Below, piece by piece: positions 1 to 64,000 of a DNA stretch of 64,000 nt. Below the pieces are notes generated by a model. The model was not told the origin of the DNA, ran no database searches, and was given only the letters and a program-made list of their open reading frames with translations. The position numbers and the translations under genes were made by a program. Origin of the DNA: a virus. The stretch is taken from positions 1 to 64,000 of the IMG/VR virus record IMGVR_UViG_3300043438_001421; one strand, given 5' to 3'. The number at the start of each line of letters is the position of its first letter. Position 1 is the stretch's first letter.

Positions 1-576
1 AACTCTTTGTATCCAACGATGCATTGTTACTACATTTTTGTCGGGACCATATGTTATAAACGTGCCATCTGCCGAGTCATATCCTTCGCTTAAAGCATAT
101 CGAAGTCGCTTAAGACTATTTACTCTACCCATATGGGTCCACAAACCTCTCTGACGGGCTTCTAGGACCCAATGAGAGGCTTCTGGTCCGAGCTTCCAAG
201 CTGTGTCGCCTCCGGTAAACACCGCATCGGCGTTTGCGGGGATGTGGGTGCATCCGTTTTGTAAAACATACGCTGCTTTGTACCCGCATTCTTGGACAAA
301 CTCAGACCACTCATACCATAATTTGTCTGTCGCTTCCGCATTCGCGACAACATCAGGGACAACGGCAAACAAGCAATTAGGTTCATGCCTGTACCTTACA
401 ATATTTTTCGTCCAACGAGACTCACTCCACTTATCTGAGAAACAACCATTATCCAAAGCCCAAGAAGCACCCGGAACAAGCTTCTCACCCGACTTTGGGC
501 TTACAATCTGGCCGAAATGGCCCTCTGAAATATACTTTTTGACCACAAAACCCGAAGCAGGCGTCAAATACAACAT
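1..576 (-). CDS. DpdA/TGT-like 7-deazaguanine DNA transglycosylase, 3' end cut by window edge
   Basis: The minus strand reads open from ATG at 576 to base 1 (192 codons, no stop), so the C-terminus is missing. The protein resembles the phage tRNA-guanine-transglycosylase-like (DpdA) group. Visible features are an ADNGCF-like ALDNGCF near residues 40-46, VVPDVV near 72-77, a GG-x-x-AWKLG stretch near 122-130, and HMGRVNS followed by DSADGT near 147-171. Family knowledge: DpdA exchanges guanine in DNA for a deazapurine precursor, which protects phage DNA from restriction. The start overlaps the stop of the gene at 576-818 as TGATG, so translation is probably coupled. No preQ0-synthesis genes are in the window; they could lie to the left or be supplied by the host. 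The assignment rests on remembered motifs; a TIM-barrel protein of another function is possible. Confidence 0.55.
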   Translation of the reverse strand, partial: MLYLTPASGFVVKKYISEGHFGQIVSPKSGEKLVPGASWALDNGCFSDKWSESRWTKNIVRYRHEPNCLFAVVPDVVANAEATDKLWYEWSEFVQECGYKAAYVLQNGCTHIPANADAVFTGGDTAWKLGPEASHWVLEARQRGLWTHMGRVNSLKRLRYALSEGYDSADGTFITYGPDKNVVTMHRWIQRV

Positions 577-818
577 CAAACGACCTTACTCTCTCTATAC
601 CACTTACTCATATTAACAAAGTTGACCGTCCACCACATAAAGCTCATCGCAATGAACCCCGGCTTGCCATAAATGAGACTGTAAATGAACCAAGGGATAG
701 AATGAGTGAGCACAATGAGCCAACCCCACCAATACTTCTTGCCAACGTACCACATGCCTGTGATACCGAAGAGTTCAAAGGCAAAAAGAATCCAAGTCCA
801 AGTTGATTCAGTCATCAA
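576..818 (-). CDS. Small integral membrane protein
   Basis: 80 residues, Trp-rich, with about three hydrophobic segments near 8-24, 29-45 and 52-68 and a basic tail, so it is almost certainly in the cytoplasmic membrane. The spacing of a Gly-rich first helix and WWGW at the second helix weakly recalls half of a PnuC-type nicotinamide riboside transporter, a likeness seen in several small phage membrane proteins. No function can be assigned. It overlaps the upstream gene (808-993) by 11 bases and the downstream DpdA-like start by one base, so it sits in the same leftward operon. Confidence 0.7.
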   Translation of the reverse strand: MMTESTWTWILFAFELFGITGMWYVGKKYWWGWLIVLTHSIPWFIYSLIYGKPGFIAMSFMWWTVNFVNMSKWYRESKVV

Positions 819-993
819 ACACTTTTTCTTGACCCCAAACTCTCACAACGGGCATACACACATCGTGATCGTCTTCAAACTCAGAGTATTCTTCATCAGT
901 AAACAGAAATCCATCGTGAGTTACGCACCAAACATCGCTAACCCACCCCTTTTCCTTACCGATATCAAGCCATTCCCAGAAATCAAGTTTCAT
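808..993 (-). CDS. Small acidic phage protein of unknown function
   Basis: 61 residues with a central GKEKGW and THDG followed by an acidic run of Glu and Asp, and a C-terminal VRVWG. Short proteins with this THDG-plus-acidic pattern recur in actinophages, but no function is known to me. It overlaps both neighbours by about 11 bases. This tight packing, together with the absence of a comparable plus-strand signal, supports coding on the minus strand. Confidence 0.65.
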   Translation of the reverse strand: MKLDFWEWLDIGKEKGWVSDVWCVTHDGFLFTDEEYSEFEDDHDVCMPVVRVWGQEKVFDD

Positions 994-1213
994 TTTCTAA
1001 ACTTCCAATCAATTCGTTTACATCTGAAAACAGGTAGTCCTCATCGGCGGATGGAACTTCTAAAAACTTGAAGTGTGACTGAGAAGTCACCATCAACCGA
1101 TGAGGGCCTGCAGATCCACAATTCCAGCAAATCTCAGGATTCCTTTTCTCCAAAGCCCAACCGCATTTGCAGTCACACATATACGCTTTGACATATGGAG
1201 TGAAAGAATTCAT
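983..1213 (-). CDS. Zinc-ribbon small protein
   Basis: 76 residues. Cysteines at 13, 15 and 17 and a CWNCG knuckle at 29-33 suggest a zinc ribbon, probably for nucleic-acid or protein binding. The ATG at 1213 has no Shine-Dalgarno sequence. Instead TGATACAAT lies 8 bases upstream (1222-1230), so the mRNA may be leaderless. The gene is one of several CxxC mini-proteins in this window. Confidence 0.65.
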   Translation of the reverse strand: MNSFTPYVKAYMCDCKCGWALEKRNPEICWNCGSAGPHRLMVTSQSHFKFLEVPSADEDYLFSDVNELIGSLENET

Positions 1214-1221
1214 TTCAAAAT

Positions 1222-1230
1222 ATTGTATCA
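1222..1230 (-). promoter_or_regulatory. Extended -10 promoter (TGA-TACAAT) for gene 983-1213
   Basis: On the minus strand TGATACAAT sits 8 bases before the ATG at 1213. Its TGA is also the stop codon of the upstream gene (1228-1554). The same nonamer with the same 8-base spacing precedes thyX at 6044. Predicted transcription would begin at or within a base or two of the start codon. Confidence 0.45.
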
Positions 1231-1554
1231 GAATACTGGGTGAGATTCCTCAGGGAGAGAGGACACAGATTCTTTTACCTTAGATTTTAACTTCTGGACT
1301 TTGTGGAGAATCAGATATCCGATCAGATCATTTTCTGGATCTTCATCTTCATCATCCTGCCGATTCATAATCCTAGAAAGTTTGTCATCCATACGAACTC
1401 TCAAAGCGTCTTCGGCTGTACCCCGATAAAAGATGTTGACGGGAGAAATGGCTGAATCGCCATACTTCCGGTTTTTCATGATCAACATTTCTTTTATCTC
1501 GTCACACACAAAAGCAATAATCTCCTGTGTGCTTGGGGCGCTAGATTGTGACAT
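1228..1554 (-). CDS. Nucleotide modification associated domain 1 (DUF1599) protein
   Basis: 108 residues from ATG 1554. The core matches the Nmad1/DUF1599 family: KNRKYGDS near residues 26-33, then RMDDKLSRI near 47-55, an acidic stretch and a DLIGYLILHKV helix near 68-78. The helical arrangement recalls MazG-like nucleotide pyrophosphohydrolases, and family members cluster with phage base-modification genes. It may therefore act on modified or unwanted dNTPs, which would fit the DpdA-like gene in this operon. An upstream in-frame ATG at 1647 would force a 107-base overlap with the preceding gene, so the later start is preferred. The start overlaps that gene by 14 bases. Confidence 0.7.
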   Translation of the reverse strand: MSQSSAPSTQEIIAFVCDEIKEMLIMKNRKYGDSAISPVNIFYRGTAEDALRVRMDDKLSRIMNRQDDEDEDPENDLIGYLILHKVQKLKSKVKESVSSLPEESHPVF

Positions 1555-1909
1555 TCGCCAATCCGCGATTCTTGACATTGCTAATAGTTTCGGCAAGAAC
1601 AATTGCGTAGTGTTCGATGTCAACATCTTCAATGATTGCCTTTTCATTCAGCATCACATTGAGGGCTGCGAGAATATGGAGAGCAGCGAATCCGGAACTG
1701 ATACATCCAGCACCGACTCCGGAAAGCTTGACAGTCTTTGCGAAAGACTTGCCTTCTTCATCTTCATCGACAATTGTAACGTGGTTGTAATATCCATCGG
1801 TGATCGTTTCCGTTACGTTAAACGAATCTCCTGTTGCAGCAAGGAACATGAAAGCATCTTCCAATACTGTACTGATCTCAGGTGTGCTGAGAAAATCTTT
1901 AATATCCAT
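1541..1909 (-). CDS. Conserved hypothetical protein
   Basis: 122 residues starting at ATG 1909, chosen because GGAGG lies six bases upstream. The N-terminus has an LSTPEIS segment and a predicted helix (EDAFMFLAATG). The middle is acidic, and a small-residue-rich helix (GVGAGCISSGFAALHILAALN) is followed by a helical tail. It is not recognised. The Gly/Ala helix is only moderately hydrophobic and may pack in a soluble core. It overlaps the Nmad1 gene start by 14 bases. Confidence 0.6.
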   Translation of the reverse strand: MDIKDFLSTPEISTVLEDAFMFLAATGDSFNVTETITDGYYNHVTIVDEDEEGKSFAKTVKLSGVGAGCISSGFAALHILAALNVMLNEKAIIEDVDIEHYAIVLAETISNVKNRGLANVTI

Positions 1910-2003
1910 TTTTTCCTCCAGTTGTTGGTGGGTTTCAAGCCGGTTGGCTTGGACATACTTTACCACACAGTTCAGAGATAAGTGACGAAAACGCTAATTA
2001 TAT

Positions 2004-2303
2004 TCAGAGTTCGGGTAATTGCTTGCGGTCATACCAGATTCTATGAATCTCAAGCTTGTCGTATGCTTCCTCTGACGAGTAGTATACCTTGGCGTAAGCT
2101 TTACGGGCGGGCTCATCGAAAGCCTCGCATCGATCATTCATGCAGATATACAATGCCTTATAGATTTCCGGGGATTCGGTGACATGGATTGCATCAACGA
2201 GCTCTAGCTTTTTATTGCAATATGTGCAGTATTTATCTGAATATGGAAATCCTTGAATAATTTGTCCCATTAACTGGCCCCGGAAGAATTGATTAAGATT
2301 CAT
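2004..2303 (-). CDS. Zinc-finger hypothetical protein
   Basis: 99 residues from ATG 2303, where GGAG lies seven bases upstream. A CTYC knuckle near residue 26 and a CMNDRC pair near residues 54-59 suggest a four-cysteine zinc site, followed by a helical, charged C-terminus ending in WYDRKQLPEL. Function is unknown. The start overlaps the stop of the gene at 2293-2505. Between it and the next gene (1909) lie about 95 bases with a good ribosome-binding site but no clear promoter. Confidence 0.6.
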   Translation of the reverse strand: MNLNQFFRGQLMGQIIQGFPYSDKYCTYCNKKLELVDAIHVTESPEIYKALYICMNDRCEAFDEPARKAYAKVYYSSEEAYDKLEIHRIWYDRKQLPEL

Positions 2304-2505
2304 CAAAATACTCCACAAGTCTAGTTAACTGATCAATAATATTTGGGATGCAATCCAATATGGCATTAATTTCAGCCATATCGTAGTAGCCCCTCTCTTG
2401 AATCTCAAGCCACCATGCTGGAGTGACAATGCCCTTGTCGTTGTAAACAGCGACGTTCAGCTTGGTGGTGGGCTCCATTTCTTCATCAAAAATTTCTACG
2501 GGCAT
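2293..2505 (-). CDS. Small hypothetical protein
   Basis: 70 residues, acidic, beginning MPVEIFDEEMEP, with a TPAWWLEIQERGYYD centre and a C-terminal amphipathic helix. No family is recognised. The ATG at 2505 lacks a usable Shine-Dalgarno sequence but has TGATACAAT six bases upstream, so it may be made from a leaderless mRNA. Confidence 0.55.
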   Translation of the reverse strand: MPVEIFDEEMEPTTKLNVAVYNDKGIVTPAWWLEIQERGYYDMAEINAILDCIPNIIDQLTRLVEYFDES

Positions 2506-2511
2506 TCCGTC

Positions 2512-2520
2512 ATTGTATCA
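2512..2520 (-). promoter_or_regulatory. Extended -10 promoter (TGA-TACAAT) for gene 2293-2505
   Basis: Minus-strand TGATACAAT, six bases before ATG 2505. Its TGA is the stop codon of the membrane protein gene 2518-2844, the same stop-codon/promoter overlap seen at 1228-1230 and 6027-6029. Confidence 0.45.
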
Positions 2521-2844
2521 GGAATCAGAGATATTTTTCTGCTCTTCTGAAAGATGAGTTATTTCATGGTTAGCCTGCCAAACTTGAACATTGTCAAGAC
2601 GCTCATCAAGGCGATCAACCTTCTTGTCGATACCAGTAATTTGGCTGCTAAGGTGACTGAGTAAGGCTTTGTTGTCATTATGCTGGGAAGTATTCTCTTC
2701 TCGGAACATTTCTGCCCCAGCCTTCATTTTCTCTGACTGCTTCTTGTTGGACTTAACCATTAGGATCAGACTACTACCCGCCGTGATCATTGCTATAGTG
2801 ATAGGGACTACAACTACCTCCGCTATTGAGATGTAATCAGCCAT
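2518..2844 (-). CDS. Membrane-anchored coiled-coil protein (DUF2746-like)
   Basis: 108 residues. One N-terminal transmembrane helix (about 8-30) is followed by a lysine-rich turn and a long coiled coil (about 45-90) with repeated Asp-x-x-Val/Leu heptads. This layout matches small actinophage membrane proteins of the DUF2746 type; some are found near lysis genes, but the role is not established. The start at 2844 has GGAGG seven bases upstream. It is the first leftward gene of the divergent region. Confidence 0.65.
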   Translation of the reverse strand: MADYISIAEVVVVPITIAMITAGSSLILMVKSNKKQSEKMKAGAEMFREENTSQHNDNKALLSHLSSQITGIDKKVDRLDERLDNVQVWQANHEITHLSEEQKNISDS

Positions 2845-2893
2845 TATGGTCCTCCAAATTAATTAATGCTAAAGCCTTAATACTCATTAACTA

Positions 2894-2899
2894 ATTATA
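2894..2899 (-). promoter_or_regulatory. Candidate leftward promoter -10 box
   Basis: Minus-strand TATAAT about 50 bases upstream of ATG 2844, inside an AT-rich stretch. A weak -35 (TGGCAT) overlaps the inverted repeat at 2908-2921 (arms GGCATT/AATGCC). A protein binding that repeat could therefore control the leftward operon. Confidence 0.4.
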
Positions 2900-3224
2900 A
2901 CTATGGAGGCATTTTAATGCCAGCCGATGAGTGAGTATACAAAAAAATCCGGGGATCAGGTTGCGAAGCTCTGAAATCGATGGTACTCTCGTTTTAGTTG
3001 TAAAACTGTGATCACAGAATGAGTCTTATAGATTTGGTTTCGCGTACTATAGCACCGAAATCCTTTTTGTGGTTCTCATTTTTTTTTATCGCTGGAAAAT
3101 TCCTTATATATTATTTATAAAAAATATATTGTTTATAATATATATATCACTGGATATATAGTAATAAGTATGGTATAGAGTCTCATACCACTGGTAGCAA
3201 TCTCGTATATGCCAGTCACTCATG

Positions 3225-3233
3225 TGCTATGCT
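3225..3233 (+). promoter_or_regulatory. Candidate rightward promoter (TGC-TATGCT)
   Basis: An extended -10 element about 56 bases before ATG 3290. The predicted leader would carry the CCCCTAGGGG palindrome and two copies of GACTGGA (3252-3258 and 3278-3284), the second just ahead of the GGAG ribosome-binding site. These repeats could be regulator or ribosome-access elements for the rightward arm. Confidence 0.35.
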
Positions 3234-3289
3234 AGCTCCAAGCCCCTAGGGGACTGGAATCTCCTATAGATTCTATAGACTGGAGAATA

Positions 3290-3679
3290 ATGAAAGAATA
3301 CTACGAATTCCTTATGTTTGAACTTAAGGATATTGAAGAGGAATTTGATATTCCTTCTCAAATTGCTCATGAAATTTGTTTACTTCTTAGTTTAGAAAAT
3401 AACTTCATTCCAGAATCTTTTTTTAGATTATATCTCTCTAAATTAGGTACAGATTATTCTGTACTGTATAATGCCGCAGCTTATTTTTCTGGAGCCAAAT
3501 TTTTGAAAATTGAGTGTGACTGCCCGGAATCTGATAAGATGCTTTGTGATCTTCATTCAGTCAGCGAAAGCGCTTTTTATGAAATCGGTGCAGATGACTT
3601 TGCAAACACCACATCCAAGTGGCAGAAGATCAATCAAAGTATTCAGATGATAAGGACTTCTATATTCAATGATTGTTAA
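3290..3679 (+). CDS. Hypothetical protein, first gene of the rightward arm
   Basis: 129 residues, acidic, mostly helical. Residues 1-50 look like a helical bundle with alternating Glu and Leu/Phe, and a Cys pair (ECDCPESDKMLCDLH) sits around residue 75. No family is recognised. GGAG lies five bases before ATG 3290. Being first behind the divergent region, it is a candidate early or regulatory protein. It overlaps the start of the deformylase gene by 11 bases, so the two are probably translated together. Confidence 0.6.
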   Translation: MKEYYEFLMFELKDIEEEFDIPSQIAHEICLLLSLENNFIPESFFRLYLSKLGTDYSVLYNAAAYFSGAKFLKIECDCPESDKMLCDLHSVSESAFYEIGADDFANTTSKWQKINQSIQMIRTSIFNDC

Positions 3680-4190
3680 GTACCCTGATAATAGACTGGA
3701 TCAAGTATCTGTTTCAGCTTTAGAAAATCTAACTAAAAATGAGATAGATAATCTTTGCTATGAAATGCGCAAAGAATGCTGGGAAGTAAATGGATTGGGT
3801 ATTGCAGCCATCCAAATTGGACAGCCGTATAGAGTCTTCGGGATTTTGAATCCAAATAAAAGAGATCTTATGTGGATGATTGATCCACAAATCAGAAGGT
3901 GTTCAGGGAGTATAACTTATACAGAAGGATGTCTTTCTATCCCCGGATACTTCTGGGATGTTACTAGATACAATAAACTTTCTATCTCCTTTTTTGATTC
4001 TAAGGGTGCTAAGCACTACAGAACATTCTCAGGAATTCATGCGAGGATTATTCAGCATGAAATGGATCACATCGATGGACTTCTCATTCCAGATCTTATG
4101 GATGATGATAAATTTATTAACTTCGATAATCACTTTTCTTCAAGCCTTCCAGCATCGGAGTATGATGCTCCAAAGATTAGTGTGATTTAA
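3669..4190 (+). CDS. def: Peptide deformylase
   Basis: 173 residues, usual length for the family. All three signature motifs are present: GLGIAAIQ (42-49), EGCLS with Cys88 (86-90) and QHEMDH with His130, Glu131 and His134 (129-134). Cys and the two His bind the metal, and Glu is catalytic. The enzyme removes the formyl group from nascent proteins. Phage copies are thought to keep phage protein maturation going late in infection. It lies immediately before a tRNA gene. Confidence 0.95.
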   Translation: MIVKYPDNRLDQVSVSALENLTKNEIDNLCYEMRKECWEVNGLGIAAIQIGQPYRVFGILNPNKRDLMWMIDPQIRRCSGSITYTEGCLSIPGYFWDVTRYNKLSISFFDSKGAKHYRTFSGIHARIIQHEMDHIDGLLIPDLMDDDKFINFDNHFSSSLPASEYDAPKISVI

Positions 4191-4195
4191 GGTTA

Positions 4196-4269
4196 GGACA
4201 CTTAGCTCAGTTGGTTAGAGCGTCTCGTTTACACCGAGAGGGTCGGGGGTTCGAATCCCTCAGTGTCCA
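4196..4269 (+). tRNA. tRNA-Val (anticodon UAC)
   Basis: A complete cloverleaf: acceptor arms GGACACT/AGTGTCC, D stem GCTC/GAGC, anticodon stem TCTCG/CGAGA with loop TTTACAC, T stem with GTTCGAAT. Discriminator A; the CCA is not encoded. It reads GUA. The next gene's ATG lies two bases after the mature 3' end. Confidence 0.95.
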
Positions 4270-4271
4270 CT

Positions 4272-5483
4272 ATGAAAATAGGATCAGTTTTCTCAGGAGG
4301 TGGCGGTGGAGATTTGGGTTTCAAATCTTCCGGACACCAAATAACATTCGGTTGTGAGATCAATGAATATGCTAGATCTGTATTGAGAAAGCATAATCCT
4401 GATCTTATAATTTATAACGACATTAAGGAGATAACTCTTGAAAGATTACTCGCAGACGGAGCAGAAATCCCCGAAGTCATCTTTGGAGGAAGTCCATGCC
4501 AAGACTTATCTGTGGCTGGATACCGTGAAGGATTGGGCGGAGAGCGTAGTGGATTGTTCACTGAGCAATGCAGAGTCGCTGACGAAATCTCTGCCCCGTG
4601 GATTGTCTGGGAAAATGTCGTCGGAGCATTCTCAAGCAATAAAGGAAGAGACTTCGCAGAAGTCCTTTACTACACAACAGGATTCCGTCCTGAAGTTCCA
4701 AAGGGAGGATGGAAGAGCGGAGGAGTCTGTATTGGACCCAAGCGATCAGCCGTTTGGCGCGTGCTTGACGCTCAAGCTTTCGGAGTCCCACAAAGACGCA
4801 GAAGAATCTTTCTTGTCGCAGGTCCTAGAGAGTTGGCGTCCAGAATTATCGACGTTTTATTTGAGCCCGAAAGCAGCGAGCGGAATTCTACGGAGGGCAG
4901 AAAAACGGGACAGGAAATTGCCGGAGAGACTCAAGAGCGCATTGGAACATCTAGCGTCGGAGCTTTAACTGAGATATCTCAGAGCATTCTTGCGAGGTAT
5001 GGAAGTCGTGGCGATCTAGAGACTGAAACTTTCATTGTAGAGAAGGTGTGGTCTGGCTCTACGCACAAAGAGGATCTTGCTGCAACTTTAACTGATCCAG
5101 CAGGTGGTCAGAGGACAACAAACATTGATGGAGCATCTTGGGTAGTGTATGACACTAAACCCTATGTTGCTTTTGATTCAAATTACTCTGGGCAATATTC
5201 TATAGTTAATAATGGAGATATTTCTCCCACCATCAAGCTTGGATCAAATCTCAATGGTCAGCCTCCTGCTATTGGATGCGGGGATATTGTCAGGAGACTC
5301 ACTCCTCTTGAATGCGAGAGGTTGATGGGATGGCCTGATAATTATACTAAAGTTGGATTAGCAGATAATCGTTTTGATGTCAATATCTCAAATAGTCAGA
5401 GATATAGGATCTGTGGAAATGGTATTGTTTCAAATGTTACATATTGGATTGGTAATCAATTAAATAAGGTTTTAGATGTCTGA
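4272..5483 (+). CDS. C5-cytosine-specific DNA methyltransferase
   Basis: 403 residues from ATG 4272. Motif I FSGGGGGDLGF (7-17) binds AdoMet; motif IV has the catalytic Cys76 in SPCQ; motif VI is ENV (114-116); motif VIII is QRRRR (174-178); and a C-terminal GNG-x-V completes motif X. Residues about 195-330 are the variable target-recognition region, including a D-x-SPT-x-KLGS stretch seen in phage enzymes of this class. It methylates cytosine at C5, probably to evade host restriction; the site is unknown and no cognate nuclease is adjacent. A GTG at 4263 is in frame but lies inside the tRNA, so ATG 4272 is preferred although it has no Shine-Dalgarno sequence. Confidence 0.93.
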   Translation: MKIGSVFSGGGGGDLGFKSSGHQITFGCEINEYARSVLRKHNPDLIIYNDIKEITLERLLADGAEIPEVIFGGSPCQDLSVAGYREGLGGERSGLFTEQCRVADEISAPWIVWENVVGAFSSNKGRDFAEVLYYTTGFRPEVPKGGWKSGGVCIGPKRSAVWRVLDAQAFGVPQRRRRIFLVAGPRELASRIIDVLFEPESSERNSTEGRKTGQEIAGETQERIGTSSVGALTEISQSILARYGSRGDLETETFIVEKVWSGSTHKEDLAATLTDPAGGQRTTNIDGASWVVYDTKPYVAFDSNYSGQYSIVNNGDISPTIKLGSNLNGQPPAIGCGDIVRRLTPLECERLMGWPDNYTKVGLADNRFDVNISNSQRYRICGNGIVSNVTYWIGNQLNKVLDV

Positions 5484-5679
5484 AGAAAAACAATATACTT
5501 TTAATTTAACTGAAATGGAAGCATTTTATCTAAATGCAGCTGTAGTGGACTTTTTCCACAAAATGAAGAATGCTGCTGAGCAGGAAGTTGTTGTCCTGTT
5601 TATGGATGACAGATACAGAGTAGCTAAAGACTTGTGGGTAAAAGTTGAAAAGCAGATTCCAGTTGGTGAGTGGAAGTAG
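5476..5679 (+). CDS. Small hypothetical protein
   Basis: 67 residues, acidic, with two predicted helices (11-38 and 44-60) containing VVDFFHKMKNAAEQE and WVKVEKQIP. No family is recognised. It overlaps the methyltransferase end by 8 bases, which suggests coupled translation. It might be a small partner of that enzyme, but nothing in the sequence proves it. Confidence 0.55.
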   Translation: MSEEKQYTFNLTEMEAFYLNAAVVDFFHKMKNAAEQEVVVLFMDDRYRVAKDLWVKVEKQIPVGEWK

Positions 5680-5699
5680 TATATGCTAGTATTTTATTG

Positions 5700-6029
5700 A
5701 TGGTATATCGCGAGTACATTACTTCTGATTTATGGAGAATTCGCAAAAGACGTTATTTTGAGACTCATGAAAGAAAATGTAGAGCGTGTAATTCTAAGAA
5801 AAAAATTCATCTGCATCATAAGACGTATAGAAGACTTGGTGAAGAGCGGGACGCTGATTTAGTCCCGCTTTGTCATTCTTGCCATACTGCTCTGCATATA
5901 CGGCAGAAGAGCACAGGGCAGAATCTTTGGCGACTGACAGAAGAATTCATTAAGAACAAAAAACGTAGATATAAAAATAGTAGATTAAAAAAACGTCCAA
6001 CAAACAAACGCAAGCCCCGTACTAGGTGA
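5700..6029 (+). CDS. HNH endonuclease
   Basis: About 109 residues from ATG 5700; an in-frame GTG at 5670 overlapping the previous gene is the alternative. A CRAC knuckle, LHHK near residue 40, DLVPLC and CHTALH make a complete HNH signature with its zinc-binding Cys pairs. The C-terminus is extremely Lys/Arg-rich, fit for DNA binding. It is a free-standing nuclease: no interrupted gene or intron is evident around it, so it may be a homing-type gene. Its TGA stop forms part of the thyX promoter motif. Confidence 0.85.
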   Translation: MVYREYITSDLWRIRKRRYFETHERKCRACNSKKKIHLHHKTYRRLGEERDADLVPLCHSCHTALHIRQKSTGQNLWRLTEEFIKNKKRRYKNSRLKKRPTNKRKPRTR

Positions 6030-6035
6030 TACAAT
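6027..6035 (+). promoter_or_regulatory. Extended -10 promoter (TGA-TACAAT) for thyX
   Basis: TGATACAAT lies 8 bases before ATG 6044, and its TGA is the stop codon of the HNH gene. No ribosome-binding site stands before thyX, so a leaderless or near-leaderless mRNA is predicted. Confidence 0.5.
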
Positions 6036-6043
6036 AGCCTTGT

Positions 6044-6847
6044 ATGATTTATGCCAAGGTAATCGCTGACAGCATCACTGGATCTGGTGATCGTTTAACT
6101 ACTATGGAAGTTCAGATGCATCGCTTTGTGCTTGCTGAGTTTAATACGCACAGAGTGTTCTCTAGAAACTCTTCGTCTTCAAGAGCTATCCCCATCAAGA
6201 AGCAGATTGATAGAGTCCGGAAAGATCCAGCTTTTCCTGTTGCTTGGGGTATTAATCAAGCAGGAATGCAAGCTGAGAGAAATCTCAGCATAAGCCGATC
6301 AAGGAAAGCGCGATGGATTTGGAAGAGAGCTTCTAAGAAGGCTATCAAGAGTGCAAAACTTCTAGATGACTTGGGCGTGCATAAGCAGATTACAAATAGA
6401 ATTCTTGAACCGTTTATGTGGCATACAGTTATTGTGTCATCAACTGACTGGGAAGGATTTTTTGAGCAGAGATGCAACAAGCTTGCTCAGCCGGAGATTA
6501 GAGAAGTTGCTTTAGCTATGCAATACGCTTATAGCAAATCTGTTCCTGATTTCATTACTACAGGAGAATACCATCTTCCCTATCTGCAGCCAGAAGAATA
6601 TCGTCTTGACGATAATCTGAAGATGAAAGCTTGCATTGCCAGATGTGCTAGAGTATCTTACTTAACTCATAATAATGAAAAGTCTCTTCTAAAAGATATT
6701 CAATTATTTGAAAAGCTTGTGACGGCAGATCCGCCACATTGGAGTCCGATGGAACACGTTGCGACTCCTATCACTCCAGATCTTGACGGGAGTGGAAATT
6801 TCTCTGGGTTCGCTCAGGTTCGACATAATTTACATTTGGTGTTCTAG
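6044..6847 (+). CDS. thyX: Flavin-dependent thymidylate synthase ThyX
   Basis: 267 residues. The ThyX signature appears as THRVFSRNSSSSRAIP near residues 35-50, the long phage-type variant of the RHR-x7-S motif. Other conserved parts are FMWHTVIVSSTDWEGFFEQR (about 125-144), the AQPEI-REVA helix and SPMEHVATP near 236-244. The enzyme makes dTMP from dUMP with FAD and methylene-tetrahydrofolate. The C-terminus ends soon after the GNF-x-GF-x-Q-x-R stretch, somewhat shorter than many relatives. It cooperates with the dCMP deaminase and nrdJ further right. Confidence 0.92.
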   Translation: MIYAKVIADSITGSGDRLTTMEVQMHRFVLAEFNTHRVFSRNSSSSRAIPIKKQIDRVRKDPAFPVAWGINQAGMQAERNLSISRSRKARWIWKRASKKAIKSAKLLDDLGVHKQITNRILEPFMWHTVIVSSTDWEGFFEQRCNKLAQPEIREVALAMQYAYSKSVPDFITTGEYHLPYLQPEEYRLDDNLKMKACIARCARVSYLTHNNEKSLLKDIQLFEKLVTADPPHWSPMEHVATPITPDLDGSGNFSGFAQVRHNLHLVF

Positions 6848-7044
6848 TGGTTGCAAAATCGGTTCTATGTTTAAATAAAAATCATTCAGAGTGCAAGACA
6901 GATCATTGCCAGTGTTCATGTCATCATGAGCACAATTGTGACTGCTTTGCTTGCAAGATAAGATCTATTAGCTTCGGAGATGTTCCGGGCGGATATAAAT
7001 CTAATAATGTTAGTTCTTCTTCTAGAAAGAAGGAAGACTTCTAG
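6847..7044 (+). CDS. Cys/His-rich small protein
   Basis: 65 residues starting at GTG 6847, whose G is the last base of the thyX stop (TAGTG). Nine cysteines and several histidines lie between residues 8 and 36 (CQCSCHHEHNCDCFAC), indicating one or two metal sites. The C-terminal tail is Ser- and Lys-rich and probably unfolded. No family is recognised. Its stop codon ends on the first base of tRNA-Ser. Confidence 0.6.
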   Translation: MVAKSVLCLNKNHSECKTDHCQCSCHHEHNCDCFACKIRSISFGDVPGGYKSNNVSSSSRKKEDF

Positions 7045-7128
7045 GAAGGGTGGCAGAGCGGACGAATGCGTCGGTCTTGAAAACCGTTGTGGGGCAACTC
7101 ACCGTGGGTTCGAATCCCACCCCTTCCA
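7044..7128 (+). tRNA. tRNA-Ser (anticodon UGA)
   Basis: Acceptor arms GGAAGGG/CCCTTCC, anticodon stem CGGT/ACCG with loop CTTGAAA, a long variable arm typical of serine tRNAs, and T arm GTGGG-TTCGAAT-CCCAC. Discriminator A, no encoded CCA. It reads UCA. Confidence 0.94.
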
Positions 7129-7149
7129 CGGGCTTTTTATAATTGATAA

Positions 7150-7158
7150 TGATATACT
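7150..7158 (+). promoter_or_regulatory. Extended -10 promoter (TGA-TATACT) for the endolysin
   Basis: TGATATACT followed by a 30-base leader carrying AGGAGG at 7171-7176 and ATG 7189. Unlike most copies of this motif, this one has a normal leader with a strong ribosome-binding site. Confidence 0.45.
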
Positions 7159-7188
7159 AGTTATGTTCTTAGGAGGAATATAAAACTT

Positions 7189-8256
7189 ATGAGTTATTAT
7201 CTTTTAGACAATCCACCAGCATCCCCTCAGTTCTATCCGTCACGGAAGACTGAATGGAAGGGTGGAATTGTAATTCACACAACAGAAGGCGTCGGAGGAT
7301 ATGACTCAGCAGAGAATACTGCTGCATACATCTCACGGCGCTCAAATGCAGGTAGCTATCACGTTATCACCGATCTCAATGGAGCCGTCTGGCTCATGCC
7401 GATCACATATACCGCCTACGGCGTTGCTGCTTCTGGCTACAATAGCACTTGTGTCATGGTGGCACTTGCAGCACGTTCGGCTGATCTTGATCTCGGAAAT
7501 GGCTACACGCCAACCGAAATTGACTTTATGGCTAAGGCTATTGTCGATGCTTGGAATGAAGGTGGCTTCGATCCGATGGCTGGCCTTCAGTTTATCGGGG
7601 AGAACGTAAAGAACGTTCAAGGGCTTGCGCATCACGGAGATGTTCAACCGGCAGATCGTTCAGACGCATGGAGTCGTTCATCAAAGCGTGGAGAATTTGA
7701 CGCTTATCTGCTTCAGAGAATTGCTGCTCATGCTGGGAATTCTGCTCCACCAGCTCCACCCGTTTTTGTTCCACCGGCTCCTCCGGAGTCTTCGATCTGG
7801 AGAGTTGGCTCATCTGGCGATAAAGTTCGTCAAATTCAACAAATTGTTGGCGTTTCCGCTGATGGAGTCTTCGGCCCTAAAACTGAAGCTGCTGTTCGTC
7901 AGTGGCAGTCAAATCTTAAGTTAAATGCCGATGGAGTTTGGGGTCCAATGACTGAGGAAGCAACTAATAACCTTTTTGCTTTCCTTGCAAATCTTCCTAC
8001 TGTCAAAGAGGTCAATCCAAACAATGAGTTCCTTCAGGCCCTCTCTAACGCAACAAAGCAAACTCTTCGTCAAGGAAGTACCGGAGATGCAGTTAAGATT
8101 GCGCAAACGGCGTTGAATGGCAAAGGATATCCGCTTGTTGCTGATGGAATTTTTGGTAAAGCAACTGACAGCGCTGTTCGTCGCTTCCAATCATCTCGCG
8201 GCCTTACTTACGATGGCATTGTTGGTCAGCAGACTTGGAATGCCCTTTTATCATAA
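7189..8256 (+). CDS. Endolysin: N-acetylmuramoyl-L-alanine amidase with two peptidoglycan-binding domains
   Basis: 355 residues. Residues 20-175 are an Amidase_2 (type 2 amidase) fold with VIHTTEG (His30), SYHV (His58) and AHHGDVQP (His149), the likely zinc ligands. A Pro/Ala linker (about 187-199) leads to two PG_binding_1 repeats (about 204-262 and 293-354), each with the DGVFG/DGIFG and AVR-x-(W/F)Q signatures. The enzyme cuts the bond between muramic acid and L-Ala of host peptidoglycan at lysis. There is no signal peptide, so export depends on a holin; the best holin candidate is far away at 52906. Confidence 0.93.
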   Translation: MSYYLLDNPPASPQFYPSRKTEWKGGIVIHTTEGVGGYDSAENTAAYISRRSNAGSYHVITDLNGAVWLMPITYTAYGVAASGYNSTCVMVALAARSADLDLGNGYTPTEIDFMAKAIVDAWNEGGFDPMAGLQFIGENVKNVQGLAHHGDVQPADRSDAWSRSSKRGEFDAYLLQRIAAHAGNSAPPAPPVFVPPAPPESSIWRVGSSGDKVRQIQQIVGVSADGVFGPKTEAAVRQWQSNLKLNADGVWGPMTEEATNNLFAFLANLPTVKEVNPNNEFLQALSNATKQTLRQGSTGDAVKIAQTALNGKGYPLVADGIFGKATDSAVRRFQSSRGLTYDGIVGQQTWNALLS

Positions 8257-8275
8257 GATTATCAATTTGGCAAAG

Positions 8276-8297
8276 AGCGGGGGCGCAAGCCCCCGCT
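8276..8297 (+). terminator. Hairpin terminator after the endolysin
   Basis: A perfect 9-bp stem AGCGGGGGC/GCCCCCGCT with a GCAA loop follows the endolysin stop by 19 bases, then TTTC. The T-tract is short, so termination may be partial. A new promoter motif starts four bases later. Confidence 0.6.
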
Positions 8298-8300
8298 TTC

Positions 8301-8309
8301 TGCTATTAT
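8301..8309 (+). promoter_or_regulatory. Extended -10 promoter (TGC-TATTAT) for the sugar cassette
   Basis: TGCTATTAT lies 8 bases before ATG 8318, directly behind the endolysin terminator. The sugar cassette therefore looks like a separate transcription unit, again with little or no leader. Confidence 0.45.
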
Positions 8310-8317
8310 AGAGTGAT

Positions 8318-9193
8318 ATGAACTTTGATTCGATGACTCTATCAAAAATTCTCGGTAGAGATGAACATAATCTAAATAGTATTTTAGAAGATATGTGTTC
8401 TTTTTATAAAGATAAAAATATATTGATTACTGGCGCCAATGGGAGCCTTGGTCATGGAATTAGAGATTTTTTATACTCTAACAAAGTTATTTGCAATGTT
8501 ATCAATACAGATATTTTACTTTATCCTCAAGATAAAAGTTGGAAATATTTAGATGTCACTAATTTTGATAATGTTGACTCAATTGTATCTGATGATATAG
8601 ATATCATCTTCCATTTTGCAGCAGATAAGCACGCTCCGAAGGGCGAGCTTACTCCGGATACAACAATTGATATCAATCTGAATGGAACTAAAAATCTTAT
8701 AAATTCTATAAAAAATACTAAGACTAAGATTGTACTTGCTAGTACTTGTAAATGTTGTAATCCCGAAACTATTTATGGATCTACTAAATTAATTGCAGAA
8801 AGATTAATATTAAATTCTGGACATAATGTAGCAAGATTTTATAATGTAGTGCAATCTTCTGATAATGTTTTTGAAATTTGGAATAATATTGAAGATCCTT
8901 CTAAGCATAAAGTAATGCCATGTAATAGATATTTTATTACAATTGATGAGGCAGTTGCTTTGACATTATTTACTGGCATGAGTGAATCTGGACGCTATAC
9001 GATTTCACCGGGCGAAAGTAGATACATGGTTGATCTGCATTTTGATTTGTATGGAGTGGATGGGGTTGCGGAATTCCCTAGGCGCGGTGACAGAGTTGCT
9101 GAGCTTAGACACAGTACGTCGGAAAATATTGTCAATATTGATTCATATCCATTTGAGAAAATTTCAAGTGAACACGATGCTTCAATGCAATAG
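8318..9193 (+). CDS. NAD-dependent sugar-nucleotide epimerase/dehydratase (CapD/PseB-like)
   Basis: 291 residues, short-chain dehydrogenase fold. GANGSLGHG near residues 39-47 is the NAD-binding loop, and FHFAADKHAPKGEL near 100-113 and AST-x-KCCNP near 140-149 resemble UDP-GlcNAc 4,6-dehydratases of the CapD/FlaA1/PseB group. Tyr153 and Lys157 form the catalytic YxxxK. The expected product is a 4-keto-6-deoxy sugar nucleotide, the substrate for the aminotransferase encoded next. The gene is AT-richer than the endolysin before it. It overlaps the next start by 17 bases. Confidence 0.8.
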   Translation: MNFDSMTLSKILGRDEHNLNSILEDMCSFYKDKNILITGANGSLGHGIRDFLYSNKVICNVINTDILLYPQDKSWKYLDVTNFDNVDSIVSDDIDIIFHFAADKHAPKGELTPDTTIDINLNGTKNLINSIKNTKTKIVLASTCKCCNPETIYGSTKLIAERLILNSGHNVARFYNVVQSSDNVFEIWNNIEDPSKHKVMPCNRYFITIDEAVALTLFTGMSESGRYTISPGESRYMVDLHFDLYGVDGVAEFPRRGDRVAELRHSTSENIVNIDSYPFEKISSEHDASMQ

Positions 9194-10292
9194 GCCTTCT
9201 ATAAAAGAAGTAGATATAGAAAAAGTTAGTGATCAGTTACGTTCTGGAAATCTAGCTCAGGGAGATAAAGTTGCTGAATTAGAGTGGAGAATGTCTAGAT
9301 TAACAGATAGAGAAAACTCTGCTGCTTATAGCAGTGCTACTTCTATTTTCGAGGCAATCTTCGCTTATATTGGAGTTGAAGAGGGCGATGAAATTATATT
9401 GTCTCCTTTGACTTTTAAGTCTGTTCCGTATGCAGTCATCAGAGCTGGAGCCACTCCAGTATTTATAGATACAAATGAGTACTATCTTTCTGATTGGAAT
9501 AAGATTGATTCACTTCTAAATAAAAATACAAAAGTTATTATCTCAACAAGCCTCTACGGGATGCCAGATCCGAATTTCGATAGGCTTCTTAAATCATTAG
9601 ATTACTATCCAGATGTTTGGTTAATTGAAGATAATGCTCAGTCAATTGGAGCAAAATATAATAAGACAGATCACATTGGATCTTGGGAATCAAGATCTAA
9701 TTTTTCTATTTTCTCTTTTTATGCAACAAAAAATATAACAGGTGGAGAAGGTGGAGTTGTTGTATTCAATGAAGATACCGATTTTTTTCATTCTTATAGA
9801 AATAATGGAATTTGTAAAAACTTTTTTAACAAAAATTGCGTAGGAACTAATATGAGAATGACTGATATAGAAGCCACTCTCATCCTTTCTCAGCTTGATA
9901 GAGTTAAACAAGTTACAGAAACAAGAAATAATCAGGCCAATATATATCATAATATGTTGAGTATTGAAAACTTACAATTTAAAAATTTAGATAAAAATGC
10001 TACTCATGCATATCATCATTATACATTGACTTTGCCAAAAAATCTTGATAGATCATATGTGCTTGCTTGTCTTGAGTCATATGGAATTCATGCCGGGATA
10101 TATTACGAGTACTTGGTTAATTACGACAAGAGTTTTACTGCTCCCATCCGAGCTTCGAATACTCCGAATGCTCTGCTACAATCTAAGCAAGCGATATGTC
10201 TCCCGCTTGGAGAGACTTTGAGTCATTCTGATATAAAGTATATTGCACAAAAGTTTGAGGAGATCATTAATAGTGAATCAACAGCCAACTAA
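9177..10292 (+). CDS. DegT/DnrJ/EryC1-type sugar aminotransferase
   Basis: 371 residues from ATG 9177; longer in-frame starts fall inside the dehydratase gene. It belongs to the PLP-dependent sugar aminotransferases: an N-terminal SGNLAQGDKVAELE segment, a YSSATS pocket, EDNAQSIGAKY near residue 157 and the PLP lysine Lys185 in FYATKNITGGEGG. A C-terminal LPLGETLSHSDI is typical. It should transfer an amino group to the keto sugar made by the 8318-9193 enzyme, as PseC does after PseB. AT-rich codon use matches its neighbours. Confidence 0.88.
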   Translation: MLQCNRPSIKEVDIEKVSDQLRSGNLAQGDKVAELEWRMSRLTDRENSAAYSSATSIFEAIFAYIGVEEGDEIILSPLTFKSVPYAVIRAGATPVFIDTNEYYLSDWNKIDSLLNKNTKVIISTSLYGMPDPNFDRLLKSLDYYPDVWLIEDNAQSIGAKYNKTDHIGSWESRSNFSIFSFYATKNITGGEGGVVVFNEDTDFFHSYRNNGICKNFFNKNCVGTNMRMTDIEATLILSQLDRVKQVTETRNNQANIYHNMLSIENLQFKNLDKNATHAYHHYTLTLPKNLDRSYVLACLESYGIHAGIYYEYLVNYDKSFTAPIRASNTPNALLQSKQAICLPLGETLSHSDIKYIAQKFEEIINSESTAN

Positions 10293-10425
10293 TCAGTATG
10301 AACAGTTTTTGCGTAATGAAATTCAATGTATTAATAGCGCAGGTATAGTGTCAAAAGTCTCTGGATATAATAGATTTAGTGGAGCTGAAATATTCGCAGT
10401 CTTGAAGAGGTATTTAGATGACTAA
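10273..10425 (+). CDS. 50-residue protein inside the sugar cassette
   Basis: Starts at GTG 10273 (GAGGAG eight bases upstream), inside the end of the aminotransferase gene, and overlaps the ATP-grasp start by 8 bases. Fifty residues, helical, with a basic KRYLDD end; no family is recognised. The size and helical nature would allow an acyl- or aminoacyl-carrier-like or partner role, but the DSL/DSF serine of a carrier protein is absent. Its conserved-looking overlaps with both neighbours argue that it is a real gene. Confidence 0.45.
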   Translation: MNQQPTNQYEQFLRNEIQCINSAGIVSKVSGYNRFSGAEIFAVLKRYLDD

Positions 10426-11467
10426 AATTCTATTACTTGGATGTGACGGCAATGCTGGTATAAATTATGCTAAATCTATATGGGCATCCGACAAGACTAT
10501 TGAAATTATTGGTACAGGATTTAGTAAATATCATATTAATGTAGCTCAAGATGCTGGAATTGACACTCATTTGATAGATCCGAATGAATGGGATCTTGCC
10601 AATAAGAAGCAATTTATCTATGATGCAATTTCTTACGGAGTTGATTTTATCCATGCGCAGCCTGAAGAAGAAGTTCACGATCTATGTCTTATGCAAAATG
10701 ATGAAAAAATTAGATATAGAACTTTTGGAAAAAATATAGAAGAGTGGCGTATATTCAATGATAAAGGGCAGACTATGCAAAATAGTTCTATAAAATTTTA
10801 TTCATTTATGGAAGTTAAAAATACTCCTAGATTTTTTAATCATTTAATGGCTAAAAATAATACAGTCTGGATCAGAGCTAGAAGCGGGGCTGGGAGCAAG
10901 TGGGCTCTTCCTGTCGTCTCGTTTCAGCAGGCTGAGAACTGGGTAAATTATTTGTCCATTAGTAAAGGCGCTAATCCTCACGACTTCATTCTCTCAGAAT
11001 ATCTACCCGGTAAAGAGTATGCTGTTCAATTATTCTATATCGATGGAGAGCTTTTCCATTGTCAGGCCAGAGAGAGAGTGGAGCATCACTTTGCCAAGCA
11101 GATGGTTTCTGGCCAAAGTTCAACTCCATCGGTGGCGAAAACTGTTGATAACCCAGAAGTCACATTCTATGCAGATTCATGCGTAATGGACTGCGTAGAA
11201 AAACCAAATGGAATTTATGGCGTTGATATGAGATACAATAGCGATGATGAGCCAGTTATGACTGAAATAAACTACGGCAGATACTTTACAACAAGTAATT
11301 TTTTTGCTAATATTGGAGTAAACACTCCATATGAAGAATATTTATATGTAGTCTCTGGAGAGAAGCCGGAGAAAAGAATTGATCAGGTCAAAGATGAGAT
11401 GTATTGGATTCGAGGACTTGATCATGAACCTGTATTGATGGAGACTCTTCCTTATGACTTTAGTTGA
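10418..11467 (+). CDS. ATP-grasp ligase
   Basis: 349 residues. The N-terminal Rossmann-like part (LLLGCDGNAGINYAKS) and the ATP-grasp core (IRARSGAGSKWALPV near 149-163, then LSEYLPGKEYAVQLF near 193-207) lead to a metal-binding GIYGVDMRY and TEINYGRYFTTS near 268-296. It resembles the carbamoyl-phosphate-synthase-like ATP-grasp family that joins a carboxylate to an amine or thiol through an acyl phosphate. Between an amino-sugar aminotransferase and glycosyltransferases, a plausible job is N-acylation of the new amino sugar with an amino acid or another acid. That substrate is inference. Confidence 0.82.
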   Translation: MTKILLLGCDGNAGINYAKSIWASDKTIEIIGTGFSKYHINVAQDAGIDTHLIDPNEWDLANKKQFIYDAISYGVDFIHAQPEEEVHDLCLMQNDEKIRYRTFGKNIEEWRIFNDKGQTMQNSSIKFYSFMEVKNTPRFFNHLMAKNNTVWIRARSGAGSKWALPVVSFQQAENWVNYLSISKGANPHDFILSEYLPGKEYAVQLFYIDGELFHCQARERVEHHFAKQMVSGQSSTPSVAKTVDNPEVTFYADSCVMDCVEKPNGIYGVDMRYNSDDEPVMTEINYGRYFTTSNFFANIGVNTPYEEYLYVVSGEKPEKRIDQVKDEMYWIRGLDHEPVLMETLPYDFS

Positions 11468-12011
11468 TGTTACTGTATGCACGACTAGCATTCCGCATAG
11501 AAGCGAGATGCTGCAGGAATGCATGAGGTCTGTTAGAAATCAGACTTGGAAGCCAAAGGCTCATCTTATTGCCATTGACTACGAGCGCGTCGGTGGAGCG
11601 AGGACGCTGAACACATTGATTGATGCTGCCAAGACAGAGTGGGTTGCGCCACTCGCTGACGATGATCTTTTTTATCCACAGTATATCGAAAAGCTTCTTA
11701 CAAATGCCGGTGACGCTGATATGATATATCCTTGGTGCGAAGTTACTGGAACGAGAAATGGATGGAACCCAAACTCTCTACTTGATATCGAAAGATTAAA
11801 GGAAAACAATTACATTCCAGCAACTGTTTTGCTACGTAAATCGGCTTGGGAAAAGCTCGGAGGCTACCCCGAAGTTGTTTGCGAAGATCATGCGATGTGG
11901 CTGAAGATGATTGAGGCCAATATGCAAATCAAATGCTTACCGGAAATTCTTTGGCAGTATCGTTTTCATGGAAAAAATATAAGCGACGGAAATAGCCACG
12001 AGTCTGTATGA
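11454..12011 (+). CDS. Family 2 glycosyltransferase
   Basis: 185 residues, GT-A fold. VTVCTTSIPHR at the N-terminus binds the nucleotide sugar, the metal-binding acidic triad is ADDD near residue 68, and CEDHAMWLKM near 143 supplies the later acidic motif. It overlaps the ATP-grasp gene by 14 bases. Donor and acceptor are unknown. The product of the cassette's amino-sugar enzymes is the likely donor. Base composition is less AT-rich than in the flanking genes. Confidence 0.85.
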   Translation: MTLVDVTVCTTSIPHRSEMLQECMRSVRNQTWKPKAHLIAIDYERVGGARTLNTLIDAAKTEWVAPLADDDLFYPQYIEKLLTNAGDADMIYPWCEVTGTRNGWNPNSLLDIERLKENNYIPATVLLRKSAWEKLGGYPEVVCEDHAMWLKMIEANMQIKCLPEILWQYRFHGKNISDGNSHESV

Positions 12012-12646
12012 TGATTAGCACAGTAAGCATTATGTCATGTAAACGAACACCTTCTTTTTTAGAAGATACAGTTAAATCAATACCAGATAATCTAAATATT
12101 GAAATATTTTATCAAGGCGATGTAAATGAAATTTCTTTTGATAATATCAATATAAAGCAAGTAGATTATATTGAAGATGCACACAGAGTTCATCATAATA
12201 GCCAATATAACTATGCTTCAACCTTGATGAATAGCAAAGATGGATTTATAGTTGAAGATGACATTGAGTTTTCTGTAAATTTTTCTAGCCATATGGCTGA
12301 TTTAAATAATTTACTAGATAATATGCAATGTAAATATGCGCTAGCAATTTACTCATGTTATAACTGGAGTAAAAAGGGGGCCAGTTTAGTTGACTATCCT
12401 GTAGAAGCATTTTATGGAACTCAAGGTATGATATATGATATCGAAACTGCACGATCATTTGGTAATTTTCTTATGGGCAGGATCGGAGTTGAGCCATATG
12501 ATTTCGCCCTAAAAACTTACATACAAGAAGTTGACCCAGATGTCAGATTGCTGGCGACAGGTAGTTCTCTTATTCAACATAGAGGAGATTTGTCAACTGG
12601 ACTTGGTGTATTTCATAAAGCACCAAATTTTGTGGATCATCTATGA
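12008..12646 (+). CDS. Glycosyltransferase-like protein (GT-A fold)
   Basis: 212 residues. An N-terminal STVSIMSCKRTPSF, a VEDDIEF acidic motif near residue 78 and an HRG-containing C-terminal part near 196 resemble GT-A glycosyltransferases of phage and lipopolysaccharide loci. Two overlapping ATGs (12008 and 12011) share the TGA of the previous gene; either could be used. Substrates are unknown. The gene is clearly AT-rich. Confidence 0.65.
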   Translation: MMISTVSIMSCKRTPSFLEDTVKSIPDNLNIEIFYQGDVNEISFDNINIKQVDYIEDAHRVHHNSQYNYASTLMNSKDGFIVEDDIEFSVNFSSHMADLNNLLDNMQCKYALAIYSCYNWSKKGASLVDYPVEAFYGTQGMIYDIETARSFGNFLMGRIGVEPYDFALKTYIQEVDPDVRLLATGSSLIQHRGDLSTGLGVFHKAPNFVDHL

Positions 12647-13278
12647 TATATCCAATTATATTACATCATGATAAATCACTTGAGTATACAAAGTCTTTAG
12701 AGACAAATTTATTTGGACGTGAATATGATGTCATTGATTCTTCAACTCTTCATACTTCATTTACTCAAAGTTTTAATATAGCTTGCATAAAAGCTTATAC
12801 ACATTTTCTTACTAATAAGTATACTCACGTTATGATATGTAATAATGACATATCTTTGAATAGTAGTCAGCTCGATATTCTTGATCAAAAAATTGGTGGT
12901 ATGGATGGAATATTTACGCCTAGCGCAAATTCGCCGCATCACTCTGTAATGTCAGCGGTTGGATCGGATGATCTGAGAGAAGTTCCTTGGATAGAGTTTA
13001 TCTGCCCGATTATCTCCTTTAGCGTTATTGACACAATTGGTCTCCTTGACACAAAGCTCCTTCATGGATGGGGAGTTGAGCTTGATTATTGCTATAGAGC
13101 TAGTCTTCAAAATTTTAAAACATATTTAGTACAAAATGTCATAGTTCATCACTATGAGCATAGATCTCAAGATAATCATAATGATTATAGACATCATGCG
13201 AACTCGGAGATGAACCATGTGCTCAGGGGTAAGTACGGCGACGGCTGGCAGGAAATTTTGAAATATCCTCAGTGGTAG
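12643..13278 (+). CDS. Family 2-like glycosyltransferase
   Basis: 211 residues. ICNNDIS near residue 68 gives the DXD-like metal site, and GVELDYCYRA near 145-154 is the acidic motif of rhamnosyltransferase-like GT2 enzymes, followed by a His-rich HHYEHRS region. It overlaps the previous gene by four bases (ATGA) and closes the cassette. With the two before it, it could build a short glycan stepwise. Confidence 0.72.
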   Translation: MIYPIILHHDKSLEYTKSLETNLFGREYDVIDSSTLHTSFTQSFNIACIKAYTHFLTNKYTHVMICNNDISLNSSQLDILDQKIGGMDGIFTPSANSPHHSVMSAVGSDDLREVPWIEFICPIISFSVIDTIGLLDTKLLHGWGVELDYCYRASLQNFKTYLVQNVIVHHYEHRSQDNHNDYRHHANSEMNHVLRGKYGDGWQEILKYPQW

Positions 13279-13299
13279 TGTGCGATGGCCATACTATGA

Positions 13300-13308
13300 T
13301 GCTATCAT
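13300..13308 (+). promoter_or_regulatory. Extended -10 promoter (TGC-TATCAT) before tRNA-Ile
   Basis: TGCTATCAT lies 10 bases before the first base of tRNA-Ile, in the 40-base gap after the glycosyltransferase. It would start a tRNA plus small-gene transcript. Confidence 0.35.
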
Positions 13309-13318
13309 GCCAAGACTA

Positions 13319-13392
13319 CCGGCAGTAGCTCAGTTGGTGAGAGCACAAGTCTTATATACTTGCGGTCGGTGGTTCAATCCCACCCTGCCGGA
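13319..13392 (+). tRNA. tRNA-Ile (anticodon UAU)
   Basis: Acceptor CCGGCAG/CTGCCGG, D stem GCTC/GAGC, anticodon stem CAAGT/ACTTG with loop CTTATAT, T arm GGTGG/CCACC with TTCAATC. Discriminator A, no encoded CCA. It reads AUA directly, unlike the usual CAU-lysidine tRNA for that codon. Confidence 0.93.
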
Positions 13393-13405
13393 CTAAGGAG
13401 TTTAT

Positions 13406-13561
13406 ATGTCAGCTTTAGAACCTACAAAGGAAGAGATGCAGGACTTAGTTGTTGTCGTTCTCCCAAGAGTCATAGTCGAAGCTATGAATAATATTGAGGG
13501 AGAGTTTTATAATGATGAAGTTGTGGACAAAGCTTTTGCAAAAGCTTTAGAAATGGATTAA
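13406..13561 (+). CDS. 51-residue hypothetical protein
   Basis: Starts at ATG 13406 with AGGAG in the spacer after tRNA-Ile and ends five bases before the next gene. The protein is acidic, with a hydrophobic VVVVLPRVIVEAM segment flanked by charged helices. No family is recognised. Position, ribosome-binding site and tight spacing support it despite its small size. Confidence 0.55.
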   Translation: MSALEPTKEEMQDLVVVVLPRVIVEAMNNIEGEFYNDEVVDKAFAKALEMD

Positions 13562-13565
13562 TAAT

Positions 13566-13991
13566 ATGCAAACTTTTCTCCCGTCAGATGACTTTGCTCT
13601 GTGCGCTATGAGCCTTGATAGACAGAGGCTTGGTAAGCAAAGAGTTGAGACTTTACAGATCATGCAAACTTTAGCGGGCTTGAGTCGCGGGAAGGGTTGG
13701 ATCAATCATCCAGCTACGAAAATGTGGAAAGGGCATGAGGATTATCTAATGCTTTATCAGATTGCTATCTGCCAAGAGTGGACTAGCAGAGGTTATAAAG
13801 ATACTTGTATGTGGAAAACTTTTGATGCCCTTGGCCAGATTGAGTATCCATCAACATACCCAGAGTGGATGGGGGATAACTCAATTCACTCTTCTCATAG
13901 AAGCAACTTGCTTCGCAAAGATCCAGATTTTTATTCACAGTTTGGCTGGCAGGAATCTGATGATCTAGACTATGTATGGCCAGTCCAATAG
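13566..13991 (+). CDS. MSMEG_6728-family protein, related to pyrimidine dimer DNA glycosylases
   Basis: 141 residues. The N-terminal MQTFLPSDDFALCAMSLDRQRLGKQRVE pattern, WINHPATKMWKGHEDYL near 44-60 and EWTSRGYKDT near 71-80 match the MSMEG_6728 / Pyr_excise group that includes T4 endonuclease V-like proteins. A role in repairing UV dimers is suggested by family only. The start lies four bases after the preceding stop. Overlap with the next gene is avoided if that gene starts at 14003. Confidence 0.75.
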   Translation: MQTFLPSDDFALCAMSLDRQRLGKQRVETLQIMQTLAGLSRGKGWINHPATKMWKGHEDYLMLYQIAICQEWTSRGYKDTCMWKTFDALGQIEYPSTYPEWMGDNSIHSSHRSNLLRKDPDFYSQFGWQESDDLDYVWPVQ

Positions 13992-14002
13992 AAAGAGGTA
14001 AT

Positions 14003-14173
14003 ATGCCGAAGTTAAGAGTTTCGAAGGAAGCACTGCCGGAGTCGGAGTCTTCTGAAATTGATATCTATCCCGATGGCGACAAGAGTCGTCCGAGAGTCGG
14101 GGTTTTGAAGATCGATAAGGGCAAGTCAAATCTTATTTTAGATCCCGGTATTCTTCCGTACCAGAGCTTCTGA
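14003..14173 (+). CDS. Small hypothetical protein
   Basis: 56 residues from ATG 14003 (GAGG upstream at 13995-13998). Polar and basic-acidic: a SESSEIDIYPDGD stretch, then a strand-like RVGVLKIDKGKSNLILDPG. No family is recognised. An in-frame upstream start at 13976 would overlap the previous gene and has no ribosome-binding site. Confidence 0.5.
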   Translation: MPKLRVSKEALPESESSEIDIYPDGDKSRPRVGVLKIDKGKSNLILDPGILPYQSF

Positions 14174-14177
14174 AATC

Positions 14178-14186
14178 TGATATAAT
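14178..14186 (+). promoter_or_regulatory. Extended -10 promoter (TGA-TATAAT)
   Basis: A consensus TGATATAAT with a 38-base spacer to ATG 14225. Right at the predicted start site is a hairpin with arms CACGTT/AACGTG (14190-14204), which could be an operator or stabilise the mRNA end. A GGAG site precedes the ATG. Confidence 0.5.
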
Positions 14187-14224
14187 CTACACGTTGCGAA
14201 CGTGGCGAACTGAATGGAGTAATT

Positions 14225-14548
14225 ATGGAAGATAGTTGGATTGATAAGCTCGCTGATGAAACTATGGCCTCGATGCCCCAGCCTGAAAAAGAATTTGTTC
14301 AAGCTATGATGGACATTGTAGAGCGTCATGGAAAGCTTGCAAATAATGATGGCAAGGGTATTTGGGTTGGTTATGTTGAAGCGTCTGAAAATGATGTGGC
14401 CTCTAGAGGCATTAAGTGCTTGAACTGCGCCCACTATGAGGGCGATGGGATGTGTCACATCGTTGTTCAGACAGTTGAGCCGGAAGGTCTTTGCAGACTT
14501 GCAGCAATTCCCGATGCGATTGTCCGTCTTAATGATATGATGTCATAG
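14225..14548 (+). CDS. Cys-motif protein of unknown function
   Basis: 107 residues. The N-terminal half is helical and acidic. The C-terminal half has CLNCAHYEGDGMCHIV followed by VEPEGLCRL: four cysteines spaced C-x2-C-x8-C-x12-C, with Pro-x-Gly-x-Cys near the last. The spacing recalls small Fe-S or zinc modules seen at the ends of some phage structural proteins. The GIWVGY segment before it looks like a conserved patch. Function is unknown. Confidence 0.6.
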   Translation: MEDSWIDKLADETMASMPQPEKEFVQAMMDIVERHGKLANNDGKGIWVGYVEASENDVASRGIKCLNCAHYEGDGMCHIVVQTVEPEGLCRLAAIPDAIVRLNDMMS

Positions 14549-14586
14549 TCCGAACGAAGCGCGAAATCCGTGTGAAGGCAGTGTTG

Positions 14587-14609
14587 GCGGGGGAGGTTAT
14601 CTCCCCCGC
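14587..14609 (+). terminator. Hairpin, probable terminator
   Basis: A perfect 9-bp stem GCGGGGGAG/CTCCCCCGC with loop GTTAT, followed by TCTTAA. It stands between the 14225-14548 gene and the next ATG. The T-tract is poor, so it may instead be a leader structure of the glycosyltransferase at 14628. Confidence 0.5.
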
Positions 14610-14627
14610 TCTTAATGGGAGATGTAA

Positions 14628-15812
14628 ATGTCCGATTCAATAAAAGTATTAGTTTTTTCAGATCAGCAGATTGAGGCATTGAGCTCAGATCTGCTTTCAA
14701 GATTTTCTATCGATATCAAGCCTTGTGATAATTTTGTAAATAAGGCTTTGTCTGAAAATAAACCTAATGTAATTCTTACATTTGGAGTTCTTGAAGACCA
14801 TCCATCATTGGCTGATCAACCTCTTTGGATTAGAAAAAAGTGGATTCATATTGATGACTTCACAGTCACTCCAGAGCAAATAGCTTCATTGATTGAAGGA
14901 TGCTTTGCTTCTCTTTTCCATGATACAAGAGAGTTTACTGAGCCATTAGTTTCTATTATTACCCCAACTTTTAATACAAAAAATATATTTTGGCCGTATA
15001 GATCTGTCGCTGGTCAGGAGTACAAGAATATTGAGTGGATCATCTATGATGACGGTTCCGATAGCGAAGACACTATCAACTCAATCAAGCAGATTGCTTC
15101 TGTAGACCCTAGGATAAAAGTATTTTTTGCTGAGCACTCCGGATCAATCGGAGAGGTTAAGCACAATGCCTTTATGCTTGCTGAAGGGGAGATTCTTGTA
15201 GAACTTGATCATGATGACGAACTTACTCCTTGGTGTGTTTCTTCAATTGTTGAGGCTTTCACCAAATTCCCCGACGCCGGCTTCGCCTACACAGACTGCG
15301 CCGAAGTGATTGGCGATGAACACGAAAATGCATCATACCCTGATGGCTGGGGATTTGGATACGGCAGTTATCGCTCCGAGTTTTGGCGTGGACGGGATTA
15401 TCTAGTGTCTAACTATCCAGATATTAACTCCAAGACTATCCGGCATATCGTAGGTGTACCTAATCATGCTAGGGCGTGGAATGCAGCCTTCTACAAGTTA
15501 ATTGGCGGACACAATAAGAGCCTCTTTGTCGCTGATGATTATGAGCTTTTGGTTAGAACTTGGCTTTCAACTCCTATGGTTCATATTCGTCGCTTCGGGT
15601 ATATTCAGTATCATCATGAGAACAATACTCAAAAGAAGCGCAATGCTGAAATACAAAATCTTGTTGCTTTGATTCACAGATCATATGAAGATAAAATTCA
15701 TCAAACATTTTTAGATTTTGAAATTGACGATTTTATATGGCAAGATGGCGTGCTGAATTGGGGTATTGAGAATCCCGAACAAACTCCCATCACTAACTAT
15801 GTAATGGATTAA
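14628..15812 (+). CDS. Two-part family 2 glycosyltransferase
   Basis: 394 residues. Residues 1-100 form a Rossmann-like N-terminal domain (KVLVFSDQQIE, NVILTFGVLEDHP). Residues about 107-330 are a GT2 domain with VSIITPTFNT, WIIYDDGS, ELDHDDELTP (DXD) and a GG-x4-LFVADDYELLVR acidic motif. GGGAG lies upstream of ATG 14628. The N-terminal part looks like the vestige of a GT-B half or a regulatory domain. It lies outside the main sugar cassette but probably serves the same glycan. Confidence 0.85.
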   Translation: MSDSIKVLVFSDQQIEALSSDLLSRFSIDIKPCDNFVNKALSENKPNVILTFGVLEDHPSLADQPLWIRKKWIHIDDFTVTPEQIASLIEGCFASLFHDTREFTEPLVSIITPTFNTKNIFWPYRSVAGQEYKNIEWIIYDDGSDSEDTINSIKQIASVDPRIKVFFAEHSGSIGEVKHNAFMLAEGEILVELDHDDELTPWCVSSIVEAFTKFPDAGFAYTDCAEVIGDEHENASYPDGWGFGYGSYRSEFWRGRDYLVSNYPDINSKTIRHIVGVPNHARAWNAAFYKLIGGHNKSLFVADDYELLVRTWLSTPMVHIRRFGYIQYHHENNTQKKRNAEIQNLVALIHRSYEDKIHQTFLDFEIDDFIWQDGVLNWGIENPEQTPITNYVMD

Positions 15813-15816
15813 AATT

Positions 15817-15984
15817 ATGAAATTTGTAAAAGGTAACGCTAATAAGGGCTACTCAGTTGGCCACGATAGAAAAATGCGGGCGCATAATCCCCGATTAGTT
15901 ATTCCAGAGTCTGAGGTAGTTACTAGACAGATGACTGAGCAAGACTGGATTCGTTTCTACGAAAATAAACGTAAGACTAAATAA
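15817..15984 (+). CDS. 55-residue basic protein, paralogue 1
   Basis: Begins at ATG 15817, four bases after the glycosyltransferase stop. It is highly basic and ends with MTEQDWIRFYENKRK. The gene at 16002 encodes a second 55-residue protein with the same layout (GxxxK start, HxPRL centre, TR-x-MTE-x-DWIRFYENKRK end), so this is a tandem duplication. Such basic peptides could bind nucleic acid or ribosomes. Function is unknown. Confidence 0.65.
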   Translation: MKFVKGNANKGYSVGHDRKMRAHNPRLVIPESEVVTRQMTEQDWIRFYENKRKTK

Positions 15985-16001
15985 ATTAGTAAGATACTAT
16001 T

Positions 16002-16169
16002 ATGAGACACATTAAAGGTAGTACGGGAAAAAAGACATATTGGGTTAGCGGAGGAAAAGCTATCCATAAGCCTCGCCTTCGGGTTGCTCCGTCTAAAGCG
16101 TCTACTAGAAAGATGACTGAAGAAGACTGGATTCGCTTTTACGAGAATAAGCGTAAGAGGAAGAAGTAA
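16002..16169 (+). CDS. 55-residue basic protein, paralogue 2
   Basis: Starts at ATG 16002 with AGATACTAT just upstream but no clear ribosome-binding site. Of the last 20 residues nearly all match the 15817-15984 protein (MTE-x-DWIRFYENKRK block), while the N-terminal third has diverged. DNA identity is also high over that block. It ends four bases before tRNA-Leu. Confidence 0.65.
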   Translation: MRHIKGSTGKKTYWVSGGKAIHKPRLRVAPSKASTRKMTEEDWIRFYENKRKRKK

Positions 16170-16173
16170 TTTA

Positions 16174-16255
16174 GCGGGCGTGGTGGAAATGGTATACACA
16201 GGAGGCTTAAAACTTCCCGCCTTTTGGATTGTGGGTTCGAATCCCACCGCCCGCA
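16174..16255 (+). tRNA. tRNA-Leu (anticodon UAA)
   Basis: Acceptor GCGGGCG/CGCCCGC, anticodon stem GGAGG/CTTCC with loop CTTAAAA, a class II variable arm, and T arm GTGGG-TTCGAAT-CCCAC. Discriminator A, no CCA encoded. It reads UUA. Confidence 0.93.
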
Positions 16256-16274
16256 CTTTTCAAAGGAGAAAGCA

Positions 16275-16496
16275 ATGGATATTGTTCAGCAACTAAGAGA
16301 TCGTGCTTGTCCCTCTGGGCTTCCACACACAGGAGATAATCCTGAGGAAGATCATGGTCATACTGATTGTTGGCTTCATCATCAAGCAGCAGATGAGATT
16401 GAGCGCCTGCGCTCCGAGCTTGGCCAGCGTGGTTGTTGTGAGTGGGATTGTCCTAAATGTGGTGCTCACATTTACAGTAAAGTGTTGGATCGATAA
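16275..16496 (+). CDS. Small zinc-knuckle protein
   Basis: 73 residues from ATG 16275 with AGGAG upstream. The N-terminal half resembles phage proteins with a WLHHQAADEIERLRSEL coiled-coil helix. The C-terminus carries CCEWDCPKCG, a likely zinc ribbon half. An upstream in-frame start lies inside tRNA-Leu and is rejected. Function is unknown. Confidence 0.6.
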   Translation: MDIVQQLRDRACPSGLPHTGDNPEEDHGHTDCWLHHQAADEIERLRSELGQRGCCEWDCPKCGAHIYSKVLDR

Positions 16497-16504
16497 AGTA
16501 TTTT

Positions 16505-16578
16505 GTCCTTGTAGCTCAGCGGATTAGAGCGGATGGTTTCTACCCATTAGGTCGGGAGTTCGAATCTCTCCAAGGACG
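16505..16578 (+). tRNA. tRNA-Arg (anticodon UCU)
   Basis: Acceptor GTCCTTG/CAAGGAC, D stem GCTC/GAGC, anticodon stem GATGG/CCATT with loop TTTCTAC, T arm with TTCGAAT. Discriminator G, no CCA encoded. It reads AGA. Confidence 0.93.
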
Positions 16579-16595
16579 CCTGAAAATATCAAATA

Positions 16596-16604
16596 TGATA
16601 TAAT
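16596..16604 (+). promoter_or_regulatory. Extended -10 promoter (TGA-TATAAT), leaderless
   Basis: A full-consensus TGATATAAT only five bases before ATG 16610. The predicted first transcribed base is the A of the start codon, and no ribosome-binding site exists, so this is the clearest leaderless candidate in the window. Confidence 0.55.
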
Positions 16605-16609
16605 CATTT

Positions 16610-17014
16610 ATGGCTGGAATTATTGTAGATATTGATGGAACATTACTCAGTGGCAATAATGGCATTGATAAGACTATTGCTTGGGTTAATGAGAAGTCAA
16701 AGAGCTATACTATCTATCTGGTGACTGGTAGACCAGAAGAAGATAGAGCCAAAACGACAAGAGCTCTCAAGTCAAATGGCGTCAAATATAATAGGCTCTA
16801 TATGAATGATAAATATAAAGATCATGAGTATACTATGGAGCATAAGAGAAATAAAGCAACAGAGTTATTGAAAGATGACAATATCATATTGGCTGTAGAT
16901 AATGATCCTGATGCTAGAGCAGTATACTCAAGACTTGGTATCCCAACCAAGAATCCATCAAGCTTGCCGAAGACTGTTGCCAAAATTGAAGGACTATGGC
17001 AGGGTTTATTTTAA
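16610..17014 (+). CDS. HAD-superfamily phosphatase
   Basis: 134 residues, small HAD core. Motif I is VDIDGTLL (Asp7 nucleophile, Asp9), motif II sits in LVTGRPE, a Lys-containing HKRNKA supplies motif III and AVDNDPDA is motif IV. No cap domain is evident, so a large substrate such as a nucleic-acid 3'-phosphate is possible (compare the phosphatase half of T4 polynucleotide kinase). The substrate is not known. Confidence 0.8.
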   Translation: MAGIIVDIDGTLLSGNNGIDKTIAWVNEKSKSYTIYLVTGRPEEDRAKTTRALKSNGVKYNRLYMNDKYKDHEYTMEHKRNKATELLKDDNIILAVDNDPDARAVYSRLGIPTKNPSSLPKTVAKIEGLWQGLF

Positions 17015-17016
17015 TC

Positions 17017-17025
17017 TGATATACT
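17017..17025 (+). promoter_or_regulatory. Extended -10 promoter (TGA-TATACT), leaderless
   Basis: TGATATACT ends six bases before ATG 17032 and starts two bases after the HAD gene stop; there is no ribosome-binding site. Confidence 0.5.
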
Positions 17026-17031
17026 CCAAAA

Positions 17032-17283
17032 ATGGAACATCCAATCTGCACTATGATGTGTGAGGACTGTGGAAAATTTGCCATTATGCATGAAAATGGT
17101 CTGACTATTTTCTTGATTAATAAAGAGTTTTTTGCTATGTCAAGATGCTTGTTCTGCAATAGAGCTGTTAGAGATAGTATTTCGAAAGAAGTATGTATCT
17201 CTCTTTTCTGGGAAAATGTTAAAATATTTAACTTCAACACAGGTGAGCAAATTTTGGACGAAAAGATTTTGGAGAGTATATGA
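17032..17283 (+). CDS. Zinc-ribbon hypothetical protein
   Basis: 83 residues. CTMMCEDCG near 6-14 and RCLFCN near 38-43 give two Cys pairs of a zinc ribbon, with a strand-rich remainder. Function is unknown. It overlaps the next gene (glycosyltransferase) by four bases. Confidence 0.6.
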   Translation: MEHPICTMMCEDCGKFAIMHENGLTIFLINKEFFAMSRCLFCNRAVRDSISKEVCISLFWENVKIFNFNTGEQILDEKILESI

Positions 17284-18266
17284 AGCAAGTAGGTTGGTTT
17301 AGTCCCCCCGGCATTGGCGACAAAATGGGCTACGGCTACGCAGCAGTTATGTTAATCAAAGCCCTTCAGGAGCATGATGTTAAAGTTGCTTATGATAATC
17401 GCGAGTCTAAGTGTCATATATCGTTTATTCAGCCAGAATTTTATAGCGGAAACTTAGATCAATATAGAGTTGGGTATACTCCTTGGGAGTCATCAGTCGT
17501 ACCAGATAGCTGGAGAGAAACGATGCCTCAGATGCAGGAAATCTGGACTCCATCTCAATATTGTGTAGATATCTTCGAGGAAAATAATCTTAATAAAATT
17601 ATTCGCAAAGTTCCTCACGGCATTGATCCTGAATTGTGGAAGATTGAAAATAGATACTTAACTGATAAGTTCATCTTCTTTCATGTCGGAGGTCCAACAG
17701 CAAGAAAAGGTGGCCAGAGAGTAGTAGATGCATTTCTAGATTTATTTGATGGCAATGACGATGTAATGTTGATTTTGAAATCAAATGAAGACACAGAATG
17801 TCGATTCTATGAAAATGGCGTTGACTTTAAGAGCGCAGCAGCTCATCCCCAGATCGTGTCGATTAACTACCAAGTTGCTGTAGAAGATTTAGTTCGTCTG
17901 TACAACAGATCTCACTGCCTAGTGTATCCTACTAACGGAGAGGGCTTTGGGTTGATTCCTTTTCAGGGGATAGCAACGGGCCTTCCGACTATTGTAACAA
18001 ATGCGACGGCCTGCGCAGACTTTGCCGAATTGTCTGTCCCTCTTGATTCAAAGCCATCCAAGGGAGTCGGCATTCACCTTGGAGATTGGGTTGAGCCTGA
18101 TGCAGATGATCTTCGGGATAAGATGAGATATGTTTACGACAATTATAACGAAGTCAAAGAGAAAACTTTGGAGTCAGCGAGACTTATCCACAACACTCAA
18201 ACGTGGTATCACGTCGCTGCTCAGGTTATCGACATTTTGGGTGAAAAAATCACGCAAATGGCATGA
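17280..18266 (+). CDS. Family 4 glycosyltransferase (GT-B)
   Basis: 328 residues. An N-terminal GIGDKMGYGYAA loop, PHGID-x-ELW near residue 115, HVGGPTARKGG near 138-148 (donor site) and YPTNGEGFGLIPFQG near 216-230 mark a GT4 enzyme. In the usual E-x7-E motif Glu221 is kept but the second acid is Gln229. This may alter activity or donor binding. Neighbouring genes do not reveal its acceptor. It overlaps the 17032-17283 gene by four bases. Confidence 0.85.
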   Translation: MKQVGWFSPPGIGDKMGYGYAAVMLIKALQEHDVKVAYDNRESKCHISFIQPEFYSGNLDQYRVGYTPWESSVVPDSWRETMPQMQEIWTPSQYCVDIFEENNLNKIIRKVPHGIDPELWKIENRYLTDKFIFFHVGGPTARKGGQRVVDAFLDLFDGNDDVMLILKSNEDTECRFYENGVDFKSAAAHPQIVSINYQVAVEDLVRLYNRSHCLVYPTNGEGFGLIPFQGIATGLPTIVTNATACADFAELSVPLDSKPSKGVGIHLGDWVEPDADDLRDKMRYVYDNYNEVKEKTLESARLIHNTQTWYHVAAQVIDILGEKITQMA

Positions 18267-18280
18267 TTTTTCGGTAACAA

Positions 18281-18377
18281 CCGATGCTTTGGATGGTATG
18301 ATCTATATGGGCCCGAAGGACTTACTTCGGGCCGAAGAACTACAGGGGCTAGCGCTTTTACAATGAACCGCAGCCCT
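18281..18377 (+). promoter_or_regulatory. Structured 5' leader of nrdJ, candidate riboswitch-like element
   Basis: The 127-base gap before nrdJ folds into three stems: TCGGT/ACCGA around AACA (18281-18294), GGCCCGAA/TTCGGGCC (18310-18333) and GGGGCT-A-GCG/CGC-AGCCCT (18345-18377). The last ends seven bases before the AGGAGG site at 18384-18389. The downstream enzyme needs adenosylcobalamin, and a structured RNA family called the nrdJ motif is known upstream of such genes, so ligand control is plausible. The classical B12-box GCCACTG is not present. A 22-codon reading frame also runs through it (18298-18366). Confidence 0.45.
18298..18366 (+). CDS. Possible 22-residue leader peptide before nrdJ
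   Basis: ATG 18298 opens a short frame to TGA 18366 whose product has an amphipathic DLLRAEELQGLALLQ segment. It spans the second RNA stem of the nrdJ leader. A weak GGA lies upstream. It could be a regulatory leader peptide or chance; listed because codons and stem are superimposed. Confidence 0.2.
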   Translation: MIYMGPKDLLRAEELQGLALLQ

Positions 18378-18393
18378 AACTTTAGGAGGAATT

Positions 18394-20415
18394 ATGAGTG
18401 GTAAGGAATTTTTGAGCTTCAAGTTGTCCGATGATTTTATCTCCGGATATGAGAAGAGAGAGGTTCCTTGGGGATTTCCTATTGGAGCTGGAAATTTTCT
18501 TGGGGAGTTAACTTATTTAACTAAGTACTCTCGTAGGAAGAGCGACGGTTCTAAGGAAAAGTGGTTTGAGACTTGCCGACGTGTGATCGAAGGAACATTC
18601 ACGATCCAGAAGGATTGGTGTAAGGAAAGTCGCCTTCCTTGGAATGAGAGGAAGGCGCAGAAGACTGCTCAGGATGCTTATGAGCGCCTGTTCGTGGGCA
18701 AGTGGACTCCTCCGGGCCGTGGTCTTTGGATGATGGGAACTGAATTTGTTCATGCGCAGAAGAACTCTGCTGCTTTGCAAAACTGCTCTTTCCTTTCTAC
18801 TGAAAGCATTTCTTCTCGCAGCGTACATGACGCAGTGTGGCCATTTGTTCGCCTTATGGAGATGTCAATGCTTGGCGTTGGCGTTGGGTTTGATACAAAG
18901 GGAGCGGGAAAGCTGGAGATCCATAAGCCTTTGGACGAAGTGAAGACTTTTATTATTCCAGATTCTCGCGAAGGATGGTACGAATCAGTATCAGTTCTTC
19001 TTGAGAGTTATTTCTTTGCTAGTAGAAATACAGTCGAATTTGACTACAGCGAAATTCGTCCTTCCGGAGAACCTATCAAGGGATTCGGCGGAGTCGCTGC
19101 TGGTCCGGGTCCTCTGATTGATCTTCATAAGACTTTGAAGCAGCAGTTTGAGGGCAGAGAGGGTCAGAAGATTACTTCGACTGACATTGTTGATATTCAG
19201 AATAAGATTGGCAAGTGTGTTGTTGCTGGCAATGTTCGTCGGTCAGCAGAGATTGCACTTGGCGAAATTGATGATCCCGAATTCCTTAACCTCAAAAACT
19301 GGGAAGTAAATCCTGAGCGCATGGGCGCTAATGGATGGGGCCATACTTCTAATAACTCTATCGTCGCAAATGTTGGCGATAACTTCGATGACATCGCAGA
19401 TCGTATTGCTAACAATGGAGAGCCGGGCATTGTCTGGCTTGATCTTTGCAGAGAATACGGACGCCTCGTTGATCCAGCGAACAACAAAGATTGGCGTGCT
19501 GCTGGAACCAATCCATGCTCAGAGCAAACTCTTGAATCTGGAGAATGCTGCACTCTTGTTGAGAACTTTATTTCTCGCCACGATTCTCTTGAAGATTTTG
19601 GCAAGACGCTTAAGGTTTCATATCTTTACGCTAAGTCTGTAACACTTCTTCCGACTCATTGGCCTGAGACGAATGCCATTATGCAACGCAATCGCAGAAT
19701 TGGATGTTCGGTATCTGGGTTGGCGCATTTTGCTGAAGTTAATGGGTGGACAGAACTTCGTACTTGGCTCAACTCTGGATATGAATATATTCAGCATCTT
19801 GATAACTCTTATTCAGAGTGGCTGGGATGTCGTCAGTCTATCAAGACAACCTCAGTGAAGCCTTCGGGAACAGTGTCTCTGCTCTTCGGAGTGACTCCCG
19901 GTGTTCATTGGCCTACTGCTGATGTCTATATCCGCCGTATGAGGCTTGCGTCTAATGATCCTCTTGTAGAGGCTCTCGCTGAAGCTGGTTACCATACTGA
20001 GCCTGATGTTATGGACCCAACGCACAGCGTAGTAGTTGAGCTTCCCACAAAGGGTCCTGATGTGAGAACTGAGCGGGAAGTTAGTATGTGGGAGAAGACT
20101 GCTCTCGCAATTCTTGCTCAACGCTATTGGGCAGATAATCAGGTTTCTGTGACGGTGACATTTAAGGAAGATGAGAAGGATCAAATTGGTCCTCTGCTCA
20201 GATCAATTGATGGTCAGTTGAAATCTGTGTCTATGCTTCCTATCCTTGAGGTCGGAGGAGCCTATGCTCAGATGCCGTATGAGCGCATCGATCTTGATAC
20301 TTGGGGTAATTCAGTGTCTGGTATTAAGAAAGTGAAATGGAAGTCGCTTTATTCCGGTAAATCACTTGATGCTGAAGGCGAAAAGTTCTGCAGCAACGAT
20401 ACTTGCGAAATTTAA
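18394..20415 (+). CDS. nrdJ: Class II (adenosylcobalamin-dependent) ribonucleotide reductase
   Basis: 673 residues, monomeric RTPR type. Catalytic residues line up with the Lactobacillus leichmannii enzyme: Cys131 (its C119), Asn373-Pro-Cys375-x-Glu377 (N406, C408, E410), Cys386 (C419) and a C-terminal redox pair Cys666/Cys671 (C731, C736). It reduces ribonucleotides to deoxyribonucleotides in a B12-dependent radical reaction that works with or without oxygen. AGGAGG precedes ATG 18394, and a strong terminator follows the stop. The phage depends on host or environmental cobalamin; no cobalamin genes are present. Confidence 0.95.
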   Translation: MSGKEFLSFKLSDDFISGYEKREVPWGFPIGAGNFLGELTYLTKYSRRKSDGSKEKWFETCRRVIEGTFTIQKDWCKESRLPWNERKAQKTAQDAYERLFVGKWTPPGRGLWMMGTEFVHAQKNSAALQNCSFLSTESISSRSVHDAVWPFVRLMEMSMLGVGVGFDTKGAGKLEIHKPLDEVKTFIIPDSREGWYESVSVLLESYFFASRNTVEFDYSEIRPSGEPIKGFGGVAAGPGPLIDLHKTLKQQFEGREGQKITSTDIVDIQNKIGKCVVAGNVRRSAEIALGEIDDPEFLNLKNWEVNPERMGANGWGHTSNNSIVANVGDNFDDIADRIANNGEPGIVWLDLCREYGRLVDPANNKDWRAAGTNPCSEQTLESGECCTLVENFISRHDSLEDFGKTLKVSYLYAKSVTLLPTHWPETNAIMQRNRRIGCSVSGLAHFAEVNGWTELRTWLNSGYEYIQHLDNSYSEWLGCRQSIKTTSVKPSGTVSLLFGVTPGVHWPTADVYIRRMRLASNDPLVEALAEAGYHTEPDVMDPTHSVVVELPTKGPDVRTEREVSMWEKTALAILAQRYWADNQVSVTVTFKEDEKDQIGPLLRSIDGQLKSVSMLPILEVGGAYAQMPYERIDLDTWGNSVSGIKKVKWKSLYSGKSLDAEGEKFCSNDTCEI

Positions 20416-20431
20416 TTTACGCTTTTTGATG

Positions 20432-20458
20432 AAAACCGCTCCTTTTGGGAGCGGTTTT
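20432..20458 (+). terminator. Strong rho-independent terminator after nrdJ
   Basis: A perfect 11-bp stem AAAACCGCTCC/GGAGCGGTTTT with a five-base loop, followed by T-rich sequence. It lies 17 bases after the nrdJ stop and separates it from the structural module. Confidence 0.9.
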
Positions 20459-20511
20459 TGTCATTTTTGAAGTATTTTGGATCTACTTATTGCTTATTAA
20501 GTCCATGTCTG

Positions 20512-20520
20512 TGATAATAT
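20512..20520 (+). promoter_or_regulatory. Extended -10 promoter (TGA-TAATAT) for the structural module
   Basis: TGATAATAT lies six bases before ATG 20527 with no ribosome-binding site. Coming straight after the nrdJ terminator, it is the likely start of the late structural transcript. Confidence 0.45.
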
Positions 20521-20526
20521 TATCAA

Positions 20527-20862
20527 ATGAGTAAAAAGCTTAAAAAAATAGACTTCGTTGTAGAAGATCTTCGGGGCGTTTGTCTCTGGGAGATGCCTGA
20601 CGGCACTCTTATTGGCGACGGAGATGGGAGATTCTTATCACTTGAAGGTGATCTCAATTCTCCTATCATTGAATCGAAGATGAGAGATGCTGCTGTTGGA
20701 TACGTTGGAATGCTCGCCTTAGATGGTGAGCCGATGTGGATTCCCGGTAGCAGAAAGATCACTGACAACGAAGCTGATGATCATACGGAAAGATTTATCG
20801 ATGGCTATATTCCCGATCCAGTTGATTCGGTGAAGCAATTGGCCCGAAAAGGGATGATATGA
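20527..20862 (+). CDS. Hypothetical protein preceding portal
   Basis: 111 residues. The N-terminus is basic (MSKKLKKID). A compact strand-rich middle (CLWEMPDGTLIGDGDGRFLSLEGDL) is followed by an EPMWIPGSRKIT loop and a helical tail. No family is recognised. It overlaps the portal start by four bases, so it is made together with portal. It is not recognisable as a small terminase subunit, because no helix-turn-helix is visible. Confidence 0.6.
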   Translation: MSKKLKKIDFVVEDLRGVCLWEMPDGTLIGDGDGRFLSLEGDLNSPIIESKMRDAAVGYVGMLALDGEPMWIPGSRKITDNEADDHTERFIDGYIPDPVDSVKQLARKGMI

Positions 20863-22532
20863 GAAGGATTACTGCAGCTTTAGCTGAAGAGAATACCAGT
20901 ACTATTGAGATCGATGATATTACTAGTTCGTACACCGCCGATTTTACTAGAAAAGTTGTTGAGGATAAAGACATCTTCAAGAAGAAGATTGATGTATCCA
21001 ACCAGTCGAAGCGCGTAAAGAATAAATTTTACAAAATCAAGAAAAGATATCAAACAGGCGCTAGCGGAGCTGAGTCTGATTTCGTAGATCCAGAGGTTGT
21101 CAACGGGTATGGAATGTTCGATCTTGTCGAACCTCCATACAATCTTGAGGTGTTGGCTTCTTTGTTTGAAGAGAATGCTATCCATAATGCAACTATCTTG
21201 GCTAGAACAATGAATACTGTTGCCTTGGGATACGTCTGGGAAAACACGTCGAAGAGCAATAAAAGAATCGAAAGAGCCACTACCAAAGAGGGTGAATCAC
21301 TCTCCAGACTTCGCGACGAGCTCCAGAAAGAAGAAGAGCGACTTGAATCTATCTTCGATGATCTTAATATTGACGAAGATTTCATCGAAACTCTTATAAA
21401 AGTTTGGATTGACTATTTAACCATTGGTAATGGTTATCTTGAAATTGGTAGAAATAGAAATGGAAGCATTGGTTATATTGGTCATATTCCAGGCGCATAT
21501 GTAAGAGTTCGTAGAGCTAGAGATGGCTTTGTTCAAAAGGCTGGACTGAAGTTTACTTTCTTCAGAAACTTCCAAGATTTGGATACGCCAGATCAGATAA
21601 ACGATGATAAGAATCCTAATGAAATAATTCACTTTAAGCAATACACTCCAACGAACACCTACTATGGTGTTCCATCCGCTGTATCAGCGATTAGCTCTAT
21701 TGTCGGAGATAAGTTTGCTAAAGAATATAACATTGATTATTTTGAAAACAAGAGCATTCCCCGTTACGCAATTATCCTGAAAGGTGCCAATCTTTCTCAG
21801 AAGTCAAAGCAAGAAGTTGTTAATTATTTCAAGAATGAAATCAAGGGCAACAATCACGGAACTCTTTTCGTTCCGCTTCCCGCCACTCTTGGCCGGGATG
21901 TAGATATTAAGTTTGAAAAGCTTGAGAACAATGTTCAGGAAGCTTCTTTCGATAAGTATCGTAAGTCAAATAGAGATGAGATCACAGTTGCGAACAGAGT
22001 GCCAGCGCCGAAGATTGGTATTTATGATAATGCAAACTTAGCTGTCTCTAGAGATGCTGACAAGACTTTTAAGAATCAAGTTGTTGGACCTGATCAAAAA
22101 GTTATCGAGAAGAAGCTCAACAGAATTGTAAGAGAGTTCAGCGATAAGAAGCAACTTAAGTTTGCAGAAATCGATGTAATTGATGAGGATCTGCGTTCAA
22201 GAATTTGGGATCGTTATCTTCGTACAGAGGTTATTACGCCCAATGAGGTCAGAGGCAAGATCGGCATGACTGCCCTTGAATCTGGCGATGCCGTCCTTCC
22301 TTATCCAAGTAGGCTTACGAAGGAAAAGCAAGATTTCGAGATGGGCGTAGCAGAGCAGACTGGAGATCCAATGCCAGACAATGGCGGAGCTCCGGTTGGC
22401 AATACTAATGCTCAATCTGCAAGTCCGCCCAAGTCGGGCCAAGATAGTGCTGCTGGTGAATCATCACCTGCAGATCAAACAACAGGAAGGGCAGAGCGGG
22501 GAGCCAATCAAGACTCCAATCCGCCTGTATAA
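20859..22532 (+). CDS. Portal protein
   Basis: 557 residues. The central part carries portal-family patterns: DYLTIGNGYLEI-x-RNR-x-G-x-IGYIGHIP near residues 187-210, IHFKQYTPTNTYYGVPSAVSAI near 257-278 and a DYFENKSIPRYAII stretch near 295-308. Residues 150-170 form a charged coiled coil, and the last 80 residues are Gly/Pro/Ser-rich and disordered. Twelve copies should form the ring through which DNA enters and leaves the head. The gene is followed not by protease and capsid but by fibre genes. Confidence 0.88.
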   Translation: MRRITAALAEENTSTIEIDDITSSYTADFTRKVVEDKDIFKKKIDVSNQSKRVKNKFYKIKKRYQTGASGAESDFVDPEVVNGYGMFDLVEPPYNLEVLASLFEENAIHNATILARTMNTVALGYVWENTSKSNKRIERATTKEGESLSRLRDELQKEEERLESIFDDLNIDEDFIETLIKVWIDYLTIGNGYLEIGRNRNGSIGYIGHIPGAYVRVRRARDGFVQKAGLKFTFFRNFQDLDTPDQINDDKNPNEIIHFKQYTPTNTYYGVPSAVSAISSIVGDKFAKEYNIDYFENKSIPRYAIILKGANLSQKSKQEVVNYFKNEIKGNNHGTLFVPLPATLGRDVDIKFEKLENNVQEASFDKYRKSNRDEITVANRVPAPKIGIYDNANLAVSRDADKTFKNQVVGPDQKVIEKKLNRIVREFSDKKQLKFAEIDVIDEDLRSRIWDRYLRTEVITPNEVRGKIGMTALESGDAVLPYPSRLTKEKQDFEMGVAEQTGDPMPDNGGAPVGNTNAQSASPPKSGQDSAAGESSPADQTTGRAERGANQDSNPPV

Positions 22533-22543
22533 AGGAGAAGAAA

Positions 22544-22801
22544 ATGCAATATGTAGCTTTTACAGCAGATAAATTAATTAGATCGATTCCATCTAAAATT
22601 AAAGGATTTTCAATTGGAGCATCAGCAGCTTCTGTAGTAAATATTTACGACGGAACAAGTAGCTCTGGGACAATTGTTTTCAATATTGAGATCCCCCAGA
22701 ATGAGACTGCGATGTTTTCTAACGAAGGAATTCTTTGCAACACTGGAATATATGTCGATGTGGTATCAGGTTCTGTTAAGGGATCTGTCTTTGTGGAATA
22801 G
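22544..22801 (+). CDS. Small beta-rich structural protein candidate
   Basis: 85 residues with a good GGAGAAG site before ATG 22544. Alternating hydrophobic strands (VVNIYDGTSSSGTIVFNIEI, then GILCNTGIYVDVVSGSVKGSVFVE) suggest a small beta-sandwich. Placed between portal and fibre genes, it may be a decoration, neck or fibre-attachment protein. No family is recognised. Confidence 0.55.
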   Translation: MQYVAFTADKLIRSIPSKIKGFSIGASAASVVNIYDGTSSSGTIVFNIEIPQNETAMFSNEGILCNTGIYVDVVSGSVKGSVFVE

Positions 22802-22809
22802 GAGATAGA

Positions 22810-23148
22810 ATGGCAGCACCAGCGAATTATCCATTATCAATTAGAATTGGCGATACTGAGACGGTATCTGTTACGCTTCAAGATGCCGATGGTGTTGCTA
22901 TCAACATCACTGGAAGAACCTATTCAGCGCAGGTTAGAGAGAAGGCAAGTTCTGATTCTGCACTTGCTTCATTTACTTGTTCAGTAGTAAATGCTGCTCA
23001 AGGGAAGTTCGCTTGCACCTTGTCGTCAGCAACTACAACGGCTCTTTCGCCAGCAAATGCCGTATGGGATCTTCAGGAGAATAATGGAGGGGTGATCACA
23101 ACTTTGATGGCGGGCGAAGCTGTGATCTCTAGAGATGTAACTAGATGA
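22810..23148 (+). CDS. BppU-like N-terminal domain protein, fibre cassette 1
   Basis: 112 residues beginning [16 protein letters not shown], a pattern found at the start of phage baseplate upper proteins (BppU/DUF2479) and of many fibre-adaptor proteins: a polarised strand, [24 protein letters not shown] and VWDLQEN. It probably forms a small beta domain that attaches fibres to the particle. It overlaps the giant collagen-like gene by four bases (ATGA). Confidence 0.7.
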
Positions 23149-26100
23149 GCGATAACGTCACACTTAGGGTAGTTGAATCTCTTGTTCTTCGCCCTAGTGG
23201 TGACGGTGTTGTTCTTCAGAAAGTTGAGCCCGACACAGTTTTTTTGCAACAGAATATTGATGTTGCGATTTTGCGGGTTGATACTGATGATGTAATTATC
23301 AGACCTTCTGAAGAAGTTGTCCTTAAAAAAGATTCTGTTGACATTATTGCTTCAGGAGTTTCTGGTCCTATGGGGCCTCAAGGTGTTCAGGGGCCTCAAG
23401 GACCCGGTGGATTTGTTGGGTCCGATGGTGCTCAGGGGCCGCAAGGTCCTCAAGGACCTTTTGGTGGTCCACAGGGTACACAAGGTCCTCAAGGCCCGCA
23501 AGGCGCTCAGGGATCTCAAGGCCCGCAAGGATCGCAAGGTTCGACTGGTGTTCAAGGTGCAACTGGCGCTACCGGGGCGACTGGAGCACAAGGTTCTCAG
23601 GGGCCTCAAGGAACGCAAGGTCCGCAGGGTTCTCAGGGTGCTACTGGTTCAATTGGTCTGACTGGCGCTCAAGGAAGTCAAGGCCCGCAAGGAGCACAGG
23701 GATCTCAAGGACCTCAAGGAACTCAGGGTGCTACTGGTTCGCAAGGCGCTACTGGCTCTCAGGGCTCTACTGGTGTGACTGGAGCGCAAGGCGCTCAAGG
23801 TCCGCAAGGAGCAATTGGCGCTACAGGTATTCAAGGAAGTCAGGGTCCTCAAGGCGCTATTGGGGCGACGGGGGCTCAGGGCAATGAAGGCCCTCAGGGT
23901 GCTCAAGGACCAAAGGGCTCACAAGGTGCAACAGGTGCAACTGGGCCTCAAGGTTTTCAGGGTCCACAAGGAGATCAAGGTCCTCAGGGAGCACAATCAA
24001 CTGTTCAGGGTCCACAAGGAACTCAAGGCCCTCAGGGGCCTCAAGGCGCACAAGGATCAACTGGTGCAGCCTCTACTGTAGCAGGCCCTCAAGGCCCACA
24101 AGGCTCTCAGGGAATTCAGGGCCCTCAAGGTCCTCAAGGTCCTCAGGGTGCAACTGGAGCTCAGGGGGCGACGGGAGCGCAAGGTTCAACTGGCGCTCAA
24201 GGTTCTCAAGGTCCACAGGGACCTCAAGGATCAACTGGTTCCCAAGGTGCTACTGGATCTCAAGGTGTCATAGGAGATCAAGGTCCTCAAGGTACACAGG
24301 GTCCTATTGGAGCAACTGGTCTTACTGGAGCGCAAGGTAGTCAAGGCCCTCAAGGCCCTCAAGGCCCTCAAGGCCCTCAAGGCAATCAAGGCCCTCAAGG
24401 TTCTACAGGAGCGGAATCCACTGTTCCCGGACCTCAAGGCGTTCAGGGGCCGCAAGGTTCTCAAGGATCTCAAGGGGCAACTGGCTCGCAAGGAACTCAG
24501 GGCCCTCAGGGAAGTGCTGGCGTTCAAGGGACTCAGGGACCTCAGGGTTCTCAAGGTGTCGCTGGATCGCAAGGTCCTCAAGGACCTGAGGGATCTCAGG
24601 GCAGTCAAGGATTTCAGGGCGCAAATGGTGCTCAAGGACCCGCTGGTCCTCAGGGATCTCAAGGTTCAACGGGATCACAAGGAAGTCAAGGTCCCCAAGG
24701 TCCTGCTGGCGTTCAAGGAACACAGGGTCCTGAAGGAGCGCAGGGTGCCAATGGTCCTCAGGGCGATCAGGGCCCTCAAGGTGTTGTTGGAGCGCAAGGA
24801 TCTACTGGTGCCCAAGGTTCGCAAGGCCCACAAGGCTCTCAGGGTGCGACGGGCGCTCAAGGATCTCAAGGTCCTCAGGGGTCACAAGGCTCTGTTGGTC
24901 CACAGGGAGATCAAGGGCCTGTTGGTTCACAAGGAAGTCAAGGTCCTGCCGGAGTCCAAGGTTCGCAAGGCCCTCAAGGGCCACAAGGTGCTGTCGGCTC
25001 CACTGGCGCTCAAGGTGATCAAGGCCCGATTGGCCCTCAAGGTAATCAGGGGCCTCAGGGTAATGTTGGGGCACAAGGTTCTCAGGGGCCACAGGGCGCA
25101 TCTGGATCTACTGGTGCTCAGGGAAGTCAGGGTCCTCAGGGGCCACAAGGTTCTCAGGGTTCCGTTGGTCCTCAAGGTAGTCAAGGTTCATCTGGAGAGC
25201 AAGGAGATCAAGGCCCACAAGGACCTGTTGGCTCACAAGGAAGTCAAGGTCCTTCCGGGCCTCAGGGTAGCCAAGGTCCTCAGGGCATTGGTGGTGATCA
25301 AGGTGTTCAAGGACCTCAAGGACCTAATGGTAGTCAAGGAGCTCAAGGTTTTCAAGGCCCGCAAGGCGCTACTGGCAATACTGGCCCTCAAGGTTTTCAA
25401 GGCCCGCAAGGCGCTACTGGCGATACTGGCCCGCAAGGTGTTCAAGGCCCGACTGGCCCGCAAGGCGATCAAGGCCCACAAGGCTCTACTGGTTCTACTG
25501 GCCCAACTGGCCCCCAAGGTTTTCAAGGCCCGCAAGGCGATACTGGCCAGCAAGGTTTTCAAGGCCCGACTGGCCCGCAAGGCGATCAAGGCCCACAAGG
25601 CTCTACTGGTTCTACTGGCCCAACTGGCCCACAAGGTTTTCAAGGCTCTACTGGCCTGACTGGCGATACTGGCCCGCAAGGCGATCAAGGCCCACAAGGC
25701 TCTACTGGTTCTACTGGCCCAACTGGCCCACAAGGAACACAAGGTCCTCAAGGACCACAGTCTACTGTAGCAGGTCCTCAAGGAGTACAAGGCGCTCAAG
25801 GTCCTCAAGGTCCTCAAGGTCCACAAGGTGCAACCGGAACGCAAGGAGCGGGCGGGGCGTTGGGGTATTGGGGTTCTTTCTATGACATGACGGATCAGCC
25901 ATTAGTTTCTACAACTGTTGCCCAAGTTGTTTCTATTGGATCAACTGCTGATGGAAATGGTGTCACCGTTGAGAGTGGCGATGAGATCACCTTCGCTTAT
26001 GCCGGCGTCTACAGTCTTACGTTCTCTATACAGGTAACTAACTATGCAAACTCTGTTGAGAAGTCAATCTTTTGGCTCAAGTTGAATGGATCGGATTATC

Positions 26101-27890
26101 CAGATTCTGCTACAGAAATGGATCTACAACCTAGGAAAAGTTCATCCGAACCGAATCGTCAAGTCATAACTATCAATTATGTTGCCGAAGCTTCTGATGG
26201 TGATGCTGTTCAGGTTTATTGGAGCGGAACTAGTACTGAACTAAAGGTTGAGTCTCTTCCCGCTGGTACTTCTCCCGTCAGCCCAGCAGTTCCGTCGATT
26301 ATTTTAACTGCTACTCAGGTTCTTTATACTCAGGTTGGTCCTCAAGGATATCAAGGACCTCAGGGTCCTGCTGGTGTTCAGGGCAGTCAAGGGCCGCAAG
26401 GTCCGCAGGGTGCTCAGTCTACTGTTCAAGGCCCACAAGGCGATCAAGGCCCTCAAGGAGCTACCGGATCGCAAGGTGCTCAAGGCCCACAAGGTTCTAC
26501 TGGCTCACAAGGCAGTCAAGGCCCGCAAGGCGCTACTGGCTCACAAGGCAGTCAAGGCCCGCAGGGCCCGATTGGCCCGCAAGGCGCTACTGGCTCACAA
26601 GGCAGTCAAGGCCCGCAGGGCCCGATTGGCCCGCAAGGCGATCAAGGCCCGCAAGGCAGTCAAGGCCCGCAAGGCGCTACTGGCTCACAAGGCAGTCAAG
26701 GCCCGCAGGGCCCGATTGGCCCGCAAGGCGATCAAGGCCCGCAGGGCCCGATTGGCCCGCAAGGCGATCAAGGCCCGCAAGGCGATCAAGGCCCGCAAGG
26801 CAGTCAAGGCCCGCAAGGCGATCAAGGCCCGCAAGGCGATCAAGGCCCGCAAGGCGATCAAGGCCCGCAAGGCAGTCAAGGCCCGCAAGGCGCTACTGGC
26901 TCACAAGGCAGTCAAGGCCCGCAGGGCCCGATTGGCCCGCAAGGCGATCAAGGCCCGCAAGGCAGTCAAGGCCCGCAAGGCGCTACTGGCTCACAAGGCA
27001 GTCAAGGCCCGCAAGGATCGCAGGGCGATGTTGGCCCGATGGGGCCGCAAGGTGCTGCTGGCCTTAATGGATCAGATGGAGCGCAAGGTCCGCAAGGCGC
27101 TACTGGCCCGCAAGGTTCTCAAGGTCCGCAAGGCGCTACTGGCGCTCAAGGAGCTGTTGGCTCCCAAGGTGTTCAAGGCCCACAAGGCCCGCAAGGATCT
27201 CAAGGCTCTACTGGATCAACGGGTCCGACTGGATCTCTTATAGCTTATGCCGGATCTTCTGCGCCATCTGGGTGGCTTTTATGTGATGGCTCTGCGGTAT
27301 CAAGAAGCACCTATGCCGACCTGTTTGCAGTAACTTCTACGACTTACGGCGTAGGCAATGGATCAACCACATTCAACCTGCCCGATCTTCGTGGACGTGT
27401 TCCTGTCGGCTTAGATAACATGGGCGGAACAGACGCTGCACGACTTTCTGTTGCAAATACTCTCGGCGGATCAGGTGGAGCTGAAACTCATACGCTAACT
27501 TCTTCTGAAATTCCGGCGCATAGCCACGCAAATACCCTCGGAAGCAACACAGTTGCCTCAACTTCGCATACGCACACTGAAGGAAATCTTGCCACTGCAA
27601 TCGGCGCTGTCAATAATGACGCTGGAACAATCGGGTACGAGTCAGGAACCCCTAGGCCAAACAGTAGAGGCCCTGTTTCTACTACTAACTATGTTGCTAC
27701 AGGATTAACTATTTACAACGGCGCTTTTGGCCCTCTTACCTTTAATCACTATACAAGAGCATACGGAACAACAAGTGGCCCGACAGGATCTACTACTGTA
27801 AGTATCACAAATGCCAATAATACTGGCGGCGGCGGGTCACATAATAATATGCAGCCATATATCTTGATCAACTATATTATCAAGACTTAA
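23145..27890 (+). CDS. Giant collagen-like tail fibre with tail-collar domain
   Basis: 1581 residues. Residues 1-70 are a beta-rich N-terminal attachment segment. About 71-904 are an almost unbroken G-x-y collagen repeat (near 278 triplets), dominated by GPQ, GSQ, GAQ and GAT. About 905-1062 are a jelly-roll-like domain ([28 protein letters not shown]) like C1q/TNF-type heads in phage fibres. About 1063-1364 are a second collagen block. About 1365-1581 hold a phage tail-collar domain ([34 protein letters not shown]) ending [12 protein letters not shown]. It should form a long trimeric receptor-binding fibre. Confidence 0.9.
25451..25729 (+). repeat. Tandem-type repeats in collagen block 1
   Basis: A unit of roughly 62 bases encoding [20 protein letters not shown] occurs three times with near-identical DNA at about 25451-25513, 25568-25630 and 25668-25729. 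Spacing is a multiple of nine, so the collagen register is kept. Confidence 0.8.
26480..27012 (+). repeat. Highly homogenised minisatellite in collagen block 2
   Basis: Nine-base triplet units with fixed codons GGC-CCG-CAA and GGC-x-CAA. The 60 bases at 26521-26580 are repeated exactly at 26881-26940. Codon use here is far more uniform than in block 1 (which mixes GGT, GGA, CCT, CCA, CAG), indicating recent expansion by slippage or unequal recombination. Confidence 0.85.
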
Positions 27891-27937
27891 CTTGAGTTTT
27901 AAGGAGATGATTGTTATCATTGGTAGTGAGGTAAAAA

Positions 27938-28402
27938 ATGACTACTATTGTTAATGACGTTTCTGATGTAGGTATTTATAATATTGTGGGGGATCAAGGA
28001 ACAACCTTTATCCGCCAAATTGTCTACAAGAATTCTGCTGGGACTGCGATTAATCTTGGCACTGGCGCTTCTGCTCATATGATGGCTAGAAAGTCGTATC
28101 CCGCAACTCTGAAGACTGCGGCCTACAGAAGTGATCCTGTTATCTGGATAAGTTCTGACGATCTTCAATACATCGGATCAACACAGGCAATTACTCTCAC
28201 TCCAGCTACCGGAATAATTAATATTTCAATCCCGTCATCTTTGATGGGAAGCGTTGAAGCCGGTATATATGATTATGATCTTGAAGTTAGACTTGGAACA
28301 TCCCCCGGAGTTGGTTCTGCCGGGAATATTATTAAAATTATTCGCGGTTTATTTGAAGTAAGACAGCAGATGACGTACTTTAGTGGAGAGTATTATTACT
28401 AA
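27938..28402 (+). CDS. BppU-like N-terminal domain protein, fibre cassette 2
   Basis: 154 residues starting at ATG 27938 with GAGGT upstream. [30 protein letters not shown]-type opening and a later [12 protein letters not shown] follow the DUF2479/BppU plan also seen at 22810, but the sequence is longer and diverged. Its stop overlaps the second collagen-like gene (TAATG). With that gene it repeats the adaptor-plus-fibre organisation. Confidence 0.72.
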
Positions 28403-30738
28403 TGACTGAGGTTAATCAAACCACTAACGAAATTACTGTAAGTGGTATTGATACTACAGTTAGTGTTTCCCCCACTGCTGCTGGCCCTAATGTTACTGTT
28501 AATCGGGGGGTTCAGGCGATTACTGTTAGTCCTTCTGCTGTTGCTTCTGAGGCTTCTATTGGCATGGTTGGTCCGCAGGGTCCGCAGGGACCTATTGGTG
28601 ACGGATCTGCTACTGTTTCTATTGGGACTACTACGACTGGATCTCCCGGTTCTTCTGCCGTTGTAGTTAATAGCGGAACTTCGACTGCTGCTATTTTAGA
28701 CTTTACTCTTCCCAGAGGCGCTCAAGGGTTTCAGGGTCCTCAGGGCCCGCAGGGTGATCAAGGCCCGCAGGGCGCTCCATCATTTATAGAAGGTCCTGTA
28801 GGTCCGCAAGGATCGCAAGGTGCAACTGGCGCTACTGGGTCGCAGGGGCCTCAGGGCGCTCAGGGCCCAGCGGGAATTGCTGGAGAGCAAGGCCCTCAAG
28901 GATTCCAAGGGCCTCAAGGCGCTCAGGGGCCTCAGGGATATCAGGGGTCTCAAGGGTATCAGGGAGATATGGGTCCACCCGGATTTCAAGGCGCTACTGG
29001 CGCTCAAGGCGCTCAAGGTGCCACTGGTCCTCAAGGCCCTCAAGGCTCGCAAGGCGCTCAGGGGGCCGACTCATTTGCTCCCGGTCCTCAAGGACCTCAG
29101 GGTCCTCAAGGACCTTTTGGTATTCAAGGCTATCAGGGAGAGCAAGGAGTTGTAGGCCCGCCCGGTCCTCAAGGCGATCAAGGCTCTCAAGGTCCGCAAG
29201 GTCCTCAGGGAGCGCAGGGTTCAATTGGAGCGCAAGGCTCTCAGGGGCCTCAAGGACCAGAAGGATCTCAGGGATTTCAAGGTGTTCCGGGGCCGCAAGG
29301 TGATCAGGGATCGCAGGGGCCTCAAGGTCCTCAGGGAGCACAGGGTCCTCAAGGTCCTCAAGGTCCTCAAGGTCCTCAAGGAGATCAAGGACCTCAATCT
29401 ACTGTTCAAGGACCTCAAGGAACCCAAGGTCCGCAAGGCCCGCAGGGCGCTACTGGCCCGCAAGGCGCTCAAGGCCCGCAGGGCGATGTTGGTCCGATGG
29501 GGCCGCAAGGCGCTGCTGGCCTTAATGGATCAGATGGCCCGCAAGGCCCGCAAGGTCCACAAGGCCCTCAATCAACTGTTCAAGGCCCGCAGGGCCCGCA
29601 AGGCCCGCAGGGAACTCAAGGCCCTCAAGGCCCGCAAGGAACTCAAGGCCCACAAGGTGCCGGAGTTCCAGTAAGTGGAACACAAGGACAGATTATTGTT
29701 AAAAACAGTGCCACAAATTATGACACTGTTTGGTCTAATAATTATGCTGGGTTTAAAAACTTTTTAATGAACGGAGATTTTCGCATTAATCAACGCGGAT
29801 GGACATCTTCGACGGCATCTGGCACATATGGATTTGATCGCTGGAAACAGAGCAATGTTGGTGGCACAGTCACCATGACTCCGCAAAACTTTACGGTTGG
29901 ATCTGGTCCTTCTTCTGATCATCAGCCGCAAAGATTTTTGAGAATTGTCACAAGCGGTCAATCCTCTACGAATAATGCCATTGTGGTTCAGGGCATTGAG
30001 GATGTTCGACTTCTTGCCGGAAAGACTGTAACTGTTTCTTTTTGGGCCAAGTCTGGCTCCAGTACTCCGAGAGTTGCAGTTCAGTTTGAGCAGAATTATG
30101 GATCTGGCGGGAGCCCTAGTGCTTCCACTTACACCTCAGTGAGCTATGGAAGTATCTTATCAACAAGCTGGCAGCGTTTTACTGTAACACTTGCAATTCC
30201 ATCAATTTCCGGGAAGACAATCGGAACTACTGCAAATACTTCATATACTGCTTTATCATTGATTGTATCTAATGGTTCAGACGGAACGATTGGCATTCAA
30301 AACAATACTTTTGATTTCTGGGGTGTTCAGGTAGAAGAAGGATCGTATGCATCTTCATTTGAGGAGCGTCCTCTTCAGCTAGAGCTTGCAATGTGTCAAA
30401 GATATTATTATCGCCAAAATGGTACTACGGGGAGCAGTTATGAGCATTTTGGAATTCCGGGTGTAGTCGCTGTATCAGGTAATGCTAACCGTAATGGTTG
30501 GCAAGTCCCTGTTCCTCCAAGAAGAGCAGTTGTTTCTGCTGATGTATCAAGTAGTAGTATAGATGTTTATGATGGTGGTGGCCCGTATGCCCTTACTATA
30601 ACAAATATTTATCATATAGCTGGAAATACTCAGATTGGCTTTGATGGGACTTTTACTGGCGGGTCAGTAGGGAGACCTTCTATTCCTCTGTTTAGAAATA
30701 CATCAGGAGCTTTCATCGCTTTCAATGTAGACTTCTAA
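28402..30738 (+). CDS. Collagen-like tail fibre with carbohydrate-binding-like C-terminus
   Basis: 778 residues. About 1-52 are Thr/Val-rich, then a short collagen patch and a non-collagen spacer. About 108-425 are G-x-y repeats with PQG bias. About 440-680 form a beta-sandwich of the type [14 protein letters not shown], then [25 protein letters not shown] and [13 protein letters not shown], common at receptor-binding tips of phage fibres. The last about 90 residues are a small beta domain with conserved-looking CQRYYYRQN at its start. Likely a second host-recognition fibre. Confidence 0.88.
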
Positions 30739-30740
30739 AA

Positions 30741-30769
30741 TTGACTTTATGTAGTATCTGATATACAAT
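30741..30769 (+). promoter_or_regulatory. Sigma-70-type promoter for protease/capsid genes
   Basis: TTGACT (30741-30746), a 17-base spacer and TACAAT (30764-30769), the most complete -35/-10 pair in the window. A GGAGG site at 30779-30783 and ATG 30791 follow, giving a normal short leader. Confidence 0.65.
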
Positions 30770-30790
30770 TACAAGATTGGAGGCATGACG

Positions 30791-33388
30791 ATGCACTCAG
30801 CGGACTTAAATTTTACTTTCCCGTTTCAAAAAATTAATCAAGAGCAGCGAATCGTAACTGGTATTGCTACAGCCGATAACGTGGATCTTGCAGATGATAT
30901 TGTTAACTTTGACGCCTCAGTTGAGGCTTTCTCTAATTGGGTGGGGAACATTCGAGAAATGCACTCTCCTATCGCAGTTGGAAAGCTTGTTGATTGGAAG
31001 TCAGTTCCGGTTGAACATAACGGCCAAATGTATCGTGGCATCGAAGTTTCCGTTTATATCTCTAAGGGTGCCGAGAATACTTGGCAGAAGATCCTTGATG
31101 GAACACTTCGTGGCTTTTCTATCGGTGGCATGGTTCAGGATAGGAAGACTAGGTTTATGGAAAAACTTGGGCGGAATATTAATGAAATTGTTCGTTATAC
31201 TCTTGGTGAGCTTAGTGTTGTTGATAATCCATGTAATCCTGCTGGAATGTTCGCTATGATCAAGAGTGTTGATGGCCAACTTGAGTATGTTGGCGAAAAT
31301 CTTCAAGATGTTTTTTATTGTGAAGATGACAAGTACGCTTCTGTTGGCGCAGATAGCGCTTGCCCTGCTTGCTCTGAGGAAATGGTTATCATTGGTCGGA
31401 CAGAGACATTTGATAGTGTGCAAATAAATAAGTTTATATCTTATTATGAAGATATTATGACGAAAGCTCTTTCCGATATTAATACTGTCCCCACTGACGC
31501 TATGGCCGCAGAGGCTCGTCGTGGTCTTGAGTGGAGAAGAGAATTTAATCGTGGCGGAACTGCTGTAGGTGTTGCTAGAGCTAGAGATATTATGAATAAA
31601 GATAGACTTAGTATCTCAACTGTTCGCAGAATGCACTCATTCTTTTCCCGCCATGAAGTTGATAAGCAGGGCAAGGGCTTCACTCCGGGAGATGGTTATC
31701 CTAGCGCCGGACGGATCGCTTGGGCTTTGTGGGGCGGAGATCCCGGTCAGACTTGGGCGCGCGCCATCACTAATAGAATTAAGGCTATGGAAAAGGCTGT
31801 CGGTACTGATGTCGAAGGAATGACTGTCGATGGGCCTTCTGAGATGATCTCGGAGACTACTAAGGCTGCAGCGAAGCGCGGAGATTTTGTTTCTTGGAAT
31901 TCTTCTGGCGGAACTGCGCGGGGCAAGGTTGTGCGAGTTGAGAGAAGCGGAGAGATCGACGTTCCGAATTCAGACTTTAGTGTAGCGGGAACTTCGGAAG
32001 ATCCTGCTCTTTTGATCCAGATTTGGAGGGAGGGCTCTGAAGGATGGGCTGCTACCGATACTTTTGTTGGCCATAAGTCTTCGACTGTAAGAGCAATTGC
32101 TGATCTTGATAAGTCTGTTGACACTGCTCAAATTGGTGAGGGTGGCGGTGGCATTAAAAATCCCGCTCAAGGCAATGAATTAGATTTTATTATTGGAAAA
32201 GTTGTGGTTGAGCGTGACGGAGAGTTCTGCGTCATGTCTGAAGATGGCTCTAGGAGCTTTGGTTGTTATCCTTCTGAGCGAGAGGCTAATAGCAGACTCG
32301 CTGAAGTTGAAAGTTTCAAAGAAATGAATAAGGCTACTACTAAGCGCGAAGATGGAGAAGATTTTCCTGCCGCCGCTTTCGCCTATGTTCCAGATCCTGA
32401 GTCGCCTTCTACATGGAAGCTGCGTCTTTGGGACAGTCTTGATGAAAAAGAGACTGTTGCACAAGTTTCCCGCGCCGTTTCGGCTTTAAGCCCTTCCGGT
32501 TTTCGGGGAAATAGAGTTCAGATTCCCGCAGAGGATCTTGCTTCTGTTAAAGCAAAAGTTCGTGCAGCTTGGCGTCAGGTTAATGGACCTGATCGTGAGT
32601 TGCCTGCAATTCTGAAGAGAGATAACTCCAATTATTTGGAAGACATCATAGAGAAAGGAGGCACAGATTCTATGAATTTGCAAGAAAATGAAATTAATGA
32701 TAATGTAAATACTATGTCGGAAGATTTAACGGAAACACAAAAGCAGAGCATCCTGTCGAAGATGGGAGAATTTATTTTTGGTAAGCAAGAGTCAATTGAA
32801 AAGGCTCAGACTATCGAAGTAAATACTGCTAATGGCAACTTTAGAGTTGTCACTGATGGTTCTATGGCAAATCCTCCGCAGGTTGTTCTCAACATGGTCG
32901 ATGTCGGCGCTGTTGAAGAAAAAGCTGGCCATATGGGCATGGATGAAGAAATGAAGTCATCCGGCGAAGATATGGTAGGAAAGTCTGAAGATGCTGGTAC
33001 AGAAGAGGCTGCAACTGACGTTGTAGAAAAGTCTGAATCAGTTGATTCGGTTGATGAAGGAGAAGAAATGGATTTTGAAAAGGTACTTGAAGGCCTGAGC
33101 AATCTCCTTGACGAGAAGCTTGAGAAGGTAAAGGCAGAAATTACAGCAGAGGTTGACGGGAAGATCGAGTCCATCGAAAAGTCCGTTTCTGAGGTAAAGG
33201 AATCAGCCGAGGAAATCTCAAGCGATCTTGAAAAGGTTGCTAACTCAGGTGCAGAGAAGAAGTCAGCTGATGTAGAAGCTGATGTTGTTGAAGAAGAGGT
33301 TCTCGAAAAGAGCGCCGATTCTGAAGGTTTCTGGGGCGGAATTTTTGTTCCCGTCGCAGTTGCTAAAGTTTTAGGCTACGATTCATAA
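30791..33388 (+). CDS. Multidomain prohead protease-scaffold fusion
   Basis: 866 codons including stop, from ATG 30791 (spacing of seven from GGAGG; an ATG at 30785 is too close). Domains: XkdF-like prohead protease, about 1-180, with MHSPIAVGKL (His58) and GFSIGG (Ser110) as likely catalytic parts; an RRGLEWRREFNRGGT/GYPSAGRIAWALWGG domain, about 240-330; a DUF2945/TUDOR-like domain, about 360-435, starting KRGDFVSWN; an AFAYVPDPESPSTWKLRLW domain, about 525-605; and an acidic Lys/Glu coiled coil, about 640-845. The coiled coil may serve as the internal scaffold, cut away during maturation. Proteases of this class are usually about 200-300 residues. Confidence 0.85.
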   Translation: MHSADLNFTFPFQKINQEQRIVTGIATADNVDLADDIVNFDASVEAFSNWVGNIREMHSPIAVGKLVDWKSVPVEHNGQMYRGIEVSVYISKGAENTWQKILDGTLRGFSIGGMVQDRKTRFMEKLGRNINEIVRYTLGELSVVDNPCNPAGMFAMIKSVDGQLEYVGENLQDVFYCEDDKYASVGADSACPACSEEMVIIGRTETFDSVQINKFISYYEDIMTKALSDINTVPTDAMAAEARRGLEWRREFNRGGTAVGVARARDIMNKDRLSISTVRRMHSFFSRHEVDKQGKGFTPGDGYPSAGRIAWALWGGDPGQTWARAITNRIKAMEKAVGTDVEGMTVDGPSEMISETTKAAAKRGDFVSWNSSGGTARGKVVRVERSGEIDVPNSDFSVAGTSEDPALLIQIWREGSEGWAATDTFVGHKSSTVRAIADLDKSVDTAQIGEGGGGIKNPAQGNELDFIIGKVVVERDGEFCVMSEDGSRSFGCYPSEREANSRLAEVESFKEMNKATTKREDGEDFPAAAFAYVPDPESPSTWKLRLWDSLDEKETVAQVSRAVSALSPSGFRGNRVQIPAEDLASVKAKVRAAWRQVNGPDRELPAILKRDNSNYLEDIIEKGGTDSMNLQENEINDNVNTMSEDLTETQKQSILSKMGEFIFGKQESIEKAQTIEVNTANGNFRVVTDGSMANPPQVVLNMVDVGAVEEKAGHMGMDEEMKSSGEDMVGKSEDAGTEEAATDVVEKSESVDSVDEGEEMDFEKVLEGLSNLLDEKLEKVKAEITAEVDGKIESIEKSVSEVKESAEEISSDLEKVANSGAEKKSADVEADVVEEEVLEKSADSEGFWGGIFVPVAVAKVLGYDS

Positions 33389-33402
33389 CTAGGAGGTGAA
33401 TA

Positions 33403-34425
33403 ATGAGCAGCAAAGATTTATTAGAAAAGGTAATTAATACTACTCAGATTGGCGCCGGTTCAGGCGGTATTCTGAATGCAAAGCAGGCAAATCGTTTTAT
33501 CGATTTTGTTTTCGATCAATCTGTCCTTATGAAGACGGCTCGCATCGTTCGTATGAACGAGCCAACCATCGACATTGATAAGGTTGATATCGGCCAGCGC
33601 ATTATGCGCAAGGCTACTGAAGGTACGGATGATGGCAGCAATGCTGATCCCACTTTCACGAAGATTTCTATGACCACCGTTAAGCTTCGCCTTGATTGGG
33701 AGCTTACCACTGAGGGTCTGGAAGACAATATTGAAGGTGACTCTCTGGAAGACCATGTAGCATCGCTTATGGCCCGCCAGACTGCAAATGATCTTGAGGA
33801 TCTTTTGATTCACGGTGATACCTCGGAGACTGGCCTTCCGTTGATTAAGGCTCTTAATGGCTTCCGTAAGCTTGCTAGAGCCAATGGCGTTGTTGTAGAC
33901 GCCGCTGGTGCAAACCTCACTCGCGCAGTATTTGATGCAGCGCTTCGTGATATGCCCAATAAGTACCTGCAGCGTCGGTCACAGCTTGCGTTCTCAACGT
34001 CAAGCTCGTTGCTTCAGGATTATATTCACAGTCTTACTCTTGATGTTGCCGCTAATGGTGGCCCTTCTGCTGGTTCTGTTCTTGGCGATGCTATCGTCAA
34101 TCAGGGCCTTGGTGGAGGTCAGGGTGGCGGTGCTGGTACGGCTTATGTCGCTGGCATTCGTCCATTCGGTATCCCGCTTCTTGAGATTCCTCTTTACGAG
34201 GAGACTGAGACTGGCTCATACACCGCTGCTACTGGTCAGCATGGTGTTGTTGAACTTACGTTCCCGCAGAACCGCATCGTCGGTATGCAGCGTGACATTG
34301 TTGTCTATCGTGAGTTTAAGCCCAAGAAGGATGCTATTGAGTACACTCAGTTCATTCGGGTTGCTTGTCAGATCGAAAATGCCGCTGCTTACGTTCACGT
34401 TCGCAACGTCAAGGTTCGTTCATAG
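33403..34425 (+). CDS. Major capsid protein (HK97 fold)
   Basis: 340 residues with AGGAGG before ATG 33403. An N-terminal helix, a long RIVRMNEPTIDIDKVDIG strand region (E-loop-like), the helical spine LEDHVASLMARQTANDLEDLLIHGD near residues 125-145 and a C-terminal P-domain strand IVVYREFKPKKDAIEYTQFIRVACQIEN fit HK97-type capsids. Gene position after the protease agrees. A Gly-rich loop (LGGGQGGGAGTA) near 240 is an oddity and probably a surface loop. Confidence 0.88.
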   Translation: MSSKDLLEKVINTTQIGAGSGGILNAKQANRFIDFVFDQSVLMKTARIVRMNEPTIDIDKVDIGQRIMRKATEGTDDGSNADPTFTKISMTTVKLRLDWELTTEGLEDNIEGDSLEDHVASLMARQTANDLEDLLIHGDTSETGLPLIKALNGFRKLARANGVVVDAAGANLTRAVFDAALRDMPNKYLQRRSQLAFSTSSSLLQDYIHSLTLDVAANGGPSAGSVLGDAIVNQGLGGGQGGGAGTAYVAGIRPFGIPLLEIPLYEETETGSYTAATGQHGVVELTFPQNRIVGMQRDIVVYREFKPKKDAIEYTQFIRVACQIENAAAYVHVRNVKVRS

Positions 34426-34452
34426 TAGTTAGTCACAATTTGTGATATGATT

Positions 34453-34476
34453 ATGCCGGGGAGAAATCCCCGGCAT
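34453..34476 (+). terminator. Terminator after major capsid gene
   Basis: A perfect 10-bp stem ATGCCGGGGA/TCCCCGGCAT with a GAAA tetraloop, followed by TTTATCATTTT. A promoter-like TGATATGAT lies just before it (34443-34451) but would start inside the hairpin, so the terminator reading is favoured. Confidence 0.75.
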
Positions 34477-34498
34477 TTATCATTTTAAGGAGAATTGT

Positions 34499-34843
34499 AT
34501 GCCCCCTGCAAAGAAATCGCTTACAGAGGAAAATACGGGGCAATCAGAGGAGTCTGAGAGCACTGTCGCTAGTAAGCCAGCAAGGAAGATTGTGAAGAAA
34601 GTTGAAGTTTCTGATCTTCATGTAGAAGATTCTAATGATCCTATTTCCAAAATTAATCAAGAACAGGTCATGGTTTACATGAAGAGTGGTTATTCGTATT
34701 CTTCTCCGGAAGTCTCGTTTACCAGAGATAAGCCTTTTCGTCTGATGAACCCTATTGACGCTGCAAGGTTAATTAGTAGCATGGATTATCGTTTTGCATA
34801 TGCAAATAAAGAGCAGGTTGAAGAGTTCTATTCGCTTGGTTAA
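34499..34843 (+). CDS. Head-module hypothetical protein
   Basis: 114 residues. The first 50 are Lys/Ser/Glu-rich and disordered; a globular C-terminal part carries YMKSGYSYSSPEVSFTRDKPF near 62-82 and a helical AARLISSMDYRFAYANKEQV. AGGAG lies upstream of ATG 34499. Position between capsid and connector genes suggests a head or neck role. No family is recognised. Confidence 0.6.
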   Translation: MPPAKKSLTEENTGQSEESESTVASKPARKIVKKVEVSDLHVEDSNDPISKINQEQVMVYMKSGYSYSSPEVSFTRDKPFRLMNPIDAARLISSMDYRFAYANKEQVEEFYSLG

Positions 34844-34855
34844 AAAACGTGATGG

Positions 34856-34864
34856 TGTTATACT
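34856..34864 (+). promoter_or_regulatory. Extended -10 promoter (TGT-TATACT), leaderless
   Basis: TGTTATACT lies six bases before ATG 34871 with no ribosome-binding site, giving the connector gene its own start within the late region. Confidence 0.45.
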
Positions 34865-34870
34865 TTTCAT

Positions 34871-35746
34871 ATGAACACTTATTCTCCTTACAATGCTGTA
34901 ACAGAGAGCTTCACATATCCAAGCGCCCCAGACGCAGGCACCGCTACTGCCACCGTATATTATGACTTAGGAGACACTGTTGTTGCTGCAACAGCTCCTA
35001 CGCTGGTTAGCGGAAACAATTATTCGATCACAATTGCCGACGATCTCATGGGAGCTGCTGGAGTTTATAGAATCAAATGGTCTTGTAATATTTCTACAAC
35101 CCCTTTTTACGCTTACACAGAGTTCAAGATTGAGGATACCTATGTATCCAGCGAAAGCTTTTTCTCTGAATTTCCTGAATACGATCTCCCCCAGTATACC
35201 TCTAGATTTGCTTCAGTTGAGAAGGTAGCTAGGCGCATTATTGATACTTATACAGGCCAGGATTTTCAGTTTATAAAAAACAAGACTTATAAGTATGATG
35301 GAAATGATAGATCAGTACTCTATCTTGGTTCCCGCCTTAACTCTTTCACTAGCGTTCTTGTGGATGATACAGATTATACAACTGCTGTCCGAGTTGATTT
35401 TAGATCAAAGTATTATTTGAAAACCATCTATCCGGCTCCAAGTATTGAGGAATCTAACACGGAAGACATTAGGGCAAAAGTTTTCCCCAAGAACTCTACT
35501 GTATATGTAACTGGAGACTGGGGTTGGCTGAGTGTCCCTTGGGAGATCCAGCAGGCCTGCTCTCTTCTTATTTCTGATTTGCTCAATGATGTCAAGAGAG
35601 AAAATCGTCGCTATGGAATTAAACGAATAGAGCAAGATTCTCATAGAATTGAGTTTGATACGTCAATCTTCAATTCGACTGGGAATATCGATGTCGATAC
35701 ATTGCTTATGGACTTTGTGGTTTGGACGATGGATTATGTCACCTGA
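34871..35746 (+). CDS. Ig-like domain fused to head-tail connector
   Basis: 291 residues. About 1-90 are strand-rich (ATATVYYDLGDTVVAA, GVYRIKWSC) and look like an Ig/BppU-like beta domain. About 95-291 resemble HK97 gp6/SPP1 gp15-type connectors: a helical N-terminus (FASVEKVARRIIDTYTGQDF), a strand section and TGDWGW-LSVPWEIQQACSLLISDLL near 217-243. The second part should bind the portal ring from below. The fusion is unusual and may display the beta domain on the neck. Confidence 0.72.
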   Translation: MNTYSPYNAVTESFTYPSAPDAGTATATVYYDLGDTVVAATAPTLVSGNNYSITIADDLMGAAGVYRIKWSCNISTTPFYAYTEFKIEDTYVSSESFFSEFPEYDLPQYTSRFASVEKVARRIIDTYTGQDFQFIKNKTYKYDGNDRSVLYLGSRLNSFTSVLVDDTDYTTAVRVDFRSKYYLKTIYPAPSIEESNTEDIRAKVFPKNSTVYVTGDWGWLSVPWEIQQACSLLISDLLNDVKRENRRYGIKRIEQDSHRIEFDTSIFNSTGNIDVDTLLMDFVVWTMDYVT

Positions 35747-36116
35747 GCGATCTTATATAAGGTTTGCCCACAAGGTAGATCTTTATACTAAAATTACAAC
35801 TAAGAACGATATGGGTCAGAATAAGGCAGGGTGGAATATTTCTGTAAATGGTCAGAGATGTTCCTATGTTCCTTCTGGTTCAAGTACTGCTATTCGCATC
35901 ACTCCTTCGGTGGAGGAAGCTGATTATTTTACTGTCTACTTCCCTCATGACGCCGATGTCAATTATTCAACAAGATTTAAGGATTTGCGGGTAATTGTCG
36001 GGGAAGAAATTATTGAGCCTAAATGGATGCAGGTAATCCAGATTGACAAGCATATCTCCTTCACAGGCCATCTTCAGCATTTGCAGGTTAAATTGAAGAG
36101 CGTGATCGAACCATGA
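35736..36116 (+). CDS. Head closure (head-tail stopper) protein
   Basis: 126 residues from ATG 35736; the reading frame is open upstream but that part lies inside the connector gene. SPERSYIRFAHKVDLYTKI and a later LRVIVGEEIIEPKWMQVIQI, with strands between, fit SPP1 gp16-like stopper proteins. It overlaps the connector by 11 bases and the next gene by four. Confidence 0.65.
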   Translation: MSPERSYIRFAHKVDLYTKITTKNDMGQNKAGWNISVNGQRCSYVPSGSSTAIRITPSVEEADYFTVYFPHDADVNYSTRFKDLRVIVGEEIIEPKWMQVIQIDKHISFTGHLQHLQVKLKSVIEP

Positions 36117-36520
36117 GTGTGGAGAATATCAAAGCGATAGAAAGAGCTTCGGAGAAGATCATCGCCTCAGAGCGAAAGTATAAAGTCAGGAATGTTCAGA
36201 TTACTTTTGTGCTTTATGCTGCTATAAGAAGAAATCTTTCTCAAGCGATTGGCGATAAAAGCAAGCATTTTATCGTGAAAATTGAGCCGGGCGTTGGCTA
36301 TATGAAGGTTGTTTTGAAGCCTAAGGATGCTGTTGGCTCTTATATTTATTGGGGCACAAAGAGGCATAGTATTTCATCTTCAGAGCCAATGCCTATTGGT
36401 AATAGTAGATTTGCTAGAAATGTGAGTCATCCCGGAACGGACTCTATGAAGCAAAAGATTGATGGTGCCGTAAGGAAATCTTTGGCGGAGGTACGAATGG
36501 TTATGAAGGTGATGAGATGA
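36113..36520 (+). CDS. HK97 gp10-like neck/tail completion protein
   Basis: 135 residues. YIYWGTKRHSISSSEPMPIG near 82-101 and FARNVSHPGTDSMK near 104-117 are hallmarks of the HK97-gp10/minor capsid group at this position in siphoviruses. N- and C-termini are helical. It overlaps both neighbours by four bases. Confidence 0.75.
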   Translation: MSVENIKAIERASEKIIASERKYKVRNVQITFVLYAAIRRNLSQAIGDKSKHFIVKIEPGVGYMKVVLKPKDAVGSYIYWGTKRHSISSSEPMPIGNSRFARNVSHPGTDSMKQKIDGAVRKSLAEVRMVMKVMR

Positions 36521-36924
36521 TTGCCGTAGACATTAATCCTGTATTGACAGCCTATCTTGTATCTCAGGGATATCGTGATATAGAGATAACCCCGTTAACT
36601 GGGTATGGAGATTCTCCTGCTCCCTTTATCACTTGGGAAGAGTCTGTTGCCACAAGGAACTCAGAGCAGTACTGGCTCAGAGATTCTGTCTTGACATATT
36701 ATGTATATGATACAGATTTGTCTAGGGCTAGAGATATAGCTAAGGATATTGAAGATTTCCTTCACGTTGGAGATCTAATATCAACCATCAAGATTGATAT
36801 GACAAATCCTACGTATAGGCTTTGCTGGTGCAGGATGGCTAGTGGCGATATGTTCGCCCCTCTTGAGAGGGATGGCTTTGCCAGTATAGTAAGATCTTTC
36901 GAAGTTGGCTTTGTTGAACTTTGA
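36517..36924 (+). CDS. Tail terminator protein
   Basis: 135 residues, alpha/beta. TYYVYDTDLSRARDIAKDIEDFL and a C-terminal RSFEVGFVEL strand, with its position between gp10-like and tail-tube genes, fit tail terminator (gpU/gp17-like) proteins that cap the tube at the head end. Sequence evidence alone is modest. Confidence 0.65.
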   Translation: MIAVDINPVLTAYLVSQGYRDIEITPLTGYGDSPAPFITWEESVATRNSEQYWLRDSVLTYYVYDTDLSRARDIAKDIEDFLHVGDLISTIKIDMTNPTYRLCWCRMASGDMFAPLERDGFASIVRSFEVGFVEL

Positions 36925-36953
36925 TTGCTTTATAAGAAATGTGAGGATATCCT

Positions 36954-37145
36954 ATGTATAGAGCAATAACTTATATTGGTAAAGGCTCTGGCAAGGTAGT
37001 AAGATTTAAAAATAAGGTCTATGAATTTGAGTGGCAAAAATCCTTAGGGATTGGAAATCGCTCAGATGAAGTTGAGTTTGATCATGCAATGAGAATTGCT
37101 AAGAGAAAAACTAAAAAAGGTAAAAAGCTATTTATTTTGGAATAG
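36954..37145 (+). CDS. Small basic protein in the neck region
   Basis: 63 residues with GAGGA upstream of ATG 36954. YRAITYIGKGSGKVVRFKNKVYEFEW is a beta-hairpin-like start, followed by a Lys-rich tail. Short proteins of this type recur between tail terminator and tube genes; the role is unknown. Confidence 0.55.
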   Translation: MYRAITYIGKGSGKVVRFKNKVYEFEWQKSLGIGNRSDEVEFDHAMRIAKRKTKKGKKLFILE

Positions 37146-37155
37146 GAGGAAAAAA

Positions 37156-37701
37156 ATGGCAGTAACATTTTCGAACATTATCACTGGTGAAGGCATCCTT
37201 TCGATTGGTAACACTGTTGGCACGGTATCTGATATCGGCGCCACTCAAGACGGTGCTGAAATCGCTTGGGAACCTGACATGGTTGACATCGAAATCGATC
37301 AGTTCGGTGACGCAGCTCGCGTTATCGTTTCAAAGATCAAGGTTTCGATCAAGACAAAGCTCGCTGAAGCTACCCTTGAGAACCTTGCTTACTCATGGAA
37401 CCTGCAGACCTCTGGCCCTGAGTCAGAGCTCACGTATGGTGGAGCAAGCACGACTCTTCGTATGGGTATTCAGTCAGTCTATCCCGTAGAGCGTGCAATT
37501 ACTCTTGTAGGTAACGCTCCCGGCACAAGTGGCACAGTCACTAAGACTCGTACTTATAGCTGCGGCAGAGTTATTCAGTACAGCTCTTCATCACATATGC
37601 TGAAGCGTGCTGAGAATGCAGCTTATCCTGTCGATTTCCGTATTCTCCCAAACCCGGCAAACACGGGTCAGGAATACGGCACCATTGTCGATCAGATCTG
37701 A
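37156..37701 (+). CDS. Major tail (tube) protein
   Basis: 181 residues from ATG 37156, chosen because AGGAGG lies seven bases upstream. Alternating strands (IVSKIKVSIKTKLAEATLENLAYSW near 55-80) and a C-terminal VDFRILPNP fit a beta-sandwich tail tube protein. It lies right before the tail assembly chaperone pair, the usual place. A terminator and a new promoter follow. Confidence 0.82.
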   Translation: MAVTFSNIITGEGILSIGNTVGTVSDIGATQDGAEIAWEPDMVDIEIDQFGDAARVIVSKIKVSIKTKLAEATLENLAYSWNLQTSGPESELTYGGASTTLRMGIQSVYPVERAITLVGNAPGTSGTVTKTRTYSCGRVIQYSSSSHMLKRAENAAYPVDFRILPNPANTGQEYGTIVDQI

Positions 37702-37729
37702 TAATTAAGTTAAAACACATTCACACTTT

Positions 37730-37753
37730 GAGGGACAGAGCAATCTGTCCCTC
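37730..37753 (+). terminator. Terminator after tail tube gene
   Basis: A perfect 9-bp stem GAGGGACAG/CTGTCCCTC with a six-base loop, followed by TTTGTGTT. It would lower expression of the downstream chaperones relative to the tube protein. Confidence 0.7.
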
Positions 37754-37757
37754 TTTG

Positions 37758-37766
37758 TGTTATAAT
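37758..37766 (+). promoter_or_regulatory. Extended -10 promoter (TGT-TATAAT) for tail genes
   Basis: TGTTATAAT starts five bases after the terminator and is followed by AGGAG and ATG 37794. It would drive the chaperone and tape measure genes. Confidence 0.5.
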
Positions 37767-37793
37767 GTGCATTGACCTTACAGGAGTGTGTTT

Positions 37794-38090
37794 ATGGCTA
37801 AGATTAATAATATTCGTCCGGGAGTTGAAGTTTCTTTCTCAGATAAGACGAGAACGATTTACCCGGTTTCCCTTCGTCAGCTTCGAAAGCTGAATGCAGT
37901 TATGAAGGAAATGGAAAATTCTGAAGATGATGACAAGTCAGTAGATCTCATGGTTGAGGCTGCTCAGGTTATCCTTTCTGCTATTGAGCCCGAAATCGCT
38001 GATGATCCTGAACTTGTGGAAGATCTTCTTGATATCAAGTCATTCAATCAGCTTATTTCTGCTGCAATGGGGACTGACCCAAACGCATAG
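37794..38090 (+). CDS. Tail assembly chaperone, short form (gpG-like)
   Basis: 98 residues from ATG 37794 (AGGAG, spacing seven; a GTG at 37788 is in frame but too close). A strand-rich start (GVEVSFSDKTRTIYPVSLRQLRKL) then acidic helices with a DDPELVEDLLDIKSFNQLI segment. The position directly before the tape measure and the frameshift site at its end identify it. Such chaperones coat the tape measure during tail assembly and are not kept in the virion. Confidence 0.85.
   Translation: MAKINNIRPGVEVSFSDKTRTIYPVSLRQLRKLNAVMKEMENSEDDDKSVDLMVEAAQVILSAIEPEIADDPELVEDLLDIKSFNQLISAAMGTDPNA
38078..38084 (+). other. Programmed -1 frameshift slippery site CCCAAAC
   Basis: In the zero frame this reads C-CCA-AAC, exactly the X-XXY-YYZ pattern, two codons before the stop TAG at 38088-38090. 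A stem AGGTGAC/GTCACCT (38098-38120) lies downstream. A slip back by one base continues into the frame that is open to 38494. Confidence 0.88.
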
Positions 38091-38494
38091 GCGGGGGAGG
38101 TGACGGAGAAGATGTCACCTTTGATGATATACCCCTAACTTTGCTTGAGCAGGAAGTTTTCTGCGAATGTGGTTCTTGGAAGAACTTCCTTGATTTAGAA
38201 GAGTCTTTGTCTCTTGACGAGCTTATCGTTCTTTACGAAGCTACCGTTGAGAGGCAGTCTCGCGCATTGAAGTCGATGGCGGCTGCTGCGGGGGCCGAGA
38301 TATCTGATGATCAGTCAGCGATCCAGTATATCTACTCTGATTCAGATTCGGAGAAGTCTGAGGAGCGGAGTTATAGACCTGCTGCGTTAATTGATCCGAA
38401 GGTTGGTGGAGAGGTAACTCCGGCTTTTGGTGAAAGTGAAGTATATAAGTTGCCTATAAATCTTGGTTATTCTATAATTGAGGGTGAGCAATAA
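38078..38494 (+). CDS. Tail assembly chaperone extension, made by -1 frameshift (gpGT-like)
   Basis: The frame is open from the slippery site with no good start of its own. The extension begins RIGGGGDGEDVTFDD, then has a CECGSWKNFLDLEESLSLDELIVLYEA helical part and an acidic tail ending GYSIIEGEQ. With the 97 codons before the slip, the fused protein would have 233 residues. In other siphoviruses the long form binds both tape measure and tail tube. Confidence 0.85.
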   Translation, partial: PKRIGGGGDGEDVTFDDIPLTLLEQEVFCECGSWKNFLDLEESLSLDELIVLYEATVERQSRALKSMAAAAGAEISDDQSAIQYIYSDSDSEKSEERSYRPAALIDPKVGGEVTPAFGESEVYKLPINLGYSIIEGEQ

Positions 38495-38521
38495 TCCGAA
38501 AGGATTAAGTGAGTGTGAGAT

Positions 38522-41500
38522 ATGGCCGTAGGTGCTACCGGACAAGATGAGACAATTAAGATTGGCGTCCAGACAAGCATTGTTGGCGTTAAAGAAAGCA
38601 TTGATAAGCTCAAGGATCTTAGTAGACAACTTACAGCTATTGATAAGCAGCTTAGATCTGGCTTAGATTCATCATCTCTAACCAAGCAGTTTGGTGATAT
38701 TGCCAAACAATTTGAGAAGGTAACGAAAACCGTTACAACTGGTAGCGCTGAATCTCAGAAGTCTATAGAAAAAATAACTGCTCAGGTTAATAAGCTTAAT
38801 GCTGAAATGGCTAAGGTTCAGAAGTCTAAGGGTATTGGTTTTGTAGGAAATCAACAAGATCTTAAGGCAATGAAAGCCTATAAAGATAGACTTGACACAG
38901 TTGGGCACGCCGTTATGGCTCAGCCGAAAAATTTCGGTATGGCTATTCAAAATATCCGCAGATTTAGACAAGATATGCATGATACCTCTAAGGTGGGTAT
39001 TGCAACTGCCGCAAGTTTGAGGGCAATTGATGGTGGACCTCCTGCTTTTATGCAGGCGTTAAATAATTCTCAAAAGCTTAAACTTAGCCTTGGCGTTGTT
39101 AGGGAAAACCTTACGGCTGTGGCCCTTCAGTTCCGGAGTCAAGCTAAGGATATGCAGTGGGTTGGCCGTCAGATGGCCGAAGGTATTACCCTGCCCATTG
39201 TTGGCTTGGGTACGATGGCTGTTAGATCTTTTATGGCGGTTCAGTCTGAGATGATTCAGTTGCAGAAGGTTACTGAGTTCGGATTCGGCAAATCGAAAGA
39301 AGACGCTGATGCCTTTTATGATTCTCTAGTAAATGGCGCCGATGGCATTAGAGAGATGTCTAGAGAGTTTGGTGTTAGCAGGAAGGCCTCTACTGGTCTT
39401 TTCAAAGATGTCGCTGCTCTTGGTATTGATAGTGAACAGGGTATTAAGAGTTTCTCTAGAGCTGTAAGTGAAATTGGTATGGTTGGAGAAGTTGATACAG
39501 ATACAGCTATGCAGTTTTTCAGGACTATGAATGCTATTTTCGTTGATGGCGAAGTTGATACTGGGGGGCTTGAAAAGACTAGAGATCTTATGGCTCAGAT
39601 GAGTGCTGTGGCTGATGAGACTTCCTTGCAGCTTAAAGATCTTGCTGCAGCATTCCCGGAAGTTGCTCCTGTCATGGAGAAGATGGGGTTCAGCGCCGGT
39701 GGCGTTGCCGCTGCTTTGGCTGGTATGTATAAGCGTGGTATTCCTGCTACTGAAGCTGCTCACGGTTTGAAGTTCGCTTTACAAAGACTTGTTTCGCCTA
39801 CCAAAGACTCTGCAGAACTTATCAAGAAGATGGGCTTTTCATTCTTTGATGCTGGGGGGAATGTTAAAAAAGCGGATATCGAGGTTATGGCTTTAGCTAA
39901 AAATCTAAGTGAAATGAGCGCCGAACAAGCAAGCAAAGCCCTTGGTGAACTTTTCGGATTGCGTCAAACAGCGAGAATGCAATCATTTTTTCAAGATGTA
40001 AATATCGGCAGACAAGAGCTCGAAAAGCTTGAAAGAACAGGCCGGGGGGCTTCTGAGATGACCTCCGATTATGCCAGAGGTCTTGTTGCGTCAGGTGAAT
40101 TTGCTGGTGCAGCATTGAAGCCGATGGATAGATATAATAGAGCTCTTGAGGAAATTAAGAAAGATCCTACTACTGGTATTAAAAGGCTTAAGGCTAGTTT
40201 TGATGATTTCAAGGTAGGGCTTGGAGCAGCTATAGCTCCCGCACTCATCAGAGTGGGGGAGATTGTTATGAAGATTTTAGATCTCTTTAATAAGTTACCT
40301 AATTCTATCCAGCTTTCGATTGTCGGTGCAGCAGTGTTTCTTGCAGCGTTGGCTCCTATAATGATAATCCTTGCACAAATGCAACACGCATTTGTTACTT
40401 TAGGCAGTGTGGCATTGCGAGCTTTGCCTAAGTTGGCTCCAAACTTTACCGCTGGTAGGGCTATAGGATCGATAGGGGCGGGTCAGAGTACTGCTGTTCA
40501 GACTGGTAATAAATTTACTGCAGTACACGGGCTCAAAGATAGATTTAGATATGCCCTTGGTATGCCCACTTCGGCTGAGAAGGCTGTTTCGGCTGCTGGG
40601 GGTGCTGCCAAGACCGGCTCTTTGGGGCCGGAGACTGCTGCTACCGGAGCTCTTACTACTGCAAAAGATAATTTGACAGTCGCTTCAAATAGGCTTGCTG
40701 CTGCAGAGGCAAGGGAAGCTGCTGCTCATCAAGGGACTACGACGGCGGTAGCCACTCAGGCTACTGCTACGGAAGCAGCGTCGAAGAAGGCGGTAGCCTC
40801 TCAAGTTGCCGCTACACAAGCAGCGTCGAAAAAAAATGCAGCTGCTGCCATGACTCCACTTCAACAAATGCAACAAGCTAGAAGAAAAATTGATGAGAAT
40901 AACAAGAAAATTCTTCAAAGCGGAGGGTTCAAGCCTACTGGAGCTAAGTTTGGCGGGGCGTATACGAAGAATGGAAAGTTTGCAGCTGCAGCAGAAGCAG
41001 ACGCGTATCTTAAAGAGCATCTTGCTAGGCAAAAAGCTGCAGAAAAAGTTAGAGCTAATGCTCAAAGAAATCAAGATAATTTGCGTAAGTATAACGCAGT
41101 TAGAGCAGAAAAAAGTACAGCTAGCGCTGTGGCTGCACAGAGGGCAAAGGATGCAGCGGCTGCTAACAAGGCTTCTGCTGCGCAAGCGGCGGTTGCCAGC
41201 AGAGCTGCTTCTGCGCAAAATATTCAGAATGTAAGAAAAGTTTTGGGTCCTACAGCGGCATCAAGTGCTCCTACCGCTGTTGCTGGCGCTAGCGCTGGTC
41301 AGGTTGCTATGGTTAATGCAATAAGGGCGAGGGAAGCGGCTAGGCTTGCACAGATTGCGCAAGCTGCGCAACCTCCTGTTCCTCCTATTCCGCCTGCGGT
41401 TAAGACTCCGCTTATTGCTGCGGGCGCTGCGGATAAGACGAGCGCCATCTTCAAGTCTTTGTGGTTATCTGCTAGTACTACATTCTTTTCTCCTATTGGC

Positions 41501-44500
41501 AATGCTGCTGGTAAAACAACAGAAAAGCTTAAAAAGATGGCTAAGGCAGCAAAACTTTCGTCAGCCGGTCAGGCTGTTTCTGGAGGATTTGCTGCTACTG
41601 CTGGAGCGTTTACGAAGGGGCGCAAAGGCGGTCTTGGAGGCGATGCTGCCAATCTGGCTGTCATGGCGAGTTACGGTAAATTCGGCAAGATTTTCGGTAA
41701 TCTTGGAGTCATGTTTGGGAAGTTTACTGGCGCTGTTAAAATTGGTGGTGGGCCTATTGGTAAAATTCTGACTTTGCTTCTTAGATTTAATAAGATCACA
41801 GTTATCTTAACTATTGTCGCAGGAGCAATTGCTTTTGTTGTCATGATGTTTAAGGGCATGAAGACAAACTGGGAAGCTGTTATGGCTAAGATCCAGCCTG
41901 GAATTGATGCTATAAAGGCTGCTTTTGGAAGATTGAAAGAAACTTTTGCTGGCGTTTTTGAAAAGATGATGGGCATTTTTGGCCAGCTTGGCTCTGGGGC
42001 GGAAGAGGGCGCAGGGGCAGCAAGCGCTTTTGAGGGTATTGGTGGAATTATCGGTACAGTCTTTGAGGGTATTGCTTCGGCTATAGATTTTGTCGGCACT
42101 GTTATTGGGTTTATTTGGCCGTTCTTTGAAAGAACGGCGTATATAGTAAAGAATACTGTCGGTTTTATTGCAGCCCTTTTCAAGGGAGAGTGGTCACAGG
42201 CGTTTATGTTTGCTCTGGCTACAGTTTATGAGTGGGCTAGACCTGTTTTGATAGCTTTTGATATTGTGGTAAAGGGTATAGCTCAGGCGCTTTCTACTAT
42301 TCTAGGCTTAATGTCTAAAATTCCTTTTGTTGGCAATAGTATCAAGGGCGCTGCAGAAGCGGTGGAGGCTTTTTCTGATACCGGCATTGTCGGGATGTTG
42401 GATGATAAACTTAGAACCGGACTTGGCGGTGTATTTGGTCCGGGAACTACAGGCCCAGCGAAGAAAGAGGCGAAGAAGGCTGGTGGCGAAGTAGGCGAGA
42501 CTCTTGGTGAAGCAATTAACTCTGGAGCTGGTGACGCTGCTGATGGTGAAAGTTGGGTCAAAAAGTGGACTGATAAGGTCGTTTCTGTTCTTGAAAAAGA
42601 GCTTGATAAAATCAGAAAGAGCGCTACTGATGCACTAGAGAAAACTCATGAGGCAGCATTAAAAGTTTATGATGACAGAATTAAGGCTATTGAAGACCAA
42701 GAAAAAGCCGAAGAGAAGCTCTATAAGACCGAGGAATATCTTTCCAAGAAGCGTGATCTTCTTGCTAAGAGAAATATTGACAATCAAAATTATCAAAAAG
42801 AAAAAGCCCTTGCTATTTATGAAGGAAGATATAATGACGCGAGAATGCTTGATATTCAGGAGCGAGTTAATAAAGAAGCATACGCCAAAGACCTCACTGA
42901 TATTGAAGATTCAAGAGCTAAAGATTTACTTAAGGAAACCAGAGATAACTTAAAAGATCTAATCAATTTAGAGAAAGATGCTGCTAAAGAGAGATTTGAT
43001 ATTCAGAAGAAAATCTTGGAAGCTTATCTTGATCAAATATTGGAGATGACTCCGCTTACTGTCGGTGAGATGCAGTCTGCTATGGATCGCATTAATCAAG
43101 TTTTAAGTAATGTTGGCGCTGCTTGGCCGGAGTATGCGCAAGGCGCTATGGATGTGTTTGCTGAAGTGTTCAGGAAGTCGAATTCTGAGATAGTTAATGA
43201 GTTCAGGAAGTCTGGCGAAGATGCTGTTCTTGATTGGGTTGCCGGTTTTGTTAGCACTGATGCCCTTGCTGCTATTAAAGCAGAGCTTAGCAAGAGCGGT
43301 GGCGGTGGTGGTGGCGGTGGCGGTGGCGGTGATGGCACTGGTGGCGGTGATGGCGCTACTCCTGATGGAGCTCCGGCTCCGCCCAGTGAGCTTGAGACTA
43401 GTCAGTCTAAATATTCTAAAGCAAATGCACAAGCTGCTAACGAAGAGGAGCTCGCTATAATCAATGTGCTCAAAGCTCAAATAGCCTTGGGGGACGCTAG
43501 AAATAAAGATAATCCTTTATATGAGAAGGCGATGAAGCAGAGAATTGTAGATCTTGGGCGTGAAACTGGAGCGTTTATGACTGCAAAGGAGGCTGAGCAA
43601 GCGTTGAGAAGCAACAACTATATGCTTGAGGACCAATATAATACTGGTATCACAAAAATGTGGAAGGAGAACCTCGATAAAAGACATCAGGAATACGAAA
43701 AATATAATTTTGATTTAGCAAGTTCTGCTTACTCATTCCAGAATAAGCAATTTGGCGCAATCAAAAAAACTACTGAAGAGGTTAAATATTATAAGACTCA
43801 AGAAGGCGAGCATTGGTTTGAGATAAACGGTAAAATTGTTAATTCGTTTGGGCAAACTGCTAAGTTCCTTGTAGATAAGAATGGAAATACTACCAAAACT
43901 TTGATTGATCAAAATGGTAGATTAATGACTACAACTGAAGAAAGTTTTAAATCAGCTCAAGAAGTTCTTGACGCTATGACAGAAAGAAACATTAAACCCG
44001 GAACAGCTGCTGCTCAATTATATGTAAATAAAATCAATGAACTTGGATATGCTGTCGTAACTCTTCCCGGTGGGAAAACTATTGTGATTGATGTTGACAC
44101 GGCGAAAGCGTTGAATAAATTTAAGGCTCTTGAGAAATTTTTGAAGGCAAATGGCGGCGGTATGTTGGGTCTGGAAGAAATTATGCAACTCGGTAGAGGC
44201 GAAGATGTCTTAGGGCTGAATACGCAAACTAGAGTGACTCAGTTTGGAACATTTTATTGGTCTGGTAACGAGTGGGTCCACGCTGGCTATGCTTCTGGTG
44301 GCTTGGTTAAAGCGCAGAAAGATGGCATTATTGCCAATATTGGCGAAGGTGGCTTCGATGAATACGTTATCACCACAGACCCGAAATATCGTGCGTCAAA
44401 CTTGGGCTACTTGTCTGCTGCTGCTTCTAGGCTTGGGGTGAAGATGGCATCAGGAGCTGCGATTAAAGCAGCTTCTGGTGGGATGTTTACTAGTCGTGGA

Positions 44501-44701
44501 GCGTCAGGGTCTAGCGCAGAATATGCTTCAGGTATGGGCGGGGACGTTTATATCAATGTTGACACCTTTATTGGTGAAGAAGAATGGTTTGCTTCTATGG
44601 CTAGCAAATATAATATGAAAACTGTTCCCCGCCAAAGAAAGATTGAAGGACAGCAGAAAAGAGTGGTATCATCTTATAATGACAGGTACAGGTTACGATG
44701 A
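38522..44701 (+). CDS. Tape measure protein
   Basis: 2059 residues. About 10-120 are a coiled coil; about 230-500 are a TP901-type tape-measure core (EMIQLQKVTEFGFGKSKED, GLKFALQRLVSPTKDS, ALGELFGLRQTARMQSFF); about 595-620, 1083-1114 and 1186-1202 are hydrophobic membrane-like segments; about 717-973 are Ala/Lys/Gln-rich low complexity; about 1352-1508 are a long coiled coil; about 1593-1610 are a poly-Gly linker; the C-terminus has GMGGDVYINVDTF. By the usual 0.15 nm per residue, the tail would be near 300 nm. It overlaps the next gene by four bases. Confidence 0.95.
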   Translation: MAVGATGQDETIKIGVQTSIVGVKESIDKLKDLSRQLTAIDKQLRSGLDSSSLTKQFGDIAKQFEKVTKTVTTGSAESQKSIEKITAQVNKLNAEMAKVQKSKGIGFVGNQQDLKAMKAYKDRLDTVGHAVMAQPKNFGMAIQNIRRFRQDMHDTSKVGIATAASLRAIDGGPPAFMQALNNSQKLKLSLGVVRENLTAVALQFRSQAKDMQWVGRQMAEGITLPIVGLGTMAVRSFMAVQSEMIQLQKVTEFGFGKSKEDADAFYDSLVNGADGIREMSREFGVSRKASTGLFKDVAALGIDSEQGIKSFSRAVSEIGMVGEVDTDTAMQFFRTMNAIFVDGEVDTGGLEKTRDLMAQMSAVADETSLQLKDLAAAFPEVAPVMEKMGFSAGGVAAALAGMYKRGIPATEAAHGLKFALQRLVSPTKDSAELIKKMGFSFFDAGGNVKKADIEVMALAKNLSEMSAEQASKALGELFGLRQTARMQSFFQDVNIGRQELEKLERTGRGASEMTSDYARGLVASGEFAGAALKPMDRYNRALEEIKKDPTTGIKRLKASFDDFKVGLGAAIAPALIRVGEIVMKILDLFNKLPNSIQLSIVGAAVFLAALAPIMIILAQMQHAFVTLGSVALRALPKLAPNFTAGRAIGSIGAGQSTAVQTGNKFTAVHGLKDRFRYALGMPTSAEKAVSAAGGAAKTGSLGPETAATGALTTAKDNLTVASNRLAAAEAREAAAHQGTTTAVATQATATEAASKKAVASQVAATQAASKKNAAAAMTPLQQMQQARRKIDENNKKILQSGGFKPTGAKFGGAYTKNGKFAAAAEADAYLKEHLARQKAAEKVRANAQRNQDNLRKYNAVRAEKSTASAVAAQRAKDAAAANKASAAQAAVASRAASAQNIQNVRKVLGPTAASSAPTAVAGASAGQVAMVNAIRAREAARLAQIAQAAQPPVPPIPPAVKTPLIAAGAADKTSAIFKSLWLSASTTFFSPIGNAAGKTTEKLKKMAKAAKLSSAGQAVSGGFAATAGAFTKGRKGGLGGDAANLAVMASYGKFGKIFGNLGVMFGKFTGAVKIGGGPIGKILTLLLRFNKITVILTIVAGAIAFVVMMFKGMKTNWEAVMAKIQPGIDAIKAAFGRLKETFAGVFEKMMGIFGQLGSGAEEGAGAASAFEGIGGIIGTVFEGIASAIDFVGTVIGFIWPFFERTAYIVKNTVGFIAALFKGEWSQAFMFALATVYEWARPVLIAFDIVVKGIAQALSTILGLMSKIPFVGNSIKGAAEAVEAFSDTGIVGMLDDKLRTGLGGVFGPGTTGPAKKEAKKAGGEVGETLGEAINSGAGDAADGESWVKKWTDKVVSVLEKELDKIRKSATDALEKTHEAALKVYDDRIKAIEDQEKAEEKLYKTEEYLSKKRDLLAKRNIDNQNYQKEKALAIYEGRYNDARMLDIQERVNKEAYAKDLTDIEDSRAKDLLKETRDNLKDLINLEKDAAKERFDIQKKILEAYLDQILEMTPLTVGEMQSAMDRINQVLSNVGAAWPEYAQGAMDVFAEVFRKSNSEIVNEFRKSGEDAVLDWVAGFVSTDALAAIKAELSKSGGGGGGGGGGGDGTGGGDGATPDGAPAPPSELETSQSKYSKANAQAANEEELAIINVLKAQIALGDARNKDNPLYEKAMKQRIVDLGRETGAFMTAKEAEQALRSNNYMLEDQYNTGITKMWKENLDKRHQEYEKYNFDLASSAYSFQNKQFGAIKKTTEEVKYYKTQEGEHWFEINGKIVNSFGQTAKFLVDKNGNTTKTLIDQNGRLMTTTEESFKSAQEVLDAMTERNIKPGTAAAQLYVNKINELGYAVVTLPGGKTIVIDVDTAKALNKFKALEKFLKANGGGMLGLEEIMQLGRGEDVLGLNTQTRVTQFGTFYWSGNEWVHAGYASGGLVKAQKDGIIANIGEGGFDEYVITTDPKYRASNLGYLSAAASRLGVKMASGAAIKAASGGMFTSRGASGSSAEYASGMGGDVYINVDTFIGEEEWFASMASKYNMKTVPRQRKIEGQQKRVVSSYNDRYRLR

Positions 44702-45114
44702 CTTCAGGTAATACACTATTTTTCCCCGCAGCAATTTGGATCGATAATGTTCCCCTCACAGATCAGGGACGGGCTCCGATTCAGCGTTCTCGCGATGAAA
44801 GATTCACTACTACAGAACTTGCCAATGGGACTCGTAAGCGTTATACCAAAGCTGTGAAGCATACGTTTTCTACTAGTTGGACGTATCTCGCTGATGATGA
44901 TCTCTGCAATATTGACGGTTATGCCTCTAGGGCTACTATGCTTGATCTTTTTGGCGACACAGAAGGCTCACACATTTTGAGGTTTTTCTATCAAAATGGG
45001 AAGTGGGAGGAGTTTACTGTTTTCGTCAACTCTTATCAAGAAACGCTGGTGAGGAGAGATCCTCAGTCCGGCAATTTTATTTGGGAGCTTTCTGTGGAGT
45101 TTGAAGAGTCATGA
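44698..45114 (+). CDS. Distal tail protein candidate
   Basis: 138 residues, strand-rich. The order after tape measure and short overlaps with both neighbours (ATGA) suggest a Dit-like or minor tail protein at the tail tip. TRKRYTKAVKHTFSTSWTYLADDD and a C-terminal NFIWELSVEFEES strand fit the beta-sandwich N-domain of Dit, but the sequence alone is not decisive. Confidence 0.6.
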   Translation: MTSGNTLFFPAAIWIDNVPLTDQGRAPIQRSRDERFTTTELANGTRKRYTKAVKHTFSTSWTYLADDDLCNIDGYASRATMLDLFGDTEGSHILRFFYQNGKWEEFTVFVNSYQETLVRRDPQSGNFIWELSVEFEES

Positions 45115-48100
45115 TCCCTATTTCAGAGGATCTTGGAGAAGAGATTCAGAGTGATAGTCAGAATGTAAAGCCGGTTGTGAAGGCGTGGATGTCTGATATT
45201 CGTTATCTTGAGAATGTCAAAACTTATACAAGCAGTCATACTTATAACAAGCAGATTCTTGATAGAAGTCCGAATGTTTATGTAAGATTTGATAAGACTG
45301 ATTACAATGTTTCTACTCAAACGAGAAATTGCCTCCTAGCCAACGATGGCGCTGGAAAGATTATTGTTCAAATGCCATCTCATGGTCTTTCTGCGGGTGC
45401 AGCGATTTGCTTTAGCAGTGATGGCTCTATGCCTAGTGAAATAGGTGTTGGAGATCTGAAAACAAAATATACTTATTATGTGCAAAATCCAGCCGGAGGA
45501 GCTAGCGCACATTATTTTTATCTTAATACGTCAAGAGCAAATGCCTTGGCAGGAGATCTTGGCAGTCGTGTTTCAGTGGCCGGAACTTCTGGGGCCACTG
45601 GCATACCAGTCACCATTAGTATTGCAAATCCAGCGGTTTTCACAACTTCCGGTGCTCATGGCTACAGTAATGGAGATGCTGTTGTTGTAAAAAGTTTTAG
45701 TAGCCCTAGTCCAAGTGGACTTACTATGACTGTCGATTCTCCATTGACTGTTTATTATGTGCAAAATGCTACTACTACAACCTTCAACCTCAATACTAGC
45801 GCCTCTAATGCTGTATTAAATAGTTTGGAGGGACGTGTTGCTACAACCGGATCGTCTAGTACTAAGTATGTTTATGCTGTTCACAAGGGAACTAGCCAAA
45901 CCTACGGCGGACATAGGGTAAAAGATCATGGGGCGCTTGGTCTTGATATTGCTTATGGAGCGAGCACCGCTGGAGCTCCTGTTTATACCTCTGATTTTGG
46001 TACTACTTTTCAGTCAAGATCAATTACTGACAAGGCTATTGAGATTATTGAAGAAAATCGACTGGTCGATATGTTTGAGAGAGATCCTATTGGGACTAAG
46101 GTTTGTACGATTGAATTAACTCCGTCTCCTTTTACAGCAGCAGCAATTTTCACTTGCGCTAATCACGGTCTGTCTGTCGGAGATCCTCTAGTGTTAAATA
46201 CAACTGGAGTCCTCCCGACTCTGCAGTATTTTAATAGCGCTGTTTGGGCTACAGTTAATCCAAATGAGATTTTGTATGTAAATACAGTGACTAGTGCAAA
46301 TACATTTACTTTGAGAAGATATCGATACAATTATTACGAAATAGACACTCCACTAAGAGCTCTTGCTCCTCAAAGCGGTGTGCATAGTTTTAGTATTATA
46401 AAAGATATTGGCAACTTTAACTCTACGGGCTCTGATAGTTATAATCAAGATATGGAGTATTATTCGTGGCGTCCTTCGTATAAGACAAATATATATACGG
46501 GTCGTGCCTATTCTGTCCCTGATGCTGCATACGAGGGGGCTATCTGGTGGGCTGGTGGAGCAGACTTTTTTGAAACAAACCCCGCATATGTAACTACAAA
46601 TCTGAGATGTCTAGATCACTTTGTAGATTGGCGTCAGCCCGAACTAGAGGGTAATGGCGCGATTGTGAGATATATAGATGAAAATAATTACATATATTGT
46701 CGTGGTTTGCAAAGTACTAGTACAAATAGTATTGCAATATATAAGGTTGTGGATGGGATAACTACGCTAGCTGGTGGTGTAAACAGCACTTATTTGAATG
46801 ATAGTAATTACTATAGATTTCAAGCAGATTATAATACATTTACTATATATAATATGGGAGAGTTTGAGCCTATAAATACTACTAATCCAGTATCCACTAT
46901 ACTGTCTGTATATATTGATGATCCAATATTTCGAACTGAAAATGCAACCAGCGTTGGATTGATATCATTTTCAATGTTTGAGCTTTATGGAATCGCTCCA
47001 TATGATCCTAAATTGATGGCGTATTATTTTGCAGCCTATGGTTATAACTATATTATTGGATCTCATTATTTTAATAGTGCAGAATATTGCTATGCATCAA
47101 CAGCTTTACCATTAAATAAAACTGCGCAATTTCAAACATTAAATAATCAATCAAATTTTACATATTCATTTTTATTTGATAAAGTTAGCTTTCCTGCTTC
47201 CAACCAAACTATTTTTTGGCTTGGCAACAACGCTAGAAATACTGCTATCAAAATTACGTCTTTTCTTTTCGGAGATCAAGAGCTTTTAAGAGTTAGGGTC
47301 TTCAATACCGCTGGCACCCAATACATATTGGACTCTACTCCAGATCCGCTAACTTATGGACAGATGAATCATATCGCCATAATTAAAAATGGTACTAGAC
47401 TTTCTTTGTTTATTGATGGCGAAGAAAACGCATATATAACATTACCATCGAATTTTGTTATGAGAGATATAGTAACAGGGAACACTCCTTATCTAGTTTT
47501 TGGTGGTGGCTATGATAGCGGTATTAGTGGAGAATCCGGATACCAGTTATTGACGGGAAAGATTTCTGAGTTTGCTGTATTTGATTATGCTTTTAATCAA
47601 GATGATATAGATAGTTTATATTATTCTATTGAAAATGAAGCTACACTGAATGCGTCTACATCAGATAACTATTACAATGCCGAGTGCATTATTGACGGTA
47701 TTCAAGAAGAAACATATCTTTATGCATTTGCAAATATGCAAAATTATTTGGGAAGAACAATTAAAACTAATAATTATTCTTATGTTGTTAATCCAGTATT
47801 TGATGATAACGTCTTTTCTAATATCGAAGATAATTACGGTTGGATGTCAAGAGTCCAATCTGATTTTTCGGGTATATTTGATTACCAAGAAGATTTTGTA
47901 AAAGTGTCGTTTGATTCAATAAGATGTAATAAAATTTTTATTTCTACTGGATATATGAATGGCGGAATTTATACTTTTGATTATTTTATAACAAAGAGTG
48001 ACAATACTATTATTGAAGGAGCAAAGGGATTCGACACATTTGAGGATAAATCATATACATATATAACATCTTCCGATCTTGGCTTAGAAGATAATGAGTA

Positions 48101-50654
48101 TCTGGACATTATCGCTATAAAAATTATTCCAACTTCAACTGTCAATGCCTATGATTACGCTCATATTTATACTATAAATCCGATCTGGGAAGTCGATTTA
48201 AGCGATTATGTTGTCTCTTTTAATATAGATAAGATTAGAGACAACTTTGACGCCTCCTTGCCTATTGGGGCTACTGCTGCAAATAATGGATCAATAAGTT
48301 TTGATAATACAGATCTTGTATTTAACCCATATGGCAACACTCTTTATGGAGATTATGTAAATCCAGATACGAAATTTTTTATCTATCTTAAGCATGAAAT
48401 CAGCAAGACTCAGCAGACAGAGATTATTCCTTTAGCTGAAGAAATGTATGCTGATACTTGGAATTTTGATACATCTTCTATGACCGCCGATGTTCAAATT
48501 AGAGATTATTCAAAATTTTTGCAGGAAGAAAATATTAAGGGATATATTTCCCAAGGTCTGTGTGCTGGTAGAAGTATTAGAGATATTATGTTATCAAGCG
48601 GCTTCCCGGCGAGGAAGATATTTTATTACGACAAATTTTATGAAACAATTTTCTTTGACGATCCGGTTCTTTTCATACCATTCTTTGAGGGCCAGAATGA
48701 AATTGATGCTTCAAACTTAAGCACCGGCACGATGGCATTTTCTGACGAATGTCAATATGTTTACGCGTTAGATACAAGCCCATCATTAGGAAAGTCTGGT
48801 TCTTCTATCGTCTATTCAGATATCCTTAGCGCTCAAGATGATTCGGAAAGAATATCCGATGATCTTGCGATCAAAACATTTAATTCGGTATACCGTACCG
48901 GATCTTATAATCCAAACGGCGATCTTGTTTTGTATAAATATAGTGATAATGCAAGATGGAATGAGGCAGGGTCTGGGACGAGTTTTTCTGGAGCTTACTA
49001 TGTCAGAGATCCAGACGATCTTTCTGCCGGAACTTATTATACTTTAGCGGCGTATCAAGGTGTCTCTGATAAAAGAGGTATTAAGGTTGAAGTCCAAAAG
49101 TCTGTATCAGATAATACAAAGTTGATATTTAGACTTTCTGCTATTAATTTTAGCGGAACTTCCTATTCTACTGTGTCAAATCCAGTCCCAATTAGCCAGT
49201 CTCACTTGATCCATGTCACTATCCCCACTGCAACTAGTTTGAAGTTTTATCTTGATGGAGAAATTGTAGGTACAATTAATCCTACAAATATCTATGTTCC
49301 GTCTCCAAGTGAATTTGTTATTTCTACACAAGGAGATACTTTTGTTTCTAACTTCTCTTATTTTGCAGACGTACTTTCCGCGGAAAGAATACGTCAACAT
49401 TATGAAGTTTCATTTTTCTCTATTATACCTACATTTAAATATCTTTATGCAAAAGATTCAACATATTGGGATGCCATGTTGACAATTGCAACTGCTGATT
49501 TAGGTATGTTCTATATTGATGAATATGGAAATTTCAGGTATGAATACAGAAATGCTTTACATCAAGAGGGAAATAGTAGATACCAAACAAGTCAATATAC
49601 ATTTGCCGATGATGTTAATATCATTTCTGGATCTGTTACGTCTGAAGTTCAGACGAATAAGATAAACTTGAAGGTAAATAAGACTACATTTAACGCATCA
49701 GAATCAGGAGCTCTCTGGTCTGCTGAGTCAAATGAATCTCTTGCGATAACTTCGGTTGTTTCAAATGTTACTCCAAATAGCTCTTCAATTCAATTGAAAA
49801 ATACTTCTAATCCCCTCTTGCTTCCATCTGGTTATGTCAAGATTAATAATGAAATTATTAAGTATAATAGTATTGTCAACAATACTTTGACAAATATTCA
49901 GAGGGCTCAATTTGGTACGCAAGTTGGGTGGCATTTGCCGGGAGATCGCGCGAGAGAAGCAAGATTTTATAACGTCGATTATAGTGATAGTCCTGCTGTG
50001 GTAGTTTACTATCCGTTTTTGACGACAGAATTGTTTGATGAGACGGCAACTATTGATTACTATGCTGTTAATGCTTTTTCCGCTCAAATTGTTGTGTCAG
50101 CTAACGATCCCGGCCCTACTTCTTACATAGAAGATGGCGTTGAGTATTATTACTTTCAGGACAGAGCCAAAACAAATTACATTGTCCTTGAGGGCACGAA
50201 CCCATTAAATGGCGACAGCAATTTCTTCAGAGTCGCTGGCGTCCCTACCGTGACGCAACAGAGCAAGGAGACTGTTACCTCGTATTCTGCGGAGATTGAG
50301 TCTAATATACGGAAGTATAGGCTCAAAGAGCTTGATATTGACAATGAGTTTATTTCCAATAAAATTTACGCCCAGATTGTTGCAGATCATATTATTGGTT
50401 ATTTTGCAGATCCGGTTAGAATCTTGAATGTAGAAATTCTTGGAGTGCCTCAACTTCAACTTGGCGATTTGGTGACAATTGAAAAATTCGATGACATTGG
50501 CATAGCCAATACAGATTTTTGGACAATTCAAAGTACAATCAGCTATGATGGCGGGATTCAGCAGAGCTTGATGCTTCGCGAGTATTCTGCTACAATTGAT
50601 CCACCCGAACTTTTGTTTACCGAAGACGGAGGATCAGAATTTAGTATTCTATAA
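45111..50654 (+). CDS. Large tail-tip protein with two LamG-like domains
   Basis: 1847 residues. The first 450 are Thr/Ser-rich strands with two similar HGLSAGAAICFSSDG/HGYSNGDAVVVKS repeats. About 680-840 are a LamG-like jelly roll (SFLFDKVSF, HIAIIKNGTRLSLFIDGEENAYI, ISEFAVFDYAF). A second, weaker LamG-like region covers about 1185-1435 (LIHVTIPTATSLKFYLDGEIVG). About 1755-1830 resemble the C-terminus of tail-associated proteins (LQLGDLVTIEKFDD, then SLMLREY). LamG domains bind glycans, so this is a likely receptor-contact protein. The middle section (46650-48200) is notably AT-rich. Confidence 0.8.
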   Translation: MIPISEDLGEEIQSDSQNVKPVVKAWMSDIRYLENVKTYTSSHTYNKQILDRSPNVYVRFDKTDYNVSTQTRNCLLANDGAGKIIVQMPSHGLSAGAAICFSSDGSMPSEIGVGDLKTKYTYYVQNPAGGASAHYFYLNTSRANALAGDLGSRVSVAGTSGATGIPVTISIANPAVFTTSGAHGYSNGDAVVVKSFSSPSPSGLTMTVDSPLTVYYVQNATTTTFNLNTSASNAVLNSLEGRVATTGSSSTKYVYAVHKGTSQTYGGHRVKDHGALGLDIAYGASTAGAPVYTSDFGTTFQSRSITDKAIEIIEENRLVDMFERDPIGTKVCTIELTPSPFTAAAIFTCANHGLSVGDPLVLNTTGVLPTLQYFNSAVWATVNPNEILYVNTVTSANTFTLRRYRYNYYEIDTPLRALAPQSGVHSFSIIKDIGNFNSTGSDSYNQDMEYYSWRPSYKTNIYTGRAYSVPDAAYEGAIWWAGGADFFETNPAYVTTNLRCLDHFVDWRQPELEGNGAIVRYIDENNYIYCRGLQSTSTNSIAIYKVVDGITTLAGGVNSTYLNDSNYYRFQADYNTFTIYNMGEFEPINTTNPVSTILSVYIDDPIFRTENATSVGLISFSMFELYGIAPYDPKLMAYYFAAYGYNYIIGSHYFNSAEYCYASTALPLNKTAQFQTLNNQSNFTYSFLFDKVSFPASNQTIFWLGNNARNTAIKITSFLFGDQELLRVRVFNTAGTQYILDSTPDPLTYGQMNHIAIIKNGTRLSLFIDGEENAYITLPSNFVMRDIVTGNTPYLVFGGGYDSGISGESGYQLLTGKISEFAVFDYAFNQDDIDSLYYSIENEATLNASTSDNYYNAECIIDGIQEETYLYAFANMQNYLGRTIKTNNYSYVVNPVFDDNVFSNIEDNYGWMSRVQSDFSGIFDYQEDFVKVSFDSIRCNKIFISTGYMNGGIYTFDYFITKSDNTIIEGAKGFDTFEDKSYTYITSSDLGLEDNEYLDIIAIKIIPTSTVNAYDYAHIYTINPIWEVDLSDYVVSFNIDKIRDNFDASLPIGATAANNGSISFDNTDLVFNPYGNTLYGDYVNPDTKFFIYLKHEISKTQQTEIIPLAEEMYADTWNFDTSSMTADVQIRDYSKFLQEENIKGYISQGLCAGRSIRDIMLSSGFPARKIFYYDKFYETIFFDDPVLFIPFFEGQNEIDASNLSTGTMAFSDECQYVYALDTSPSLGKSGSSIVYSDILSAQDDSERISDDLAIKTFNSVYRTGSYNPNGDLVLYKYSDNARWNEAGSGTSFSGAYYVRDPDDLSAGTYYTLAAYQGVSDKRGIKVEVQKSVSDNTKLIFRLSAINFSGTSYSTVSNPVPISQSHLIHVTIPTATSLKFYLDGEIVGTINPTNIYVPSPSEFVISTQGDTFVSNFSYFADVLSAERIRQHYEVSFFSIIPTFKYLYAKDSTYWDAMLTIATADLGMFYIDEYGNFRYEYRNALHQEGNSRYQTSQYTFADDVNIISGSVTSEVQTNKINLKVNKTTFNASESGALWSAESNESLAITSVVSNVTPNSSSIQLKNTSNPLLLPSGYVKINNEIIKYNSIVNNTLTNIQRAQFGTQVGWHLPGDRAREARFYNVDYSDSPAVVVYYPFLTTELFDETATIDYYAVNAFSAQIVVSANDPGPTSYIEDGVEYYYFQDRAKTNYIVLEGTNPLNGDSNFFRVAGVPTVTQQSKETVTSYSAEIESNIRKYRLKELDIDNEFISNKIYAQIVADHIIGYFADPVRILNVEILGVPQLQLGDLVTIEKFDDIGIANTDFWTIQSTISYDGGIQQSLMLREYSATIDPPELLFTEDGGSEFSIL

Positions 50655-50662
50655 GGAGAGTA

Positions 50663-51202
50663 ATGTCAGAATTTAAATTTGTGCAATGGGGCAAGGGTAC
50701 GCCGGTTGATTACCAGAGACTTAATGCTATGATGCTTAATGAGCAATATCTAAAAGATATTGTAGATAATGTGCCAAAAGGAACTTTGGCTTGGAAGACA
50801 GCAAGCGCAGTAACTATTGATCCAAGTGGCGGTTACCAGCAAGTAACTGGCTTTACTAATATCGTGTTCGATGTTGAAGAGGATAGACTTACTTCGTTTG
50901 AATTTAATCCCGGAACTATGACAACAGATGTTGCGTGTCAATTTAGGATAAGATTTGTTGTCGATGGAGTCGCAGTTTTAGAGTCCGGTGGCGGAGGTAT
51001 GGGGGCTTTGACAGGTGGAACCGGATATTTTGCATCGTCTCCCGCTGTGTATATACCGTCTCCAGCCCTTTCGAAAGGGACTCACTCTGTATCTGTTGAG
51101 ATTATTGCTGATGGCGGGATTACAACATTGAGACTTGGAAATGTTGGCACAATTACTCTCAAAGTGGAAGATGTTGGTAAGTTTATTCCCGCTTCGTCAT
51201 GA
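50663..51202 (+). CDS. Minor tail or fibre protein
   Basis: 179 residues with GGAGAG before ATG 50663. FVQWGKGTPVDYQRLNAMMLNEQYL is a helical N-terminus typical of phage fibre proteins that begin with a water-exposed trimerising helix. The rest is a beta-sandwich (FEFNPGTMTTDVACQFRIRFVVDG). Probably a virion protein at the tail tip; the exact role is unknown. Confidence 0.6.
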   Translation: MSEFKFVQWGKGTPVDYQRLNAMMLNEQYLKDIVDNVPKGTLAWKTASAVTIDPSGGYQQVTGFTNIVFDVEEDRLTSFEFNPGTMTTDVACQFRIRFVVDGVAVLESGGGGMGALTGGTGYFASSPAVYIPSPALSKGTHSVSVEIIADGGITTLRLGNVGTITLKVEDVGKFIPASS

Positions 51203-51657
51203 GTTTAGCATCTAGAAGAAATAGTATTTCTTGGGGTCGCGATAACTTTGGGAGTAAAAACCCAAACTTCAATGGTGGCCGTTATGTTGACGATAAAGGA
51301 TATATTAGGGTGCTACAACCTGAACACCCTTTCAGCAACAGCGGCTATGTTTATGAGCATAGACTGGTCTTGGAGAAGCAGCTTGGTCGCATTCTCCAGA
51401 CTTGGGAAACTGTTCATCATATAAATGAGATAAAGATTGATAATAGGCCGAATAATTTGTACCTCACGACTATCCCTGAGCATAGCGCCATTCATCGTGA
51501 GGGCAAGAAGCAAAGCAAAGAGCGTAGGAAGAAGACTGGCCAGTTGGCCAAAGAGCGCGCCAAGACAGGAAAAAGAACAAAGGGTGGTAAGTTTGTGAAA
51601 ACTTCCGAGGAAGGTGCTACACTTGAATCTAATGAACAAGAAAGTAGTGTTGAATGA
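51199..51657 (+). CDS. HNH endonuclease (HNH_3 type)
   Basis: 152 residues. GYVYEHRLVLEKQLGRIL near 49-66, ETVHHINEIKIDNRPNNLYL near 71-90 and a final EHSAIH form a complete HNH_3 signature. The C-terminus is Lys/Arg-rich. It overlaps the tail gene before it and the phosphoesterase after it by four bases each, an unusual spot for a homing nuclease. It may have become part of the operon. Confidence 0.88.
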   Translation: MSLASRRNSISWGRDNFGSKNPNFNGGRYVDDKGYIRVLQPEHPFSNSGYVYEHRLVLEKQLGRILQTWETVHHINEIKIDNRPNNLYLTTIPEHSAIHREGKKQSKERRKKTGQLAKERAKTGKRTKGGKFVKTSEEGATLESNEQESSVE

Positions 51658-52892
51658 AACAATTTAAATACGAGGGGGACGATTCTCTGAATCTTCCCAA
51701 CTTGGATGGGAAGGAATATAGCCCTCCCAAGAAAGAAACTACGATTAAAGCTCCGTCATCCTTGAAGCCTAGCGTCGATTGGGACGGAGAGGAAGTTCAG
51801 GTTACTTCAGAGGTTTATAGCGAGCCTGTGAGAGATTGGGATCAACTCCTTGTTGAGCTTGGTTATGATCCAGAACTTTATGAAATTATTGAGCCAGTTA
51901 AGCTTTCTTCATGGGATGCTCCTGCAGGCGAAGGCGAGACGAAGCGATTGTATTCTTACAAGGTCGGGATCAGAGCCAAGCGTGTTACGCAATACCGTGA
52001 CGAAGACTACAAGGATCTTGTGACGCTTATCAAGAAGCATCGCCCGATGTCCGACAAGCAGGCCTCAGGAGATGCTACGTTTGTCGTATGCCTTTCTGAT
52101 TGGCAGATTGGCAAGGCAGATGGTGATGGAACAGATGGCACAATTGGCAGGATTCTTGATATGATTGAGGGTGTCACGGAGCGTATTCGTGAACTTCAAA
52201 AGTCAGGTAGAAAGATGAAGACGCTCGTTGTTGCGGGAATTGGTGATATGGTGGAAAACTGCGAAGGGCATTATGCTACGCAGACTTTCACTGTTCAGCT
52301 CAATCGTCGTCAGCAAGTACGCGTGCTTCGCAGGCTTCTGACTAAGGCGATTACTTCTTGGGCGAAGATGTTCAATGAAGTTATTGTCTTGGCGGTTCCC
52401 GGAAATCATGGCGAGAACAGAAATGGATCAGGAAAGTCCTTTACTACAAGGGGAGACAATGATGACGTTGCTGCTTTCGAGATGGTTGCTGAGATTCTTT
52501 CTGCAAATCAAGAGGCTTATGGCCATGTAAGATTCATCATTCCTGAAGACGAGATTTCTGTCGTCGTTGAGGTGAGTGATACCTATCTTGGCTTCGCTCA
52601 TGGCCATGTGACAAGCAATGGGTCTGATCCTCAAAAGAAGATCAAGGAATGGTGGAAGTCTCAAACTTTTACTAACAATCCTATCGGCCATGTAAACATT
52701 TTGATTACGGGCCATTACCATCATTTTTCGGTCATTGAACATGATAATGATAAGATTCATATGCAGTGCCCCGCTATGGATGGTGGAAGTGAATGGTTTA
52801 AGGATCTAACTGGTGTCGATTCCCGTCCGGGAACTTTGACATTTGTTATTGATAAGTCAGAACGTCCCTATAGGGACTTAGAAGTCATCTGA
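51654..52892 (+). CDS. Metallophosphoesterase (calcineurin-like)
   Basis: 412 residues. About 145-380 carry the five phosphoesterase motifs: LSDWQIGK (Asp, Gln/His), AGIGDMVEN, VPGNHGEN, FAHGHVT and GHYHHF. These would hold two metal ions. The N-terminal 130 residues are charged and of unknown fold. It resembles SbcD/Mre11-type nucleases in outline but could be a phosphatase. Its place between tail/HNH genes and the holin does not fix its role. Confidence 0.82.
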   Translation: MKQFKYEGDDSLNLPNLDGKEYSPPKKETTIKAPSSLKPSVDWDGEEVQVTSEVYSEPVRDWDQLLVELGYDPELYEIIEPVKLSSWDAPAGEGETKRLYSYKVGIRAKRVTQYRDEDYKDLVTLIKKHRPMSDKQASGDATFVVCLSDWQIGKADGDGTDGTIGRILDMIEGVTERIRELQKSGRKMKTLVVAGIGDMVENCEGHYATQTFTVQLNRRQQVRVLRRLLTKAITSWAKMFNEVIVLAVPGNHGENRNGSGKSFTTRGDNDDVAAFEMVAEILSANQEAYGHVRFIIPEDEISVVVEVSDTYLGFAHGHVTSNGSDPQKKIKEWWKSQTFTNNPIGHVNILITGHYHHFSVIEHDNDKIHMQCPAMDGGSEWFKDLTGVDSRPGTLTFVIDKSERPYRDLEVI

Positions 52893-52905
52893 GGAGGTGA
52901 ATTAT

Positions 52906-53211
52906 ATGGGTAATGTTGGAGTTGCAGCTTTAGCTGGTCTTATTGTTCCTTTCTTTATTTCTTTCTTGAAGAATACAGATTGGTCATCGAAGACTAAGCA
53001 AATTGTTTCGGTTGCTGTTTCCCTTGTTGTGGCAGTTGGTATTACTGCCGTTGACAATGGTGTCAATCTTGGTGATTGGAAGCAGCTTGTAGCGAATCTT
53101 GCAGTTATCTTCACAGTTGCTCAGGTGTTCTACCAGCAGTATTTCGGTGGGACGGCTGTGAATGCAAAGCTTGAAAGTATTGGTGTTGGTTCTACGAAGG
53201 TAGGAGTTTGA
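52906..53211 (+). CDS. Holin candidate
   Basis: 101 residues from ATG 52906 with GAGGAGG upstream; an in-frame GTG at 52897 overlaps that site. Hydrophobic segments at about 5-20, 34-48 and 64-78, a short charged loop between them and a polar C-terminal tail. AVIFTVAQVFYQQYF resembles actinophage holins. It would open the membrane for the endolysin encoded at 7189, some 45 kb away in this window. Confidence 0.65.
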   Translation: MGNVGVAALAGLIVPFFISFLKNTDWSSKTKQIVSVAVSLVVAVGITAVDNGVNLGDWKQLVANLAVIFTVAQVFYQQYFGGTAVNAKLESIGVGSTKVGV

Positions 53212-53402
53212 TGTTAACTTTTCAGCTTAAATGCAAAAGATGTGGAGGCTTCCTCTATGAAGAAGAAGTTTTCTATGATCAGAATGATGTGCGAACTATG
53301 CAAATAGGTTGCTATATATGTTCTCATAAGGGATATATGAAGGAAAAGGGCTGGAATGAGTTCAAGCTTAAGTTAGCGAAGGCTTTGAAGGTCCGTGTCT
53401 GA
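53211..53402 (+). CDS. Zinc-ribbon small protein
   Basis: 63 residues from ATG 53211. CKRCGG near 7-12 and CYICSHKG near 34-41 form a zinc ribbon, followed by a basic helix. AGGAG lies four bases upstream. It overlaps the next gene by eight bases. Function is unknown. Confidence 0.6.
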   Translation: MLTFQLKCKRCGGFLYEEEVFYDQNDVRTMQIGCYICSHKGYMKEKGWNEFKLKLAKALKVRV

Positions 53403-53856
53403 TCAATCTTCCTTGTTGAAGATTAGAATCGGAAGGTTTTATGAAACTTCTGATGGCTCTGCTGTGAGGGTTATAAAGGTTAATTGGATGAAAAATCTCG
53501 TTATAGCCGTCAATTATAACTCTCACAGCAATGAGTCATTTCGTCTTGATGAGGCTAGGAAGACTTTTTCCCCTCTATTTAAGATAGGGGAAGTTGCCAA
53601 AATGTTTGGGAAGAAAAATTCCACTATACGAAAGTATGAAAGCTTAGGCTTGCTTCCCAAGGCAAAAAAAATTTCCCTGAATGGGAGCGGGAAGAATTGG
53701 ACTAGGGTATACTCACTAAGTGACATTGAAATCCTAGCCGAGTTCTTTGATAGTAGGAATCCTGCTGGAAGACCTGCTAGGACTAATGTCGCTGGAATTA
53801 ACCGTGAAGCTATCAAGGATAAACTTGATGCTCTATATATGAGAGGTAAAAGATAA
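53395..53856 (+). CDS. MerR-like DNA-binding protein
   Basis: 153 residues starting at GTG 53395. About 1-60 are a small strand-rich domain of unknown fold. About 62-118 carry a MerR-type winged helix: FKIGEVAKMFGKKNSTIRKYESLGLLP followed by RVYSLSDIEILAEFF. The long dimerisation coil of true MerR proteins is missing, as in phage excisionase/Cox-like relatives. It probably regulates transcription at the late/early border, next to the WhiB-like gene. Confidence 0.78.
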   Translation: MSDQSSLLKIRIGRFYETSDGSAVRVIKVNWMKNLVIAVNYNSHSNESFRLDEARKTFSPLFKIGEVAKMFGKKNSTIRKYESLGLLPKAKKISLNGSGKNWTRVYSLSDIEILAEFFDSRNPAGRPARTNVAGINREAIKDKLDALYMRGKR

Positions 53857-54083
53857 TGGCAAACCTTGTGCCGGAGAATGACGAGCAGAATACTATTTGG
53901 TGCTCTGTTGGGATTACTAGAAATCTAGGAAATTATGAATCGCTTCGTATTGATGCCGGTTCTCGTATCACTATTGATCCTTCTAGTGATAAGGATGAAG
54001 CTTGGAAGAATCTTTGGGAAGATGTTCAGGCTCAGATTGAAGCTCAGCTCCTTGATGCTGATCGGGGATTGGCCGAAGGCTGA
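53856..54083 (+). CDS. Small conserved phage protein
   Basis: 75 residues. TIWCSVGITRNLGNYESLRIDAGSRI then an acidic helix (DEAWKNLWEDVQAQIEAQLL). The NYES-x-R-x-D strand pattern recurs in small phage proteins near replication genes; no function is known. It shares one base with each neighbour's start or stop. Confidence 0.55.
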   Translation: MANLVPENDEQNTIWCSVGITRNLGNYESLRIDAGSRITIDPSSDKDEAWKNLWEDVQAQIEAQLLDADRGLAEG

Positions 54084-54394
54084 TGTCCCGGAATCTCAAA
54101 AAGGTTCATTGGACTAAAGATGCTTTGTGCAAGTTTGATAAAAAGTTCACATCGTTTCATAGGGATGATGTGCTTGAAGCAAAAAGTATCTGCGAAGAAT
54201 GTACGGTAAGGATTCCGTGTATAATGGCTAACGCCGAGGTAGATGGAACATTTATCGCTGCAGGTTTATCTAAATTTGATCGTTTAATTTTACAGTGGAA
54301 GAGAGTTGAAGACGAAAATGAATCAATCTTCGGAGAAGATTCTTTCTATATTTCAGTCGTCATGCGACGAGAACGGGAAGCTCTTTCTCCCTGA
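54083..54394 (+). CDS. whiB: WhiB-family iron-sulfur regulator
   Basis: 103 residues. Trp10 and four cysteines, Cys16, Cys37, Cys40 and Cys46 (ALCKF, SICEEC, RIPC), in WhiB spacing would hold a [4Fe-4S] cluster. A G-x-x-x-AAGLSK-x-x-R segment near 55-67 follows. WhiB proteins bind the main sigma factor and change promoter choice. Phage copies can switch off host whiB control and superinfection. This gene is the best host marker in the window. Its last 77 bases overlap the next reading frame. Confidence 0.85.
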   Translation: MSRNLKKVHWTKDALCKFDKKFTSFHRDDVLEAKSICEECTVRIPCIMANAEVDGTFIAAGLSKFDRLILQWKRVEDENESIFGEDSFYISVVMRREREALSP

Positions 54395-54641
54395 TCCCCG
54401 TCAAGATGATATTATAAAGAGTCTTGTTGACTATTATTCTAAGTACTATTCGTTGGATGTACTGGAACAGTGTATATTGGAATATGTGAAGCATACTCAA
54501 GACCCAATTCTTGTGTATAACTTTGCATTGGACAGCAGTAAGATCAGGGAGAAAGTTTTGGACTTCCGTAAATCGAAGGAAAGCTTTGATCGTCTCGTAA
54601 AGGAGACGGAACAGAGGATGCGTGAGTTTGATGAATTATGA
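54318..54641 (+). CDS. Hypothetical protein before DnaB
   Basis: 107 residues from ATG 54318 (a TTG at 54306 is an alternative). It is helical: SLVDYYSKYYSLDVLEQCILEYVKHTQDPILVYNFALDSSKI. It overlaps whiB by 77 bases in another frame, and no later start exists that would keep the fold. It ends inside the start of dnaB. The location suggests a helicase loader or partner, but no AAA motif is present. Confidence 0.5.
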   Translation: MNQSSEKILSIFQSSCDENGKLFLPDPRQDDIIKSLVDYYSKYYSLDVLEQCILEYVKHTQDPILVYNFALDSSKIREKVLDFRKSKESFDRLVKETEQRMREFDEL

Positions 54642-55857
54642 ATTGAATTTGCTTAACAGCATTATCAAGTCTGGTGATGTCACCTCTTGTGTTGAGCAGG
54701 GTGTGGATCACGTATTTGCTGAATATGCTGATGTGTGGAACTTCATTCTTGATTTCAATAACGAGTATGGCCAAGCTCCTTCGAAGGATGTTGTAAAGAC
54801 AAACTTTAAGGGCTTTGAGTTCTTCACTGCCGAGTCTCCTCTTCAGTTTTATATTGATGATGCAAAGAGGCAGAGTTTGGGTCGTGGTGTTCGTGGTGCG
54901 TTGTTCAAGGCGTCTGAGGCGCTGAAGAATGGCGATGATCCAGCGAAGATCTTGACTTTGATTCAGAATGAATCTGCTCAGCTTATTCGTGATTCGGGTC
55001 GTTTGAAGGACTCTAATATTGCTGATTACTCTGAGCGTGCCGATGTTTTGAAGGATCGGATTCAGAATCCGGATCATAAGATTGTCGGGGTTACGAGTGG
55101 CATCAAGGTTATTGATGCTCACTTCGGAGGCTTTCAGCCCGGTGACTTTGTTGTTGTAATTGGCTGGACTGGTGTTGGTAAGTCAGCGTTGACTAGATTG
55201 ATGGCTGCTAATGCTTGGCGTGCTGGATATGTTCCTCTTATCGTATCTCTTGAGATGGATAGGCTTCAGGAAGAGTTCCGCATGGATACAATCCTTAACG
55301 CAGGCGAAGTCTTCACTAATACTCAATTGACAAATGGCAAAGGTATTTCCCTTGATAAATATGAGGGATGGGCTAAGTCAACATTTGAGGGTAAGCCTCC
55401 GATTCATCTAGTGACTTCGGATGGTATTGAGACTGCGGATCAGCATTTTGTTCAATCTAAGATTGAGCAGTATAAGCCTGATCTTGTTATCCTTGATTAC
55501 CATACGCTTTTCGATGATGCTAACAAGGGTGGTTCGGAAACTGAGCGTGCTAAGAATTTGTCGAAGGCCTTTAAGAGAATGGCTGTTCGTAATCGTGTTC
55601 CGATTCTTGATGTGTCGGGCGTGACTATGGATGACGGCCATGATGAGCGTCCTCCGGAACTTAGCGAGATCGCTTGGAGCAAGCAGCTTTCTTATGACGC
55701 TGATATGGTGCTTTCTGTGCATCGTTCTGCGGGCAGTGATGTTTTTCAGGTAGTTACTCGCAAAACTAGGCGCTGTGCCCCGTTTGCATTTTATTTGCGC
55801 TGGAATCTTGATTCCGGAGAATGGAAGGAGATTTATGAACACGAAGCGACGGAGTAG
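54631..55857 (+). CDS. dnaB: Replicative DNA helicase (DnaB-like)
   Basis: 408 residues from ATG 54631. About 1-110 are a DnaB N-terminal helical domain. About 150-400 are a RecA-like motor with Walker A GWTGVGKSALT (178-188), SLEMD near 207-211, Walker B LVILDYHTLFDD near 289-300, DVSGVT near 326-331 and an RKTRR end. It should unwind the phage fork as a hexamer. It overlaps the gene before by 11 bases. Confidence 0.92.
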   Translation: MNYELNLLNSIIKSGDVTSCVEQGVDHVFAEYADVWNFILDFNNEYGQAPSKDVVKTNFKGFEFFTAESPLQFYIDDAKRQSLGRGVRGALFKASEALKNGDDPAKILTLIQNESAQLIRDSGRLKDSNIADYSERADVLKDRIQNPDHKIVGVTSGIKVIDAHFGGFQPGDFVVVIGWTGVGKSALTRLMAANAWRAGYVPLIVSLEMDRLQEEFRMDTILNAGEVFTNTQLTNGKGISLDKYEGWAKSTFEGKPPIHLVTSDGIETADQHFVQSKIEQYKPDLVILDYHTLFDDANKGGSETERAKNLSKAFKRMAVRNRVPILDVSGVTMDDGHDERPPELSEIAWSKQLSYDADMVLSVHRSAGSDVFQVVTRKTRRCAPFAFYLRWNLDSGEWKEIYEHEATE

Positions 55858-56035
55858 AAGGCCTGTCCATGTGATTAATGGTACTGCTATTGATCAGGAG
55901 ACGATCATTCGTCAGCGATCTTGCATTGAAGATTATGTGAGAGAAAACTCTGGCAAGCAATTCCGCAAGACTAACGTCAAGTGGAATATGAACGATCAAG
56001 GTCATTTCGACTTTACTATCGAATTCTATGCTTGA
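55835..56035 (+). CDS. Small basic protein between helicase and primase
   Basis: 66 residues from ATG 55835 with GGAAGGAG upstream. The N-terminus is very basic (MNTKRRSRRP). The rest, AIDQETIIRQRSCIEDYVREN and KWNMNDQGHFDFTIEFYA, looks like a helix-strand mini-domain. Being overlapped by both replisome genes it may be a fork cofactor. No family is recognised. Confidence 0.5.
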   Translation: MNTKRRSRRPVHVINGTAIDQETIIRQRSCIEDYVRENSGKQFRKTNVKWNMNDQGHFDFTIEFYA

Positions 56036-56945
56036 TATCACGTCATATGTAGAGAGCAAGGGTATCCAAGTTATGAGGGATGATGGCTCAGAGCTTGCTT
56101 GCTACTGTCCATTCCATACAAATATGGATACACCTGCCTTCTATATTAATAAGTCAACTGGACTTTGGATATGTTTCAATCCTTCCTGCGGGAAGACTGG
56201 ATCTATCAGAGACTTGATGAGCTTTTTTGGCGATCATGGAAAGATAGTTAGAGACTATTCGTTAGATGATATTGAGAAAAATCTTATGTATAGTGAAAGT
56301 ATATATGAGGATAATAGTTGGGATGAGGCTCTTGAGTCCATTATGATCTCATACCCGGAGGATTTGGAGAAGGTTAAGTATCTAACTGACAGAGGTTTTT
56401 CTGAAAAAACTTTGTCATACTTTGATATTGCCTATTCAGATTCGAAGCGTAGGATTGTGATCCCGGCTAGGAATGAAAAGCATAAGGTCATTGGATTCAT
56501 CGGACGTGCGGTTAATCCCGACATTCAGCCGAAGTATCTGTATTCGAAAGGGTTTCCCAGAAAAGATATTTTATTTAACTTGAACAATGCTAAGCGATAT
56601 GATTCGTGTATCATTGTTGAGGGTAGCCTTGATGCTATGAAAGTTCATCAAGCTGGATTCCCTAATGTTGTTTCATCCCTAGGAGCCACTATTACTGATG
56701 GTCATATGCTCCTGCTTAGTAAATATTTTGATAAGATCGTTATATTTTCTGATAACGATGTCGCTGGATATGCTATGCGAGATCAGATCATATCTAAGTG
56801 CTACGGAAAGGATTTGCGAATAATTGAGTTCCAAGATCCTGACTGCAAAGATCCGGGAGAAATGACTGAAAATCAGATCTCTGATCATATAGACAAATCT
56901 ATAGACTATTTTACATGGAGTTTTGAAAATGTTTTTTCGCATTAA
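56028..56945 (+). CDS. dnaG: DNA primase (DnaG-like)
   Basis: 305 residues. A CHC2 zinc finger (Cys27, His30, Cys49, Cys54), then TDRGFSEKTL and VIPARNE-x-HKVIGFIGR (about 125-170), then a Toprim core with IIVEGSLDAM near 202-211 and IFSDNDVAG near 242-250. It is short relative to bacterial DnaG and lacks the C-terminal helicase-binding domain. It makes RNA primers for DnaE. Confidence 0.92.
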   Translation: MLDITSYVESKGIQVMRDDGSELACYCPFHTNMDTPAFYINKSTGLWICFNPSCGKTGSIRDLMSFFGDHGKIVRDYSLDDIEKNLMYSESIYEDNSWDEALESIMISYPEDLEKVKYLTDRGFSEKTLSYFDIAYSDSKRRIVIPARNEKHKVIGFIGRAVNPDIQPKYLYSKGFPRKDILFNLNNAKRYDSCIIVEGSLDAMKVHQAGFPNVVSSLGATITDGHMLLLSKYFDKIVIFSDNDVAGYAMRDQIISKCYGKDLRIIEFQDPDCKDPGEMTENQISDHIDKSIDYFTWSFENVFSH

Positions 56946-57105
56946 GAAATTAACAGCAGATATAATTGAGCTCGAAGTTGGGGAGGAAGCCCTCACGTCG
57001 ATAGTATTACTCACTCTTGACGAGGTTTCGCAACTTCGCGATATGCTCAAGTTTATTCCCACTCTCCCCGTAGCGGGTGAGGTGGATCGATGGTATACTA
57101 GCTAG
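56929..57105 (+). CDS. Small protein after primase
   Basis: 58 residues from ATG 56929 with GGAG upstream. FFRIKKLTADIIELEVGEEALTSIVLLTLDEVSQLRDML is a strand-helix-strand fold; no family is recognised. It overlaps the primase end by 17 bases. Confidence 0.45.
   Translation: MFFRIKKLTADIIELEVGEEALTSIVLLTLDEVSQLRDMLKFIPTLPVAGEVDRWYTS
57091..57099 (+). promoter_or_regulatory. Extended -10 promoter (TGG-TATACT) for single-strand binding protein
   Basis: TGGTATACT lies at the end of the 56929-57105 gene, about 70 bases before ATG 57172. The leader between them has repeated GTGCGC and no strong hairpin. Confidence 0.4.
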
Positions 57106-57171
57106 TGCGCCAGTGTGCGCTTAGTTAACCACATAATGTACGTTTATAACGTCGAAAGGTAAAGGTAAAAA

Positions 57172-57837
57172 ATGAGTATGTTCAAGACTCTTTCTGATCT
57201 CAGGAAGAACACAATTGAAAATAAGGGCTCTGGTGGCCCGCAGGATGGTGAAAGAGTACAGCGGTATTTCACTGTAAAGTCCGGAGAATCTTTTCTCATC
57301 CGCTTCCGTCAGGAGTTGACTGAGGATTCGCAGAATTATTCTGAGGATGCTGGTGTCGCTCATGTTGTTTCTGTTCACACGAACCCGAATGATTTCCGTA
57401 AGAGTGCAGTTTGCACAGGTGATCATGAGGAGTTTGGTTATCGCTGCTTTGGTTGCGAGCAAGTTGTTCGTGATCGTGGCTGGAAGGCCAAGCAGCATCT
57501 TCTTGTGAATGTTGCTGTTTACAATGCCGAGGATGATGTTTGGGAACCGCGTGTTCTTGATCAAAAGTTCACGGGTGCTCATGTTGCTGAAACTATTGTT
57601 ACTTTCGCTACTGAGTATGGAACGATTCTTGATCGTGATTTCAAGATTTCTCGTACTGGTCAGAAGCAGCAGACAAAGTACAACCTCATTCCCCTTGCAC
57701 CTAAGGATGCGAATGAAAGCATTGCAAGTCTTCCGATGCACGATTTGACTCGCGTGTATCGAATCATGAATCCTGCTGAACAGGCCGGTTTCTATATTGC
57801 CGAAGACGATTCTTCTAGCTCTAACGACTGGAAGTAG
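57172..57837 (+). CDS. Single-stranded DNA-binding protein (gp32-like)
   Basis: 221 residues. An OB-fold-like central part with an inserted zinc site (Cys81, His85, Cys92, Cys95) resembles gp32-type phage SSBs. VHTNPNDFRKSAVC, KAKQHLLVNVAVYN and DFKISRTGQKQQTKYNLIPL are visible. The acidic end EDDSSSSNDWK is the usual partner-binding tail. It should coat single-stranded DNA at the fork and help the RecA-like protein. A perfect 13-bp hairpin follows. Confidence 0.82.
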   Translation: MSMFKTLSDLRKNTIENKGSGGPQDGERVQRYFTVKSGESFLIRFRQELTEDSQNYSEDAGVAHVVSVHTNPNDFRKSAVCTGDHEEFGYRCFGCEQVVRDRGWKAKQHLLVNVAVYNAEDDVWEPRVLDQKFTGAHVAETIVTFATEYGTILDRDFKISRTGQKQQTKYNLIPLAPKDANESIASLPMHDLTRVYRIMNPAEQAGFYIAEDDSSSSNDWK

Positions 57838-57850
57838 GGTCTGCTCTTGT

Positions 57851-57879
57851 AATTGGGGCCGGAGTTTCCGGCCCCAATT
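57851..57879 (+). terminator. Perfect 13-bp hairpin after SSB gene
   Basis: Arms AATTGGGGCCGGA/TCCGGCCCCAATT with a GTT loop, 14 bases after the SSB stop. No T-tract follows, so it may act as an mRNA 3' end stabiliser or attenuator rather than a classic terminator. Confidence 0.6.
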
Positions 57880-57903
57880 CCTGACTGTATAAGGATATGT
57901 GAT

Positions 57904-58431
57904 TTGATAATTCTTGATATTGACGGAGTGGTAGCTGATATGTTTGGGGAACTTGATTTAGTTCTCCAAGAAGCAGGTTATCCGGCACACCATTGGGAAA
58001 AATGGCAGGGGTATCATTGGAGCGAGATTTATCCTGATATTGATAGGGATGTTCTTGATCTGTTTTTGAAGAATCCATTGTTGGCTAAGAACGCTAAGGC
58101 GTTTGAGGATGCTTGGTATTGGACTAATCATTACAGTTCTCAGTACGACATAATGTATTTGACTGCTAGAGATCCTGCTTTGACTCAGGTTACTTGGAAC
58201 TGGTTCTTTGAGTGGGATATTCCGGCAGACTTTGTTGTGTTCGAAAAGAATAAGCCTGAGTTCCTCAGTCAAATTCAAGTTTCTGTTTATGTAGATGATT
58301 ATCCTGATATGGTGAGGGAGTCTAGAGACTTGGGCATTAATGCTTTTCTTTTGAATCGTCCGTATAATATGAATGCAGATATTGATCCTGAGTTTCGGAT
58401 TAATTCTTTGTGGGATATCAAATGCGTGTAA
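57904..58431 (+). CDS. HAD-family 5'-nucleotidase-like protein
   Basis: 175 residues from TTG 57904 (AAGGA with spacing eight); earlier in-frame starts lie inside the hairpin. Motif I is ILDIDGVVADM (Asp5, Asp7), motif II is YLTARDPA near 88, and VYVDDYPDMVRES near 128-140 is motif IV. The LLNRPYN near 150 is typical of NT5C-type deoxyribonucleotidases. It may trim unwanted deoxynucleotides, fitting the dNTP genes around it. Confidence 0.8.
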   Translation: MIILDIDGVVADMFGELDLVLQEAGYPAHHWEKWQGYHWSEIYPDIDRDVLDLFLKNPLLAKNAKAFEDAWYWTNHYSSQYDIMYLTARDPALTQVTWNWFFEWDIPADFVVFEKNKPEFLSQIQVSVYVDDYPDMVRESRDLGINAFLLNRPYNMNADIDPEFRINSLWDIKCV

Positions 58432-58787
58432 TTGTTGCTGGCTCAAGGCACAGCAAGATAAATAAGGTTGCAGTCACAACTTTTCTCAATGGTCTTTACG
58501 TGGAGTATAAAGATAATCTTTGCATTATTTTTTATGGCGAAGATTATATCTCCGACATTGTTGAGGAGTGGGTGCATAAAACATGGCCGGGGTCTAACTC
58601 AAAGAACTGCTTCAATTTGGAGTGGGTCATAAAGCATTGGTCTGGCGATGATGTGCAAGACATAGGCAATTCTATTGTCAAAGAATCAAAACCTGATTTA
58701 GCGTTTTTGTTTGGCTATGATCAGTATGAAGTTCACAGAGCTTTGCGCTATGCGGAGGTTCCTACTTTTGTTGTGGAGAAATTATGA
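58422..58787 (+). CDS. SLOG/DUF2493-like protein
   Basis: 121 residues from ATG 58422. MRVIVAGSR is the Rossmann-like P-loop-free motif of YspA-type SLOG proteins, followed by KPDLAFLFGYDQYEVHRALRYAE and a FVVEKL end. Such proteins bind nucleotide-derived ligands. The exact role is unknown. It overlaps neighbours on both sides. Confidence 0.65.
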   Translation: MRVIVAGSRHSKINKVAVTTFLNGLYVEYKDNLCIIFYGEDYISDIVEEWVHKTWPGSNSKNCFNLEWVIKHWSGDDVQDIGNSIVKESKPDLAFLFGYDQYEVHRALRYAEVPTFVVEKL

Positions 58788-59266
58788 GTGAGTTGTTGGT
58801 GAGCCGTCCCTCTTGGGATGAGTACTTCCTTAATCTAGCGAAGGCTACTTCTCAGAGGTCAACCTGCCCAAGCCGAAAGGTTGGCAGTGTTATTATAAAT
58901 CCTGAAACTAATCAGGTGATTTCTATGGGATATAACGGTTCCCCTAGGGGAACGGCACATTGTGGCCCAGAATGCCTTACAAGGGAATCTGGGGGCGGAT
59001 GGAGGAAGTGTAGAGCCATCCACGCTGAGCTTAATGCGGTGGTTTCTGCTGCTATGAATGGTGTGAGCACAAATGGTGCTACTATGTACTTGACTACAAC
59101 GCCATGCGTTTTCTGTTCAAGGATTTTGATTAACGCCGGAATCAAGAAGGTGATTGCTCTCACGTTTTATCCACAAATGGAGGCGATTGAGCTCTTGCAG
59201 GAAGGTGGTATTGATGTTTATGTTGTCGAAGGGGATACGATCCCCCCTATTTTCATGGAGGCTTGA
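58784..59266 (+). CDS. dCMP deaminase
   Basis: 160 residues. The deaminase zinc site is complete: His80-Ala-Glu82 (IHAELNAV) and Cys108-x2-Cys111 (TPCVFC). An RKVGSVI-x-NPETN-QVISMGYNGSPRG N-terminal region is characteristic. It converts dCMP to dUMP for ThyX. The start overlaps the preceding stop. Confidence 0.93.
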   Translation: MSELLVSRPSWDEYFLNLAKATSQRSTCPSRKVGSVIINPETNQVISMGYNGSPRGTAHCGPECLTRESGGGWRKCRAIHAELNAVVSAAMNGVSTNGATMYLTTTPCVFCSRILINAGIKKVIALTFYPQMEAIELLQEGGIDVYVVEGDTIPPIFMEA

Positions 59267-59472
59267 TGTATACTTCTAAGGTTCACAAAACGCAGAGTGC
59301 GGAGATTACCTTTTCCGAAGAGGATTATAATAATTGGAAGTGGGATAATCCCGATGCGAAGCATACTCATGAGAAATATGTCGAAGAGATCGCTCTCGCT
59401 TTGATCGATGAAGATTCTTTTTGGGTTAATGATTCGATTGATATCGTCTGCATCTTACACGGAAGAGACTAA
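59266..59472 (+). CDS. Small acidic protein
   Basis: 68 residues from ATG 59266 (TGATG overlap with dCMP deaminase). EITFSEEDYNNWKWDNPDAKHTHEKYVEEIALALIDEDS is acidic and helical. No family is recognised. It ends six bases before the polymerase start, so it may be a small partner of it or only a spacer gene. Confidence 0.5.
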   Translation: MYTSKVHKTQSAEITFSEEDYNNWKWDNPDAKHTHEKYVEEIALALIDEDSFWVNDSIDIVCILHGRD

Positions 59473-59478
59473 GGCCTG

Positions 59479-62400
59479 ATGGCAGAATTTACGCATTTGC
59501 ACAATCATAGTGAGTACTCGCTTCTTGATGGCATGACAACGCCTGAAGAGATGGCTAGCATTGTCAGTACTAATGGTCAGATTGCAGCAGCAATTACTGA
59601 TCACGGCACTATGGGCGGGTTTATTAGATTTCAGAAAGCTTGCAAGCAGCAGGGCGTCAAGCCAATCTTTGGTGTTGAGGCTTACTTTGTCGATGATGTT
59701 TCGATGGATGATGAGACTAACAAGGCTGAGCGCTTTCATTTAATCTTGCTTGCGAAGAATGACAAGGGTCTTGAGAATCTTTTCCGTATTAACAATGTCG
59801 CATGGACTGAGCAGTTCTACTATAAGCCCCGTATTGACTTCAATAATCTTGAGCAGTATGGCGAGGGTCTTATTTGTCTTTCCGGTTGCATGGGAAGCGC
59901 TTTGTCTCAGGCTATTTTGAATGGTGATGAAAAACGTGCTGATCAGCTTCTTGGCAAATTCCAGGGCATCTTCAAGGACGATTATTATCTTGAGGTTCAG
60001 CCTCATAATCCTCCTGAGCTTAATGCCAAGCTTATTGATTACGGTGACTCGTACAATATTCCCATCGTTGGTACGCTTGATTGTCATTTCCCGACAAAGC
60101 AGGATGCCGGTGTTGAGGAAGTTCTCCTTGCTATTGGTCAGAACTCTTCGATGAACGCTGCGCAGAAACGTCATCATGCTTGCGGTGTTCATGATCTGAT
60201 TGAGAAGATGGATTTGCTTTATCCTGAGCGCAGACTTTCTTTCAAGGATTTGCCGTTGTATCTGATGGATGCCCATGAGGTGCTTGAGCATTTCAATGAT
60301 GCCGGAATTACTCGTCTTGATATCCTAGAGAATACTATGGAGATCGCTGAGAAGTGTAATGCCGAAATCAAGATGAACAATATGTTCCTTCCTTCTTATA
60401 CGAAGGATATCAAGGTCGATATGTCGTCTAATGACTATCTTCGGGACGTGGCGTTCTTTATGTTGCAACAGAAGGGGTTCGCTAGTGATCAGGTTTATGT
60501 TGATCGCCTTGAGGAAGAACTTACTGTCATTGCAGGAAAGAATTTCTCTGACTACTTTTTGGTCCTTTGGGATCTTATCAGTTGGGCTGATAGTGACGGC
60601 ATTGCCCGTGGGCCTGCCCGTGGTAGCGCTGGTGGATCTCTATTGTCTTATGTTCTTGGTATTACGAATATCGATCCGGTCAAGCATGGACTTCTCTTTT
60701 TTCGGTTTATCAATCCTGAAAGAAACGATTTCCCGGATATCGACTTGGATTTCGAAGATCGTCGTCGCGATGAAGCGAAGGAGTATCTGAGAAATAGGTG
60801 GGGCGGAGAGAATGTTGCTGGTATCTCTGCTTACGGCACGTTCCAACCTAAGGGTTCGATTAAGGCTGTCGCTAGCGCTTTCGCTGTTCCTTATACTGAG
60901 GCTAATGCTATCTCTCCTATGTTCGAAACTTTCGAAGAGTATAAGGAGAAGGACGGACTTGCGAAGTTTAGGAAGAAGAATCCTGACGTTATAAAGGTTG
61001 CAGAGAGGCTTGCGGGTCGTTACAAGAACGCTTCTGCTCATGCTGCTGGTGTTGTGGTTTCCAATGTGCCTCTTGAGACTATCGTCCCAATTGAGGTTCG
61101 TGAGGAGGCTGGTACTAAGAGAAAGATTAACGTAGTTGCATATGATAAAGATGAGACAGGTGAATTTGGCCTCATTAAATTTGATGCTCTTGGCGTTCGT
61201 GCGATCACAGTTATCAAAGATACTATTGCTGCAATCAAAGAGAGAACGGGTAGAGACGTCTCAGAAGATAGTCTTAATATTGACAATCCAGATAGCAGAG
61301 TCTTTGCCGAGTTTACCGCTGGTAATGTCATCGGCATCTTCCAAGCGGAAGGGGCTGGCTATGCTGCTCTCATTGGTGAAATGGGAGTGTCTAGTTTTAA
61401 TGATTTGGCCGTTTCGAATGCTCTAGTTCGTCCGGGGTCTTATGTCACTCAGGGCAAGAAGTACCTTGCTCGTCGTGATGGGACTGAGATGACTACTTAC
61501 GATCACCCTATTCTTGAGGGCATTCTTGGCGAGACTTATGGCACGTTTATCTTTGAAGAGCAGGTCATGAAGATCGCCGTGGAGCTTGCTGGTTTCTCTT
61601 GGGCTAAGGCAGATCGTCTTCGAAAGATTATCTCTAAGAAAAAAGATATAGCTGATTTCGATAAGTATAAGGAGGAGTTTGTCGCTGGTGCTTCTCAGTA
61701 CATTAGCGCCTCCAAGGCTAAGGCTTTGTGGGCGGATATTGAGAAAGCATCTCTTTATATGTTCAACAAGTCTCATGCTACAGCGTATTCTCTTGTCTCG
61801 TATCAGACCATGTGGCTCAAGGTTAATTATCCAGTAGAGTTCATTTGGGCAACTCTTTCCAATGAAACTGAGGGCGAGAAGATCACGACGTATCTTTTTG
61901 AGGCTCAGAGGATCGGGATTGAGATTCTTGGTCCTGATGTCAACAAATCTAGTGCAGCGTTCTCTCTTGATGGTGATGCGCTTAGGTTTGGCCTTAGCAA
62001 TATTGCTGGGTGTGGCGCTGCTGCTGTCAATGAGATTATGACTAAGAGGCCTTTTGATGATTACGATCACTTTGTAAATACTGTTGCTCGTTCTAAGGTC
62101 AAGGTTAACAACTTAGAAGCTCTTCAGAAGGTTGGCGCTTTTGATAGCATCGGTTTCGATTCTCCTTATGAGTCTCGTCGTTACTTCGGTCCACTTCTTA
62201 ATTATCCAGTAACTATGAATGATAAGTCTCCGTTTGATGAGATCATCATGCCTTGTAATCTCGCTCAGGATACGAAGGAGGAGGTCAATCTTTATATTGT
62301 TCGTGGTGTTGTTAAGTCTACGAAGCGTACTCCTAAGTATTTCCGGGCTGAGATTGAGGATTCGACTGGTGTTGTTTCTTCTTTTGCTAATGGTGATGCT

Positions 62401-62904
62401 GTGATCAATAAGCGTGATTATGTGATTGCTATTGTTGGTGATCAGACGATTCATCATATTGAGGATTTCAATGAGATTGAGACTGGTAAGTCTGATTCTA
62501 AGTTCTCGAAGTTTCTTCGGGGTCAGATCGATGGTGATCCGATGGATGAGTTCAGTTTCTTGTATGATCTTGGTGTTAAGCGCGAGATTGTCCCTAATGG
62601 GAAGTCAGCTACTCTTGCGTATTTGATTAATACTGTTAGGTTTAAGACTCGTACTGATAGGGATATGTGTTCGTCGTATTTCTATATTCCTGATCAGGGT
62701 TGGGTGAAGACTGTTATGTTTGGTGAAGGTGTTATGGCAAATGATTCTGAGTTGAAGCGTTCGTTTGAGTGGAAGTTGATTAAGACTGTTCGTGGTAAAA
62801 ATGATCTTCTTTCGCTTTCTCATGTCATTTCTGCTGAGAAGTGGTGTAAGATGAACTTGGTTGATATTGAAGAAGAAAGGTTGAAAGCCAATGCTAGTAG
62901 TTAA
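59479..62904 (+). CDS. dnaE: DNA polymerase III alpha subunit (DnaE) with PHP domain
   Basis: 1141 residues. A PHP domain (HLHNHSEYSLLDG at 6-18, AITDHGTMGG, LDCHFPTK) keeps the metal ligands and could proofread, as known for mycobacterial DnaE1. The catalytic core shows GPARGSAGGSLLSYVLGIT, PDIDLDFED (about 419-427) and the third Asp region LIKFDALG (about 566-573). Tail region contains OB-fold-like strands. It is a full-length C-family polymerase for the phage replisome. It overlaps the RecA-like gene by 14 bases. Confidence 0.95.
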   Translation: MAEFTHLHNHSEYSLLDGMTTPEEMASIVSTNGQIAAAITDHGTMGGFIRFQKACKQQGVKPIFGVEAYFVDDVSMDDETNKAERFHLILLAKNDKGLENLFRINNVAWTEQFYYKPRIDFNNLEQYGEGLICLSGCMGSALSQAILNGDEKRADQLLGKFQGIFKDDYYLEVQPHNPPELNAKLIDYGDSYNIPIVGTLDCHFPTKQDAGVEEVLLAIGQNSSMNAAQKRHHACGVHDLIEKMDLLYPERRLSFKDLPLYLMDAHEVLEHFNDAGITRLDILENTMEIAEKCNAEIKMNNMFLPSYTKDIKVDMSSNDYLRDVAFFMLQQKGFASDQVYVDRLEEELTVIAGKNFSDYFLVLWDLISWADSDGIARGPARGSAGGSLLSYVLGITNIDPVKHGLLFFRFINPERNDFPDIDLDFEDRRRDEAKEYLRNRWGGENVAGISAYGTFQPKGSIKAVASAFAVPYTEANAISPMFETFEEYKEKDGLAKFRKKNPDVIKVAERLAGRYKNASAHAAGVVVSNVPLETIVPIEVREEAGTKRKINVVAYDKDETGEFGLIKFDALGVRAITVIKDTIAAIKERTGRDVSEDSLNIDNPDSRVFAEFTAGNVIGIFQAEGAGYAALIGEMGVSSFNDLAVSNALVRPGSYVTQGKKYLARRDGTEMTTYDHPILEGILGETYGTFIFEEQVMKIAVELAGFSWAKADRLRKIISKKKDIADFDKYKEEFVAGASQYISASKAKALWADIEKASLYMFNKSHATAYSLVSYQTMWLKVNYPVEFIWATLSNETEGEKITTYLFEAQRIGIEILGPDVNKSSAAFSLDGDALRFGLSNIAGCGAAAVNEIMTKRPFDDYDHFVNTVARSKVKVNNLEALQKVGAFDSIGFDSPYESRRYFGPLLNYPVTMNDKSPFDEIIMPCNLAQDTKEEVNLYIVRGVVKSTKRTPKYFRAEIEDSTGVVSSFANGDAVINKRDYVIAIVGDQTIHHIEDFNEIETGKSDSKFSKFLRGQIDGDPMDEFSFLYDLGVKREIVPNGKSATLAYLINTVRFKTRTDRDMCSSYFYIPDQGWVKTVMFGEGVMANDSELKRSFEWKLIKTVRGKNDLLSLSHVISAEKWCKMNLVDIEEERLKANASS

Positions 62905-63853
62905 GGGTGGGGAGAAAATCCCTGTTCCAGAAGTTATTCCGACTCCATCTTTTGGGTTGAATTATATCCTTGGTGGTGGTCTGTGGAGTGGCCGTTATCA
63001 TATTGTTTGGGGTAATCCTCAGGCTGGTAAGTCCACGATGTGCTTTCATGCTGCTGCAGAGGCTCAGAAGCTTGGTTATACGCCGGTTATTATTGATGCG
63101 GAGGGTTCTTCGACTGATGAGTGGATGGAACATTGCGGTATTGATACTACGAACCGTATTGTAATTCGCTCTACGATCCTTGAGGATATCCTCAGTGTTA
63201 TCATGCCGATGTTCCGGGACAAGGATGCTAAGTATTTCTTTATCTTCGATTCGATTAATACTATTGTCATGGAGCAGTTTTATAAGAATGATGATGGCGT
63301 TGGTGGTATCGGCATTTATGCTCGTTCTCAGGGCGTCCTTATTCAGAAGGTTGCTGATCAGCTGATTTCCGGTGTCAATCATTGTGTCGTCTTTATTGCT
63401 CAGCAGACGATTGCTGCTAAGGGCCAGTACTTTGTTACTCAAGGCAAGTATGGCAATGCTGCTTTCCATTGGGCTACGAATATTATTCGACTCAATGCTG
63501 GCGAAGCTTCTGCCGATCTTGATCGTGATGATGATGAGCGCATTGTAGGACGTAAGGTGACTTGGCGTATCGATAAGTCTAAGCAGAAGTCGGTTCAGGG
63601 CACTAAGGGTGACTATTGGTTCTCTCCTCATAGCGCTGAGATCGATCATAACAAGGAAGCTTTCCATCTTGCGGTTCGTCATGGCTTGATCGCTAAGAAG
63701 GGCGCTTGGTTTGAGTATGGTGGCGAGAGGTATCATGGATCTGATAAACTTATTAAAGCCCTTTCGCAAGAAGATATGGATCAGATTTTCGCTGATCTTG
63801 AGAGTATCGAATTGATTTTCGAAACTGAGGACGTAAGTTCCAGTGAGAGGTGA
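62891..63853 (+). CDS. RecA/UvsX-like recombinase ATPase
   Basis: 320 residues. Walker A GNPQAGKST (41-49), VIIDAEGSSTDEW near 71-83, a FFIFDSINTIV Walker B near 115-125 and VVFIAQQT near 167-174 place it in the RecA family. The C-terminal part is different from bacterial RecA, as in phage recombinases. It should drive strand exchange and recombination-dependent replication. Confidence 0.88.
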   Translation: MLVVKGGEKIPVPEVIPTPSFGLNYILGGGLWSGRYHIVWGNPQAGKSTMCFHAAAEAQKLGYTPVIIDAEGSSTDEWMEHCGIDTTNRIVIRSTILEDILSVIMPMFRDKDAKYFFIFDSINTIVMEQFYKNDDGVGGIGIYARSQGVLIQKVADQLISGVNHCVVFIAQQTIAAKGQYFVTQGKYGNAAFHWATNIIRLNAGEASADLDRDDDERIVGRKVTWRIDKSKQKSVQGTKGDYWFSPHSAEIDHNKEAFHLAVRHGLIAKKGAWFEYGGERYHGSDKLIKALSQEDMDQIFADLESIELIFETEDVSSSER

Positions 63854-64000
63854 GAAGAGAGAGGCTGCGTTAGATGGTGCCAAACTTGTTAAGAATAGTG
63901 GTAGGGGTTTTCGCAAGGGTGATGCTGTCCTTGATGGAGATTGGCTCATTGATTATAAACATAATGAGTTTTCTTTTACTCTTAAGTCAACTGCTTGGTC
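63843..64000 (+). CDS. Nuclease-like protein, 3' end cut by window edge
   Basis: Starts at GTG 63843 inside the recA-like gene (11-base overlap) and is open to the edge (52 codons). A GFRKGDAVLDGDWLIDYKHN stretch followed by F-x-LKSTAW looks like the PD-(D/E)xK nuclease motif (Asp, then IDYK) found in phage Holliday-junction-resolvase-like or VRR-type enzymes. A recombination nuclease would suit the location. Confidence 0.6.
   Translation, partial: MRGEKREAALDGAKLVKNSGRGFRKGDAVLDGDWLIDYKHNEFSFTLKSTAW

Follow-up and report, generated by a model that had tools for sequence, protein, structure and literature searches.

The C. difficile type B flagellin locus (GT1-GT3, CDR20291_0244-0247) places a terminal amide-bearing sugar on protein, and loss of its ATP-grasp gene, CDR20291_0245, yields flagellin without the terminal peptidylamido sugar (PMC5207246). 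In Shewanella, the sfmABCDE genes include the methyltransferase SfmD and the ATP-grasp protein SfmE, in an organism with PseB and PseC homologues (PMC3765264). With these two precedents, an ATP-grasp enzyme beside amino-sugar genes is not unprecedented. On the viral side, the fibril clusters of the Megavirinae (for example Mimivirus Vio4NAc) provide a dehydratase, an aminotransferase, an N-acyltransferase, a methyltransferase and glycosyltransferases for virion glycans, and they vary between clades (PMC10117803).

The acid/base pairs of known dehydratases differ. TunA, a 5,6-dehydratase, carries a Cys at the acid position (motif TCE..Yx3K) and is the sole Cys example in Table 1 of PMC8987622, which contains no 4,6-dehydratase with TCK. 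The D396N substitution in PglF is cited in PMC10117803 as abolishing activity.

Here we describe a cassette in a 64,000-nucleotide stretch of viral DNA (hereafter the window). We consider it probable that the cassette is a swappable glycan-cargo unit that makes an N-acylated amino sugar through a short-chain dehydrogenase/reductase (SDR), a DegT aminotransferase and an ATP-grasp ligase, followed by transfer by glycosyltransferases.

Organisation and conservation of the cassette

ORF calling confirmed that the genes are real, lie in the order and close to the positions proposed in an earlier note on this DNA, and overlap one another in turn (Table 1). The DegT gene starts at the ATG at 9177; an ORF called mechanically from 8982 is too long. 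The same note had remarked that the cassette is AT-richer than its surroundings, and its GC content is indeed 0.354 versus 0.438 for the remainder of the window. It sits in a cargo hotspot, with the endolysin on one side and tRNA-Ile/Pdg on the other, in a virus whose host is probably an actinobacterium.

Table 1. Features of the cassette and its borders (window coordinates)
Feature	Position	Strand	Basis or remark
GC-rich hairpin behind the endolysin gene, T tract weak; may terminate the gene upstream	8277..8304	+	sequence
STCK-type Polysacc_synt_2 SDR, nucleotide-sugar dehydratase-like	8318..9193	+	Cys144 for catalytic Asp; Lys145, Glu150, Tyr153, Lys157
DegT/DnrJ/EryC1/StrS PLP aminotransferase	9177..10292	+	Pfam, NCBIfam, Lys185
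Class I SAM methyltransferase remnant, 50 codons, GTG start	10273..10425	+	alignment with L002
ATP-grasp carboxylate-amine ligase family protein	10418..11467	+	Pfam; EIN motif 283-285
GT2 family glycosyltransferase, DDD motif	11454..12011	+	Pfam; conservation in relatives
Probable GT-A glycosyltransferase, GT25/GnT-I-like fold, EDD	12008..12646	+	AlphaFold model; L018 relative
Probable GT2-like glycosyltransferase, NND + WGxELDYCYR; weak evidence	12643..13278	+	DUF707 match of a relative; conserved pattern
tRNA-Ile, edge of cargo hotspot	13319..13393	+	tRNA call

The regulatory signals fared less well. The cassette had been credited with its own promoter, but a promoter scan gave no site directly upstream of it; promoter-like matches (41 observed versus 23.5 expected from shuffles) were spread over AT-rich coding DNA. 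The upstream terminator that had been proposed is present as a hairpin (GCGGGGGC-GCAA-GCCCCCGC, 8277-8296), but its T tract is poor and the terminator scan did not call it.

The 50-codon gene, previously taken for a functional small protein, aligns to both ends of a SAM methyltransferase for which a related phage, L002, has an intact gene of 232 codons. The N-terminal 15 residues are fused in frame to the C-terminal ~35, and ~182 codons are absent. By this alignment the gene is what an in-frame deletion has left of the methyltransferase; a carrier-protein (LysW/ACP-like) reading was discarded on the same grounds. Because of this remnant, the cassette is not the 'complete' unit that it had been called.

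An SDR-DegT-X-GT2 block is common to four phages (the window, L002, L016 and L075), where X is the ATP-grasp gene in the window and L002 and an LpxA/VioB-related hexapeptide transferase in L016 and L075. Judged by these three relatives, the block is beyond chance. A check for the same gene order in other phages thus found it in relatives, and in rearranged form in the unrelated phage L173. Purifying selection on the cassette genes is clear from dN/dS between the window and L002 (SDR 0.19, ATP-grasp 0.05, GT2 0.03).

The three claimed glycosyltransferases, all GT-A-type candidates, differ in their support. The first matches Pfam GT2 (4.3e-9) and is kept in all four SDR cassettes as well as in L020 and L099. 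The other two have no significant Pfam match of their own. The model of the second (AlphaFold, pLDDT 79) has structural matches to GnT-I (E 1.5e-6) and KfiA (7e-5), and its L018 relative matches GT25 (2e-4), making it a probable GT-A-fold glycosyltransferase. For the third, a relative's DUF707 match (8e-4) and the conserved NND/WGxELDYCYR pattern are weak evidence for a probable GT2-like enzyme.

The SDR lacks the catalytic aspartate of PseB, PglF and Pen

The first gene product belongs to the Polysacc_synt_2 / extended SDR family (Pfam, 6.8e-24, 85 bits, cut-off 20.2). It had been described as a PseB-like 4,6-dehydratase, but it lacks the catalytic Asp of PseB, PglF and Pen, having Cys144 instead in a T-C-K motif, and it scores 66.1 bits against the NCBIfam PseB equivalog, below the cut-off of 407.75. 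The second gene product was correctly identified as a DegT aminotransferase (Pfam DegT, 3.2e-65) with PLP lysine Lys185, which is invariant across three relatives; its score against the PseC equivalog is 178.5 bits, again below the cut-off (423.5). The first two steps therefore do not match known PseB/PseC chemistry as had been claimed. Searches of the cassette genes with Pfam and NCBIfam recovered none of the downstream PseH, PseG, PseI and PseF steps, and the SDR motif and the equivalog cut-offs speak against membership of a full Pse pathway.

The [ST]DK acid/base pair is replaced by TCK in the window, L002, L016, L075 and 13 further viral contigs. In a tree including the 39 nearest STDK relatives, these 17 STCK proteins form a single branch (support 100/100), which is deep and separate and keeps its support with the triad residue masked. 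Glu150 is found in 17 of 17 STCK proteins and 0 of 39 STDK proteins, with Asp in all 39 of the latter. No T-C-K requirement was involved in finding the four cassette members, whereas the pattern that retrieved the 13 others itself required T-C-K, N148-P149 and Tyr153; for these 13, Glu150 and the homology of 17 out of 18 matches are the only unbiased observations. The Tyr153 contrast carries no weight, since the STDK proteins have Met (38/39) or Leu (1/39) there. Likewise, the count of 0 STCK forms in 596 cellular genomes is uninformative, because only ~0.65 matches would be expected (a rough estimate from viral-contig density), and we do not claim that the form is restricted to viruses. Two candidates were set aside: a metal site at CKCC, since L075 has CKSG and the first Cys alone is invariant, and L006, an unrelated RmlB-type gene.

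There is about an even chance that the SDR carries out ordinary 4,6-dehydration, with Cys144 or the Glu150 specific to its clade serving as the acid; the cassette would then make an N-acylated 4-amino-4,6-dideoxy-HexNAc (bacillosamine- or AltNAc-type). Its closest relatives are PglF, PseB and Pen, its Lys, Tyr and Lys are kept, and the next gene encodes a DegT, which requires a keto group. The distribution of Glu150 and the known variation in acid/base pairs also fit, even though the Cys example in the published table is a 5,6-dehydratase (PMC8987622). This would be the most conventional form of our main reading.

It is doubtful that the SDR is instead a 5,6-dehydratase of the TunA/Pen kind, or that its product is a 4-keto-5,6-ene or a 4-keto sugar that has not been dehydrated; in these cases the amino sugar made by the cassette would be unsaturated or unusual in some other way. 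The Cys shared with TunA and the depth of the STCK branch favour this, as does the best match of a single-sequence PDB search, 6bwc (3e-18), which we take to be Pen, a 5,6-dehydratase. However, the base is Lys in the SDR (TCK..Yx3K) and Glu in TunA, so that the TunA motif is absent; PglF (WlaL) leads the best 60 PDB matches listed for the STCK profile, and TunA is not among them; DegT enzymes do not act on a 5,6-ene that carries a hydroxyl at C4; and none of the cassette genes was recognised as encoding a Pal-like partner.

A still more tentative proposal is that the STCK proteins are a viral SDR family in which Cys144/Glu150 would do something other than standard 4,6-dehydration; the product might, for instance, be a 5,6-ene or a 4-keto-5,6-ene sugar. 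Phages would then have an amino sugar with no known cellular counterpart, acylated by the ATP-grasp ligase or the hexapeptide transferase and placed on virions. The STCK proteins form a well-delimited family, open to testing, in which a whole clade has replaced a catalytic residue considered essential.

Two unrelated putative acylating enzymes occupy one slot

The ATP-grasp protein matches ATP-grasp_3 (PF02655, 6.6e-6, 26.7 bits, cut-off 23.2), and T282, E283, I284 and N285 in the metal-binding Glu-x-Asn region are invariant among six homologues. Its structure model is poor (pLDDT 43), so the predicted pocket says nothing about the substrate. Homologues occur in bacterial flagellar, surface-glycan and capsule/nonulosonate loci beside GT2, methyltransferase, HAD and DegT genes. 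A genome scan with the ATP-grasp profile gave no match; homologues numbered none in 299 Pseudomonadota, with three weak partial matches in 300 Bacillota.

In the sister cassettes of L016 and L075 an LpxA-like hexapeptide (LbH) acyltransferase occupies the ATP-grasp slot. Unrelated phages repeat the exchange, with SDR-HAD-methyltransferase-ATP-grasp-DegT in L173 and SDR-LbH-DegT in L174; L127 has SDR-ACP-AMP ligase-ketoreductase-LbH-DegT. A putative acylating gene accompanies the SDR in 16 of the 17 STCK contigs (13 LbH, 3 ATP-grasp, never both at this locus), and the remaining one, L118, is cut off at the SDR. That the ATP-grasp enzyme would N-acylate the amino sugar is best supported, if indirectly, by this exchange, seen in two groups of phages; it backs the earlier prediction of a make-modify-transfer cassette with an amide-forming step. 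Two unrelated enzymes would serve one slot, and the whole central section of a route to an acylated amino sugar would be carried by phages as an exchangeable module.

Proposed pathway and acceptor

In the scheme that we infer for substrate, SDR product, acyl group and acceptor, the SDR would act on a nucleotide sugar of the host, in all probability UDP-GlcNAc, oxidising and dehydrating it; DegT, judging from its family and Lys185, would transaminate the resulting keto intermediate to an amino sugar. The amine would then be coupled, with ATP, to a small carboxylic acid or an amino acid by the ATP-grasp enzyme. The ancestral methyltransferase presumably added a methyl group; its remnant may preserve translational coupling of the overlapping genes. 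Assembly or transfer of the sugar would fall to the GT2 and the two GT-A-like enzymes. The likeliest acceptor is a protein of the virion, for instance the collagen-like fibres; the alternative is a glycan on the host surface. The missing catalytic Asp of the SDR, whose D396N change abolishes activity in PglF, counts against this scheme, as does the presence of a DegT gene in only 7 of the 17 STCK records (many of them fragments), by which the SDR need not feed a DegT.

We favour virion protein as the acceptor. Possible, though unlikely, is that during infection the glycan instead decorates the host surface, altering receptors (superinfection exclusion). The variable cassettes fit host-driven diversification and the bacterial ATP-grasp homologues serve capsule and flagella; however, the cassette genes include no flippase, polymerase or undecaprenyl-phosphate sugar transferase, and comparable giant-virus clusters serve virion fibrils (PMC10117803). 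Phage DNA is a highly improbable target: T4-type DNA glucosylation is a precedent and the same phage encodes a C5-cytosine methylase (4263-5483), but the ORFs examined gave no recognisable gene for hydroxymethylation or any other base hypermodification, and the glycosyltransferases match protein/polysaccharide families.

Comparison with known systems

The cassette had been said to match no described phage system. Across 50,697 INPHARED records this holds as far as the ATP-grasp enzyme goes; for the combination of enzymes, however, there are precedents in bacteria and a parallel in giant viruses. The SDR shares fold, family, GxxGxxG, YxxxK and Lys base with its best PDB matches, the PseB/PglF/WbpM-type UDP-GlcNAc 4,6-dehydratases and Pen (~30% identity, below equivalog cut-offs), and differs in the Cys for Asp, the invariant Glu150 and its soluble 291-aa form. 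With TunA, the tunicamycin UDP-GlcNAc 5,6-dehydratase, it has the Cys at the acid position in common, but it reads TCK rather than TCE, and TunA was not retrieved as a close sequence relative.

The C. difficile type B locus likewise combines glycosyltransferases, an ATP-grasp and a DegT-type aminotransferase, but it has FdtB-like 3-aminase, FemAB and ornithine cyclodeaminase genes and targets bacterial flagellin. Shewanella sfmABCDE plus PseB/PseC shares the methyltransferase and ATP-grasp but uses a PseI-like enzyme and lacks a GT2 cassette of the phage type. An Enterococcus hirae plasmid capsule operon (L011) has CapD - DegT - ... - ATP-grasp - GT in one operon; unlike the phage cassette, it encodes a longer CapD-type protein with an STDK motif, as well as LCP, Wzz, CpsD and a sugar transferase. 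The Megavirinae clusters are analogous as virus-encoded amino-sugar gene sets, but belong to eukaryotic giant viruses and have an acetyltransferase where the phage has the ATP-grasp enzyme. Their type of gene content (dehydratase, aminotransferase, N-acyltransferase and glycosyltransferases) is present in L016 and L075, whereas in the window the ATP-grasp enzyme would perform the acyl step. If the sugars sit on virions, the cassettes would be a bacterial-virus counterpart of giant-virus fibril glycans.

Cassette content and variation among related phages

We read this region as a phage surface-glycan cassette of an ordinary kind in an unusual version, partly decayed and with an exchangeable acylation step. 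All genes named in the earlier note were present in the order it gave, each overlapping the next, and Pfam backed the families Polysacc_synt_2 (the SDR), DegT, ATP-grasp_3 and GT2. Of the three glycosyltransferases claimed, the GT2 was confirmed by Pfam, whereas the two last ORFs lacked a significant Pfam match; the first is predicted to adopt a GT-A fold (AlphaFold/Foldseek), and weak relatives and motifs hint that the second may also be a glycosyltransferase. The cassette is indeed AT-richer than its surroundings (GC 0.354 versus 0.438 in the rest of the window). Of the sister cassettes, those in the related loci L016, L002 and L018 likewise exceed their own surroundings in AT content, whereas the one in L075 does not. 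The proposed promoter was unsupported, and the upstream terminator is a real hairpin but only a modest terminator candidate.

Fifteen loci were retrieved by the flanking Pdg gene, and the comparison adds loci found later. The stretch between the endolysin and tRNA-Ile/Pdg is a cargo hotspot, and its glyco-cargo differs from locus to locus: SDR-DegT-(remnant)-ATP-grasp-GT2-GT-GT in the window, SDR-DegT-methyltransferase-ATP-grasp-GT2-GT in L002, SDR-DegT-hexapeptide-GT2-GT-GT in L016, SDR-DegT-hexapeptide-GT2-GT in L075, the two last GTs only in L018, two GTs in L017, and GTs, a methyltransferase and a NeuD/PglD-like acyltransferase with neither SDR nor DegT in L020 and L099. The cassette GT2 is kept in every SDR cassette and in L020/L099. 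Between window and L002, dN/dS was 0.19 (SDR), 0.05 (ATP-grasp) and 0.03 (GT2), several of the other comparisons being saturated.

In L002, a relative with 71–75% identical DNA, a 232-codon SAM methyltransferase (Methyltransf_23, 1.4e-11) lies at this position and starts at the GTG homologous to that of the 50-codon ORF. In the 50-codon ORF the first 15 residues of this methyltransferase run on, in the same reading frame, into the final ~35. This alignment indicates that the ORF arose by internal deletion of the methyltransferase. As the ORF overlaps DegT where it starts and ATP-grasp where it ends, it may have been kept for translational coupling.

Coordinates of cassette genes and neighbouring features
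Feature	Position	Remark
SDR	8318-9193	
DegT	9177-10292	
50-codon ORF	10273-10425	
ATP-grasp	10418-11467	
GT2	11454-12011	
Two last ORFs	12008-12646, 12643-13278	
Peptide deformylase	3669-4190	
C5-cytosine DNA methylase	4263-5483	ORF start is end of tRNA-Val
GT2 outside variable cassette	14628-15812	absent or diverged in some relatives
56-base direct repeat	15921-15976, 16103-16158	87.5% identical; just upstream of tRNA-Leu
GT4-conflict-type glycosyltransferase outside variable cassette	17280-18266	kept in most close relatives covering region
Collagen-like tail proteins, very long	23145-27890, 28402-30738	1581 aa, 778 aa
D12-class adenine DNA methyltransferase	L002:11133-11864	inserted after Pdg; not in window
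Ribonucleotide reductase	L075:13815-17045	1076 codons versus 673 in window; ~400 more, internal; possible intein

The putative acylation slot

In L016 and L075 the ATP-grasp slot is filled exactly by the hexapeptide protein, which resembles LpxA and NeuD/VioB-type sugar acyltransferases. This exchange supports, short of proof, N-acylation by the ATP-grasp enzyme, as the earlier note had suggested. The same swap is seen again outside this phage group, where contig 3300029319_006288 carries STCK SDR-HAD-methyltransferase-ATP-grasp-DegT and 3300030099_007533 carries STCK SDR-hexapeptide-DegT (STCK and STDK being SDR forms with Cys and Asp, respectively, at the catalytic acid position). At the SDR locus of the STCK contigs, a hexapeptide gene was found in 13/17, an ATP-grasp gene in 3/17 and both in 0/17, the remaining contig (L118) ending at the SDR. 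The 171 kb phage contig IMGVR_UViG_3300010885_057925, also from outside this phage group, has its STCK SDR in one block with an ACP-like protein and an AMP-binding ligase (SDR-ACP-AMP-binding ligase-ketoreductase-hexapeptide-DegT), and apparently makes its own acyl donor.

The ATP-grasp protein had no detectable relative in INPHARED phages or PLSDB plasmids. Relatives occurred in 4/248 Bacteroidota genomes. Two of them (about 4e-60 and 6e-60) have as neighbours genes whose sequences look flagellar-type by eye, along with genes of the Gfo/Idh and HAD types. Another sits in a locus of capsule/nonulosonate type, together with a gene judged NeuB-like by eye and genes for a cytidylyltransferase, Gfo/Idh, HAD and DegT, and the fourth has DegT and CapD nearby. 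One flagellar-type locus (L108) also holds GT2 and methyltransferase genes. Because the L002 methyltransferase has a homologue there (28% over 152 aa), near that of the ATP-grasp protein, methyltransferase and ATP-grasp probably once belonged together. Studies of C. difficile (PMC5207246) and Shewanella (PMC3765264) have tied ATP-grasp proteins to flagellin glycans that contain amino sugars.

A divergent SDR clade

In PglF/PseB/Pen the catalytic pair is Asp-Lys (PMC8987622). The phage SDR has T143-C144-K145, plus Y153 and K157; all canonical close bacterial relatives surveyed have Asp where it has Cys144, and TunA is a known enzyme with Cys at the equivalent position. The match to PseB/PseC proposed for SDR and DegT was not borne out when tested. 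Searching IMG/VR viral contigs with the DNA pattern TCK..NP....YG returned 18 contigs, 17 with a homologous SDR; INPHARED yielded no STCK SDR relative above ~30% identity. A maximum-likelihood tree set the 17 STCK apart from 39 STDK proteins (support 100/100), and the split was the same after masking the triad residue and dropping three long branches. The first enzyme comes from a divergent clade of SDRs, of which all members encountered to date are on viral contigs. Glu150, at a position not demanded by the pattern, is present in 17/17 STCK and 0/39 STDK proteins, so that Cys144 and Glu150 look like a coupled active-site change.

Host and acceptor

The full IMG/VR record comprises 65,125 bases, of which the window covers 64,000. 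IMGVR_UViG_3300044675_005110 is 99.98% identical to the window, practically the same virus, and is not counted as an independent case. An actinobacterial host is likely, because the ribonucleotide reductase has its nearest relatives in Actinomycetia phage DSL-LC01 (52%) and, at 50%, in Mycobacterium phage Gaia. As acceptor we favour the virion fibres, by analogy with the glycosylation of Megavirinae (PMC10117803) and because the phage encodes two long collagen-like tail proteins, which are candidate glycosylation acceptors.
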